From the NCBI GenBank assembly GCA_006384855.1, contig VCJN01003041.1, positions 62,001-126,000 of the forward strand: 64,000 nucleotides of DNA, in the 5' to 3' direction. The position numbers and the translations under genes were made by a program. The notes beneath the pieces are model-generated. The model searched no databases. It was given only the letters and a program-made list of their open reading frames with translations, and was not told where the DNA came from. Position 1 is the stretch's first letter, and each line of letters starts with the position of its first letter. Shown piece by piece: positions 1 through 64,000 of the stretch. The stretch comes from Tetraselmis striata. Lineage: Eukaryota > Chlorophyta > Chlorodendrophyceae > Chlorodendrales > Chlorodendraceae.

Positions 1-221
1 GATATATTTTCATTACTATCCTTCGTACTTTCACCTCCACTGCCACTTCAGCCATACCTCTCTTGGGAGCATTGGCAACGGAGCAGGCAAAGGGCATCTC
101 CTCGCAGACGTCATGAACAACATCAAGCTCTTTGGGAGTGATTATTATCAGAGAACAAGCCTGGCAGTCGAGGTTAGACAGGACAGCGAACTCATCAACC
201 TTTTTCAGAATGAAACCCAAG
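1..221 (-). CDS. 3' exon of a minus-strand gene, possibly MADS-box-like (partial)
   Basis: The minus strand is open from a pyrimidine-rich acceptor (tttctttccag, exon begins at 221) to the window edge. It contains LGFILKKVDEFAVLSN followed a few residues later by LIIITPKELDV. The order basic KK, then E..VL, then a hydrophobic LIII strand resembles the end of helix 1 and the first beta strand of a MADS domain. However, spacing is one residue longer before KK and about two longer before LIII than in typical members. An upstream segment near 300-420 ends in QKRT at a GTGAGA donor and matches in phase, giving KRT-LG across the junction. The family assignment is an inference; that this is a real exon is more certain than its family. 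Confidence 0.4.
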
Positions 222-539
222 CTGGAAAGAAAAGAGCAATAGCTGACATATAGCATTTTGTTGCTACATTCTGGGGAATGTTAATGGTTACCTTGATTTA
301 AGCTCTCACGTGCGCTTCTGTATTGGCTGATACGAGTCTGACTCCGAGCTCGTCTGATTGTAGAGAGCCTTGCAGGCATTCCCATCTAGCCAGCATATTT
401 TCGGAAGCTGGATTGGCACTATGCTGCACGGCATGTCACGGTAGTAATATGTTCAAGCACTGACAGCTGTGATAGGCCCAACGCATCACTCTATCTAAGC
501 CTCTGCTTCTGGTATTCTAGTCCGATACTCGCCATGCTC

Positions 540-2700
540 ATGCTGTTTACATGTACCTATGGGCATGGTAGTTGAATATAGCATATTGAACTCTGCTTGT
601 GTTGCATTGATATGGATAGTCTGTTGTAGGTCGACAATAATGAGTGCGCGTGTCTTCTGTGTTGTTGCAGACTGCTGGGGTGTCACGATACAAACAGCAG
701 TCAAATATGATTCCCTTTCCTTCTAGCATTTTTTGGCCGCACCTCACATATCAGTATGTTATGTATGTATTCTCATGAGGTCACACTAACACAGCAGGCG
801 TGGCAGACATAGGTCATCAATAAAAGATAGCTCAGGTTGGGTTTGTACTTGCAATCAGCTTTATATTGAACCGCCTTTGAGAGTTTGTAATGGTTTCGAC
901 TGTCTAAGTAACAACTTTAAAGGTTCACATACGCTCGCTGCACGCGCAAAGTGCGTGCACAATGACCTATAGTCGCTGCATAAATGCGCGGCAAATCAGT
1001 AGTTAACTTACAGTAGAACCGACATCATATACCGACATCAAGTAGGTGCTGCGTTGTGGCATTGTCGTGGTTTGAGGATGTCTGCTCGCGGGCTAGTAAT
1101 CGCGTGCGCTGTGTTCACGTCCGTATTTCATGCCTGTACGTGTGTCTCACCTGCGTGCTTGCGTGGATTGTTGCTATGGACAGTACATGTACGAGTAGCG
1201 CGCATCAGCAATCCCGGAAGGTGGACATCGCAGTTCATCAAAGCTTTTTGAGCAGGTACGGTACAGGTACGGTCCTAACGGTATGGCTCAATACGGACAG
1301 CTTGAAATTTTAGGATACTGCTGGTCCTGCTACGAGTAATCGCTACTGCTGCTGATGAATGTTTTCAAATGAATTTTTCCACGTAGCGCTACTGGTACAT
1401 TTTGATCGCCTTTTGCAGCTAGCTAATGTAACTCTAATTTTCTTTATTTAATGATAGCGGCCATGTAAGGATATTAGAGTGATTTTATTGCAAAATACAT
1501 CATGGACCCATTGGTCGCTATATACATGCTGCTGGATGTAATCCTCAGAGGATTCATGATCGTACCAGCACATACCGTCCAGTCAGCCAGGACGACTCGA
1601 CCTATTTATTTATACTACAATATTTAGTAGAGCGATATTACGGGTGCTGCTATACATACAGTCTCGGGGTACCTGGTACGGGTGTCGTCGCTGTACAGTC
1701 TGCATACCCCAATCATCGCTGCTGCTGATGCTTCCGTAGTGAATCCGTTCCGACCAGCAGGAGTGCAGGACACGCGCTCCCGCGGATGCAAACGAATAAA
1801 GTAAGGATATATTACTACCGTATGGCTGATACGGATAGTGGTATCAGCAGTCGCTACATGGCACACTTGTACTGGTGCCCTGTAAGGATTATTGGTCGAT
1901 TATGGAATAATGGTTGACCAACTCGCACTCCCCCGTCCATGCTGCATCCCGTCCGCCGCGCGCGATGACCAAAATGAGGCGCGCCAACTATTCGTTGCGC
2001 ACTACTGTCTCGCAACGTCTGCTTCAAGTGCCCCAAGGCGAAACAGCCGTAACCAGAGCAGCAGCCACAGCACTCCGGTCTGAGGACTCCTCGCGTCGTT
2101 CCCTTCCAACACTGCCCAATACCCGTCCGCTCCTGAGGATAATTTCCTACCGACCAACTTTTGTTCGGGCGTTTCTCATCCAGCTGAGTCACGCCAAAAT
2201 GCCTTGTTCCGTCACGTCCGTACCCGCATCCTGTGCCGTCCGTCATTCTGTCGGAGCCCGCGCCTCCGCTCCCTGCCGCGCTCCGGCGATCCCCGCCCGG
2301 GGTCTCGGGCTCATGCCAATCCGAGCAGTCCGCGCTCGCATCTCGTCACGGAAGTTAGGAGTGCAAGCATACAGGTGCGTTGCCCAGCAGCCGTTGGCGT
2401 AGCCAGCAGGTTGGCCGCCCAGCAGGATGCTGTCGTCTCTCCGACACCGAGCCGCGTGCTGCGCCCGCGCAGAATCTACACACCGCTTAAGTACTATCAT
2501 CACGTGCGCAAAATGTGACACTCTGGAAGCCAGATAGAAACAAGCAGTGCAGACCCGACACCGCCAACACGGTCCCTAACCAGCCTCACCTTCCGACTGA
2601 GCTTCATAGTCCCTGTATTCGTGCGGTATAATGCCCGGACCCGTGGGGTGTCTTCTTTCTGGCGCCGCCGGTCTCGGTGCAAGGTGGGCGCGCGCGGGCG
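540..2700. other. Intergenic stretch with no supported gene
   Basis: Only short overlapping open frames on both strands, none with recognisable domains or convincing splice-linked continuation. From about 1,920 to 2,500 the sequence is GC-rich and rich in CpG, which lengthens frames by chance and may mark a regulatory region. I see no RNA gene here. Confidence 0.4.
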
Positions 2701-2759
2701 CTCATGCTACTTGTACGACACAGTAAGTGTCGTCAGCTTTTTTGAAATCCGCGAGCGCA

Positions 2760-2990
2760 CCTCCTCCCCCCCCCCCCCCCCCCCCCCCGCTTGCAAACCT
2801 CGTAATATATCACATACCGCGGCGTTACGTCAATTTGAACTTCTGCTTGATTCTCACCCCTCAGGTCGCGGTTACCATGCGACAAAAAACCCCGCACACC
2901 GACCGCTATGCCCATTATTTCTCTGTGTGTCCCCCCCCCCCCCCCTCTTCCCCCCCCCCCCCTTCCTCCCCCCCCCCCCCCCCCCCAAAA
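2760..2990. repeat. Cluster of poly(dC) tracts
   Basis: Several runs of 10-20 consecutive C lie within about 230 bp (near 2,767-2,788, 2,931-2,945, 2,951-2,962 and 2,968-2,986), broken only by short TTC- or AAA-like interruptions. They lie about 0.5 kb upstream of the RbcX gene and encode nothing plausible beyond poly-Pro or poly-Gly frames. The plus strand is C-rich, so G-quadruplex or i-motif potential is obvious. Confidence 0.9.
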
Positions 2991-3448
2991 CCCACACACA
3001 TACAACGCCTTCCTGTTTTGATGCGTCCGTTACGATGGGACAACGTGTTAACGTCTAGTGCGGACTGATAGTTTGCGCTCCGATACATTTGCCACCATAG
3101 GCCACTTTTCGCCTCCGCTCGTCGTGTCACGTGATGTTTTCGTACGACGTGGCATACTGGCGGGCGTCATGGCTTCGACAGACCTCGGCACGCTTCACGC
3201 TGTCGAGCGGCGACGGTAGTCGACTTCTTGCCAGCCTCATTGTCCGGCTTCCCCGATCTTTAATACGTTTAGTGTCACTCTTACAAGTAGGTGACGAAGT
3301 AGTACCGCAGCCTCTGCCTGCCCGTGCAGAAAAAAATGGCGCGCCTTCGTATCACGGAATCGCGCGCTTGTCGCAAGACAGTCGACGTCTGCGTAAACCC
3401 TCTCTCTGGATGAGCTGCTGACAGTGTGCTCAACATGGCTTGATGCAG

Positions 3449-4378
3449 TGGCATGGGAGCCGACTACGATGAGGAGGACCCCTTCCACGACATGACTGAC
3501 TTTGAGCGGTGAGCTGCACTCGAGGCATCCAGGACAGCTGCATCACCTGCTGAAAGCCTTCTCCGCCTGCACACAACCTTGCAACCGCTAAGCCCGCGTT
3601 GCGCAATGTTCTGACCCCCCATCATTCGACCCGCGTGCGCGGCAGGGAGACTCAGATAGTGCTCACCCGAGTGCTGACTGCACGCGCAACCCAGCTGGTG
3701 CTGGCGCAGCTGAACACCGCGAGTCCACACATCTACGAATGGCTCACAAACTTTACCCGCGAGTGCCCTCCCATCGAGGGCGATGAGGTATGAAACGTTT
3801 TTCTACATGGTTTGTTTTCTGCCGCACAAGCTTTCGCACTAGTCTGTCTGATGCGCTCATTCATGCGCACAAGACTCTCGGTACATGTCCTGGGTTGCTG
3901 AAATGCTGCGTTTGCACGTTCGCACTTCAGTTTCTGCTCAAGCTGATGAAGAGGCAGCCATACACCAACATCGACCCCGCTACGAAGAGCACCATGATCA
4001 TCCACCCGGTCACCCTGGCCCAGCAGGTGCTGGCAGCACGCGATGAGCTGGCTGGCGCTTCAGCCAAGGGACTGGTGCACCATGTGAAGAATGCCAATTT
4101 GGATGTGATTAAGACCCATCTCAACCAGAACCACTACACACTGTCCCGCAAGGTGAGAACCTCGCATCCTGTTTGCATACCTCACCCCCCCCCCTCCTAC
4201 ACACACAGACACATACACAGTACGCACCATCCACCACCACTCGAGCTATGTGTGCAGTCTTTAGGCAATACACGGGGTCTAACTACCGGTGGTGGTGCTG
4301 TGTATGCAGGCTCCAATCAAGAAAGGTGGCGTCAGGCAACGCGGCGGCCAGACTGAGGCTGGCCGCACCAGCAGCTAG
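3449..4378 (+). CDS. RbcX-like Rubisco assembly chaperone (N-terminus unresolved)
   Basis: Four exons join in phase: 3449-3508, 3646-3787, 3931-4152 and 4310-4378 (TAG). Core motifs are RATQLVLAQLN, YEWLTNF, a GDEFLLKLMKRQP segment, then a helix with LAARDELAG and VKNANLDVIKTHLNQN. This is the order and length of the all-helical RbcX fold, which in plastids clamps the C-terminus of the Rubisco large subunit during L8S8 assembly. The acidic lead-in DEEDPFHDMTDFER looks like the start of the mature protein. A plastid transit peptide should lie further upstream (3131-3440), but I could not fix its exon or start codon. Oddities are an insertion of about 15 residues (TNIDPATKSTMIIHP) before the third helix and a short basic tail (APIKKGGVRQRGGQ) encoded by the last exon. 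Confidence 0.72.
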
Positions 4379-5164
4379 AATCCTGCACATTGTGCCACTC
4401 ATCCTGTTCTCAAAAGGCGCCCAGACGCGCAGAACTGTACCACCAGCATATGCTTTGTTGAGCCACCACCGCACTGCGGACGCTCAGCCGTCTGTATCTG
4501 ACCCCCATGGCGTAGCGGCCACCACCCACTCCCCCACCTAGCAAAATTGCTGTGGATACCGATGTGCCACTGCCTGTACCCAGGGCAATCGGTTGACCGC
4601 AGCTTGTAACAGGGAGCAGGCAGCTCTGTGTAGAAGTGTACACTAGAAGGGGCACCTGGCTCCTCATCTCCCCATGCAGTGTGTAACATTATGATTTACT
4701 ATACCTGAAATGCAATTTCCTTGAAGAAGCATAGGTCTGGTACTGGCGGCATGAGGAACAGGAGCGCAACCAACCATATGCTCTAACTCGCTGGGAGTTT
4801 GGGGCTTTTGGAGACTAGTTGCCTTACGTAGTCCGGCATTTGGGACTGAAATCTGTCCAAATGGAATTGTTGAGCATTTTCCCTTGTTTTCCCATGGACT
4901 TCCGGCCATTGCACCAAAACGCGGTGTAAATATGGTAATGGTGTACGGCAGGGCGCTGTCCAGGTTGTTGCAGCAGCACTTGGTGGATCCTTACCGCCAC
5001 ACGCAGCATCAGCACTCAGTACCTTCCGAATATGTGTATCTTCTAATTCTAGACAATGCAGCAGTGTTTGCCCGGTGTGCCTCTGCACTGCCTGGCGAGC
5101 ATGCGGTCAGGTGCTTGTGCGGCGCCGCGCAGGGCACTGATGGCCAGACGCGGCGTTACAACAA
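4379..5164. other. Spacer between convergent genes
   Basis: This spacer holds the 3' ends of the plus-strand RbcX gene and the minus-strand MFS gene. I see no convincing exon, RNA gene or repeat. The frames present are short and overlap each other on both strands. Confidence 0.4.
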
Positions 5165-7327
5165 TCACAGCTCCTGGAAGCTAACCGGCTTCCCCCTCGC
5201 TGTGTAGCGGACTGCAAATATGGATAGGATGCCCGCCAAGAGGCAGCAGCACAGCCCCAACACCAAAGGTACATGGAAGCAGCTCCAGCCCACACAGGAG
5301 CCGCTCCCTGCGCTGCGCTCATCATATGCGGCTCCGGCGATGAAGTTGAAGAGCAGGCCGCCGGTAGCTGGCGCCAGAAGCGCCACTCCCCAGTTTTGTC
5401 CAAAGTTTTGAGCCCCGAACACCTCGGAAATGCACGTTGGGAGGATAGACCACATGACCCCGTACGCAAGGCCGACACCCATCACAAAGACGTACAGGGC
5501 GGCAGTAGAGTGTACAGTCAATGCATAAATAATGGCAGCACCAAAGAGAGCCGATGACACTATGAAGAAGACTCCTCGCCTGCGAGAATTCCCGCTTGCA
5601 GCTTGTCAGCACCAGCACAAATGCATAGCTTGCAGATGATACCGGTGCATTGACTTCGAGTGAGCGGAGGGGAGCCGGCATTGCACCTGGAGGTCAATGC
5701 ATCACTTATGACACCGGACGCGAGTCGCCCTAGCCAGTTGCATGCTGACAGGGCGATGACAAGGCCCGTCTTCATGGCCGGGCCGTGCGCTGGATCCGCC
5801 GACTTGGCGATACTGGCGGCGTTGTTGATCACAAAGAGACCGTTCCCGGAAATGAGGAAAAATATGGCGAAGAATAGCCAGAACACCCTGTCCTTCATCA
5901 GCGCAACGAAGGCATCCCTGGAGCGCCTCAAGCTGCTGCTCGCACCACTCCTGCGCAGATGCAAAGGCTGCATGGTCAGGCAACACACCATGGGTGGGAA
6001 TGGACTCAAGCCAAATGCTTTGCCCCAAAAACAGCGCACATGCCTGGACTGCGGGTCCCCTGATCCATCCTTGGCCCATCTGCTGCATCCAGCCTGATGG
6101 AGAACGCGCGGAAACACTCCGGCTCCGAGGATGGCGGATCCTCCGCATGTACATGCCATCATCGCCAGGAAGGGGAGCACATCCGTTCCACTGAACAGCG
6201 CCTGGTACAGAGTTGTGTACACCAGCGCGCTGAGGCCGAATAGGGAGACAAGGAGCCCCACCAGCTTGCCTCGGTAGCTCTCTGGGAATAATTCGATGTT
6301 TGTTGAAAGGGATGAGACGTACAGAAGACCGGATCCGATACCTTTCGGAGGCAGAGGGCACGCACATTGTGTAAGATTGCCGGCATCCTCGCGCCATTTT
6401 GCTACAATTGAACAAAGGGAATGCCACAAGTACAGGGTGTCACGCAGGCATGCCCGGCTTACCGGCCAGGCAAAGCATAGAGCCAAATAGGGTCGGGGCA
6501 CGTGCAATGCCAGATGCCAGGCACAGAGCCATGCCTCCGTAGCCAAGCAGCAGCAGCGAGGCAGCAATGACACAGGAAACACGCGGTCCGTACGCATCCT
6601 GCAGGCAAATGTAGTAGTGCCCCTGTCACTTCCAGTAACTGCACACATTTGAATCGGTGGATGGAATCACGTAGCACCAAGCATAGGGCCCTAGCCGCCA
6701 TGTCACCTGAACGGCACCGGTGATAGGCCCGCTGAGGTATACTCCAAAGTCGCCCTGTGGGGGCAAGTGGGGGCCACAGCAACGCCCAATCATAAGCACA
6801 GGCACACCGAGATTCACGCAGATATCTGGACACGTCCAGGCAGACAAGAAGGAATAATGTGCTATTGCCACACCAGAAGAGCGGCGAGTGAGACCAGAAG
6901 AGACAACTGTGAAAATGTGTCATCAGCGTGCAGCGTGGCTCACCATGTAGCCCACCGCTTCCATTTGCGATTCGGTCCACCCCAGCAGCGTCTTGATGTC
7001 TTCGCTGTACGCACCAAATCCGTAAAGGGTGCCAGAGCAGAGCATGCAAGCCGCCCCGACGGTCGCACTGATGACTTGGGGCCTGCCGGGACTTGAACTG
7101 CTCGGCCTGGTCGAACTGCGCACGGACCGCCATGCCGGTTAGCCCCTGTCCGCCAAGAGTGAAGAGACGTCCCTCTCGGGGAGGATCCACGCAATTCAAG
7201 GATACCGTTCAGTGTCGTTGTCCACCTCCCTGTCCGCAGCCAGCAGGTCGATCCTATCCTCCGAACCTGCCTGCCCAGCTGATGCTTCTGCGGCATCAGC
7301 GCCGCCGTGTTCATGTGTGTCACTCAT
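5165..7327 (-). CDS. Nodulin-like major facilitator superfamily transporter
   Basis: Minus-strand multi-exon gene. The start ATG is at 7327-7325 (MSDTHEHGGADAAEA). Exon 1 ends at 7206 with GAACG|GTATCC and joins in phase to exon 2 (7115-6944), which carries TM1: GTLYGFGAYSEDIKTLLGW. Later exons read GDFGVYLSGPITG, then a YGPRVSCVIAASLLLLGYGG helix, then GIGSGLLYVSSLSTNIELFP and SYRGKLVGLLVSLFGLSAL. The carboxy half gives RVFWLFFAIFFLISGNGL and LAYGVMWSILPTCISEVFG, with the stop at 5167-5165. A 'fluid' acidic N-terminus followed by about twelve helices, with G-rich helices and a re-entry of the SE.FG.Q motif, is typical of the nodulin-like/NFD4 branch of MFS found in plants and algae. The substrate cannot be inferred. 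A long loop lies mid-protein, where the exon edges are less certain. Confidence 0.75.
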
Positions 7328-7601
7328 TTTGGACCTGCCTTTCAAGCCACACACGCGGCCGCAGGCAACCAGCAGCAGCGCACGCCCTCACAACTGCGAA
7401 GGCCGGGTTCTCCACCGTAGCTCGAGCCAGCGACTTGATACGTCTCCCAACTCTCACCCACGCCGCCAACAAGCACGAGCCATAGGGTACAGATAATGGC
7501 TAAGAATCGCCCACTAACTGGTTATTTATGCTTCGCTTGCCGCCAGGCAATGGCTTAGTGAGATTCCTGATACGAGCAAAGGTTTACCCTTGGCGATTAC
7601 T

Positions 7602-7710
7602 CTTGGTTTCAGGCTTAATATGTCATCTCTGTGTTTGCTGGCAACGTTTCACAGTAGTCGCTTTAGTTGTTCTGTTTCTTTAAGTGCGCATATGTTAAAG
7701 CACCGATATA
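7602..7710. repeat. Dispersed repeat, copy 1 (second copy at ~40,018-40,107)
   Basis: CTTGGTTTCAGGCTTA, then TTTGCTGGCAAC, TTTCACAGT, and AGTTGTTCTGTTT occur in the same order near 40,018-40,107, with small indels. The other copy lies just outside the right end of the first MULE. The two copies run in the same direction. The family is not recognised. Confidence 0.6.
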
Positions 7711-7784
7711 AGCAAAAGCGAAGGTGATACCGGGAGTAGGCTGGTGATACGAGGTCTACCCGTGTACTGCTACGAGGTCCTCCT

Positions 7785-8075
7785 GCAAGGTACATTCCTT
7801 GACAGCTCGGTTGAGCGGTCGTCTCGTATGCAAGAGGTCCCTGGTTTGAATCATGGTCGATGTATTTCGGCAACATCGGCCCAGCGTGTCCGGGGTTTAC
7901 CCGGTTGCTGATGCATTAAAAGTCAAGTTCGCCCCTGGACATCGGCCGAAGCCGGCCAAGCACTTGACCTCTTGCGCCAACTGCAGTCGTAGGTCTGGCA
8001 TAGCCCGTAGGCCATTGCCTCATTCGAACCCCGAAGGACTAATGCATTAAGGCGAACTTTACTTAGCTTTTACTC
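7785..8075 (+). mobile_element. Possible tRNA-derived SINE with terminal hairpin arms
   Basis: Near 7,800-7,860 the sequence AGCTCGGTTGAGCGGTCGTC, followed about 25 bp later by GGTTTGAATCA, matches the spacing of RNA polymerase III A and B boxes in a tRNA-like head. The anticodon stem is imperfect, so this is not a functional tRNA. Downstream, AAAAGTCAAGTTCGCC (about 7,918) and its near-inverse GGCGAACTTTACTTAGC (about 8,051) could pair. A SINE is the most economical reading, but the 3' end and target duplication are not defined. Confidence 0.4.
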
Positions 8076-8366
8076 TTACTCGTACGAAGTAATTACATGT
8101 GCTAGCTAGCTGCAACATTCAAGAATTCCATACATAAATCCAGAAGGAAATCCAACTACATGCCACCAGAGGCGGGAACCGTCATACATGGCATCCACCG
8201 ACCAGACATCGCCAGCCGCGCCGCTCCACGCAGGGATACGGACGCTCTCCCCAATACACAACCCGGGCCAACTCCAATAACGGCACTGGGCCGAATGTGA
8301 GGTGGAGGCGCCGGCAGGAAAAGAGCTTCGAAGAGAACTATCTCGCAGCAAGGAGCGGAAGGAGGG

Positions 8367-8470
8367 GGGGGGGGGGGGGGGGGGGGGGGAGGTTCAACCA
8401 ACGTTCCGTAACATGCTACCAATAGCATGGTACCAACCGTTCCGTAACATGCTACCAATAGCATGCTGCC
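8367..8470. repeat. Poly(dG) run and short tandem repeat
   Basis: A run of about 23 G is followed by two head-to-tail copies of a ~36 bp unit containing CCGTTCCGTAACATGCTACC and AATAGCATG (about 8,400-8,465). No coding role is visible. Confidence 0.7.
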
Positions 8471-8724
8471 ATCCCCATAGTACATTGGCCCACATCGCGT
8501 TTCGCGTGTATATATCCGCAATCGCTCCGGGTCTCGCCACACTGCATTTTAACGCCTCAGAAGCTCCGTCACGACGCAACGGCCAACGGTACCGTAGGTC
8601 TCAAGCAAGCTAAAACGCAGCCGCGCGGACACTTTGCCATGCATCGCAGCAGCCGAAGCGCCAGCAATGACTAGCCCTACCAACCCCGGCGCTGCGAGCC
8701 ACCGGCGCGGCGCCGAGTTGTGGT

Positions 8725-10380
8725 GTGCCATATATATATGGGGCGTCGAATCGCAACTCCAAGCGCCGTGTTCCGGACGAGAGCAATCAAGGAGGGTTGG
8801 ACCGCTGCCGAGGGGATTTTGGAACCGGTGACCAAGAGAACCCGCTGCCGCGTGTGTGGCGCCAGCTTCACGAAGACTATGTTCTACGACACGCAGAAAT
8901 GGGCGTGCGCCGAGCCGCCTCCGCCCACCGCCGCGCATGTCACAGCCAGTGGTGATGGTGATTGCGCCTCTGCGGTAGCCGCCGCACCGTACGGCCGTCA
9001 CGCATATACTCCGTCCGGACGGGTCAGACCGAAACGCGGGGCGAGCCGGGTGCATCGATACCGCCTCCGCCGCCATTGCATCGCCCCCGCTGCCCTCTCC
9101 GTCGCTCTCGTCTCCCCGAAACGACGAATCGGCGAGCCCCGCACCCAGCGGCGGGGAGGGGCGTTCGGTGTCGTCTAATGCTTGCCTGGCATCAAGCATG
9201 GCAGCGCAAGAGATGAATGATGCCGAACTTCGCGTGGGCGCTGTCATAACCAAGACGTTCGGGACGCGGGGGAGCTTTCTCGGCCATGTCCCCCCCCCTT
9301 CCCCCCCACCCCCCCCCCCCCCGTAGTGCCCTCCCTGACGTCCCGTTATTCCTGCCATAGACCCACCGCCGCCATGTGATACCCAACCGTGGGTATCATC
9401 CAGGTCGCCAGTTGGAGATGGCATAACGAGGACGCATACTACCCATGGAATAGGGAGATGGTGATGAAGGTGATTTACGACGACGGCGACTCGGAAGAGC
9501 TGATTGAGTCGGAGATACAACCGCTATATCTAACGACAAAGCAGCCGAGCGATTTCACTCGCAGATTGCCTCAAGGCGCCATTGGTACCTTGCCGGCGGT
9601 GCGCCCCCTGCGCACCCATCGCCAGTGCTTTCGGGGGTACGTGCCCGCGTTGTTGCCCCATAGTGAGGCGTGAGAAAAATAAAACCCGACAAAGACAGTG
9701 AGGAGTGTCAGCGTGTCAACGAGTACATCAAGAAGCAGCGGGAGGAGGGCTTCAACCGCTTGCTGACCTATGCGCGGATGTGCAGCATGCATTTGCCTGA
9801 TGATATGATGAACCTGAATATGCACAATCTGGTCTGCCGAGTCATGGCCCAGGAGGCGGCCAGGGCAGCACCGCCCGCAACTCAGAGCTCCGGATGGAGC
9901 GTACTACAGTGCGCCCCCCCTCCTCTTGCCCTCAAACGCACTGTTTCTAGGCTGTTGTCATATGTATACATGCCCTATGTCATATGCAGATGCCGGACGT
10001 GAAGTGTGTGGCCAAAGGCAGTGGCACCACTATACTGACACAGAGCGGGCATAAGGGCGGCAGTTCTTACTAGAGGCACGCGTCAAGTTTCTGCGTGCAG
10101 ACCTAGACCCAGACTTCCCTAGCCTACCTCTTCGGCGGCCAGGCTTTGTGGGACAGTGGGAGATCGCTGGCGCAGACGATGCGGTGGATATGTTTGAGGG
10201 CACGGGACCGGGCTGCGGAGGAGCCACCGTGCAGCAAGGCACCTCAGCCGCCCCCGCCAACTAGGCGGCTTGCGCAGAGGCGTTGGATAACTACTATGAA
10301 GGAATTGGCACACTGGAGCCTGAGCCGGCATTGCTGAAGCACGCATATGAAATGCTGCTCGACCCCAATGACATCAAGTG
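8725..10380 (+). other. Unrecognised plus-strand coding segments, possibly a decayed gene
   Basis: Three blocks look coding but I could not join them. Near 8,790-8,920 a frame reads EGWTAAEGILEPVTKRTRCR followed by VCGASF, a single Cys-x2-Cys. Near 9,430-9,540 it reads MVMKVIYDDGDSEELIESE, a strand-like pattern with the YDDGD motif seen in Tudor/Agenet-type domains of plant chromatin proteins. Near 9,670-9,890 it reads DSEECQRVNEYIKKQREEGF and NLNMHNLVCRVMAQEAARA, helical and charged. Around 10,290-10,378 EGIGTLEPEPALLKHAYEML precedes a TGA. Poly-C tracts interrupt the region. It could be a host chromatin gene or an old transposon gene; I cannot decide. Confidence 0.3.
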
Positions 10381-10554
10381 ACCCCTCTCCCCCCCCCCCC
10401 CCCCCCCCAACCCCACCCCGCCCCGGCGGTCCCATGCCCCCTCTACGCCCATTTAGTCGGAATCGTAACGCATGTCATAGGTCAGAATCTTAACGCAGCA
10501 TGTTCCGGGTATCTACGCAACTTCCTACAACCACGTAAACCGTCCACTACGAAC

Positions 10555-10765
10555 CATGCTGCGCGTTGCTTCTTTCATGCGCGTTGGCGCCCCGCTGCTC
10601 CGGCCGCAACGGTGGCGCCCCGCTGCCCCGGCTGCGGCGCATTGTCGCCCCCGCTGCGCCCCGGCGTTGGGACGCGCTAGCAAAGGAGATGCGGTTTGTG
10701 AAACCGACGGACATGAGTCGATTTATTATGATTGTTGACTATGATTAATGAGGTTGTTGCACTAC
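10555..10765 (+). repeat. Dispersed GC-minisatellite repeat, short copy
   Basis: About four units of a GC-rich repeat containing TTGGCGCCCCGCTGC are followed by CGCTAGCAAAGGAGATGCGG, TTTGTGAAACCGACGGAC and GATTATGATTAATGAGG-like sequence. The reverse complement of 52,250-52,640 carries the same minisatellite followed by the same single-copy tail. It is therefore the same repeat family in opposite orientation, with a much longer array in the other copy. Confidence 0.75.
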
Positions 10766-10879
10766 CTTGCAAGTACAACTTGCATTACCATTGCAAGATA
10801 GGGGAGGGAACATCATTCCTCGCTACCTCTGTATCGTACACGAGGACACAAGGCAGGGCAGAAGCGCAACTTCTTGATA

Positions 10880-10889
10880 TAGCCCCCCC

Positions 10890-10938
<49 letters not shown>

Positions 10939-10945
10939 GCGCTCC
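10880..10945. repeat. Poly(dC) run joined to (CA)n(CG)n
   Basis: About 22 C residues run directly into alternating CA and then about ten CG dinucleotides. Alternating purine-pyrimidine of this kind favours left-handed DNA. It lies outside any supported exon. Confidence 0.9.
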
Positions 10946-11179
10946 AAACTGCCTACATAATGTAGCCGATGCTACTGAGTTCTGGTAAACACACATATGC
11001 AGGTTTTTCATGAGAAGCCCGAGACACGAAGGCATGTGGTGTTCAGGCACAATACATGGGACGGGCAGTGGGTGCCCACTGAGGAGAACGGCAAGCTGTG
11101 AGACAGGCGTGCCGAGGTGGAGCGGCATGACAACCACGTGTATGTTGGGGAAGTGTAGTACTTTTTGGAGGTGACCCAC

Positions 11180-11960
11180 ACCAGCCTTTCGGTGCCGGAC
11201 CCCACTACCCTCGTTGTGTGCCGACTACAACATGCAACTGAGCGCATGGTGATAGGGACTCACCCCCCCTCGGCACTAGTGTGTGGAAAAGCAAAGCGCC
11301 CCTTCGGCCAAACATTCGCAGAGGGCATCACGCCTTCCCTGTCGCGCTAAAGCACATCGAGGAGCAACGGTGCTGCTCCTATGATGATCCGGACATAGCG
11401 ACAGACAAGCACTTACCCGGTTTCATTGGCATGTCCTGACATGATGTGGGGCAGTATGTGTGGTTTCATCGGTGACGGTTGTGAGGTCTCCACCATCTGA
11501 ATCGACGGCGGTTTAAAACCGCCCATGCTGCCAGTATGTTGCGTACGGGCGATTGCCAGGGGAGGTGACACAGTTGGGACAGCCAGTTGGGTAAGGCTTG
11601 TCAGACTGTAACACCATGCTAAAACTACATCACTTTTGCGTGCTGCTACTCGCTACTTTGCTGGCTATGGGCAACTATGCCTCATATGTACCTTTAAACA
11701 CTTTGGGTGGTGGCCCAACTATGCCTCATCTGTCCGCAGTTTACTCTCCCAAGGGGGGGGGGGGGGGGGGGGGGACATCTCCTCAGCTGGTCTCACTGCA
11801 AAACTTCGTTAGTCGACCAGTATGGAACAATATCATCTTGGCTGCCGGAATCTGTCGACCCATTGCATGATGGGAGTTAATACGGATGCCGCTAGCCCGG
11901 TGACCTCGTCCGCGCCCGACGGCATGTTGGGTTATGACATGAAGGCTGTCTTGAGTGTTG
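11180..11960. other. Spacer with a poly(dG) run, no supported gene
   Basis: Short frames only. One plus-strand frame near 11,600 starts with a hydrophobic stretch (HFCVLLLATLLAMG), but it runs into the poly(dG) run at 11,754-11,774 and shows no continuation. I treat it as chance. Confidence 0.35.
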
Positions 11961-12580
11961 CAGCTGCACTTGTTGGGTGCGGGTTATCGAGGACGATGCC
12001 ACCCGCCAGGTGCAGCCTCTCTCAGTCTGCGCACATTGGCCGCCGTGCGTGTCATGGAGATGGTTCATGTACAAGTAGCGGGAAAGCAGGGCCGTAGCCG
12101 CGAGCGCCATGGCCGTGAACGGCTTGAACTGGTCGACGACGAAGGCTTCCCGCAGCTTGGGGTTCCCTCATGGGTCCTTCGCGATGCACACTTCCGAGGC
12201 GCGGTACAACTGATCCCGCGCCGCAGCGAGCCATGTCCCGCCGACTTCGCTAATAACCAAGCGTCCATCAAAAACCGGGGTATCGTCCGGCGCGTCTAAG
12301 AGAAAGAACTTCTAGTCCCAGAGAGCCTCTGCCCCGACGGTGAGGATGCCCGGTCCAGGTCTGTTCCGTGTCGAGAGCGACATACATGTTGATAATGTCG
12401 CTCTTGCGGGTTAGTTGCAACCACCCCGGCTCGGGATGCATGCACCCCCTCTCCGCCAAATGATGTATGGTCGAGGTAACGGGTGAACTTCCTAGGGACG
12501 CCGTCGTAATATACGGGCAGCTGGTCGGCCATATTGGGCGAGGAGAGGAATTGTGGATGGTGGGTAACGCCGGGTGACAA
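11960..12580 (-). pseudogene. Broken remnant of an unrecognised gene
   Basis: The minus strand has protein-like stretches such as MADQLPVYYDGVPRKFTRYL near 12,530 and YRASEVCIAKDP near 12,190. They lack a common open frame and have no splice signals that would explain it. Composition is coding-like, but I do not recognise the family. It may derive from a mobile or virus-like element. It looks broken in a few places. Confidence 0.3.
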
Positions 12581-12639
12581 CGGCGGGTGGGTGCTGGTTC
12601 AGTAGCTGGGTTTATTGGGTTCGGTAGCTGGGATGGCGA

Positions 12640-13810
12640 CGACATAATTCATCAATCACCGATCGTCGCGACGAGATACTCATGACGACGACGCCCCGCC
12701 TTCTCTGTACCCTGTAGTACAAATAAGATACTCGTCGTTCAAGTACCGGTACCTCGCATACCTGCGCTCGTACATCAGTTATCATTATTTTAATATATCA
12801 CGACTCGCGTAACATATATATGAGTTCTCGCTATATATTTTATCAGAAATTCTGAATTACTGATGCTACCAGGTACTACTACACTACTGTAAAGGATTGC
12901 AACCGCGCAGGTGCTCCTGATACTATACGTGAGTAGATTTTCTTTGCCAGGGTACCCAGGTACTGCTCGCCGGCGCCAAAAGTCGCCGGCGCGAAAAATG
13001 CTTGCGCGCTCGCGGCGTCCTGATGCGGCTATGCTGATGCGTGTGCTGATGTGTCATACAGCCGCAGCAGCACCGCCGTACTGCCGCAGCATCGGGCGAG
13101 CACTTGCGTGTCAATGTCGGCGTGCGGTCGGGCGGGGTGACTCTGGCCTTGGAAAAGGTAGCGACTACATGACGTCATACTCACGCCTTAGACGCAATAT
13201 CTGGAATCAACAGCAGCTCGATCAGCCGAGACGACAGGACGCCAAGAGGCGTCGCACCACACTCTCACGAGCGACCGTGCAGTTCCCGCCGCCCCCACCT
13301 CGTACTTCTCTGCGTTGCCCTGTCGGGCACGCTCCCAAGACAGCACCTCCGCCAGGTGCGCAACTACCTGTACTCTTACACAGCGTCCGGCTAAACGACG
13401 ACGGCGCCGCCCGTCCCAGGCTGCAGCCAGATCAGAGCGGTCGGCCGGCGCGTTCACCGTCGTCAGCGCTGCGAAGATCAACCGACACAACGAGCATAGC
13501 CTGCGTCACCTGCGCCGCCCCTGGGCATGTTTTTTTGTGTTCGACGAAAGAAAATAATTGCTGCTTTATGACCCGCCGTGTCGTCGCTTTCCAGCAATTC
13601 GGTAGTATCTCGTGGCCGCGCCAGTCGCTGCTTCCGCCAGAGGCTCTCGTGCTACGGCAAGGTGCCGTTGCGAGTTGCTCCCAGTAGGCCGCCGACGCTG
13701 AAGCGAGCTGCAGCGCAGCGAAGTGAGCTGCAGCGCAGCGTTGCATGGAAGCGGCAGCGGCAGGCTGTGAGACTGACTCTCGCTGTCGTGGTGCAGCCGA
13801 GCAGGGCAAA
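12640..13810. promoter_or_regulatory. Upstream region of the ATP-citrate lyase gene
   Basis: An AT-rich stretch (about 12,770-12,900, with several TATATA runs) gives way to a GC-rich stretch from about 12,960. No start-proximal TATA box is obvious near 13,811. Frames on both strands across 12,911-13,690 are long but lack domain features, and GC-richness explains them. The promoter role is inferred from position only. Confidence 0.3.
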
Positions 13811-14005
13811 ATGGTGCTCAAGGACGGCAATCTGTTTTCCAATACCACGCAGTGCCTGTTTTACAACTACAAGCCCAAGCCGGCGCAGCGCATGCTGGAC
13901 TTCGACTTTCTCTGCGGTGCGTCCGGACCGCTGGGCGAGCATTGTAGGAGGCGAAGGTCATAGTGCGGAGCTCGGGTGGTCTACTGCGGGGTGTTTTTTT
14001 TTTTT

Positions 14006-14036
<31 letters not shown>

Positions 14037-17000
14037 GGTGGGGAGGGGCAATGACTATTCTCACCACATCTTGCTAGGCGGACCTCCGCCAGCTACCTTG
14101 CACATAGTACTTTAGTCCATTGGCGCACGTATATGTCGATGAGCAGGACACGGGTGCTGCACGTCCGCAATGCAGCTGCTCGCCAGCTCCAGGCTGCACA
14201 AACCGACTCCTTCCCATCTCGTGCCCACTTGCGCCTCCTGTATGCACGCACTGTGCCTTCAGTGCACGTCACTCTGACCGCGCGGCACTCTCTGCGCAGG
14301 CCGGAGCACCCCTTCCATTGCATGTGTCGTCACTCCAGGTTCCAAGGGCGGGTTCCAGCGGTTGTTCTTTGGCAGTGAGGAGATTGCCGTGCCAGTCCGT
14401 GGAAGGTGAAGAAGTGTTTTCCTCCCCTTCCTCTATCCTCACACACACTGACACACACACACACACAACGGCTGACGGAATGGAGGGGCATCGTAGCGCT
14501 CATCCATCGCCAAGGATCCCGCTGACACGCTCTCCTCTGTCCATCTGACTTGGATCTGACTGTCTGGTCCTGTCCCACCGCAGCATTGAGGAGGCTGCCA
14601 AAGAGTTTCCACAGGCAGATGTCTTTGTCAACTTTGCATCCCAACGCAGTGCGGCTGATTCGTCCTACGAGGCCCTGCAGCAGCCTTCCATTCGCACTAT
14701 TGCTGTCATTGCAGAGGGCGTGCCTGAGCGGGTACGTTGAGTAAGCTACGATAACACGGCAGCATCATGCCTGCTTCTCATCCTGGCCATTGCCCTTCTC
14801 CACTGGATTAATTCCTGTGTTACGGCGGGCCCTGCAGGACTCCAAGAGGCTCATTGCCTATGCCATCAAGCACAACAAGGTCGTGATCGGCCCTGCCACA
14901 GTGGGCGGCATGCAGGTATGCCTGCCCCTCCGCCCTCTGAAGACAACACCACCGTGCTGTTGTTTGGCAGACCGGGATGCCCATGGCCACCCGGCCCTTT
15001 CAAGCTGGCTGTTGAATGCCGTACTCACAGGCCGGAGCCTTCAAGATCGGGGACACCGCAGGCACCCTGGACAACATCATTGCCTGCAAGCTGTACCGCC
15101 CTGGTGCGAGTGCATGCAACGCTGACGTGCAGTCCCCCGCCCATTGTGGTGATCACATACGGTGCGGGTTGATAAGTTTCCCGAGCGTCTGCTTGTGTCC
15201 GCAGGGAGCGTTGGATTTGTATCCAAGTCAGGTGGCATGTCGAATGAGATGTACAGCGTGATATCGCGCACCACCGATGGGATATACGAGGGCATTGCCA
15301 TCGGCGGCGACTCGCTCCCAGGCTCCACCCTCTCGGACCACTGCATCCGCTACCAGCAGATCCCGCAGATCAAGCTCATTGTGGTGCTGGGCGAGCTGGG
15401 CGGCTTGGATGAGTACACATTGGTGGAAGCTCTGCAGAAGAAGCAGGTGAGTCTGCCTACATGGCCAAGCCAAGCAGCCGATCAGGATTCCCACATCTGA
15501 ACTGACCACGTCAGAGGCCACACACTGCTGGCAGGGCCATCTGCATCGGTGCCGTGCGGCTAAGTCAGTAGCAATAACCACTGCTCCCATCCTGCCGTGT
15601 ACGACACCATTCTAACTTGGCGCCATTGCCACCGGACTTGCAGGTCACCAAGCCCGTGGTTGCCTGGGTGAGCGGGACCTGCGCCACAATGTTCAAGAGC
15701 GAGGTTCAGTTCGGACACGCGGTGCGCCTTCTAGTCCCTGCGGCCTCTTCCACACCATACCATCCGCCATTCGCCACATCCTCCAGCAGCGACCAGTGCT
15801 GAAGATCACCCCTCTGTGATTTTGTGCAGGGAGCCAAGAGTGGAGGCAAGATGGACTCCGCCCAAGAGAAGAACGCTGCCCTGCGGTACATGCCGAAAAT
15901 TCATGACCCACTACCACCATATTTGCTAAGTGTGCCTGTCTCTCTGGTATTGGACACCATGAATGTGTGGAGAACATTACACTTTTAGACAACTGGCCCT
16001 TGGGTGTATATAATGGGTGCATGGTTGCTGAACCGTTTGGCTGTTTGTGTCATAGAGCGGCAGGTGCCATGGTGCCGGACTCCTTTGAAGGCCTCGAGTT
16101 TATGGTCAAGGTACACTCTGCGCTCGCCCGGAGTCCCCTTCCCATTACAGGCAGCTCTGGCCGCAGTAGAGCTGTAAAGTGAAGCTCAAGGACTACAGAA
16201 GGGGCCCGTCATCTTCACCCAGCTTCACTCGCACAAGCAGACAGTAGAATAGCAACTAGCCCGCATTTGCCCCCCCCCCCCCCCCCTTTGAGCCAAAATA
16301 TTGAGCTTTTCACTCCGGTTGCCAACTCCAGAAAGCGTACGAGCGACTGGTGGAGAGTCACACCATCACACCACAGATGGAGCCAGCGCCCCCGACAGTG
16401 CCTATGGACCTGTCTGTGGCCATCGCCAAGGGCATCGTTCGCACCCCCACCCACATCGTGTCCACCATTTCAGATGACCGCGGCGAAGAGCCTCACTACG
16501 GCCCCGTGGGCATGAGCGAGCTCATTGAAAAGGACTGCTCCATCGGCGACGTGAGTCTCTGTCTGAGTTGCGGTTTGGGTGGATATCTTTCTCACTTCCG
16601 AGTGGGTGCTTCGAATCTGCATGCCGATGCGTTGAGTGCAGCACTGATTTCCTTACTGTATCTTCTGCGCATGCAGGTGATCTCGTTGCTGTGGTTCAAG
16701 CGCCAGCTTCCGAAATACGCCACCAAGTTCATCGAGCTGTATGCGCCCTGGCCCCATGCGCAGCGGGGACCATTGTCCTGTGTTTTATGCTCTCCTTCCG
16801 CCCTCGCCATCCCGGCGCTTCCGACACGTTGGGAATGGCGTAGTCGAACTGACTTTTACCCCGGTGTGTACGATATGCTTGTCACAGGTGCGTCATGATG
16901 TGCGCTGATCACGGCCCGTGCGTGTCTGGCGCTCACAACGCCATCGTGGCGTCCAGGGCAGGCAAGGACATTGTGTCCTCCCTGTGCAGCGGCCTCCTGA

Positions 17001-19025
17001 CCATCGGTGCGCCTCGCTCCTGCCATTAGTGACTACTCTCGTCCACACAACTTTCACCTGTGCACTGCTAGCTTGCGGATTCTGCCAGACACTCACCACG
17101 CCACCTACTGCTCTGGCCATGCTTGCCAGGCCCCCGCTTTGGAGGCGCTATTGATGACGCTGCTCGCTACTTCCGGGAGGCAGTTTCCCAAGTATGATGG
17201 CCAGCCCCCCCTGCAGCATCTCACAAGCATGTGGCATATCCGAGCATGTCATCATCCAGCTCAGGCTTTGCCAGACAGATGTAGAATATTGGCAATTGAA
17301 TCCCCCAGGGCCTGGCCGCGGACGACTTTGTGGAGGGCATGAAGAAGAAGGGGCTGCGCGTCGCCGGCATCGGCCACCGCATCAAGAACAAGGACAACCG
17401 CGACAAGCGCGTAGAGCTGCTTCAAAAGTACGCCAGTGAGGTGTGTCTTGCTCAGTCCTCTCCCATTGGGTGTGTTTTGGTGCGTCTACGTGTTGAAGCA
17501 ACAACGCGACCCCCCTCGTGCTGGGAGTACTCTGGAAGCAATTGCCTCCCGGAAGCAGCCGCCACAAAAGTATAAGACAGCCCATAGTTGCTACAGGGAC
17601 ACTTTTCAGCGCATTGCTGATTGGCTTTTGGGGTAGGCCGACTCCCAACCAGCAGGCGCTGCTAGGTGCCTGCAGGCCTATTTGTGTGTGTAGGTCCAGG
17701 GGTACCGCACGCATATCTGGCTTTGTGTGGCTGAGAGATGGGACCGCAGCATGATGCCTTCCGGGTGTTTGCCATCGCTCATCGTCTTAAGCTGCGAGAA
17801 GTCGGGTAGCGCACTCTGGTTGTCGGGATGATATGAGAGGGTGGCAAGTATGATAAGCGAGCTGCTTCGCCTATTCCTCCAGTCGAGAATGGACATGATC
17901 TGTGTGTGGGTGTGTCTGTGTTGCGCAATGTTGGCCCCACAAGTGCGGGCTCGCCCAGACTGCACATGTTGCAACCCCGTCCTTTGGTGGGGGGGGGGGG
18001 GGGGGGGGGCGGGGGGATTGATGAAGAGTCAAAAAGTCCTGTCAAGCCCCGCTGCATGCCAAGTAGGGTTTTGGCTTTTGGGTTTGTCTTGAAGTGGTGT
18101 GGTGTCGACTGCAGAACTTTCCGAGCACACCCCACTTGGACTTTGCGGTCACTGTGGAGGAGTACACTCTGCAGAAGAGCGCCAACCTGGTCTGCGCCTG
18201 GCCACCATATGCTCGCTTTTGAACAGCGCACCGCTAAAAGCGCCGAGCTGCCTGCATGAGAGGTCTGATCATCCCCTGTCTGCCAGGCGCATCTGACTGG
18301 AAGCATGCATCGCCCTGCCAGGTTCTGAACGTTGACGGCTGCATCGGCGCCCTCTTCCTCGATCTTCTCTCCTCTTGCGGGCATTTCTCTCCTGTATGGC
18401 CACCGGCTACACCATTAACACCCTCCCTCCCATTTCACGGTTCCGGGTTGTTGTGGCTTTCTCTCCGTGACCGCACATGCAAATAACGCACCGCATCATG
18501 TGCTTCAAATATATCTTCAGCTGCGCGGCCGTTGCATAGCCTTTGCTCATGGCAGTGACACCACAACATATTGTTTCCAATCCAGGATGACATCAAGAGC
18601 ATCATCGACATTGGATACCTCAACGGCCTCTTCGTGCTTGCCCGCTCCATTGGCTTGATCGGTGCGCACGTAGCGCGCACCACTGAATTTGCAGCTATTT
18701 TGTTGGAGGGATTACTGCGTGCCTTTTACATCAGGGAAGGTTTGAATAAGCCAGGTGAATTCGGCTGCTTTGAGATTTTTGGTGGTGTTCGTAATTGGCG
18801 TGGATTCGCTGCACGCAGGACATTCGCTGGACCAGAAGCGGCTGAAGGAGCCGCTGTACAGGTATGGCCGTGTACCGTGCTCGCCAGCTATATGGGGCAA
18901 CTCTGGGCCTGTGCCGTAGATAAGTCCTCATGTTGCAACGATTGGCAACAGATTCCCATCTCTCATTCTGCGACTTCACGAATGTTTGCAGGCACCCATG
19001 GGAAGATGTGCTCTACACTACCTAA
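13811..19025 (+). CDS. ACLB: ATP-citrate lyase subunit B
   Basis: Eighteen exons were read by eye and join in phase: 13811-13916, 14339-14405, 14584-14731, 14837-14915, 15031-15103, 15205-15446, 15644-15721, 15830-15885, 16056-16110, 16332-16550, 16677-16738, 16888-17006, 17130-17182, 17309-17440, 18115-18189, 18322-18393, 18586-18661, 18819-18861, with a final exon 18992-19025 (TAA). The protein is about 600 residues, as in plants. It opens [20 protein letters not shown]. It has the CoA-ligase part ([28 protein letters not shown], and [21 protein letters not shown]), then the citrate-synthase-like lid ([48 protein letters not shown], and [20 protein letters not shown]). It ends [10 protein letters not shown]. 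With subunit A (not in this window) it cleaves citrate to acetyl-CoA and oxaloacetate in the cytosol. The split AB form is that of plants, green algae and fungi. Introns are mostly 90-430 bp; intron 14 is about 670 bp and holds a poly(dG) run. Confidence 0.93.
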
Positions 19026-20540
19026 AAGCGACCTGGAGAGCCTCACAGTGCCGATCCAACAGCCCAGCCAACAGCATTCAAGCCAGCATCCACCAAGGCA
19101 CCGAGACAATGCGTCATCAACATTGCGTGCCCATGCATGCGCTCCGTGGAGGGAACCAGAAAACCACCTTGTAAATGCGCCTCCAGTTGTAGGCTGCCCG
19201 TCAGCCATTGTCCGCTTGCCAAATGCTGTGTATTCCACTTCTTTAACTCCATCCCCATGACATCATGTACTGAACTGTGCCCGACGGCTTCGCTATGCTG
19301 CCGCGGTATTTGTGCTACTGTAACCAACTGCTGCTACTGATGATTCCGCATAACCTTGACGTGATCCATGATTCCCGGTGTAATTATGAACTCTGGAGGC
19401 TGTGTAGATAGTGTGCAGATTGCACATTGGCTGTGCAGCACTGCAGCAACAGGTACACACGTTGGTATGCAGGACACCTTGGTACATTGCTGCATCTTGC
19501 CGTCAACACGTACTCGTATGTGACGACCCGCGCAGCGCAGCGCTAGAAATGACAATTAAATAATAAAGACACGGCTGTGCATGCCTTCAAGGCAGGCCGC
19601 GGGAATGCGGACAGCGTTGCGCGGTCGTCGCAGTCGCTGCTCGTGTGTGTATTGATACTTCGCCGTCGTGATGATGCAGACTAAACCAGTAGCAGGTCAC
19701 GCACGCGCCGCCGGGTAGTTCCAAGCGTGTGCGCTGTATACTGTATATACACAAATCCACATACATCTTTGCACATTGAAATCCGCGCAGCATATCCTCG
19801 CCTTGGCGCCCAAGCCACGAGGCCATGGAGCCATGTAATGCTAAACCCCGATTTTCCCAGTGTTAAGCCCCTAGGTCACTGTAAAGGTGTTGCCCGTAAT
19901 GTTAAGCGGCCAATTTGTGTCCCCACCCCCCCCCCCCCCCCCCCGCCTCACTATAGGGGCGGGGTGTCACATAAACAGGGGTGTCACTGTGGCGGTGGTC
20001 AAATCTGCTTACCACAGGACAAAAATTCCGCCCCCGCCATACATTGTGACTAGAAGGGTAGTGTCACTATATACGGTGTCACTATGGGGGGGGGGGGGGG
20101 GGGGGGGGTGTTGTCGTTGTAACACAGCTACTGACAACGTGACGGAAGGAGGCAGGGTTTGGAAACGAAAGAGGATGACCGGAAGCTTGCTTTGAGCTGT
20201 AGTTACACTATATGTGTTCCCTACTATGGTTAGAGATGGCAGGCCCTAAGAGCAACCCAGTCTGGGCGGTGAAGAGCAGCAGATTAGCACGTTGTGATCA
20301 ATTTCAATTTCATTGTTCTACTTGCAGCAACCATCAAATACGCGAAGTCTGTCTTTGCATGTGCATCTGCGTCGTTGTCTTCACCATATTTTTTGTGCTA
20401 TGATTTATTTTTTCTAGATTGGGCAATGTTTCTCCGGACGGTCATGTTGTTATGAGTACATGAGTAGTAACTTTGTTCCAGACTTTGTCAACGCCGGCAT
20501 CATCAATCTATATATATTGATGTGCGCGTGCAACTACGAC
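19026..20540. other. Spacer with poly(dC)/poly(dG) runs
   Basis: This holds the 3' flank of the ATP-citrate lyase gene, then runs of C (19,923-19,944) and G (20,085-20,108). AT content rises from about 20,350. I see no gene or RNA. Confidence 0.4.
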
Positions 20541-20555
20541 CCGCGGTTCTGAACC

Positions 20556-21263
20556 TCAACTTTCACAATCCAATGTTTTACCCGTCCAAAATACCCTTTG
20601 GTGCTTGTTGTGATTGTGAACTGGGCGTATATGTGCGTTCTGAGAAATAGAGCGAGTCACCGATATGTAGAATGCCTCTGCGCTTTCAACCGGAACGTCC
20701 CGCCATGTCAAGTTGGTGTTGAACTCATTAAATTCATTATGTATGTTTCGAAATGCTTGCCATTTCGTGTCTGAGATTTCATCTTCCGTCAGAGTAGTGG
20801 CAAAAACGGAAGGCATGCCCAGCGAGTCGACGCATGTAATATAAATCCTGAGGCGCTTTCGATACCATGCTGGGGATCCGCCAGCTACTGTCAGTCTGTG
20901 GTATGGCATGCTGAACTACATGGGCATACACCCCTTACATAGTGGCAGACGGGTCTTGTCTTTGGTACTGTTTTATTTCACGGTGAATGTGCCCTTTTTT
21001 ATTTTTTATGTTTTTTTGAATAATAGTGTTCCGCATTTTTATATTTGCATCATGTTGGTGCAACATCAATAAGACGGCGCATTCAAAGTGTGGCACGTAA
21101 ATAGTGATTGAGTTCTTAGTCGGGTGTATGAAGACAGACTGGCGTCACCGTCATGATGCCCCTTTGCGGATGGGAATAAGTGCGGGAAGCATGAAGTCTC
21201 CATCGCTATCGGTGTACCTTGTACCCATGTCAGCAATGGATCGGCGTTGCGGTTGGCATGCAC
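20556..21263 (-). mobile_element. Helitron replicase fragment (N-terminal region)
   Basis: Reading the minus strand, a frame at 21263-21066 gives CFPHLFPSAKGHHDGDASLS followed by SYTRLRTQSLF, matching the Helitron-like N-terminal signature (FP.LFP.G.G...lS...Y.r.RL). A frame at 20909-20556 then gives SLGMPSVFATTLTEDEISDT, KWQAF and, further on, RSISQNAHI. This corresponds to the family's 'G.P.fF.TLt..e..W..l' block that precedes the HUH nuclease. The two blocks are in different frames and the HUH and helicase parts are not found, so this is a decayed fragment. The flanking 20.4-23.1 kb is more AT-rich than the rest of the window, in keeping with inserted DNA. Confidence 0.65.
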
Positions 21264-21289
21264 TACACTTTGCGACGCATCGTTAATTC

Positions 21290-23110
21290 GTGTATTCGCT
21301 ATGCCAAATCAACATATCTGATATTTACATCCGTGTTGACAACGTGATGATGGCTGAGCTGTACGTTACTCGTGTGCAGATTTCAGTTCCGATGACGTGC
21401 ATCGTCCCGGTGGTCAAGGGAATTGTAATCGACAGAACAGTCTTGCGCCGTTTCATTGCATGGCATAATGTGAGGATTGCGGCTGACGGCTTAGTGTAAA
21501 ATGTCTTCTATTATGCTTAGGTACACTACTAGGACGGTTAAATCTGCCATGTAAGGACCATACTATTTGTACAGAGAATTCATGTCGTACGAGTAGACAT
21601 CTATTCGAGGATGGACATGTCGGCCGTTTTTGTCACATGTTATCATATTGTCGTCGTTTGCAACTATAGATGCATTATTCAATGGACTTTCTTGCAGATT
21701 CCTGGCGTAGGAAATATTGAACTTTCTAGTCACTTTAATTTAAACATCCACAAGTGGGAGGTAGTGCAGCACGCTCAAGGGTGTCCGAGGAGTGAGATTG
21801 CACATGGATGTTTCAGTCGGCAATGGAATCACATATTGCCCGCGCAAATGTCACATTCCTCCGTCATGCAATCGTACGCTGCTCCTAGCTCCACACGGCA
21901 AAACTGTCGAACATGCACGTTCGAGTTGTAAAAATTAATACAGCTCCGACCCTTCCACAAATTGTAGGCTATCAATCAGCCATGCAGGTCGTGCGAGTCG
22001 CTACGTATACATGGATTAATGTAGTGGTCATGACTGTGTGTCCGCAGCAGGCGGGGCAGATTATCATATCCCTATACATAGACGCATCATGAAATTCCCA
22101 TGGGTTGTAAAAAACTCTCTATGCAGTCAAACAGCATGTTTGGAAATCCGTGATCCTCCCCGGTAAGCGGCAACGTACTTCGGCAGAAGGGCTGATACTT
22201 CCCGTGCAAAATGTGAAAGCGACGACTGATGAGGCAAATTATTATGTTGCTGTGCTCTATGTGCCTACGCAAAAAAAAAACATGGAGTGTTTTGCGCACA
22301 CATCTGTTGGGGTTGTGTTCTATACATTTTTGTTTGGAAAATTTCAACATTCTTTCAATGAATTTCAGTTGTTTGTCAGAGGTTTAGGAAGGTATGAGTA
22401 CTTTGTCGAACCACTCCGGGCTGAGTCAGTGTTCGAATTTCTGTCAATGGATTTCTGTTGTTCGTTGTGGAGGTTTAAGCAGGTATGGGTGCTTTGCCCA
22501 GCCATTCATGGCTGACATCAGTTTATAGGTCAATGAAAACACATCACAACAAACTGTCCGTGCACTACCTAATGCGGGATATCCAGGGGCGCGACACCCA
22601 GATTTTCCGGCATGTGTCCGGGGCGGGGTCGTCAAGCATGTCAAGAGGGTGCCTTGCCGAAGGGCACACAGCAGATGCTCACTCCTGGCTACAACACCGG
22701 CGTGCCTTTCCCAAGGGCACGAAAGGCCCGGCCCGCAAAATATGTAGATACATGCAGCACCGCACCGTATTAACTGAGTGGGAAATCGAGCAAGCAAGTC
22801 AGGGGCCGGCGAAGCCCTTATACCTGATGGAAAAGAACTTCGGTTTTTTAATATTTCAGAGACATCGTCAAGGCGCGCAACCTCATGCCTACAAAGCCAT
22901 ACTCAAGGCACGACGCTCACACATGCGAGGCTCGTATATTTCACAGTTTTCATCGTCGAATTTCACACGTCGTGGTTTGTGGTTTGTCATGAAGACAACA
23001 GCCTCGGCATTTTGCCTGGTTGATCTACATATCGTGCAATCCCGTGAGACACGAAGCCCCCACATCAAACTAGTTTGTCAAAAACTTGATGAGCGAAAAA
23101 CTTGATAGTC
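21290..23110. other. AT-richer stretch, likely remains of the inserted element
   Basis: Several frames of 60-200 codons occur on both strands (for example 22,150-22,515 plus and 22,485-23,105 plus), but none shows a recognised motif. Base composition matches the adjacent Helitron fragment better than the GC-rich flanks. I can say no more. Confidence 0.3.
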
Positions 23111-23465
23111 GTATATGTATGAAACGCAACGACGCAACGATGCCACGACACGCAAACGTAACGATGTATGAAAAGGCACGTCTGTAATTACGCCACATGT
23201 ATGTATACGCAAAGTTGTATCGTAGCCTTCTATTTATTCGCACGTCGTAAGCGGGCGGGTGGCCATCGTGGCCATCGTAGTGAGCATTGTCAAAAATCGG
23301 CCAGCTCTTGTCTGCGTGGCGCCGCCGTTTCTCCTTGCTCATCAACATGGCACATGCAGACAACGTTCTTGGCGGGGTCGCGTCCGCGCGTGCGGCACGT
23401 GATGGTACTCCTGCGCCTGCGTCGCGTCGCTCGTCGGCATGTGTTGCTATGACCCGGGTCATTGG

Positions 23466-23612
23466 CTGCAAGCGGGAGGGAGCCAAAACGCGAGCAAAAA
23501 GGTAATGTATCACGCGCACCGTGTTTTGGCTCTGTTTTTGAGCCCTAATCCGAGCAAAGTGAGCCAAATCTCGTTATACCGAAAAGGACGAATTTAGGGT
23601 TTCGTACAGTTG
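23466..23612 (+). repeat. Left terminal inverted repeat of the first MULE
   Basis: Matches the reverse complement of 39,787-39,895 with a perfect 23 nt core starting at 23,482 and several ordered shorter blocks, separated by small indels. The transposase ATG lies about 130 bp inside the inner edge. Confidence 0.75.
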
Positions 23613-23740
23613 CATTAAGTACTGGGATCATGGCGCTGGCACGACCGCGGCTTCTAGATTGTGTCGTCAACGGTTTTCGCAACGGGAGGCATCACTCGCC
23701 ACACCCGTGCCGCGCCCCATAGGCCTCCTACCTTATAGCC

Positions 23741-26700
23741 ATGTCAAATTCGGCGTGGTCCAATGGCGAGCATATCGACGGCATGTTTCAGTACATGCAG
23801 GTCAATTCTGAGCGTGTGTGGTCGATGTTGCAGCGTCTGGAACCTGCGCTTGGTGCCGATACGGCACGGGGCTTGCTGACTAGATTTGTCGACCGCTCCT
23901 TGGCTGAGGTTCCGGTGCTTCCACGAACTGGTGCGACTCCAACACATGGCAGCGCTGGACAGGAGGCTAGCGTCGGGCCTAATGACCGGGAGTTCCCAGC
24001 ACCGGCTGAGGCTTCAAACATTCGAGGGGGGGTGCCCGCAGACCGTGAAGCCCTTGCGTCGCTGCCAGAGTTTCGGCCGGAAGCTACAACCCCAACCCGT
24101 ACCGGGACTCGCTTACCGCCTCGCACGCAGCCTTCTACCAGCGTCCCGGTCCAAGAACACCAACCTTCCAAGTCAGGAGGACATGATCATGAGTGGTTAA
24201 GGCCGGTTGTAGATGAAAGAGAGTGGGAGTCGTACAAGGCCTTGAAGACTGATATTCTCGACTTCGGCGAAAAGTGGCGCTACCTCCACCGATCTAGCGC
24301 CGCGAAGGTAAGGCTCGCGGGTGCATTTATTTCCTCAAACGGCCTTTATGCTAGCCTAAATAACGGGCGTGTATGGCGTGCTTCCTGCGCCGTGGAAGGT
24401 CTACGCTTGCCGGAGTCATGCCGGATGCGCAGCGAGACTACGAGCCGTTCAAGGGTCATCTGGAAAGTGGGGCATTGAGTACAACAACGTGTCGCACACG
24501 GCGGCGAAGCTAGGCGATGACGACGGCGTGCCACAGGCTCTACGCCCCAAGTTGAAGCCCCTCATCACTGACTGCGGCATGACCCCGAAGAAGGCGTTGA
24601 ACCGCTTCACGTCGCAGGAGCTACGGGACGCGGGAGTCCCCGAAGGGGGGCGACCCGAATTGCTTAAAAAGGTCCAGCGATGGAAGAGGGCTCTCGCGGT
24701 GAAAGGGAAGGGAGTACGTGCGCTGTCTTCCTTTGCCGACTTGCAAGAGTGGGTGGATTCCAATCTCCTGCCCGCCCCTCAGAATATGGATGACGACGTC
24801 GAGGTTGATAAGTTGTTCGTGCTTCGGAATGGCGTACAAGCTGAAGCCGAGGCAGTGGCGTTCTCCACAATCGAGCTACTGAGGACGGTTCAGTACGTTC
24901 AACTCAGTGGCCTGCCGCTACATTTCATGACCGATGGCACGCACAAGGTGTCCTTCAATCGGTGGGTCTTGCTAACGGTGGGAACAACAACAATCAGACC
25001 CCCGACTAATAGCCACGTCGATCTCGTCAACTCCTTCATACCAATCGCGTTTTGCTTCGCGAGAACGGAGAGCGAAGGCGCTTTCTGCACGTTATTCAAG
25101 GCTGTGGTAGACTCCTGCGAGGAGTTGTTTGGCCAACGACCGTCACCGCATGCCGTGGTTTCGGACAGGGGGGTCGGCGTCCGCGCTGCCATTCCGGCTG
25201 TTTTTCCAAGTGCGAAGGTATGTCACACAATACTTGAAGGACTACGCTCGATCGCGGTTTGTTTTAAATGCATGCCGAAGACAACACCATGCGGCGGGGC
25301 GCAACAATCTAGGGCTTCCCGTATACAAGTCACCTCCCGCCTACTTTGTTTTTTAATGCCACGGGGCTTACAACGGTGTCCGCGTCGCAGAGAGTGAGTT
25401 GTTGGGTGCATTTGCACCGCAAGGTCGACAGCCCAAGTTTCCGCATCAAGGAGGGCGGGCGGCCAGTCCCCATTCTACGCAATCGCACCGCCAATGTCGG
25501 ATTCCTGCGGAGCGTCGTCAACGTTATACATTTGTGTCGGACGACGGAGCAGGCAGTCGCCGTGTCTGCAGTCCTCATGGCCGAGTTGCGGCGAAAAGGC
25601 GAGAGCCGGGCTGCAGCTTGGCTGGAGGGCCAGTATCTCGACGACAACCTGGACTGGAACATATCCACTGGTGTTGGGGGAGTTCCGGCCTCTACAAATC
25701 CTCAAGAGAGCTGGCACAAGTCCATGAAGGCCGAACTAGACATGGGGCCACGTCGTCGAGCCACCGACACCCTATTGGAAACAACTTTCCAGGAGATGTG
25801 CAAGCTGCAAGGCCGGCAGTTCCGGGAGGATAACGAGCCCTTCAACCATGGCTTGACAAAGGAGTTTTCAACGCTTGTGCACGAGGCCATGGACTTTGCG
25901 ACGCCGGCGCGTACTGGCTTAACCGCGTACAAGTGGAAGAATGGCGACCTTTACGTAAATGCCGACCCTCTCGTTGAGGACAACGTCACCGACCGACGCG
26001 TCACCGATTATGAGAGAAGTCTATGCGGTGACCTGCCTCCGTCTTGCACCACCATCGGAGGCGTCAGACGGACATGCGGGTCTCTAAACCGCGTTCGGGA
26101 CCTACCAGGTCTCGGGATATCCTGCGACTGCAAGAGTTTCATGTGCCATCGCCAGTGCGGACATCTGTACCTGTGGCGAGCATTAACAGACGACGTTGTT
26201 TTCAGGCGGTTCAGCGGCGGGGTGCGCCCAATGGGGGGCGAGCGCCCCCCCTTCCGACCTGCGCATGCAACTCCGGCCCTGATCGTCCAACCTTTGGAGG
26301 GACAAGCGCCCCGGCGTCGGGGGCGCGGCGGCAATCGACGACGGCCAGACGATACTTCTGACCGTCTGAACACTTCAACTCCCGCGACACGCGGATCAGC
26401 GCAGCCTCCCTCTGACATCCGTCGGAAGCGGACGACCACCGCAAAACGAGTTTTAGACGCATCTCCGGTGCCTCGCGAGACAAAGACGCCAGTTGCCGCG
26501 ACTCGCAACCTCGCGAGGGTTGCGTCCGGTTCCGCTTTGGATCCCGAGACTGCCCTTTCTTCGCCGCAAGTAATTGCCCCAGCCCTGCGTACTAGGGCAC
26601 CGGATATCGCCTCGGCTTTAGCCGAACCGGTGGTCTGCCATCCCAAGCGGCCCTCGTCTACGCCACAACCTGCCCAAGTCCCCGCTACGCCTGAAAGGCC

Positions 26701-27100
26701 GGGCGCGCCGGCTGCAGTCGAAACTGCGAAACGAGATCCCGGTCGAGCCGCGAAAGCCAGCCGTTTGCGGGCCTCAACGAGTGGCAAAGCGCCTTGGGCG
26801 AGAGGCCTTCTCCGGGAGCCTCCTGCTAAACCCGTCGGGTTCCGGGCACGCAGAGCTCTACGACAGGCTGAAGAGGCCCTGGCGGAGGCGCGGAGGTTTC
26901 GAAGGAATCTGATGGCTCGTGAACGCTACAAGCGGAAAAAATTAGCTGCAAGGGAAGTTGGCGATCAGCAGAAGGCGCCTAAAAGGCGCAAACGTGTTTC
27001 AACGCAAGCACCGGATCCCGCGAAATCCATCAGCGGAATGTCGTGCTCTTCCGGCTCCCTCGAGGATCCTTGGTGGTGTCAGTCGAAGGGGAAGAAGTAG
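23741..27100 (+). CDS. MULE transposase (DDE with SWIM zinc finger), apparently intact
   Basis: Three exons join in phase 0: 23741-24307, 24399-25217 and 25391-27100 (TAG), giving about 1,031 residues with no stop. Residues 1-189 are mostly disordered, then end in EWESYKALKTDILDFGEKW and an intron after AAK. Exon 2 opens with a Cys/His finger (VYACRSHAGC ... VSHTAA, ~190-230) of the kind found in Mutator transposases. The catalytic core follows: D368 in HFMTDGTHKV, D445 in HAVVSDRGVGV and a candidate E568 in STNPQESWHKSM. The SWIM finger CDCKSFMCHRQCGHLYLW lies at ~707-725. The last 300 residues are Pro/Ala/Arg-rich and end in a basic helix (ERYKRKKLAAREV). It acts in the nucleus, cutting at the terminal repeats. 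The acceptor of intron 1 is pyrimidine-poor but keeps phase. Confidence 0.85.
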
Positions 27101-27109
27101 TAATTTGCG

Positions 27110-29050
27110 GGTGTATAGGGATTGCAGTTTCGCATGTATAGTTCGCCTATAATGTTGCGCTGCACCGCAGATTGTTGCCTTCGGTCAGGGTGAACTGCTT
27201 ACAGCGCTGTAACACTCTCCTCCCTCGTGCATAGGCGCTCGATGACAAGACACATGTATCTAGCCACATCCCCTTGTACTTCATGTTCGCGACGACGAGC
27301 CCTAGATTGCTGCGCTGCACCGCAGATTGTTGCCTGCGGCCCGCGGTACCTGCCTACACGACTGCAACACTTCCCTTGTCTCAGTGCTAGGTGCAAGCGT
27401 GGTATTATACAAGCGCATAGGCTCGACGGCACAGCAGTGATTGCTGTCCGGGTACTCGCCTGACGACTTCACCTCGCGTTATGCAGAACACTCTAGATTG
27501 TTGCGCACCGCCGTAGATTGTTGCGTTCCGCATGTACTATTACGGTCAATACACGGCTGCTTACATCCCCGGACTATGTGGCGTACGGGTATCATCCTTG
27601 CGTAAGAGCTCGAGGACAAGACACATGTATCCGGCCACATCCCCTTGTACTTCATGTTCGCGACGACGAGCCCTAGATTGCTGCGCTGCACCGCAGATTG
27701 TTGCCTGCGGCCCGCGGTACCTGCCTACACGACTGCAACACTTCCCTTGTCTCAGTGCTAGGTGCAAACGTGGTATTATACAAGCGCATAGGCTCGACGG
27801 CACAGCAGTGATTGCTGTCCGGGTACTCGCCTGACGACTTCACCTCGCGTTATGCGGAACACCCTAGATTGTTGCGCACCGTCGCAGATTGTTGCGTCCC
27901 GCATGTACTATTACGGTCAATACACGGCTGCTTACATCCCCGGACTATGTGGCGTACGGGAATCATCCTTGCGTAAGAGCTAGAGGACAAGACACATGTA
28001 TCTAGCCACAACCCCTTGTACTTCATGCTCGCGACGACGAGCCCTAGATTGCAGCGCTGCACCGCAGATTGTTGCCCGCAGCCCGCGGTACCTGCCTACA
28101 CGACTGCAACACTTCCATTGTCTCAGTGCTAGGTGCAAACGTGGTATTATACAAGCGCATAGGCTCGACGTCACAGCAGTGATTGCTGTCCGGGTACTCG
28201 CCTGACGACTTCACCTCGCGTTATGCGGAACACCCTAGATTGTTGCGCACCGTCACAGATTGTTGCGTCCCGCATGTACTATTACGGTCAATACACGGCT
28301 GCTTACATCCCCGGACTATGTGGCGTACGGGTATTATCCTTGCGTAAGAGCTCGAGGACAAGACACATGTATCCGGCCACATCCCCTTGTACTTCATGTT
28401 CGCGACGACGAGCCCTAGATTGCAGCGCTGCACCGCAGATTGTTGCCTGCGGCCCGCGGTACCTGCCTACACGACTGCAACACTTCCATTGTCTCAGTGC
28501 TAGGTGCAAACGTGGTATTATACAAGCGCATAGGCTCGACGGCACAGCACTGATTGCTGTCCGGGTACTCGCCTGACGACTTCACCTCGCGTTATGCGGA
28601 ACACCCTAGATTGTTGCGCACCGTCACAGATTGTTGCGTCCCGCATGTACTATTACGGTCAATACACGGCTGCTTACATCCCCGGACTATGTGGCGTACG
28701 GGAATCATCCTTGCGTAAGAGCTAGAGGACAAGACACATGTATCTAGCCACATCCCCTTGTACTTCATGTTCGCGACGACGAGCCCTAGATTGCAGCGCT
28801 GCACCGCAGATTGTTGCCCGCAGCCCGCGGTACCTGCCTACACGACTGCAACACTTCCATTGTCTCAGTGCTAGGTGCAAACGTGGTATTATACAAGCGC
28901 ATAGGCTCGACGTCACAGCAGTGATTGCTGTCCGGGTACTCGCCTGACGACTTCACCTCGCGTTATGCGGAACACCCTAGATTGTTGCGCACCGTCGCAG
29001 ATTGTTGCGTCCCGCATGTACTATTACGGTCAATACACGGCTGCTTACAT
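27110..29050 (+). repeat. Satellite array, ~371 bp units with paired AGATTGYTGC motif
   Basis: Just over five head-to-tail units follow the transposase stop codon directly. Equivalent points recur at 27,479, 27,850, 28,221, 28,592 and 28,965, a period of 371 bp, with very few differences between units. Each unit contains two pairs of the form AGATTGTTGC-spacer-CGCAGATTGTTGC, where the spacer is about 8-12 bp (for example GCTGCACCGC). Frames across the array repeat the same meaningless peptide, so it is not coding. Near identity of the units points to recent amplification or gene conversion. Confidence 0.92.
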
Positions 29051-29088
29051 GGTACTGTCAAGTCGCAGAATCAATTACATGCTACATG

Positions 29089-31990
29089 CTATCGTGGAAC
29101 ACCTTCAATTATTAGTGGTACGAGGGCGGAGGCCTCCGATCCGCATATATGCCGGTCTACTTCCTCGCCGACCTGACAAATCACAATCCATAGCGCGCGC
29201 TGTTGTGTCAGGGGGTTTCGGGCTTGAGCAGACATGACAACGCACAGTCTGCGAGATTCAGCGAGACTTCGAAAGAAAGCAGTTCTTGGAGGGGGTCCCT
29301 GCGTGAGGTACGTCACTGGTGCCTGCACGCAAGTCATTGTTGCTGCCGACTTCGCCGCCAAAGGAATGAAGAGGTCGAGAAGACTGAACCAAGGCGACGT
29401 CACTATGACATATGGTTCGCCGATTGTTCTTCGAGCTCTTGTGTGTGTATCCGGGCATAGAGCATCAGCAACAAAGTCGTTGCCCGCGTAGGCTACCACG
29501 TCGCTAAGCAATACCCTCGTAGCTTGCAGCGCCGACCTCGTGCCGCCCTTGCCGGCCCACGGATCCCACACAAAACTCGAAGTCAGGCTTGGAACGGCCT
29601 GGATTAGAGGCAAATACTCCCAGGGCCATGTCGGTATGCAGGGAGGTGTCGGTTTCGCCTGTAAATGCGCATACTTTTTGAAAGCCCGGGAGATGTGGCC
29701 ATCCGCCCAATTGCCTGGCATGCCCCAGCACAACCGGAGCATAAACTGATGGCGTGTAGCACCCAACCTGGGGACTCCTTTTCCCGTATCCCTGCGAGGC
29801 CATATTGAAATGAGACAAGGACTGAGGCTAAACACATTGTTTACATAGGTTGCGGGAGGCGGGGTGGGAGGGGGGGGTGGGGGGGGGACCGCGCGAACTA
29901 ACTCGGTAAATGCTAAGTCCAGGGGGAGTTTCACCTCGCGTTGCCCGATTGTGACCCCACGCGGCTGTGAGGGAATATGAAGGATGCTTGCTTCAATTGG
30001 TCAGTCTCGCCAGCGCTCGCATGGAGTCTGAGCGCGAAGTCGATGCTCGGCCTCAGCGGAGACGGCACGCGGTCGTGAACCAAGACATTCGCCCATTGCG
30101 GGGACACCTGCATTGCGCGGCGATGCTGCTCGACCTGTTGGTCGCAAATGTCGTTGTAGGGCGTAGGGAACAGGTGCCTGTTGAACGTCATGTCCAATGG
30201 CGTGAGTTGCATACCAGGCAGACTTGCTCCGTCAGCGGGCGCCAGGACAACTTTCAGGTAGAAATGCCCGTCGACGGCCTGCCCCGCCCCCTGGACACAG
30301 TCACGGCACCTCGTCACGGTTGCTGGATGAATGCCCCCGACCGCCGCGTCTGCAATCACTCGCTCGCCTGGAAGCGCGACTACAAGACCCATCGTGGAGT
30401 ATGAAGCGCGGTCGGAGCTGCCACCACATCGGTTAAGGTGTTCCTCGTCAAGCAGCCCCCAAGGCACGAGCTCCTTCCGGGTAATGACGCGATCTTGGCA
30501 TAGGTTCCTGCCGCCGCCGGCCATTAGCATATAAAGAGACGGATAGAAGGCTGTAAAGTATGCCTCGGAGCCCAATGGAAAAGTTGATGCGCGTTCCGCC
30601 TGTACGTAAGGTCAATTGAATGGGGGGGGGGGGGGGGGGGGTTAGTTATACGAACTTTCATATATGCCGAGAAGGGCACAACTTACAAGCACATATAGGC
30701 GAAGAGGGGCCGCACGAGTCGTGGACAAGCCCACTTGACGGCGTCCCTTATGGGTATGTCAGGCGCGTTTCGCACGAGCATCAGAGGGTTGCAGCACGTG
30801 AAGTGGACGAGGAGCAAGACTGTTCCGACACCGTTGCTGATAGTCTCCATGCCTGTCGGCGCTCCTGCCGGAGAATACACAAGAGTCCGCTCGACAGGCA
30901 GCATCTTGGCTCGGAACGCAAGTTTTCGCCCCGCTTCGTCTACGACCTCCGTGACGAAGCCTTGCAAGTCCCTGTATAGCTCCGCGCCTCCTGACGAGTT
31001 GCGTAGCCAGTCCCCGACTGCAGCCCGCCTTGAGCCCGGCACCAAGCACCGTGGGTCTGTGGGACCTGCAGATTTGGCCCATTACTACATTCAGAATTAG
31101 GGCATAACTTACCCTAGTAAGGGTTGCACAATCTGGGCAGCCGTGAATGGTGCCACGCGCTTACCGTCGCAGTCTAGCAACATCTCTTGGCGCATGCCGG
31201 TGGCGGGCTGAAACGGACAAGTGTCCGTATTGCCTGTCAGCTCGGAGCGCCTGCGCATGAGCTCCTCTCCCAGTCTGCGACATGTAGTGCGGTCACTACC
31301 CACGTAAAATGAAGCGTGGCCTCTCGCGAGGAAGCGCTTGCTTCCTATCGCTTCGTGGCGGAGGGGGTCGTCAAGCGGAGGCACTCGACTCGCCACGAAA
31401 CCATCTTGCGGCTTGTCCGTGGCAGCGGGGAATGGCAAGGGCCGCACTTCAGGTGAAGGAATTAAAGGCGGCTTATCGGGGGCTTGAGCCGGCTTGGGCA
31501 AGGCGCGTGGAGCACTTCCAGAAGTCGTTGATTTCTCAAGGGCTACCGGATCCGTGCAAGTCCCCACGTCGACGCGTGCACTGGCTGCACGTGAGGTTCC
31601 CTTACTGGGCGGCGACCCTACGCGTTTCGGCGCTACATCCTTTTGTGCGGTAGCTGGCAAGTCTGACCGGTGTGGGCCAGAACGAGACCGCTTCGTCACC
31701 CACTTCAATGTACGTTCAGGTTTGACAACCACCGCTGGCGCGGTAGGCGTAGAGTTATCGACAGTTACGACCGCCGGCGGCTCGGCAGTCGTTACCGTAT
31801 CGACCTTTGCGACACGCTGCCGACGCAGAGGATAGACTCGGGGAGTAGTGGCGGTGGTGTCAGTGACTCGAGGAGGCCAAGGCGAGATGTTGTCTGTGCC
31901 AGCGCTTCCTGCCTTGAACTTCTTCACGGGTGCCTTACTGCGCTTTCCAGCAGCCTCCGATAGCCGTTTTGAACGGTACCTCTCGGCCAT
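29089..31990 (-). CDS. Cargo gene 1: Dam-like DNA methyltransferase candidate
   Basis: Minus-strand exons at about 31990-31162 (or -31111), 31063-30683, ~30600-29933 and 29795-29089 give roughly 850 residues. The last junction (GCGAG|gtgaaa to gcag|GGATACG) is clear and in phase; the second is not resolved. The N-terminal ~280 residues are basic, Pro/Ser/Thr-rich and disordered (opening MAERYRSKRLSEAAGKRS). The C-terminal exon has FVWDPWAGKGGTRSA, an SAM-binding motif I of the DPxxGxG type. This is followed by LLSDVV, then AYAGNDFVADAL, and then VIVTSPWFSLLDLFIPLA, in the place of the (N/D/S)PP(Y/F) catalytic motif IV. After that come PVTYLTQG, R..FF and RRLCVVMS. The order I then IV fits N6-adenine/N4-cytosine enzymes. 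SPWF instead of SPPF is unusual, so activity is uncertain. It lies inside the MULE, opposite to the transposase. Confidence 0.5.
29860..29890. repeat. G-rich tract in an intron of cargo gene 1
   Basis: Interrupted G runs near 29,863-29,888 fall inside the short intron (29,796-29,932) of the methyltransferase candidate. A cleaner run of 19-20 G (30,621-30,640) lies in the preceding intron. Confidence 0.7.
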
Positions 31991-32099
31991 TTTCCATTCC
32001 GACTCGGGCTTTGTCGCTGTCTGATAGACGTGATACGTACGGTACGAGGAAGCGGAACGTGTCAGTATGCCTGACCTTCCGTCGGGGCTGCACGGCTCT

Positions 32100-33760
32100 C
32101 TGCAGCGAGGTCTAGGTTACTGCAAAGTGCCGCAGATTGCTACCTTTCCGCACCCCCTATCGCAGGCCCTAGATTGTTGCACCGCAGATTGCTACCTACC
32201 CGCCGTCACTGCATAGATTGTTGTACAGTCTGTCCTCGGTATCACAGCGCATGAAAGATCAAATATTACGAACACACTTGGCGATGGGAACATGGTCCTA
32301 GCAGGTAATACACTGCCTGCTTTAGATATCTGATAACGACAAGGCACAGATTGCTGCGAGGTGCCGCAGATTGTTGTCTCCGGGGACACCGTGTCGCCCT
32401 ACATGAACATACGCGTTAAGTATCTGCATTTAAATAGCATGCAAGTCTCAGTGTCAATGTGTAATACTCTTGACGACAATACATATCGAAAGGCTTCAGT
32501 AGAAGGTATGTCCAGCGGAACGCCCTAGATTGTTGCCCTGCTCCGCAGATTGCTGCCTACCCTCCGAAACTGCCTAGATTGTTGTAAAACCTATCCTCCT
32601 CCGATTCATGGGACATGGAAGATGAAATGTTTCGAACATAGTAGATGATGGGAACATGTTCCTAGCAGCTATACTACACTGACTGCTATAGATCTGATTT
32701 CGACAAGGCCAAGATTGCTTCGAGGTGCCGCAGATTGTTCTCTCTGTGAACACCGTATGGCCATACATAAATACACGCGTTAAGTGTCTGCATTGAAATG
32801 GCATGCAAGTTTTAGTATACTATGAAATTTAGGACGCTTGACGATATAACATATGGAAAGGCTTTGCTGGCGTGTTTGTCCAGCGACAGGCCGTAGATTG
32901 TTGCGCAGCACTGCGGATTGCTAACTAGCTACCTGCCGTAACTGTCAAGATTGTCAGAAAAACCTGTCCTCCTCCGATTCATAGGTCATGAAAGATCGAA
33001 CATTCTTAATACATATGAAAAGGCTTCACTACCAGGTGTGCCCAGCGGCATGCCCTAGATTGTTGCGCTGCTCCGCAGATTACAACCTACCCGCCGTTAC
33101 TGCCTAGATTGTTGTACAACCCGTCCTCCTCCGATTCATAGGGCGTGAAAGACCAACTATCCGAAAACACCAGGTGATGGGAACATGTTTATCCAGTCAG
33201 CTACTACACTGGCAGCTATAGATGTGATTACGACAAGGCACAGATTGCTGCCAGGTGACGCAGATGGTTGTCTCCCCGTACACCGTATCGCCATACATGG
33301 ATACGACCCGTTATTTGTGTACATTTGTATGGCATTCTCAGTGTGAATGTGCAGACTCTTGACGATATTACATATCAAAAGGCTTAACTAGCAGGTGTGC
33401 CCAACGCTACGCCCGTAGAATGTTGCGCTGCTCCGCAGATTGCTACCTACCCTCCGAAACTGCCTAGATTGTTGTAAAACCTGTCCTCCTCCGATTCATA
33501 GGACATGAAAGATGAAATGTTTCGAACATACTAGGTGATCGGAACATGCTCCTAGCAGCTATACTGCACTGACTGCTTTAGATATTTTTACGGCAAGGCA
33601 TAGATTGCTGCCAGGTGCCGCAGATTGTTGTCTCCGGGAACACAGTATCGCCATACATGGATACGAGCCGCTAAGTATCTGCATTTATATGGCTGCAAGT
33701 CTGCGAATGAACTTTGGTAGTCCCTAGGTTGTGGCGCCGCACCGCGCCGATTGCATGTAT
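32100..33760 (+). repeat. Satellite block, ~360 bp divergent units with AGATTGYTGC pairs
   Basis: Units of about 360 bp start with CCTAGATTGTTGC or a close variant near 32,167, 32,525, 32,889 and 33,413, with a partial unit near 33,053. Each also carries GCCTAGATTGTTGTA.AACC, CCTCCTCCGATTCAT and GGGAACATG. The paired motif is the same as in the 27-29 kb array, but the rest of the unit is a different, more diverged subfamily. This block separates cargo genes 1 and 2. Confidence 0.85.
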
Positions 33761-33775
33761 ATGCCCATGTTGCCG

Positions 33776-36164
33776 CTATTTATTTTTATTATGACACGGT
33801 TTACTGGTACTTATCCAAACACCTGACACGAATCGGCATGTATGAGCGGGTACGGGTCGGAGAGAGTCCACCTTTGCACCTTCCGCGGCAGCTTGCTCGG
33901 AGATTTTCCTAGCGGCGTCGGCTGCGGCCTTCCTCCCCGCCTGTATTTGAGGCGAGTTAAGCCCGTCAGATACATAAATAAAAAGCAGAATACATGCAGG
34001 GCGGCTGGTTGTGCGCCTTACTAGTTTGGCTGCCGACGTTGTGCCGACGACGGGCTTGCGATCGACGTCGAGGCGGGAATTGCGTGCCTCGGGAAGGTTT
34101 GGTTTGCCTTCCTGCAAATCAGAAGATTGCAAGTGCGATCAGTAGAAACTTGTAGACCATGTTGTAGCAAGCAATCAAGTCAGGCCCTTTCCGTCTATAG
34201 CCTGACTGGAGCACTTCTGCTGTCAGTAAGTCGACACTTACCGCTTTCGGCGCTTCGGTGGATGCCACCACACCTTTGCTTGCAGTTTGTCGCGTCTCCG
34301 GAGCCTGAAATCCGACAGTGGTGAGCGAAACTTCAGTTTGCGACATAAAATGAGCCCAGTACATACTTGCGGATGCATCGAACCTTGGACCCATACCTCG
34401 TGCGACTTAGCGGGGGAGGTTGTCCCGGGTACGGATGCCTTGTGTGTAGCAGCTACCGCAGTGGCACGCTGGCCGGCCAGGGGAAGCACAGCCTGCTCCG
34501 CGGTAATACCAGGAAGTCGTGTTGATGATTAAATATAAAAGAAGCAGTGAGCCGCTGCAAATGAAGGCAATGAAATATTACCTTGACATCCGACCGGGGC
34601 TCGGTGGCGATCGCGAGGCCCGCCGGCGCGAACGGTGGGATACTCGGCTGCGACGACAAAACATGAGTTTAGCGGCGAGCCTAAGCAAGTCGCGGGGTGG
34701 GGGCTGGAGAGGGGGCGGGGGGTCACCGGGAACGTTTCGACTCCAAAGTCGATATCACCCGTCATATCCACAACCGGTGCAGTAAGAGCTCTGGAGTCCG
34801 GGCCAGTAAGCGGCCGGCTGGAATCTGCGCGGCACTTTTGGCAGCGCCACGACCGAGTGTTCATAAGGAGTTTCCGGTCCCACTGGCCAGAACTCGGTGT
34901 GCCGGAGACGAAATCGCGAACAGGCCGGATCGGATAGCCGATGTGCTTCACATAGTGCTTGCCGCCATCGCAGAAGATGAGAACGACAGAGTCCACCGCC
35001 GCTTTCCAAGCAGTTTCATCCCACGCCTTGGCGGTTGCTGGTGCATACTTGAGGGCGGAGATGGCGGCTTCGCCAGCAGAGCGTTTAGGCACCACCCACA
35101 TGTGACGGAATTGCTGCTTCGCGTCCTTGTCGACGCGCGGCGACCTCAATGGCACCTTGACTAGGTCCAGGGCGACAGCGATCCTCTGCGCAGCCCAGAA
35201 CGAGAAGCCGAATGGCGGGAAGATTCCCTCCGGCAAGCCGTTGATGAGGCCCTTGAACCATTCAGATTTAGGCGGTCGGTGCTTGCCGAGAATGGGCCCC
35301 GAGCCCATGCCTCCCAAGCTTGTAACGAAAAAGAACGGTGCCCAGGTCTCACGCATGGCATCCACCTCGCCCTCTGTCACGAAGATTTCCGGGGGATATG
35401 CCAGGCTGTGCGCCGCAACGGTCCAGAAGAGGTGGACGATGTGCGTAGCAAAGGCCTTGACGATGAGGCCGCAATGCAACCAGCAAGTGCTGCGGCCTCC
35501 TTGATGAGAGGTGATGCCCCGGAGCAACTTCGGCAAGACAGCGCTGTCAGACCGCGTAACCTCCCATAGAGCGTTGGCGTGGCTTGGGTAGTCTCCCGAC
35601 TCGACTAAAGGAAGAGTGCCACGCGCGATCATCTTTAGGCTGTCGTACAAGAAGACGGGCGCCACAATCTTGCGGTTTATGGTTTGCCATATCGCAGTGG
35701 CATAGTGGCCGGCGCCCGTGTCGGCTCCGACAGGGTTACAAAGAGTACCATACGGGCAGAAGAGGTGGAACCAAACGACCAAAGTGCCAGGAGGCGGCTC
35801 CGGCCGGACAGATACCTTCTCGTACTTGGCGACGAGGTCCTTCGTGCCGTGAAGACTACTATCGAAAGAGCAGATACACAGTCGGAACTCGACGCCAGGC
35901 GGCGAGGGGCACAAGGTAAGAAACGCGTCCGCGAAGCAATATGACCATTTGGAGTTCATCCACATTGTCGGGCCGCGCGTCAAGAGGTGGTCTAGTTCCG
36001 CCCACTGGAGGGAATACTCACGGGCCATGTCCTCTGTTGCACGTGGCCACTTCGCGAACCACTTCCGGAAGGAGTCATGGTTGGGGTCCCACGAGGGCGG
36101 AATAACGGGGTGGCTTCGAGGCCGGCGAGCGAGGCGCAGTTGCCTCCAGTCCTCGGAGTTCTAC
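33776..36164 (-). CDS. Cargo gene 2: Ulp1-like cysteine protease candidate
   Basis: A large minus-strand exon runs from an acceptor at about 36,164 to about 34,680, then several short exons follow (near 34,660-34,590, 34,490-34,400, 34,310-34,215, 34,100-34,020 and 33,955-33,870). The 5' exon is not found. In the main exon, GAGHYATAIWQTINRKI is followed by VFLYDSLKMI, and later HQGGRSTCWLHCGLIVKAF. This gives a His - Asp - Gln - Cys order, with Gln six residues before Cys as in C48/Ulp1 proteases that process SUMO-type proteins. The Asp is in the expected YDSL context. The 3' exons encode low-complexity, Lys/Ala-rich sequence. Ulp-like genes are known passengers of plant MULEs (the Kaonashi type) and of KDZ transposons, which supports the reading. 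The overall protein is otherwise unfamiliar. Confidence 0.45.
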
Positions 36165-36239
36165 GGCACAAAACCGTTATAAGTACAAGGAACACATGCT
36201 CGTGGCCCCACCCGTTGTTTGCGGTGCCTGACCTAGTCC

Positions 36240-37760
36240 ACAGTGGCTCTACGGAAAAGGCGTAGATTGCTGTTTACTGTCGGCATACTATACTCCACAT
36301 TATGGCAGCCTAGCCAGGTATATGCATCAGTTTGGCATGTTTGTCTCAGTGTGTATGTGCATACTCCTGATGTTAATACATCTCAAAAGGCTTCACTAGC
36401 TAGTGTGTCCAACGGTACGCCCCAGATTGTTGCGCCGCTCCGCAGATAGGTACCTACCCGCCGTAACTGCCTAGATTGTTGTAAAACCTGTTCTCCTCCG
36501 ATCCATAGGGCATAACAGACCAAATATTCCAAATACTCTTGTGATAGGAACATGTTCCTGGCAGGTACTACACTGGCTGCTTTAGATGTGATTACGGCAA
36601 GGCATGGATTGCTGCGAGGGGCCGCAGATTGTTGTCTCTGGGAACACCGTATCGCCATACATGGATACGACCCGTTATTTACCTGCATTTGTATGGCATG
36701 CAATTATCAGTGTGAATGTGCACATTATTGACGATAATACATATCAAAAGGTTGCACTACCTTGTGTGTCCAGCAGTAGGCCCTAGATTGCTGCGCTGCT
36801 CCGCAGATTGCTACCTACCCGCCGTTACTGCCTAGATTGTTGTACAACCCGTCCTCCTCCTATTCATAGGGCGTGAAAGACCAACTACCGAAAACACCAG
36901 GTGATGGGAACATGTTCCTAGGAGGTACTACACTGGCTGCTTTACATGTGATTACGGCAAAGCATAGATTGCTGCGAGGTGCCGCAGATTGTTGTCTCCA
37001 GGCACACCGTATCGCCCTACATGGATACAAGCCGTTATGTGCATTTAAATGGCATGCAAGTCTCTGTATGAATGTGCATACGCGTGACGATCTTACATAT
37101 GGAAAGGCTTTGCTGGCGTGTTTGTTTGTAGCGGCAGGCCGTAGATTGTTGCGCAGCACTGCCGAGTGCTAACTACCTACCGAACGAAACTGTCAAGATT
37201 GTTAGAAAACCTGTCCTCCTCCGATTCATAGCTCATGAGAGATCAAGTCTTCCCGATACACTCGGCGATACAAACATGTTACTAGCGGGTACTACACTGG
37301 TTGCTTCATTTATGATTGCGACAAGGCATAGATTGCTGCGAGGTGCCGCAGAAGGTGCTAGACATATTAACCTTACCCAGCGTTAAGGCACGCCCTAGAT
37401 TGTTGCGCCCCGCCGCAGATTGTTGCCTTATTCATATATTAACTCCATATCAGATATTACACTTCCCGGTACTGCGGCTTAGAGGTATTATGCGGGCGCA
37501 TAGGCTTGAAGACAAGGCACAGGTAGATAGCCGCTCCTCTAGATTGCTGCGCTGCACCGCAGATTGTTGCTTAATTTCTACTGCCTACAACGTTGAAACA
37601 CTGTCATCGTTCGGATAATAGTTGCGTACATGACACAAGCGCATAGGCTTGGCCGTCAAGACAGCGGTAGGTAGCCACACCCGAGGTACGACGTACTTTG
37701 TGATAGCGTGCCGTAGGTTGCTGCGGTGCACTTCAAATTGTTGCCTTCCGCAGGCGGGAA
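36240..37760 (+). repeat. Satellite block, ~360 bp units with AGATTGYTGC pairs
   Basis: Further units of the 32-33.7 kb subfamily start near 36,423, 36,783 and 37,139, with looser motif pairs at about 37,325, 37,395, 37,540 and 37,715. It separates cargo genes 2 and 3. Divergence grows towards 37.7 kb. Confidence 0.85.
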
Positions 37761-37809
37761 CTGCCTAAAAAAGAGCCCCTTATACTTTGTAGACTTGTAC
37801 AAGTCGTAT

Positions 37810-39639
37810 TCATGCGGCACGGAAGCACCATGCATGCGCATAGGCACGACGACAAAACACAGATTGTTGGGCCCTTGCACGTAAATGGGCAGTTCTAAAT
37901 TTATACTGCGGCAAGCATAGTGCGGGTGCACCCACCGTATCGGAAACCAAGTTCACACCGTCCTCGCGTTCACAGGAGGCGGGCTCCTCTCCTGCGTCGT
38001 AGAAGACCTCGTCCTGGGCGTCGTCGTCGGCGAGGCCGTCGGAGGCTCGTGCGGCGGATGGTGGCTCGTGGGGTACCGCCTCCGCCGCAAGTTTTTTCGG
38101 CGGCCTACTGCGTGCCGGTTGCGTCCTGTCCCCTTGTTTGCGCAGAGCTCCCTCGGTGGTCCCAGTCCCATCATCGGGAGAGTCGGCCGGCACGGGTGTC
38201 TCCGGGACGACGTCGTGGCGGTGCTCGGACAGGTGAGGTCCCGATATGGTAGCCAGCAACCTGTCCTTCTCCTACGAGGGTGGGCTAGAAGCAGTGAGAC
38301 GTGTGATACATAAAGGCGATGCATTCATGTTCACACGAGGCGGTGCGACACGCGAAATGCAAGCGTGGACAGGCCTACCTCACGCAGCTCGTCCAGACGA
38401 GTAGGCACTTCCTCAAGACGACATTGGACGGCACAAAGCATTCCCTGCTGCTCGGGAAGCCCCACACTCTCCTCGAAGTGGGCCAGTTTGCGCACAGGCG
38501 GGCGATCTCGCTTCTTGAAATCTTGGGAATGGTTGGTGAAGAGCTGCCCCGCTTGTCGAGCGAGGGCGGCCACCTGGGCTCTGCGACGTTCAATCTCGGC
38601 TTCGAGGAGAACACGCGACTCCTCACAGGAAGCAATCTCGTTGTCAACAGCATCAAGTCTGTCTTGCAAGTGCAAAAGCGACTCTGGCGCCCCCTCCTCC
38701 AAGATTGTCGGCAGCCTTGACGGCCCAGCGTCGGGAAACCCGGCGCCACCCTCGTCACCCGCAGCAGCTACATCAGCAGTGGAAGTAGCAGCAGCGCGTG
38801 CTTGCTGTAGGGCCTCATCCTGCAGTTGCGCCTGGGTCATGGGAGCCTTGCCCTGTGATATATTGAACTGTAAGTACTTACGCAATCTGCTGTATCGCAG
38901 ATTGTTACTCCTCGGGCAGATTGTTGCTCAGAGCGCCTAGTGCGTACCTCGCGGCGCCTTGGTTTCGCCTCACTGACCTCGCCTTTTTCTCCTTCGTCCG
39001 AGGGGGGAGACTGCGTCGAGGAGGGAATGGGTGAATTCAATACCTTTAGTGAGATGTGGGGTTGGGGTTCGGCGGTTGGGGTGGGGGTGGGGGGGGGGGG
39101 GGGGGAGTGTGGGGGCGAACCATGTCCAAAGCCCTGGCGATATCCTGTGTTGCCGGCAGTAAATCTTGGGTTTGTTGCATGGAATCGCCGTCAGGTATGC
39201 GTGGAACCCCTGATCTCGTAATTGGGCGCTGCGCTGCCGCGGTGCGTTCCGTAGACGCCGGTGGCGAGGCTTGCACGACTGTCGGCGGAACACTGGCCGG
39301 ATGCTGGCCGCTATCAGATATATCCGCATCAGACTCCTCGTCAAACCCCAGGCGGGGCCAATACAAAGAGGGCGGCTTCCCCCGCACCCGCCGCGAAGAC
39401 CGCCGCGCCTGCGAAGGTGCTGGCTGGGACTGAGCTACCGGCATAGGAGCCGTGCCCGGGCCTTCCACCTCCGGGGTGGGCCTCCGCCGCCGCCGCCGAG
39501 CGTCTGGAGGGTCCTCCAGCGGGCCGTCCGCTGGCTTAACCCCCCAAGCGACATTGCGCATGGACCGTCGCAGGTACGGCTCCGTCATATGGGCGTCTAG
39601 TGGCCCGCGCTTCACTCCGACGGGTTGTACGGCTAGCAA
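37810..39639 (-). CDS. Cargo gene 3: disordered and coiled-coil protein, unknown function
   Basis: Minus-strand exons near 39,639-39,100, 39,045-38,950, 38,857-38,380 and 38,245-37,935. A clear intron runs from CGCGAG|gtacgc (about 38,949) to tatcacag|GGCAAGG (about 38,857). The first exon is Pro/Arg/Ser-rich (YLRRSMRNVAWGVKPADGP). The third encodes a coiled coil: LLHLQDRLDAVDNEIASCEE then SRVLLEAEIERRRAQVAALA. The last is acidic (GLADDDAQDEVFYDAGEEPA). No enzyme motif is seen. It lies at the far end of the MULE from the transposase, on the opposite strand. Its second intron contains the AGATTGTTGC-type satellite motif. Confidence 0.45.
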
Positions 39640-39786
39640 GGGTGACCACAGCCCGAGAGGCGTGACAAGGAGTGTGGGTGGATGCGAGGGGGAGGTGGTT
39701 CTAGTTCGTTACGGCAGCCGTCGCGCATATGTTCGAGCCTCACACTCCCGCACAGGTGGCGGCGAAAACAGTATATTAATGCAGAA

Positions 39787-39895
39787 CAGTAAACCCTAAA
39801 CGGACATCGTGATTTGGCTCGAAAAACAGCAGCAAAACTAGGACCTCGTGGTACAGTACCTTTTTGCTCGCGTTTTGGCCTTTTCTGGGCTGCAA
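39787..39895 (-). repeat. Right terminal inverted repeat of the first MULE
   Basis: Reverse complement of the left TIR. It carries CCTTTTTGCTCGCGTTTTGG exactly and the other blocks in inverted order. The outward boundary is fuzzy beyond about 39,900. Confidence 0.75.
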
Positions 39896-40017
39896 GCGTC
39901 CTCGCCGCGGCTGATAGCCTACCCCGGGGCGGGGGTCCCTTTGGTCCCTGGCTGCTAAGTGATTTCGTGGTTCCCTTGGCTCCTTCTTGGTTCTTGGCTC
40001 CCTGTCCTCCGGCTCGA

Positions 40018-40107
40018 CCTTGGTTTCAGGCTTATGTCTCTCTTTTGCTGGCAACCTTTCACAGTTGAAGTTAGTTCTGTTTGTAGTGCGCTTTTGTGAA
40101 AGCCCTT
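40018..40107. repeat. Dispersed repeat, copy 2 (see 7,602-7,710)
   Basis: Same ordered blocks as the first copy (CTTGGTTTCAGGCTTA, TTTGCTGGCAAC, TTTCACAGT). It lies about 120 bp outside the MULE's right end. Confidence 0.6.
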
Positions 40108-40619
40108 ATGTAATTAATATTCAAACATTGACATTGATAGTCGCCGTTAATCCGTCTATCGGCATTTCGGATAAGTTGCGAATTCACTACCCCATATTCT
40201 GCCAAGCATGATCCGACCCTATCTCCCCAACCGTATCCGCTTCGGGCTGTCGCACAACCGCAAATCGCGGATACTTTGCACCCCGATTCCCACTAGTATC
40301 CCCATGTCCATACGAGAAATTGTGGTCATACATACGAGGATCTCAAAAGGACCGTTGCCCATCTCGCTTTTTCGTCGTAGCCCTCAATTCTTACAAGGAC
40401 ACACGCTAACATGCATTTTCCATAAAAGTTGTGCCGCCAGTTGGCTCGAGCTTACGAGCCGCGCCGCGCACGGGGTTCCGCAATTTTACAGTACTTCATA
40501 TACTGTCCGACAGCCCTACTATCAACGCTCTAAGCAATGGGCTCGTCGGAGAGGAGCGTGCGAAAAAAAAAAAGCTACGAGCACATGCACCGCATACGGC
40601 GTAGCGCATAGTCGCATAC

Positions 40620-40905
40620 ACACATATGGGAGGAAAAATTGAGGGTGCGGGGCGGGTAGGGGCGCCGGTGGCGCATACCCGCCGAGGTCCGGGCGAAAAA
40701 CTATTGTACGAGTACCTCACGGGCGTGCGCATACATGCAGCTGCGAGAGGATTGGTGGGGTGCGGGGCGGGCATGGGCGCCGGATGGCTCATACCCACGG
40801 CCCGCGCAAAAAATGAATACTACGTACGACTACCTCACGGGCGGGCGCAAACACGCAGTATGTAGTTGGGAGGGGATGGCGGGGGTGCGGTTGGGCTGTG
40901 GGCTG
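40620..40905 (+). repeat. Diverged tandem repeat, ~115 bp units
   Basis: About three units share GGGGTGCGGGGCGGG(C/T)A, CATACCC and TACGA.TACCTCACGGGCG. No frame is conserved across them. Confidence 0.7.
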
Positions 40906-40954
40906 TGTGTGGCGGTTATACGAGTACGATAAGCTATACGATTTGTACGCGTAT

Positions 40955-41150
40955 TGTGTCTACGGATACTAGTACGACGTGCACCTGAGAGTGCGCGATG
41001 AGCATATGTGCGATAAAATGATGCCATGTAGTATGCGTTGCGGCCACCTTTTGGCCAATCTTTGTATCCTAAAACACTGCCGTCTCTCGTCTTTGCACCC
41101 ATCACTGCACACCACCTTTGTCTTTGTGTCTCGAAGGCGGGGACTGTCTC
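40955..41150 (+). mobile_element. Solo LTR-like fragment (fossil)
   Basis: Resembles the LTR region at 41,870-42,046. Shared are ACGTGCACCTGAGA-like, GTGCGATA.AATG, a CAA/GCAATCTTTGTAT.CTAA-AAACACTG block, and TTTGTGTCTC.AAGG. It lacks an internal region, so it is probably a solo or truncated LTR of the neighbouring family. Confidence 0.55.
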
Positions 41151-41785
41151 AATGGTTTGGAGCGAGCGCTAGCTCCAGAATCGTGGAAGTCTTTCCACTG
41201 CGGCTACTCTCGTTTGCTGTGTGATGAGGGCTGCCGAGATGAGGCTGAAATATACCCAAGTTCAACTGGCAGCTATGGAGCAGAGGCCAACACTAAGCTT
41301 GCGTGCGACGCACGGCACCATTGCAGTGGCCATCATTGTTACTATTGGCCCTGGGGTTGGTGCTGAACGTGATGTCGTCACGTTCACTTGAAAAGCGGGC
41401 GAAAAGAAGGAAGGCCGGAAGCTGCATCCGTAATCCCTAAAGTTCTCACAGCGGTTGGATAAAGCAGGTCCTAAAAGCAACTCGGCTTGGGCAGTGGCGA
41501 GCAGCAAGTCAGCATGTTGTAAATCATTTTCAATTTCAATTAGCACCGCATTTCTGCCGTGTGGCAAGTCAAGTATGATCGACATACTTGATCGAGGGGT
41601 CGCGGCGCGTAAGTTACAAAAAGAGACCGGCATTGTCATGTATATCCTTAGGACCTTGAGCGTTATTATCTAGAGTCGAATGTCGTCGCCTTGATTGTTA
41701 GACATGTTCCGGTATCCCAACACATAGGTCACCGGATAGAGCCCCACAGATGCCAAGAATTGATATCTCGCAAGGGGAGGGGGAT

Positions 41786-44405
41786 GTGTGACAATTCTTC
41801 GAGCGTACTAGTACGTACTGATTAGTAGTACGATATACTACGACCTAGTACGAGTACTATATGGACGAATACTAGTACGATGTGCACCTAGGACTGCGAT
41901 GAGAGCATATTGTGCGATATAATGCTGCTATATGGTAAGCGTTGCGGCAACCTTGTTGGCAATATTTGTATTCTAATATAAAACACTGAAGCGTCTCCTC
42001 TTTGTACCACCACTGCGCACTAACTCTATCTTTGTGTCTCCAAGGTAGAGTCGGTCTCATGTGGCGCGGAATGGGAGAGTGCGTCAAGGTCCGAGAAAAC
42101 ACACTAGGCGCGAGTAGGGATAAGGTGGAGAGTTTACACGGCCGAGTCAAAAACGCGAGACATGCTAGCAGCGGTACGGGTACTCGGTCGTCGGAACGAA
42201 GGGCATTGGCAAAGTAGCAAGCCGCAAACAGACAAGACATCGGCGCGATGAGCACCGGGGTTGGAACACACCCTGGCAAGCGCTGCGAAGGCTACATACA
42301 AAGGCGTGCGGAAAGGGTCACCTGGCGGGGATGACAGGTACATGTGACAGAGTGACATCGCGAGTACGATGCGTCCGGCGTTTCTTAGCCTCGCGCCCAC
42401 CCGTTCGCCCGCCGTGTACAACATGTGTGCCCCCGTTATTTTTTCCGAAGACAGGGTTGCGTCACAAGGTTAGACATTGTCTCAGCTAAAAAGTTGCCAA
42501 TGAGAGTAACCCGTGGACAACGTGTTGTGTCCTGTCATGTATGTGAAGTGTCCGTGGAGCTCAACTCTCGGGTGATTGTGTGTTTTCGAGTTGTCCGGGA
42601 CTTGAAAGTTGCCGACGTAATTGTGGAAATGCCGGCGTCACAATCGATGGAAATCACATTACATCATGCTACTCGTGCGCTACAGTTTTATGATGGCACT
42701 AAACTCGCTAACTCCGACGAGAGTACGAGTGTATACTCCGTGTACGCTGCTATGTTGTACATATTGCCAATTTTGGCAAGCTCATGAAGAAGGCACGCCG
42801 AGCAGGCGAACGTACAAAGGTTGCCGACTTCTTCTTTGCGACTTTACGCAAAGCCGAAGATGGCGAGTTCTTTGTTGACATGCGTCACATATACGACGGA
42901 TAGGGCGTCCAAAGCATCATCACTCAGCTATGTGACGACTTCGCCGAGAAGGTGGAATGATTGCTTTCTGAGAATCTTTATTTGGTTAATGCCCCTACTG
43001 AGTTTCCGCCGTCCCGAGGCGAACTTGATCACATGGTATAACTTACGGGAAATTTCCCCGTACATCGTACTGAACGGTTGTCTCCGGCTGAACGCGCTAA
43101 TTTGTACGTCAGTGTTCTGAGTAGGTTGAAAAGGATCAAATTCGTCCGAGTACTGCGCCGTATACGCGGCACCCGTGTTGCTCGCTCGTAAGGTCGGCGG
43201 TAGCCTTTGATTGTGCGTTGATTACAGAGCTTTGAACGCGATAACTCTGAACGATCGTTGCCCGCTACCCGGCATCGACGACCTGCTTCCCGAGCTGTCT
43301 TGGGCTAAGGTTCCATCTCACCTGGACCTCATGCAATGTTGCCACCATAATAGAGTTGCTGAATATGGCATTGGTAAGACTGCTTTTCGTGGGCCTGATG
43401 GCTTCTACAAATGGACTGTCATGTCCTTCGGCATGTCCAATGCGTCAGTTTCTACGTTTCAGCGGCAGATGGACGGGGTACTCAGTTCTTTCCTACGGAA
43501 GCTCGTCGTGGTCTACCTAGACGACAGATGTGTCCACATCTCTGACAAGAGCGAGCACCTTGAAAACCCGAGGCAAGTATTTCCTTTGTTGTCCCGACAC
43601 AAATTGAAATTGCGTGTTCGGAAGTGTCTCTTTGGACATACATAGCCTACTTCCGTTGGTTACGCAGTTTCCAACGGACAATTGAAGCCTGGTGCAGCTA
43701 AAATTAATGCAGTAAAAGTGCGGCCTTTACCGACTACGCAGAACGAGCTGACAAGTTTCGTTGATTTCTTCTCGTAGCGACTACTACCAGAGGTTCGTAC
43801 ACCACTTCTCCGATTGTAGTGCGGTTCTTACGGGCATGCTGTCGAATAACAAACCCGGTACTTTAAAGTGGGCTACGGAATATCGTAATGCTTTTGAGCA
43901 TCTAAATTCTAAAAATCCGGATATCCCCGCTACTGTCCCGACTCTAGCCGATATGGGCAGCGAAGCGATGTTCATTATGGGAGCCGGTGCGTCTAACGTT
44001 GGCCTTAGTGGTGTCATGCTGCAAGACCATGGGCTGGCTAGCAGCTTGTCGAATACTTTGCACGCAAATGGAATGCTTCAAAGCGAAACTACTACTATGC
44101 TTACAAGCTCGAAGCTCTCACGGCGGCAGCCTCGACTAAACACTTTCGGTTGTACATTCAGGGGGCGAAATATGTTACACTGGTTATTGGAGCATGGGTT
44201 TCTATCCATGGACCTCGAGGTAAATGTTTTGATCTCCACTGTTGTCGAGAATTGATGTCTTGCGCGGAAGGCGGGGGAATGTAGTGTGACAATTGCGAGT
44301 ACGATAAATACTACGAGTTAGTACGAGTAGTGGCACGATGTGTACCTGAGACTACGAGCATCTGTACCATATAATGCTGCCATGTAGCAAGAATTGCTCT
44401 TTTGT
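41786..44405 (+). mobile_element. Ty3/gypsy LTR retrotransposon fossil
   Basis: LTR-like ends both begin TGTGACAATT (41,786 and 44,285) and continue with similar AGTACGA-rich sequence; the 3' LTR looks shortened. Between them, in order on the plus strand, are remains of an aspartic protease region (about 42.43-42.78 kb), a reverse transcriptase (about 43.2-43.65 kb, with the CVDYRALN and YLDD motifs) and an RNase H-like part (about 43.76-44.2 kb). The order and motifs are those of Ty3/gypsy. The copy is broken in several places, and its LTRs have diverged visibly, so it is old. Confidence 0.85.
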
Positions 44406-45000
44406 GCCAAATATCGCCTCGATTGGCCCGAACCGTCGAGGCAGCCTGCAAACAATGCATGGGCGCTGCCACCGCCGCACACCGCGCGCGCCGAGGCTAC
44501 TCGTATATCCAACTCGCTAAAGGTATTTGCTAAATGTAAATTACCAAGTTCCCGCCAGCCTCGCGCTAAGGGGCGCGCTCAGAGGGTGCGAGGCGCTCTT
44601 CGCGAGCGCTACTAAGAGCGTACGAGAAGGTCGCGCGTTTTTGTATTGATCCACAGTATTGTCGGAGCACGAGAGCAAAGCATAGCCAAGTTTCAACTTC
44701 CTGCCTAAGCCCTACAGACAGGTCCCTTTGGGGCCTCTAGGGCTTTTGTAGGACGACGGAAGTTCGGCAATAAGAACCAGATTAGAGTAGGAATAGAACA
44801 TATAGAAATGGGTTGATGATTTTGCTTTTCTTGACAAATAACTGCTGCTGCTTGAGGTACGCAATCTTCGTTGTACTAAAGCTGCGACTCGATTTCTGAA
44901 AGCATTAAGTACATTGTTTGAGTTTGTATTGCCAATATGTTAAGGGAAAACGCACGTAATGCACAGCCATTTTTAATTATAGATAACGATAAAGGAACAC
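44405..45000. other. Spacer between the gypsy fossil and the second MULE
   Basis: Contains a GC-rich stretch (about 44,560-44,640) with local self-complementarity around GGCGCTCTTCGCGAGCGCTAC and an AT-richer tail. No gene is seen. Confidence 0.35.
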
Positions 45001-45003
45001 GCG

Positions 45004-45098
45004 CCGATGGGAAAAGCGCAACATTATAGCGTAAACGGTAGAGGCCACTATACTTCACTTTTGACTCACTGAAAACGGGACAATTCACTAGCTCACGC
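45004..45098 (+). repeat. Terminal inverted repeat, left end of second MULE
   Basis: Reverse complement of 56,424-56,512, with roughly 85-90% identity by eye over about 90 bp. Confidence 0.75.
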
Positions 45099-45589
45099 GC
45101 CAAACAATGTACTACAGACATACATGTACAGCGCAAAGTACTGTACTCGCCGTCGTCGCCGCCATCCCTTATCCCGCCCACTCGAGTGGAGGGGGGGCTG
45201 CGCAGTACTACTAGTCGCTACTAGTATACCTTTCCACCACCGCCAAGGCTGCCCAGAACCCGAACCGGGCCGTGGCAGACAGTTAGCGACTATTCATAGG
45301 AAAGGATCCCACGCGACACATACAGGCATGCAGGGTCTTAACTTACACAAAAAGGCGCGAACGTCCGGATCCGTGGCATGAATGGACTCCGCCTACCTTC
45401 GGCGTAGGTCTGCACGGCTGGTGAGTAGGCAGCTATAGAGACTTGCAGCTCACGCTATCGGTTACTGCCATGCAGGCTGGGGTAGGTCCCATCGCGATGG
45501 AGGTGCCTAGCAACCCCCCCCCCCCCCCCCCCGCTTCCCCCCCGCACGCGGCCACCATCTCGAGAGTCTGCCAGCCGGTCCGCCCGACG

Positions 45590-45950
45590 CGCTTGACCAA
45601 GGGCTGCGTCTGCTCGACGTGCCCCCACCCAACGCTCTCGTCGCGTGGTGGCCCTTGCCGTTGGATCTAGCCGGGCCGATACGCAGTCAGTGGCGGGTCA
45701 GGGGCAGGGCCCGCCAGCGGCAGACATGTCGCCGAGCTTGGCTGTCGCTGGCGATGCGGGCGAGGGCTGGCCTACGCATAGCGATAGCCAGGCTGGGGAG
45801 AACGGCGGGCAGGGAGCCGGCGCGTCGGCAGCCACACCCTGTGGACTTGCGCTCGCATTAGGCGGGGGTGGGGGCGTGCCGGATGCCAGCGGCTCGGAGG
45901 CTGGTAAAGGCGCGACAACCACCATGCTCACGGTAAGAGCTGTGGAATAG
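45590..45950 (+). repeat. ~330 bp duplicated GC-rich segment, copy 1
   Basis: Repeats at about 47,805-48,120 with few changes. Shared blocks include GGGCCGATACGCAGT, CAGACATGTCGCCGAG, GCATAGCGATAGCCA and GGCTCGGAGGCTGGTAAAGG. Plus-strand frames read as Ala/Gly/Ser-rich low-complexity peptide. If the exon-unit reading of this array is right, this would be a longer exon of the same kind. Confidence 0.8.
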
Positions 45951-47149
45951 GCGGGATGGAGGGCGGGGGGCGGGGGGGGGGGGGAGGTTGTGGCCGTGCT
46001 GTGATGTAATGCTGTGGTAGTGTGGTGCACCTTTGCATTTTTATACGGCTTGCTAATTATGTCGCCATTACACGTTCGACTGACAGCCCCCGACTCCAAA
46101 AACTAGCACGAGCAACGCACTCCCTGCCCCTGCTGCCGACGAGTTGCAGCCGGCCTTAATAGAAGCAACGCCAGTCGCCAAGGTGGGCGGCCTTGCTGCG
46201 ATGTAATGTTGCTGTCCTGGGCTTCTGTTGTTTTCGGCTTGCCAATTATGTCGCGATCGCGCGTTCGACCCACAGCCCCCAATTGCAAAGCACGAGCGAC
46301 GCACCCCCTTGTCTTGCTGCCGACGAGTCGCAGCCGGCCTCAAATGAAGCGACGACAGTCGCCACGGTGGGCGGCCTTGCTTCGATGTAAGGCTATGCTA
46401 GGTTGTTTTAGTTTTCGACTGGCTAATTATGTCGCCATCGCACGTTCCACCCACAGCCCCCGAGTGCAAAAAGTGGCACAAGCGACGCACCCCCTTCGCC
46501 TTGCTGCCGACGAGTCGCCGCCGGCTCGCATGCGCCACCAGTCGCAAGGGTGGGCGGCTTTGCTGCGATGTAAGGTTAAGCTAGGCTTTTGCAGTTTCCG
46601 GCTTGCTAATTATTATGCCGCCATCGCACGTTCCACCGATAGCCCCCGAGTCCCAAACCTTGCACGAGCGACGCATCCCCTCGCCCGATGCTGACGAGTC
46701 GCAGCCGGCTTCAACCTGGGCGGCCTTGCTGCGACATAATGATGTTTTCCACCTTTGCATTTTTATGGCTTGCTAAATATGTCGCCATCGCGCGTTCGAC
46801 CCCCCCCCCGACTGCTAGCTGCACGAGCGACGCACCCCCTCGCCTTGATGTCGGCGAGTCGCAACCGGCCTCAAAAGAAGCGACGCCAGTCGCAAGGTGG
46901 GCGGCCTTGCTGCGATGTAAGGCTATGTTGGGTTTTTTTAGTTTCCGACTTGCTGGTTATGTACACGCCATCGCACATTCGACCCATACCTCCCGACTGC
47001 AAAATCTGACACGAGCGACGCCGCGGTCCAAGTCCATCGTTCCCCAGGACGTGAGGAAGAGGGCGGAGCGCAGGATCGCCAGCTCTACTATGGGGTGGGC
47101 ACCGCTGAAGTGGTGCCGGGCGCAGCGGAGCCTGAGACCCTGGTGATGT

Positions 47150-47260
47150 ATGCAAAAGTGCCCGCCATAGATAAAGGTGGCTGCACTGCCGGCACCTTCT
47201 GGACTCGTCGCAGTCGCATGAAACCCCATTGTCGCCCGCAGAAACGCACTCCAGTCGACA
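47150..47260 (-). pseudogene. SWIM zinc-finger remnant of the second MULE's transposase
   Basis: The minus-strand frame gives SCDCDESRRCRQCSHLYLWR, which aligns with SCDCKSFMCHRQCGHLYLWR in the intact transposase of the first MULE. Flanking residues (ALLHTSPG, then proline-rich) resemble the tail position but diverge quickly. The catalytic region expected upstream is replaced by the tandem arrays. This is an old, partial copy. Confidence 0.7.
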
Positions 47261-47804
47261 ACAAACTATGTGGACGGCTTGCAAGAAGCGACAAGGTTGG
47301 GGCAGCAATCCTCGCCTACTGTTGGTATACGCGACAATGCGCGCCTGGGTGACCTGGTACTCGGAGTGGCAGTCGTGTTGTATGGCAGTCGTGTTGACGC
47401 ACCCCCTCGCGTGCCTGCTGCCGAGCTGCAGCCGGCCTCGACAAGGGCGACGCGAGTCGTCAAGGTGGGTTGGCCCCGTTGCACGTGTTGCCATTGCGCA
47501 CCTATTACTTTTACGGCTCGCTAATAGAGTCGAAATCGCACGTTGGCCCCGCATACCCCGAGCGCAGAGGCTTGCCCGAGCGACGCACCCCCTCGAAGCG
47601 CTGCTCCCGAGTCGCAGCCGGCCTCGACAGGGGCGCCTCATGTCGCCAAGGTGGGTTGGACCCGCTGCACCTTTGTTGCCGTTGCGCACTTGTTACTTTT
47701 ACGGCATGCTAATTGAGTCGCCATCGCACGTTGGCCCCCGCAGACCCCAAGCGCAAAAGCTGGCCCGAGCGATGAACCCCCTCGCGGCGCTGCTCCTAAC
47801 CCGC

Positions 47805-48120
47805 ATGCCAAACGCTCTCGTCGCGTGGCGGCCCTGGCCATTGGACCTAGTTGGGCCGATACGCAGTAAGTGGCGGGTCAGGGGCAGGGCCCGCCAGCAG
47901 CAGACATGTCGCCGAGTTTGGCGGCTGCCGCTGGCGATGCGGCCGAGGGCTTGCCTACGCATAGCGATAGCCACGCGGGGGAGAGCGGCGGGCAGGGAGC
48001 CGGCGCGTCGGCAACCACACTCTCTGGACTGGCGCTAGCATTAGGCGGTGGTGAGGGCGTGCCGGATGCCAGCGGCTCGGAGGCTGGTAAAGGCGCGACA
48101 ACCACCATGCCCATTGTAAG
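47805..48120 (+). repeat. ~330 bp duplicated GC-rich segment, copy 2
   Basis: See the copy at 45,590-45,950. It is followed, as there, by AAGGCGGGATGGAGGGC and a poly(dG) run (48,164-48,181), so the duplicated block includes the homopolymer. Confidence 0.8.
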
Positions 48121-50163
48121 AGATGCGGAAAAGGCGGGATGGAGGGCAGGGTGGAGAGGAAGGGGGGGGGGGGGGGGGGGGGTTGGCCGTGCTGCGATAT
48201 AATGTTGTGGTGCACCTTTGCATTTTTATACGGCTTGCTAATTATGTCGCCATTACACGTTCGACTGACAACCCCCGACTCCAAAAACTAGCACGAGCAA
48301 CGCACTCCCTGCCCCCGCTGCCGACGAGTTGCAGCCGGCCTTAATAGAAGCAACGCCAGTCGCCAAGGTGGGCGGCCGTGCTGCGATGTAAGGTTATCCT
48401 GGGCTTCTGTTGTTTTCGGCTTGCTAATTATGTCGCCATTGCACGTTCGACCCAACAGCCCCCAATTGCAAAAGCTGGCACGAGCGACGCACCCCCTTGT
48501 CTTGCTGCCGACGAGCGAGTCGCAGCCGGCCTCAAATGAAGCGACGCCAGTCGCCAAGGTGGACGGCCTTGCTGTCATGTAAGGCTATGGGTTATGGGCT
48601 TATGTAGTTTCCGGCTTGCTAATTATTATGCCGCCATCGCACGTTCCACCCACAGCCCCCGAGCGACGCACCCCCTCGCCTTGCTGCCGACGAGTCGCAG
48701 CCGGCTCGCAAGAGGCGCCGGGAGTCGCCAAGGTGGGTGACCTTACTGCGATGTTGTAAGGCTATGCTAGGTTGTTTCGTTAGTTTCCGACTTGCTAATT
48801 ATGTCGCCATCGCACGTTCGTCCGACAGCCCCCGAGTGCAAAAGCTGGCACGAGGGACGCACCCCCTCGCCTTGCTACCGACGAGTCGCAGCCGGCTTGC
48901 AAGAGGCGCCGCGAGTCGCCAAGGTGGGCGGCCTTTCTGCGAGGTAAGGCTATGCTGGGCTGTTTCAGTTTTCGGCTTGCTAATTATAATGTCGCCATCG
49001 CACATTCGACCCACAGCCCCGAGTGCAAAAGTTTGCACAAGCGACGCATCTCCTCGCCCCCGCCAACGAGTCGCAGCCGCCCTCAAAAGAAGCGACGCAC
49101 GTCGCCAAGGTGGTCGGCCTTGCTGCGACATAATGTTGTTGTCCACCTTTGCATTTTTATGGCTTGCTAATTATGTCGCCATCGCACGTTCGACCCACAG
49201 CCCCCGAGCGACGCACCCCCTTGCCTTGCTGCCGACGAGTCGCAGCCGGCCTCACATGAAGCGACGCCAGTCGCAAGGTGGACGGCCTTGCTGTGATGTG
49301 AGGCTATGGGATATAGGCTCCTGTAGTTTCCGGCTTGCTAATTTTGTCGCCATCGCACGTTCCACCCACAGCCCCCGAGCGACGCACCCCCTCGCCTTGC
49401 TGCCGACGAGTCGCAGCCGGCTCGCAAGAGGCGCCGGGAGTCGCCAAGGTGGGTGACCTTACTGCGATGCTGTAAGGCTATGCTAGGTTGTTTTAGTTAG
49501 TTTCCGACTTGCTAATTATGTCGCCATGCATCGCACGTTCGTCCGACAGCCCCCGAGTGCAAAAGCTGGCACGAGCGACGCACCCCCTCGCCTTGCTACC
49601 GACGAGTCGCAGCCGGCTTGCAAGAGGCGCCGCGAGTCGCCAAGGTGGGCGGCCTGGAAAAAGGGCGATTATTGAGTCAAAATGGGCACATTTCTGGACT
49701 CAAAATTGCACCCCCCTTAACTCAATATTGTACCCCTTTTGGGGGGTGCAAATTTGAGTCCAGCCTAACACTGTACGAATGTACTGTGAAACTGGCTTCC
49801 TTTTCTTGCCAACACTGTACGAGGTACTGTTCAGTGAAATGAACCTTCACTATGTACTACACGCCTGTCCACCGCCCTTTGACGAGATGCGTCGCTACCC
49901 TTCCACGCCAACCGTTTTTTCTGGCCTCGAATGCTACGCCGCCACTGTGCTTCCCACTCATCTACCCCTCGCAAGCTCCCTCGCGCTTGTATTCTTTGAG
50001 GCATCTTAACGCTTCTCGGTGCACAAAAGCATGGCAGACCGTCCTCGTAGAGCAAAACGCACATCTGCCCGCTTGCACAGTTCTGTGCGTGGCGGGGACA
50101 TCTGCGGCTGCACTTGGCTTTGACCCAACGAGCAGGGCTCTCGACACACTGCTAGTGACCCCC

Positions 50164-50800
50164 ATGGCGCAAGATTCTCCGCAGATGCACTTGCGTTCCG
50201 GCAGGAGGGCGTCTCAGGCGCCAATACCCACGACTCAGCCCATGAGGCCCATGCAGCCGGGCGGTGGGCAACATGGAAGCGGACCGCTATGGCCCGGGGC
50301 CGGAGATTCGCAGCCTTCGCCTCACGGCGAGCCTCAGCCTGACCCCCCAAGCCTCAAGGTGTGCCACCTTTGGTCCCTCTCCCAGGAGCGACTCCAACGG
50401 TACGCGGACTCGCATCTTCGCTTGCATCTCTCATCAGGGCGCCGTGGGCTGCGTTAAGCGCACCTCGCCGTCGCGCATCTCGACATGAGTGGTGACACCC
50501 GCCCCGTTTCCCACCCGCTTCGTGTTTTCGTCCTTGTCTGCCAACGACCTCTAACACATCATGCACGATCCGCGATACCCGATGACCTCAGACTGCAAGA
50601 GAGGGGCAGGGGCGAGAGGCAGCACGGTGAACATGCGGGCCTTCTTGGCCTCTGAAGACCACCGGCTTGTGTACAACGAGTTGCGGGGGATTTGCAACGA
50701 GTATGTCCAAGAAGCTCACCGGCAGATGCGAATCTCGTCCCCTGGTAAAATGGCCCGGCAAAAGCCCTCGTCATGGCAGACCCGGACTACGGCTCGGGTC
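50164..50800 (+). CDS. Unrecognised plus-strand gene candidate inside the second MULE
   Basis: A frame from ATG 50,164 reads MAQDSPQMHLRSGRRASQAP and stays Pro/Gly-rich to a donor-like CTCAAG|GTGTGCC at about 50,357. After an acceptor-like gacctcag (about 50,587), the next open block reads DCKRGAGARGSTVNMRAFLA and HRLVYNELRGICNEYVQEAH. The second block has the look of folded, helical protein. Continuation into the 593 bp repeats (LVVGRDSATLRAHLSEHLG near 50,930) is possible but unproven. I do not recognise the family; a MULE passenger or an unrelated insertion are both possible. Confidence 0.3.
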
Positions 50801-50924
50801 CTGCCAATGTCGATAGCGTGGCGGGGGAGGGGGGGGGGGGCTGCTCCTCATCATCTTTCTCAATTGCTGCGCGCCACTCACTGCCGTCAGGAGGGGGCGA
50901 GATGTGACAGTTGTCGACGCCTTG

Positions 50925-52200
50925 AAGTTGGTCGTCGGACGAGATTCGGCGACTTTAAGGGCGCATCTCTCGGAGCACCTCGGCAACCAACGTGGGTTCG
51001 TGTATGCGAGACAGCGAGAACCATGGCGGCGGCGAGAGATGCGGCACTGGAACCCGGAGGCCCACATTGGGGACGACGGGTACGTCCTCCTGGACGTCAA
51101 AGCAGCGGTGGCTGAAGCCACCGCTGGCACGACTGACGAGCAAGAGATGCGGAGGGTGGAGAGAATTTAAAGGTAGAGGGTGGGATTACCCGCATCTCCG
51201 CAGTGGGGGCATATGAGCGCTCGCATCTCTCGCGTACAAACCCGTGAACTATCGCTCCTAGCTCTTGTAACGCTGCCCTGTGCAAGGATCCCTTTGTCGT
51301 TGTCATGTCGCCTTGGTTCACTCACCTGAATATGCTCCTACCGCTGCTGCCGGCCTACAAGGCGGAAATCTGTTGCGCGCAGATTCCGAGCACCTACTTG
51401 ACGCAAGGGCCCCGCCCGCAAATGAACTACCTATCCACAGTCTGTTGAAAGCGGGTCGTGTGCTTCTCATCGCGTCCAAGCACCCAAGAAACCCCGACAC
51501 CAACAGACGCGCCTTGTGGTTGGTCGTCGGACGAGATTCGGCGACTTTAAGGGCGCATCTCTCGGAGCACCTCGGCAACCAACGTGGGTTCGTGTATGCG
51601 AGACGGCGAGAACCATGACGGCGGCGAAAGAGACGCGGCACTGGAACCCGGAGGCCCACATTGGGGACGACAGGTACGTCCTCCCGGACGTCAAAGCAGC
51701 GGTGGCTGAGGCCACCGCTGGCACGACTGACAAGCAAGAGATGCGGAGGGTGGAGGGATCGAATTGACCGCCGTAAAGGGTGGGATTACCCGCATCTCCG
51801 CAGTGGGGGCAGGTGAACGCCCGCATCTCTCGTGTACAAACCCGTGTACTGTCGCCACTAGCTCTTGTAACGCTGCCCTAGGCAAGGAGCCCTTTGTCGT
51901 TGCCATGTCGCCTTGGTTCACTCACCTGAATTTGCTCCTATAGCTGCTGGCGGCCTCCAAGGCGGTAATCTATCGCGTGCAGATTCCGAGCACCTACATG
52001 ACGCAAAGGCCCCTGCCGCGAATGGACTACCTCGACAGCCTGTTGACAGCGGGTCGTGTTCTTCTCATCGCGCCAAAGCACCCAAGAAACCCCGACACCA
52101 ACGGACGCGCCTTGTGGTTGGTCGTCGGAAGAGATTCGGCGACTTTAAGGGCGCATCTCTCGGAGCACCTCGGCAAGCAACGTGGGTTCGTGTCTGGTCC
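50925..52200 (+). repeat. ~595 bp tandem repeat, two full units and a partial third
   Basis: TTGGTCGTCGGA(C/A)GAGATTC starts near 50,928, 51,520 and 52,118. Following sequence, including GGGATTACCCGCATCTCCGC, is shared. The first and second copies are nearly identical over several hundred bases. A short open frame (VVGRDSATLRAHLSEHLGNQ) is kept in all three. Confidence 0.88.
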
Positions 52201-52249
52201 GTGACAAGGGATTCATGCAGCTTGAAATTCGCTGCCATAGCTCCCTGGA

Positions 52250-52650
52250 CAATACCTCATTAATCATAATCAACTATCACAACAAATCATTCTCAACCGC
52301 AGATAAGAGTTTAATCGACTCCCGTCCGTCGATTTCACAAACCGCACTTCCTTTGCTAGCGCGGCCGGGGCAGCGGGGCGCCAACGCGCCGCGGCCGGCG
52401 CAGCGGGGCGCCAACGCGCCGCGGCCGGGGCAGCGGGGCGCCAACGCGCCGCGGCCGGGGCAGCGGGGCGCCAACGCGCCGCGGCCGGCGCAGCGGGGCG
52501 CCAACGCGCCGCGGCCGGCGCAGCGGGGCGCCAACGCGCCGCGGCCGGCGCAGCGGGGCGCCAACGCGCCGCGGCCGGCGCAGCGGGGCGCCAACGCGCC
52601 GCGGCCGGCGCAGCGGGGCGCCAACGCGCCAACACGCGGCGACCGGCGCA
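52250..52650 (-). repeat. 30 bp GC minisatellite with conserved tail (long copy)
   Basis: Nine near-perfect 30 bp units (GCGGCCGGCGCAGCGGGGCG then CCAACGCGCC) at about 52,362-52,631. On the minus strand the array is followed by CGCTAGCAAAGGAAGTGCGG, TTTGTGAAATCGACGGAC and TTGATTATGATTAATGAGG, matching 10,555-10,765. Differences between units are mainly CGGCGC versus CGGGGC. Confidence 0.95.
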
Positions 52651-52664
52651 TGTTGGTGATTCAT

Positions 52665-53985
52665 GCAGCCCCGCATACTAAATAGTTTGCAGTCATCTAG
52701 GCCATCAAAGCATGCTTAAAGGCAGCATCTGCGGTGCAGCGCTGCAGCAATCTGCGGCGTGCCGCCAGCAAATATAACGTATTATCCCTACTGCCCTGCA
52801 ATCTGTATGGTATCGACAAGCAGGTGCGTATTCATATCCCTTCTATGCCATGCAGCCCCGCATACTAATAAATGGTTTGCAGCCATCCAGGCAATTGAAG
52901 CATGCCTTAAGGCAGCATCTGCGGTGCAGCGCTGCAGCAATCTGCGGCGTGCCGCCAGCAAATATAACGTATTAGCCCTACTGCCTTGCAGTCCGTATAG
53001 TATCGTCAAGCCGGTGCGTGTTCATATCCCTTTCATGCCATGCAGCCCCGCATACTAATAAATGGTTTGCAGCCATCTAGACAATTGAAGCATGCCTTAA
53101 GGCAGCATCTGCGGTGCAGCGCTGCAGCAATCTGCGGCGTGCCGCCAGCAAATATCAGGCATTAGCCCTACTGCCTTGTAGTCCGTATAGTATCGTCAAG
53201 CCGGTGCGTGTTCACATCCCTTTCATGCCATGCAGCCCCGCATACTAATAAATGGTTTGCAGCCATCTAGACAATTGAAGCATGCCTTAAGGCAGCATCT
53301 GCGGTGCAGCGCTGCAGCAATTTGCGGCGTGCCGCCAGCAAATATCAGGCATTAGCCCTACTGCCTTGCAATCTGCATAGTATCGTCAAGTAGGTGCGTG
53401 CTCATATCCCTTCTATGCCATACAGCCCCGCATACTAATAAATGATTTGCAGCCATCCAGTCAATTATAATTTAAAAAAAAATTAAAACATGCCTTAAGG
53501 CAGCATCTGCGGTGCAGCGCTTCAGCAATCTGCGGCATGCCGCCAGCAAGTATCAGGCATTAGCCCTACTGCCTTGCAGTCCGTATAGTATCGTCAAGCC
53601 GGTGCGTGTTCACATCCCTTCTATGCCATGCAGCCCCGCATACTAATAAATGGTTTGCAGCCATCTAGACAATTGAAGCATGCCTTAAGGCAGCATCTGC
53701 GGTGCAGCGCTGCAGCAATCTGCGGCGTGCCGCCAGCAAATATCAGGCATTAGCCCTACTGCCTTGCAATCTGCATAGTATCGTCAAGCAGGTGCGTGTT
53801 CACATCCCTTCTATGCCATGCAGCCCCGCATACGAAATGGTTTGCAGCCATCTAGGCAATAGAAGCATGCCTTAAGGCAGCATCTGCGGTGCAGCGCTGC
53901 AGCAATCTGCGGCGTGCCGCGAGCAAATATCAGGCATTAGTGGTACTGCCTTGCAATCTGTATAGTATTGTAAAGCATATGGGCA
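52665..53985 (-). repeat. ~185 bp satellite array with AGATTGCTGC motif pairs
   Basis: Seven units share GCAGCCCCGCATACTAATAA, GGTTTGCAGCCATCTAG, GCATGCCTTAAGGCAGCATC and TGCCGCCAGCAAATAT. On the minus strand each contains CGCAGATTGCTGC, then AGCGCTGCACCGCAGATGCT. This is the same paired motif as in the first MULE's arrays (CGCTGCACCGCAGATTGTTGC). The motif is on the minus strand, as is this element's transposase remnant. Confidence 0.93.
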
Positions 53986-54324
53986 ATTAATCCCCTTTTT
54001 GTCATAAAAATCCTCATACTGGAAGGTTGCCGAGCCGGCTCTTTACCCCCCACCGTCTTGGTCGACGACCGCTACTACCAGGTCGTAGCGGCGCCGCGTC
54101 AGGCTGGCGGGTCCTCTAAGCCCGCATCTCAACCACCGCCACCGGGGTCCGGCGGAGATGGCTCCCAAAACGGCGCTGCAGCAGGTCTCTTGATCGAGCT
54201 TCGAGCAGCTCCGTCCCTCCCCCGAGCAGGCTTGGTCCCTTGGAGACTGCCAAGCCGCCGAGTGAGCCTCAGCCTTCGAGTGCGACGAAGCGCCCGCACG
54301 GTGCGTTGAGCACGGCAGGCAAGA

Positions 54325-54830
54325 CCAGCTTGTCGCCCATTAAGCTGCGCAAAAAGCATTCCAAGAAGCGCGGGCCGAGTCCTCCTTCAAGATGGCGAAA
54401 AAGTTGGAGGACGACGACCCCTTCCAGGCGCCTAAGCCGAAACGCGAAGCCACGTCAAGCCGTCAGGCGCCTTCGGGTGCCGCTGGTGGGAGTCGCAGGG
54501 CCACATCTTCCCGTGGCGGTGCCGCATCTCCGCCTCCCCGACCCGCATCTCCGCCTATTGAGGCAAGAGCAGCAGCTTGTCGCCCATTAAGCTGCGCAAG
54601 AAGCATTCCAAGAAGCGTGGGCCGACTCCTCCTTTAAGATGGCGAAAGAGTTGGAGGACGACGACTCCTTCCAGGCGCCTAAGCCGAAACGCGAAGCCCC
54701 GTCAAGCCGTCAGGCGCCTTCGGGTGCCGCTGGTGGGAGTCGCAGGGCCACATCTTCACGTGGCGGTGCCGCATCTCCACCTCCCCGACCCGCATCTCCG
54801 CCTAAGGAGCCCTCATCTCGGGACGCGAAG
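54325..54830 (+). repeat. ~244 bp direct duplication with coding-like frames
   Basis: Two copies start at GCTTGTCGCCCATTAAGCTG (about 54,328 and 54,573). In each, one plus-strand frame reads SPIKLRKKHSKKRGP and another reads MAK(K/E)LEDDD(P/S)FQAPKPKREA. The second frame continues after copy 2 into SPPKEPSSRDAKPAPPPAPT. Both are low-complexity, and the true frame is unclear. CCGCATCTCC is also repeated in this stretch. Confidence 0.7.
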
Positions 54831-55249
54831 CCCGCACCGCCGCCTGCGCCGACATCTCGCCCCAACGCCGCGTCGCTGTCAGCAGGGTTCAGAGGTAGCA
54901 TCTCGTTGCGACGAACACAATCTCTGAGGTCGGCGATAGACTCGTAGGCCCGGGGCGTCTTCTCTGCGCGAGTGAGGCTCGATTTCCAGGCTTGAAAAGC
55001 TTGAAACGCAGTCGCCATGCCCTCGCGTCCGCAATCTTCCAAGGTGAGGCGGATAGTACTTTACGCGACTGAGGGCGCGAAGAGGACACGCCGATGTGCC
55101 ATTTCTAATATTCTCGTATAGTATTGCATTGCACCTGAAATGTGACCGAAAAATGGGTACGGGTACATATCCCAGCCTAAGCGATCACGTGGGGGCACAT
55201 TTTTGAGTCCAAGAATTGGACCGTTTTGACTCAAAAATGTGCCCTGTAC

Positions 55250-55640
55250 CTGGGCGGCCTTTCTGCGAGGTAAGGCTATGCTGGGCTGTTTCAGTTTTCG
55301 GCTTGCTAATGATAATGTCGCCATCGCACATTCGACCCACATCCCCGAGTGCAAAAGCTTGCACAAGCGACGCATCTCCTCGCCCCCGCCAACGAGTCGC
55401 AGCCGCCCTCAAAAGAAGCGACGCACGTCGCCAAGGTGGTCGGCCTTGCTGCGACATAATGTTATTGTCCACCTCTGCATTTTTATGGCTTGCTAATTAT
55501 GTCGCCATCGCGCGTTCAACCTACCCACATCCCCCCGACTGCTAGCTGCACGAGCGACGTACCCCCTCGCCTTGCTGCCGCATAGTCGCAAGCGGCCTCA
55601 AAAGAAGCGACGCCAGTCGCAAGGTGGGCGGCCTTGCTGC
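55250..55640 (+). repeat. Two outlying units of the ~185 bp exon-intron array
   Basis: Near-identical to units at 48,930-49,160, including GCGAGGTAAGGCTATGCTGG and the CTAAT.AT.ATGTCGCC block. They lie 5.6 kb away from the main array, just downstream (in transposase sense) of the N-terminal exon. Confidence 0.85.
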
Positions 55641-55712
55641 AATGTATCCGTTGGTTCAACCGCAGGTGACTGCTATCTGCACGCGGAAATTGTTTGAGGA
55701 GGGGCAGCATAC

Positions 55713-56060
55713 CTTTGTAGCCGCCAAGGCATACAAGAACCGCCAATTAGTAGAGAGGCCTGATATTACCGACTTGACCGCTTTGTAGTCGGCATATTCA
55801 GTGTGGCCGTCTTCGGCAGGAAGCCAGTGACCGATATGGTGTGGTTGTACCTCAGCCCCAGCAGGGGTGGGCCGTGTGGCCCCTGCAACTGCCGTGTCGG
55901 AATGCTTAGCGCTGCCTTGCATACCGGGGCTGCCTGCGGCACCCTCTTCATACGCCACTACTTCGGCCAAAGACGCAGGGGGGCGCTGGCCACCCCCCCT
56001 TAACGACTCTTCCAAGGTCGCAACATCACGCAAGGCTGCCCCACGTGAGGAGACGGGCAT
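55713..56060 (-). pseudogene. N-terminal exon of the second MULE's transposase
   Basis: The minus strand reads HWLPAEDGHTEYADYKAVKS, VISGLSTNWRFLYALAATK and then a GTATGC donor at 55,712. The intact transposase reads EWLRPVVDEREWESYKALKT, DILDFGEKWRYLHRSSAAK and then GTAAGG. Residue pattern, length and intron position agree. Upstream residues are low-complexity, as in the intact copy. The second exon with the Cys/His finger does not follow; satellite units do. Confidence 0.7.
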
Positions 56061-56423
56061 ACCCGACGGCAGACCCTATACAACTTGTTGCCATCTCGAG
56101 AACTTCCCTACTCAACATTCCCTCATGATCTTGAATGAGTTCCCGCACCTCCCCAAGTGCAGCGCGAAGTTCGTGTATAGCCCGCAAGGGGGAACCCATA
56201 CTGACCCCGCAGCCCTACTTCCTACTTTTTTCAGCGAGAACTGGTAGACAGGTGTGGGAGGCGGAGAACTGCCTCGACTACGCGGCAACCTACCTACCTA
56301 CCTACCTTCGGAGAACCTGCCTCGACCCGCCGCCTCTGCCTCGTTCCGCCGCCACCAAGTGATCATGTACTTTGTGCCAGTACGCGCGAACCCTAATAAC
56401 CTGCACAGGGTTTAAAGCTAGTA

Positions 56424-56512
56424 AATTGTCCCATTTTCAGTGAGTCATAAGTGAAGTATAGTGGCCTCTACCGTTTACGCTATAATCTTGTCCCATTCCC
56501 CGCGCCGATGTA
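56424..56512 (-). repeat. Terminal inverted repeat, right end of second MULE
   Basis: Partner of 45,004-45,098. Beyond it (56,515-57,000) I see only an AT-rich spacer with a poly(dC) run at 56,758-56,778. Confidence 0.75.
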
Positions 56513-57035
56513 CAACGATAAGACTACGTTTACGATTACAATGCATTATTATCATAAGGTATATTCCGGTACTCTACGGCCGTTGTCCTTGTCTCGATAC
56601 TATATCGCAGTAGTGACCCGTGGAATTCTGGCATGGCAGTAGGAACCGAAACCTACGGGGCTTCTTGGTTTCCATTTTAAAATATAATCCACTAGCATAC
56701 GAATTCTAATTAACGGCAGAAGTTCACTACAAAATAGCTGAAAATCTAGAGTTGTCACCCCCCCCCCCCCCCCCCCCCAACCACCACCCCACCCCTTATC
56801 CGTTGGCAGTAGTTCTATTTCTCGTGTCGGTGTATACTCAGGCGCGGCCCCACTCCATGCGGGAATTCCCCGTTTTTTCTGCGTAGCAGTTGCTCTTCAT
56901 CTGATCATGCTGCTGGAATGGCCATCATCAAGCAATGACACTTTCATGTTTTGAGGAGCGTATAGTTACAGCACGACTTGGCGTGCATGGACCCCGCTTC
57001 ACTGCCCGCCTGCCCGGGCCTGCTATGCGTCAACA

Positions 57036-60000
57036 TCAGGGGCCATCCTCCCGCCCCGCGTCCTCACCGCTCACCTGTCCCATAGGTGCAGAGACAGCGT
57101 CGCCACCCGGTGGAGCCCTCTGGCCCACTAGCGCCTCGGCGTAGGAGAGATTCCTACCGCCCCCATCCACACCTGAATCCCGATCCGCTAGCGGAGGAAG
57201 CTGCTTGTTATACTGCTCCATCACGGAGGCTTCCGCAGCAGCTGGCATCTCCGCGGCGTCTTGGCTTGCGGCGCTGCCGCCCTTTGACGCCTCCGCTGAT
57301 GTCTCCCCTCTCGCGCTTCCCAGCCCAGAAGCTCCAGCTCCACCCCCGCGCGGCGCATCCGCTACAATCTCGCTCTCAGCGCCATCCGTCCGCAGCAGCT
57401 CCGCAAAGGGCGCCAGCATATGCTGGGCCTCCCTCAGGCAAAGCCGCCCGTCTCTGCGACAACAAAACACCCACATCAGCCTCTTTCCTGTCGTGGCAAC
57501 GCCATGCCGGGGCGGCATAAACATACAGAAACACGTTATCTTTACTCTGTTTACGTAATTATGTATTGTATCCATATAATCACTACAATTATATTGTTCT
57601 TGATACGTGAATACTTATTTATATGTATATAACATTATATATGTGTACAACATATAACATATGTATGTAACATTATGTATAAAACATTATCCACCGGAAT
57701 GTAGTATATGTAACTGCAATTACAATTATGCATTTGTGTTTGTGTGGTGTCTGCCGCGATAGCGGCAAAGAGATAAAAGGCTCACCCCTTAGCGACCTAT
57801 GCGGATAATAGCTGGATGCACAATGAGCTTGAACATGTGAGCAAAATCATCTGATACGTCGTTACGAGCTAGTAGCCGGGGCGAGACCCCTGCCGGTGCG
57901 CACCCGTTCTGGTCCGCCTGCACCGCAAACGCAAGCAAGAAGCGCAGCTCGCCGGCCGTCACGTGAGGGTCGATCTGCTGAACGACTCTGCAGAGCTCCG
58001 ACTGGTCAAGGTACCCGCTGCCATCCGTGTCGTACTCCTGCAGATGGCGGGACACGCGCACGAGTTGGACGGAGCTGGATGGGAACTGCTGTGGCCCGCA
58101 GATGTGATGCAATTCCAAGCAGGGCGGTCTGCTGTTGGTATACTAGCAGCACGTGGAGCTGCGCTCCACTGCCCACCTGGAAGGCCTCTGTTCCTTGCGG
58201 CCCCGTCAAGAGGCTGCCGACCCTGCCGAGCACCTGGCTGACGTTGCCGGCGTACTCCAGGCCGAGCTCCACGCACCCCTGGCTGTCGCCCAGCTCGAGC
58301 TGGCGCCACGCCGCTGCGGCCTGGGATGCCATGGCAGCGGTTTGGTGTCAGTCGACAGCAGGACGGCCATCCCGGGGCCGGCTGGTGCTGTGGGCGCGGA
58401 GGGGTGACGGGCTGGGCGGGTGGCGGTGGGTGGGCAGCGCCGGGGATGAGGCCGGTAGAGCACGCACCCGTTTGTGCGCCTCGCGGCAGGTCTTGAGGTG
58501 CACCTTCAGGCTGTCCGCGTCAGTGATGGGCGGCTCGCATGGCAGCCCCGCCATCGCGGCAAGGTGCGCCTGCGCTCCTGTCTGCCGCATGACCTTTGGC
58601 TGCACGCCGCAACACAGCACCCAGCCGCAAATATGGCAACATCATTCTGCTAATCAGTATGCATAATGATGAGGGCAGTAGTTTCATTGTGAAGGTATCC
58701 ACATTGCACCGGCCTTGAATGGGTTAAAAGCTGGAGGCACCGCGGCAAGGGCATCGTGTGACGGGCTTGGCGGAATACACGGCGCGTGCAACACTCACCT
58801 CTAGCTCCTGCGCCAGGCTGACCAGCGACTCCTGGGTGCTCTGCTGCGCTGAGCCGATGGCGGCCGCGCACAGCGTGGATAGGCGCGCCGGGTCGGCCTT
58901 GGCCGCAGTCAGGAGCCGAGAGTAGAGGTTCTGCACCGTCGGTGGCTCCTCCTGCGACGAAATGCGCTTAGGGTGAGGCTGCGCTTGCGCAGGTGACGAG
59001 GGGGCGGAGCTGCCGGTGATGTCCTTTGCGGAGGGGCGTGCATTGGCAGCCTTGGGGAAGCACTCACATGGGCCATCCCGCTGTCAAAGGGGCGCAGCGC
59101 GTCCAGCAGAGCGTCTCCGCTGACGTCCCCGTCCGCGGAGGGGTTTGTGGCAAACAGGTAGGCCAGCACAAACTGGGACTGCTCCCGGCTGACCGACCCA
59201 GGCATCTGTGACACAGTCATCGGCATCGTGCCCCAGAGTGTCAGCCAGTGCCCGCCCACCAATGACAAGTATGCGGGCGGCAATGGTGGCGGTGTGTGTG
59301 TGTGTGTGAGGGGGGGGGGGGGGGGGCATGAGCAATACTGCCGGCAGGTTTATGCCGCAACCACGCTCATTTGGGTTCGGTATTCATACATATACATATA
59401 ATATATGACTATACAATTATATATAGTTATATATATAATTACCGGTACTATAATTATATGTTGTTGTTTTGGACCCCTCCCTACAGAGAGGTACACTTTC
59501 CAGGAAGTCTATCATGGTACACCGCGATAACCGCAGGGATGTCCCTTGTACTTAGAACATATCTCAAAACATATATTGTTCTTTGGACCCGCGAGCCCGA
59601 TCGAACGGTGCAGGGGTTGGGGGAGCGCCTCGAGCAGTCGGTGCTGACAATGTGGCTGGGAGAAGCCGACACACCTGTAGTGCCGGCACGACCCGCAGCA
59701 TCGCCGCCACGCGGTCGGACTGCAGGCGGCGGCCCGGCGGCCCCGGCGCGCTGGGGGAGGCGCTGGGTGCGGCGGAGGTACTGTCAGCCCATGCGGCGGC
59801 GATGTCCTTCGCTCCCTTGGGCGTGCGCGCGTGGTCCGCCAGCATCTGGGGCAGCAAAGGGGCGTAGCAGAGGGGAGAGCTGTTAGCGGCGGCTGCATGC
59901 CTCAGAAGAAGCATATCAATTGGAAATGAAGACAGATGGAAATAGAACAACAAATACATCAATCAAATCACAAAGATTATGTCCGCAAAAATGTTGTGAC

Positions 60001-63000
60001 CACATACTTCATATGTTTCTTTGTTTTAGTACTATTGGTTCAAGTATACTTGTCCACACAGCTTGCAAATTCATGGCAACTTCAGATAGCATTTCAACAG
60101 GAGTCGGCCATCGTGATAGCGGGCTTTACAATAGTCCCCCGTCAATAGCAATAACATAGAACAATATATAAACCATAAAAAGTTGTAGCGCCTAAGTTCC
60201 GCCAAACATGAATGATGAGGTGTCGTGCCGGTATGAGTTTCCGCGACCGCTGCAGACCGGTGATGACAGCTGCTTAGGACCGCATGATCAAATCGTGGTG
60301 GCAGCTTGTCATGTACGGACCTGAAGGATGCGGTCGCCACCCATGTACTCGGCGGCTCCGCTCACCAGCGACGGCTGCCGCTTGCGCGGCTGCGCGGCCG
60401 CATTCGGCGACTCCGACTCGGCCGCCGCCCGGCGCAGGACGCCCGCCGCCTTGTGCGCCTGGTGCGCGCCGGGCAGGCGATCCTTCACGGCCGGCAGGCT
60501 CAGCGGCTCCGCGCTGCCAACGGTCAGCATGCTCACAAAGTGGTCCGCGCGCTTGTCGCCCCAGCCCTTCATCAGCGCTGCGGTGATCCGCACCAGCTCT
60601 TCCGGGGAGTACAGGGAGCTGTCCTCCGAGGCCGGCGTGACCGCGCTGTTCATGTTGCCGCGAGCACAGCATGTTAGCCCCCCCCCCCCCCCCCCCCCCC
60701 CGGGTTGGACACGCAGAACCATGGCGGTGGGCAACAGGGTGAAGCACCTCGCGACCTCCTCCAGGATGCCCGGGTTGTCCTTCACGAGGTTTCGCACTTG
60801 GTTGAAGATCGTGCCCTCAGCGCTGCCATCAGAGGGCGTCGTTCCCCAAGTCTGAGACCAGCGCGGCACAGGGAGCTTCAGGACGCTATGATAAGGACTC
60901 ACCGCGAGGGGGTGACGGTCCTCAAGCCGTGCCCATTCGAAGCACGCGGGTTACGGGGCACAGCGGTGGGCATCCCGGCGCCCGGGGCTGCACCTCCATT
61001 TGATTCGCGTGTCCAATCTGGGAGCGCTCGGTGACCTGGCTGCTGAAGGGCGCCAGCATCTCCTGAAGCTCCTCCAAACACAGCTTCCCGTCTCTGCCGG
61101 AGCCGCGGGGCGACGGTCAGAGCCTGCGGATAATCACTCTCGACCGGGACAGGTGTCTGCAGGTGAGACATGGAACCATGCCAAAGGGAAGGGGGTGTAG
61201 TGGGGCTCACTGCGTGATGTCGGAGCTGTAGAACATGGCGAGCATAAAGCGCAGGTTGCGGTCGCTGGCATCCGGCAGGAGGCTGCGCAGCGCGGAGGTC
61301 TGCTCGCGGATGCACAGGTAGCCACTGCCGTCCAGGTCCAGCGTGGCAAACACCGCCTTGGCGTTCTCCAGGCCCGCCTCCGTTCCGCACACCTGGGGAG
61401 CAGACACCGCAGGCGGCGGGCGTCAGGCCTCGCACGCCCGTTGCGGTCTGCCCATTCAATGCCGGTGCACGATGGCACGAGGTGGCACCTCCTCCGCCAT
61501 CTTGCGCAGCGCTCGCTGCTCCTCCGCCAAGCCATCCTCCGCTGCCATGCTGCTCACGGCGGCCGCGCCCATGTGCTCCAGCTGCCGCACCAGGCTCCCC
61601 GCGGCTTTGTGGCTCTCGCGGCACTCCTTCACCAGCGGCTGCAGCTCCTCCATGCCGATCTTCTGGTTGCGGGCGAGGTCCACCATCCCCACCACATACT
61701 CCGCTCGGTGCGGCGGCCAATCTGCCATCATCTCGCACACCAAGCTGCGCATATCCTGGGCGCTGAGCTTGCCGTCCACGTCCACGTCGTACTTCCTGCA
61801 AGTGCGCGCAATATCTGTTCAGATGAGAGATGGCAAGCGCGCGACAGAGCCCCGCCGGTAACTGAATACGATATAAAGCGTGGTAACAGCAGGCACGTTC
61901 CATGCAGAGTGGCATGCAGTCAAACGAACGGGCGGGAATGAATACCTCAGCAGCTCCAGGGCGTCTCCCTCCCTGTCTTTGAGCTCCATGCGCAGCTCTG
62001 TGAACGGATTGCCCTCTGCGGACGACGACGCGCGGGGCAGCCCCAGGGCGTCCTCCTCGAGCGACGCACCCGCCGGCGGAGCGCTGGCCGGCATCGGGCT
62101 CGCGGGGATGTGCATCGGCGGAGGCAAGCGAATGCCCTGCGAGGCACCGCCCAGCGTGCGCTCCCACGGCAGCCCCTGATCGCCGGCATCCGGCATGTTC
62201 GCGTCCGTGGCATCCAGTTCGTAGACCTGCTTGGTGCCGGCGTGGAAGACGGCTGCTGCCCGGAGGGGCCAGCCGGGGTGCACACCGGGAGAATCGTGCC
62301 GGAGCCGCAGCGCCCCCACTGGCCCAATGTCCGTACCTGGAACATGACACGCAAGCAAGGCCATCAGCCATTGGCAGCGAGATTATTGTGCAGACTGTGA
62401 TGAATCCGTGCACGAGGACACCCAACGAACTGCCACGCCCCGGGTTGTCAGGTTTTATATCAGGCTTTAGATCTAGATCCACTTGACGTAAAGCTCGACG
62501 CCCATGTGGTGCTGATGACACGCTTTCAGCGACGTCAAATATCGACCTTTGGTTTCCAAAAGTCGCAGTGAACTGCCTGAACGGCCTTGGACGGCGCGGT
62601 GGTACTACTAGGTGGATTGTAGCCCTGCTCGAGTATATTTTAGAACCAATTGGAAAAAACCTCTCTGGCATTTCCTCGCAACGCACTGAGCAATATTGTA
62701 AGGGAGCTGCACCACCAGGCAGCACCGCAGCACTGCATTGGCGATGGTATGCAATGTTCTATGCACGCGCGGCGGCACGTGTGGTGGGGCACCAGCCTGT
62801 CTGTTGATGGGGCACTTGAAACGCCCAATCTGGCGCCATGGCTACTTGTTTAAGATAGTTGATAGGATCCTAGGGTTTGCTTAAACCCTATGATAATAAA
62901 GTTGAACACAAATGTGCAACATTCCAGGGCTTCAGGTCATAAACCCTCGACTCAGCTGCCCCACAATCCGTAAACTCGGATTGGGCGAAACAGGGGCCTA

Positions 63001-63706
63001 TTGGGACTTATGTGGAGAGGTGTATATCCATGACGCCATATGTCCACTTCGGCCCCAGCAACAGCAGCACTTCATCCTTTGAGATGTTTTCCAGCACACC
63101 CTTGACATCCCGCCGCTAGTGCTAGCGTGCCAGATCATCGTACGCCCATTGGTGATGTGTGATGATGCTGAGGAATAGTTGGTGCACGAATTCTAAACCT
63201 ATCCTGTTGTGTATAACAGCAGCACCGCTGCGCAGGACTCTTGTCAGATGATGCGCTGTGCTGCTGGGTCAAGTCGTCAAGGCCCGCGAAACATGCCCGG
63301 GCCCTTGTTATATGCATACAGTGACTGCTGCACGGAATCAGGTTTAATCACCTCAGTGTTGGCTGCGTTCTAGGAATAATAAGATAGGGTGATGCACTAA
63401 GCTGTATTGGTAACAAATTGTCGTTGGATCTTCGCCATACCCAAGATGGCATAATAAACGTATGGCTTACTGTTGGATATGTACCACCACGGATTGTCTT
63501 ATATACATATTGAATCCGCCTCGACCACGCCTGACTGGCAAGACTGGCGACGATGTCAATTTCCTGCGACTGACAGTTGTCGGCATTTGCTTGTCTGCTC
63601 TGAATTTGGAACATGTAATTTGTCATGAGCTCTACTGCTACACGCCGAGAGTCGCTTTGAGGCGGCAGGACGAAGGTCAAAGAAGATCCGAGGAGTATCT
63701 GCGAAA

Positions 63707-63765
<59 letters not shown>

Positions 63766-64000
63766 TGTTCGTGTGTGAGACGGGAGGGGGGTTGTGGGGG
63801 GGGGGGGGGGGGGAGGGGGGATCACCCCTACCTTGTACGGTGAAGACTCCACACCCCACAGGAAGCAGCCTCAGGAAATTAGTGGCAAGCGCCTGTGAAT
63901 CCACAGCGGGCTGCAATCCAAGCCACTGCTGCCCTCCGCTGAACTCGCCTGACCGTGGGCTGCGCGACGTCGCTGCTCCGCCGCCTGCTTGCGGAGCGCG
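57036..64000 (-). CDS. PLAT-domain and multi-EF-hand modular protein (5' end beyond window)
   Basis: At least 15 minus-strand exons, from a partial exon 64,000-63,832 (QQWLGLQPAVDSQALATNFL) to a TGA at 57,038-57,036. Exon 62,336-61,946 has IGPVGALRLRHDSPGVHPGW and a following AAVFHAG..Y, matching the second half of a PLAT/LH2 beta-sandwich. It joins in phase to 61,796-61,489, completing the EF loop DVDVDGKLSAQD. Exon 61,392-61,211 has DLDGSGYLCIRE; exon from 61,093 completes DITQDGKLCLEE. A second set repeats this: exon 58,037-57,904 has DTDGSGYLDQSE, and 57,453-57,036 completes DQNGDGRLCLRE. Spacer exons (60.9-60.3, 59.9-59.7, 59.2-59.1, 58.95-58.8, 58.6-58.47 and 58.3-58.15 kb) are helical, with a recurring HKAAG-like motif. 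All five loops have the acidic ligands for Ca2+. A Ca2+-responsive scaffold at a membrane is a reasonable inference; the exact role is unknown. Confidence 0.7.
59303..59460. repeat. (TG)n, poly(dG) and AT-rich microsatellite cluster in an intron
   Basis: About seven TG repeats, then about 17 G (59,310-59,326), then from 59,390 an AT-rich ATATA-containing stretch. It lies in an intron of the EF-hand gene. Confidence 0.85.
62365..63600. other. Large intron region of the EF-hand/PLAT gene, exons unresolved
   Basis: The first half of the PLAT domain should be encoded upstream of 62,336 on the minus strand, but I could not identify it. An acceptor at about 63,698 opens a frame ILLGSSLTFVLPPQSDSRRV, followed by AVELMTNYM, so at least one further exon lies near 63,610-63,698. 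Sequence in 62.4-63.3 kb shows no clear exon. Confidence 0.35.
63707..63815. repeat. (GT)n microsatellite and poly(dG) runs
   Basis: About 28 GT repeats (63,707-63,763), followed by G-rich sequence including a pure run of about 15 G (63,799-63,813). It lies in the intron between the first two visible exons of the EF-hand gene. Confidence 0.95.

Follow-up and report, generated by a model that had tools for sequence, protein, structure and literature searches.

A 16.4-kb Mutator-like element with extra genes and motif arrays, and a decayed relative adjoining it, in Tetraselmis striata

Maize MuDR is about 5 kb long and carries mudrA and mudrB; its transposase and accessory genes read inward from opposite terminal inverted repeats (TIRs), and we know of no motif arrays in MuDR of the kind described below. 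In the VANDAL elements of Arabidopsis the transposase is named VANA and the anti-silencing protein VANC. These elements (VANDAL21/Hiun, VANDAL6) are Mutator-like, carry several genes and contain arrays of a short word, always in the same orientation, spread over tandem repeats, introns and intergenic DNA, and each family has a different word (PMC5735166; PMC10398659). The VANC21 motif is 9 bases long and densely arrayed with a single orientation, both in tandem repeats and in introns and upstream regions; the targets of VANC6 have motifs other than that of VANC21 (PMC5735166). VANDAL elements have no TIRs or short, degenerate ones, although TIRs do occur in part of the clade (PMC6446971). Ulp1-carrying Mutator-like elements (MULEs), such as Kaonashi/KIU in Arabidopsis and those of melon, rice and grapevine, combine a MULE with an extra gene (PMC13317346). 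Pack-MULEs hold foreign sequence between MULE TIRs; those of Jiang et al. (2004) measure up to 7 kb, most of them 1-2 kb, and use transposase supplied in trans (PMC6431247). In Sola1-1_Ec32, a giant DNA transposon of Ectocarpus (21.5 kb), one gene is encoded on the strand that does not carry the transposase, and giant algal transposons of this type carry a ParB plus DNA methyltransferase accessory gene that is predicted to methylate DNA (PMC12477816). In the portion of the open-licence literature covered, no MULE was found to combine a methyltransferase gene with motif arrays, a weak sign of absence.

We analysed a window of 64,000 nucleotides of Tetraselmis striata DNA, in which an earlier note had read positions 23466-39900 as a single ~16.4-kb unit with long imperfect TIRs. 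The unit was borne out and its ends were corrected to 23475-39887 plus flanking direct repeats (element 1; 16,413 bp). Its TIRs (23482-23544, +; 39816-39879, -) are ~64 bp long and 83% identical (blastn, E 6e-10), and their local score of 69 was reached by none of 3000 random 200-bp pairs taken outside the satellites, the best of which scored 55. An exact 11-bp direct repeat, GGCTGCAAGCG, flanks the TIRs at distances of 7 and 8 bp (23464-23474 and 39888-39898); a common word of 10 bp or more occurred in 15 of 19,981 random 25 x 25 pairs. A search for flanking duplications of 8-11 bp had been proposed, and both this repeat and the exact 10-bp duplication of a second element (see below) fall within the 8-11 bp range tabulated for MULE target-site duplications (PMC6446971). 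Because the TIRs and the exact 11-bp repeat flank the whole unit, element 1 was probably inserted as one piece. It has the MULE-type transposase, the TIRs and the target-site duplication by which a MULE is recognised, and it is probably autonomous. At 16.4 kb, with its own transposase, extra genes and arrays, element 1 is several times larger than is usual for a MULE.

The transposase gene (23741-27100, +; exons 23741-24307, 24399-25217 and 25391-27100) encodes 1031 aa with no internal stops after removal of two GT-AG introns. The spliced protein (first 742 residues) scored 31.6 bits against Pfam MULE (PF10551; cutoff 27.6, 2.3e-7). The transposase is open and apparently complete, in agreement with the intact full-length gene claimed before. 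DDE and SWIM-like residues were read by eye, and a profile search of the spliced protein gave no match to a zinc-finger model. As a member of its family, the enzyme would move element 1 by cut and paste. Element 1 resembles Pack-MULEs in carrying foreign sequence between MULE TIRs, but it differs from them in having its own transposase. The transposase gene and an accessory gene are read from the two TIRs towards the interior, as in MuDR.

Satellite blocks are interleaved with the genes, as the earlier note had described. Array 1 (27146-29050, +) repeats a 371-bp unit whose two ~185-bp halves carry one motif pair apiece; array 2 (32162-33711, +) has a ~364-bp unit; array 3, together with single motif pairs (36323-37767, +), has a ~361-bp unit. 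The satellites have in common a bipartite word in which AGATTGYTGC occurs twice with a spacing of 20 bp. Exact AGATTG[CT]TGC was found 37 times in element 1 and 5 times in element 2 (shuffle means 0.16 and 0.06), and 0 times in the remaining 36,095 bp of the window. With one mismatch allowed, element 1 contains 52 copies against 1.1 expected; 50 of the 52 are on the + strand, and 50 of the 52 lie outside the modelled exons (9,021 of its 16,413 bp). An exception in orientation is a site in a transposase intron on the opposite strand; repeat searches located a satellite-motif copy in intron 2 (25267-25325, -). With two mismatches allowed, 23 of 72 spacings between successive + strand copies are exactly 20 bp, and one such copy, at 23656, falls in the stretch that separates the left TIR from the start of the transposase. 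The spacing of the word pairs is roughly 175-191 bp. Gapped alignment of the satellite units revealed additional, weaker conserved blocks beyond AGATTGYTGC, and identity in the motif comparison is inflated since the unit types were picked for carrying this word. Rfam searches at gathering scores gave 0 matches. Tandem repeats spread by themselves, and therefore the high copy number of the arrays alone is no sign of function. The dense one-orientation motif in non-coding tandem repeats is the VANDAL-like feature of element 1, a working likeness and not kinship. Both elements differ from VANDAL in their clear TIRs, and no VANC homologue was detected among the main ORFs by Pfam at cutoff, a library that may omit the VANC domain DUF1985.

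Element 2 is a second unit bounded by TIRs and a target-site duplication (45010-56500; 11.5 kb), which adjoins element 1 and is diverged and decayed. Its 75-bp TIRs (45019-45093, +; 56416-56490, -) are 94.7% identical and its 10-bp target-site duplication, CGCGCCGATG, is exact (45000-45009 and 56501-56510). Its transposase is split and incomplete, with weak matches in two of three pieces (E 0.002 and 0.08): parts of exons 1 and 2 were detected at 54893-55838 (-; tblastn E 0.001-0.15, 33-37% identity), and a SWIM-like region at 46880-47383 (-; E 7e-9). A satellite with the AGATTGYTGC word and a 190-bp unit is located at 52662-53977 (-). Two tandem relic copies homologous to an element 1 gene, the methyltransferase candidate discussed below, occupy 51287-52159 (+) and are broken: their two main HSPs contain one stop apiece, and there is a frame change. 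Element 2 has other satellites as well (184-190 bp, 30 bp and 247 bp), among them a second satellite at 46046-49655 and also 55251-55646 (+) with 184-190-bp units that lack AGATTGYTGC, an exception to the pattern, and show gapped blocks. It has its own overused word, CGCATCTC, with 20 copies against 0.5 expected, in 12 distinct contexts.

Read in reverse, element 2 presents the transposase (55838-54893), the satellite (53977-52662) and the convergent methyltransferase-candidate relic (52159-51287) in the order of element 1, which argues against chance nested insertions. The exact 11-bp flanking repeat and this second unit, which repeats the transposase, satellite and convergent gene, uphold the single-unit claim, and we are confident that element 1 is one TIR- and TSD-bounded unit with a layout that the two elements partly share. 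Element 2 suggests that the layout is no accident of one locus. Since the broken relative has part of the same layout, the extra genes and word arrays probably belong to element 1 proper. Judged from the sequence comparison, the element lineage has at least one minus-strand gene and the motif arrays among its permanent constituents, because that part of the layout recurs in the diverged element 2. Codon position 3 was the most mismatched in 6 of 6 HSPs between the two elements, a count reported without a significance test and as expected under past protein constraint. Mismatches at positions 1/2/3 were 48/32/57 (91 codons), 25/24/32 (59) and 47/36/51 (76; another frame of the first relic copy) for the methyltransferase candidate, and 19/19/32 (42), 24/17/28 (42) and 75/72/98 (152) for the transposase.

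The earlier note had placed three genes on the minus strand, a Dam-like methyltransferase candidate, a Ulp1-like protease candidate and a coiled-coil protein. Long open frames were indeed found there; the methyltransferase candidate turned out to be split, and the enzyme names found no support. Among nine main ORFs, eight had no match in Pfam at cutoff, and the ninth is the transposase. The methyltransferase-candidate gene (29089-31990, -) is spread over several ORFs and is open under 48 splice combinations, none of them proven. The part conserved in element 2 lies within 29092-29784 (E 1.6e-14, about 40% amino-acid identity). In comparisons with element 2, the upstream ORFs gave a best E of 4.3, and queries with the ORF 31109-31990, with exons B and C and with a possible third exon of the coiled-coil candidate did no better than E 1.1. 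Methyltransferase-like motifs were read by eye as DPWAGKGG (SAM motif I) and SPWF (catalytic motif IV); element 2 keeps SPWF in each of its two relic copies, and the motif I region was not found in that element. The candidate had no Pfam or NCBIfam match, its PHROG and PDB searches did not improve on E 0.17, and tblastn against phages did not improve on E 9; its AF2 single-sequence model reached pLDDT 32. The name Dam-like methyltransferase, taken from the by-eye motifs, is thus without support in profile, PDB or alignment searches. Like Sola1-1_Ec32, element 1 is a giant DNA transposon with a gene opposite the transposase strand, but its transposase is of another superfamily and ParB or methyltransferase domains were not detected. 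If real, the methyltransferase candidate would link element 1 to the giant algal transposons with methyltransferase accessory genes (PMC12477816).

The protease-candidate gene (34529-36160, -) has 543 codons from stop to stop and 499 aa from the first ATG; in 200 order-2 shuffles of element 1, stop-to-stop ORFs reached 360 at most. It matched no Pfam or NCBIfam family, its PHROG and PDB matches were likewise no better than E 0.17, and phage sequences searched by tblastn offered no match below E 9. The H-D-Q-C order was read by eye (GHY...LYDS...Q(x5)C), with no chance level computed. In hhalign against a two-sequence yeast Ulp1/SENP1 profile, which is a weak test, the candidate did no better than 21 of 100 self-shuffles, and the AF2 single-sequence model (pLDDT 41) was unusable. 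Comparison with C48 profiles and structures failed to uphold the Ulp1-like protease, a name that goes back to by-eye motifs and that profile, PDB and alignment searches did not support. Element 1 resembles the Ulp1-carrying MULEs as a MULE plus extra gene, but its protease candidate showed no Ulp1 similarity in these searches. The coiled-coil-candidate gene (37770-39639, -) consists of two ORFs of 197 and 184 aa (39046-39639 and 38331-38885) and a possible exon below 38271; the intron and downstream exon are by-eye readings for which splice-site words were located, and a satellite motif lies in the possible intron (38899-38927). Because the protease candidate reached only E 3.1 in element 2 and the coiled-coil candidate a doubtful E 0.039, of the three extra genes only the methyltransferase candidate is seen by homology to recur there, in its C-terminal part.

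From the observed boundaries, open transposase, partly common layout and enriched, non-coding word, we infer the functions of the parts of element 1. The extra parts may help the element escape silencing. Taken as a whole, an autonomous MULE lineage with an accessory gene and word arrays directed against silencing is our preferred reading, held with slightly less than even confidence. The anti-silencing mechanism itself is more tentative. An element-encoded accessory protein would bind the bipartite AGATTGYTGC word, the 175-191 bp spacing would put one word pair per nucleosome, and the bound protein would keep the non-coding DNA of the element open or unsilenced, like VANC in VANDAL. If one product had to be named as writer or binder, it would be that of the methyltransferase-candidate gene, since this accessory gene is present in both elements. 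A narrower form, self-marking, is doubtful: an element-encoded DNA-binding or methylating protein would recognise the word, one pair to each nucleosome repeat, and hold the element open, in a VANDAL-type system of independent origin, joined to a methyltransferase and using family-specific words (AGATTGYTGC, to which element 2 would have added CGCATCTC). Should a protein encoded by the element prove to target the arrays, anti-silencing by sequence recognition would be a strategy that DNA transposons can evolve repeatedly, beyond the Arabidopsis VANDALs.

Passive satellites, expanded by slippage in large, rarely recombining elements with useless captured host sequence as Pack-MULE-like cargo, would fit the cargo without family match, the other satellites of element 2 and the fragmentary state of its matching pieces. 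We consider this unlikely, if the strongest of the alternatives: one gene part and a satellite keep order and orientation in two diverged elements, the word was retained although most of the satellite unit diverged, and the long open frames of element 1 are intact. Somewhat less probable is a reading in which the transposase, in place of an anti-silencing protein, binds the arrays as internal sites, either transposition enhancers or sites of subterminal type. Both elements, despite different TIRs, retain the word and a present or former related transposase, as such sites would predict, but no word copy with up to one mismatch occurs in the TIRs of either element, and the arrays occupy intergenic and intronic positions distant from the ends. 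A composite origin, in which a small MULE with later inserted elements or genes moved whole only by chance, draws on the large size of element 1 and on the protease and coiled-coil candidates, parts of the cargo that could be later additions because they are not clearly in element 2, but it is improbable given the equal order of transposase, satellite and one gene in element 2, the single outer pair of TIR type flanking a gene set among the 25 inverted repeats listed, and the exact 11-bp duplication around the entire unit, which means that a composite would itself have moved.

Relatives were looked for in wider collections with peptide patterns from only transposase exon 3, the methyltransferase candidate and the protease candidate. 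These patterns hit 3, 0, 1 and 21 stretches in viral_contigs and 30 in genome_contigs, of which 0 were confirmed as relatives, and the word pattern gave 0 matches in both. Ten ORFs outside element 1, picked from several hundred stop-to-stop frames, were compared with Pfam: one strongly resembled an MFS transporter, just under cutoff (E 1.5e-7), and a second match was at chance level. Introns and gene content point to a eukaryote. A PDB search named an ATP-citrate lyase exon in the window.

The earlier proposal of a Mutator-like (MULE) unit of about 16.4 kb held, as the unit carries TIRs flanked by an exact 11-bp direct repeat. The TIRs (23482-23544 and 39816-39879) are 83% identical, and their alignment score was equalled in 0 of 3000 random pairings of 200-bp segments. 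The copies of the direct repeat are separated from the TIRs by 7 and 8 bp (chance level: a shared word of at least 10 in 15 of 19,981 random flank pairs). These positions therefore set the extent of element 1 at 23475-39887 (16,413 bp). Its transposase, described in the earlier note as intact, does have an open spliced frame: three exons, separated by two GT-AG introns of 91 and 173 bp, encode 1031 aa with zero internal stops, and the spliced product scores 31.6 bits against the Pfam MULE model (cutoff 27.6; unspliced, 27.9 bits). The D, D and E in the MULE contexts MTDGTHK, SDRG and NPQESWH, and a C-x2-H motif and SWIM-like CDC...C.H, were identified by eye and come from no tool. Judging from its family, element 1 would move by cut-and-paste via this MULE transposase. 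We concluded that element 1 is a real, large, cargo-carrying MULE. Among its three minus-strand genes, the protease candidate has a 543-codon open frame, longer than the longest ORF in 200 shuffles (360). The names Ulp1-like protease and Dam-like methyltransferase found no support in profile libraries, a PDB search or alignment, and both are retained as candidates only.

Self-comparison of the window and tblastn of the element-1 frames against the remaining window located a second unit, element 2 (45010-56500; 11,491 bp), 5.1 kb away from element 1. Its TIRs (45019-45093 and 56416-56490) are 94.7% identical, with an exact 10-bp direct repeat 9 and 10 bp outside them; they show no resemblance by eye to the element-1 TIRs and no blastn match. 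Two minus-strand transposase pieces, each weak alone (55838-55713, E 0.002; 55021-54893, E 0.08), stand in the right order, and the first stops at the same point as element-1 exon 1 and is followed by GT (by eye). A third minus-strand piece covers the SWIM-like region (47383-46880, E 7e-9). The transposase pieces enclose a satellite carrying the word AGATTG[CT]TGC (52662-53977) and a tandem pair of copies, interrupted by stops, that match the C-terminal region of the methyltransferase candidate (E 1.6e-14 and 9e-12). When element 2 is read in reverse, its order is transposase, satellite and convergent candidate gene, as in element 1. The transposase catalytic core gave no tblastn match in element 2, which suggests that this element moved in trans. 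The protease candidate (best E 3.1), the coiled-coil candidate (0.039), its possible third exon (1.1) and the methyltransferase candidate's upstream ORFs (4.3) gave no convincing tblastn match there either, so the layout common to both elements extends to the transposase, a satellite and part of one gene, and falls short of the full cargo. Element 2 is a decayed relative of element 1 with a partly shared layout.

Element 2 also has satellites of its own, among them an array of 184-190-bp units and a tandem duplication of 247 bp. A GC-rich 30-bp minisatellite is present in nine copies at 52360-52630, and a related inverted stretch occurs at 10579-10723. An imperfect palindrome of ~70 bp (49694-49763; 76% self-complementary) may be a small insertion in its own right.

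Of the two candidates, the case for a working part of the element lineage is stronger for the methyltransferase candidate, since it recurs in element 2 with more changes at codon position 3 than at either other position. Changes at position 3 versus positions 1 and 2 were 57 versus 48 and 32 (91 codons), 32 versus 25 and 24 (59 codons) and 51 versus 47 and 36 (76 codons) in three comparisons with the relic; in these raw counts position 3 exceeds position 1 by a modest margin.

Exact copies of the word number 37 in element 1 and 5 in element 2 (shuffle means 0.16 and 0.06), with 0 copies in the window's other 36,095 bp. Allowing one mismatch gave 52 copies in element 1, 50 of them on the plus strand; allowing two gave 73 on that strand, spaced exactly 20 bp apart in 23 of 72 intervals. 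In array 1 (27146-29050) the word pairs recur every 180 or 191 bp. Fifty of the 52 sites fall outside modelled exons (models partly by eye); an intron of the transposase and a possible intron in the coiled-coil gene are among these locations. Across seven chosen unit types, ungapped agreement was 91% per 10-mer, 61% between 10-mers and ~20-30% in most flanks; the 91% is inflated because all anchors were selected for carrying the word, and the mean omits four of 11 anchors (H, I, J and K; K was compared separately). Gapped alignment revealed additional blocks of weaker conservation, one of them close to GCGCATAGGCTTGACGACAAG. Between satellites of the two elements, blastn gave at best 58% over 644 columns (E 8e-9), in a match that did not use the word.

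The nearest worked example for these arrays is VANDAL, the Mutator-like elements of Arabidopsis. There, VANC21 binds a 9-base word and removes silencing, and arrays of the word in a single orientation occupy tandem repeats, introns and sequence upstream of genes (PMC5735166, PMC10398659). The layout of element 1 is similar in these respects. No VANC homologue was found among the main ORFs with Pfam, so the likeness is one of working, not membership. As a proposal, the word arrays of element 1 would act in VANDAL-like anti-silencing; they may instead bind the transposase or be passive. A methylating accessory protein would be plausible by analogy with a giant Ectocarpus transposon that has a ParB + methyltransferase gene on the opposite strand (PMC12477816), an argument from that transposon and not from element 1 itself.

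The commonest 8-mer of element 2, CGCATCTC, selected as such, is also strongly overused: 20 copies versus 0.5 expected (15 and 5 on the two strands), in 12 distinct contexts once tandem duplicates are merged (48120-55371), some within the relic gene. Outside element 2 there is one copy in element 1 and two in the remaining window. In non-array stretches of element 2 the commonest 8-mer reached 13 copies, versus at most 5 in 100 shuffles.

Elsewhere in the window, two ORFs lie at 43211-44252; the first resembles a Gypsy-type reverse transcriptase by eye (VDYRALN...YLDD), and the second has no Pfam match. A transporter-like gene (MFS/nodulin-like) at 5563-6666 scores slightly below Pfam cutoffs. 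Spliceosomal introns, together with an ATP-citrate lyase exon, indicate that the DNA of the window is eukaryotic. Exons of an ATP-citrate lyase gene lie at 15153-17436, with a PDB match for 15153-15497 and a later exon recognized by eye.
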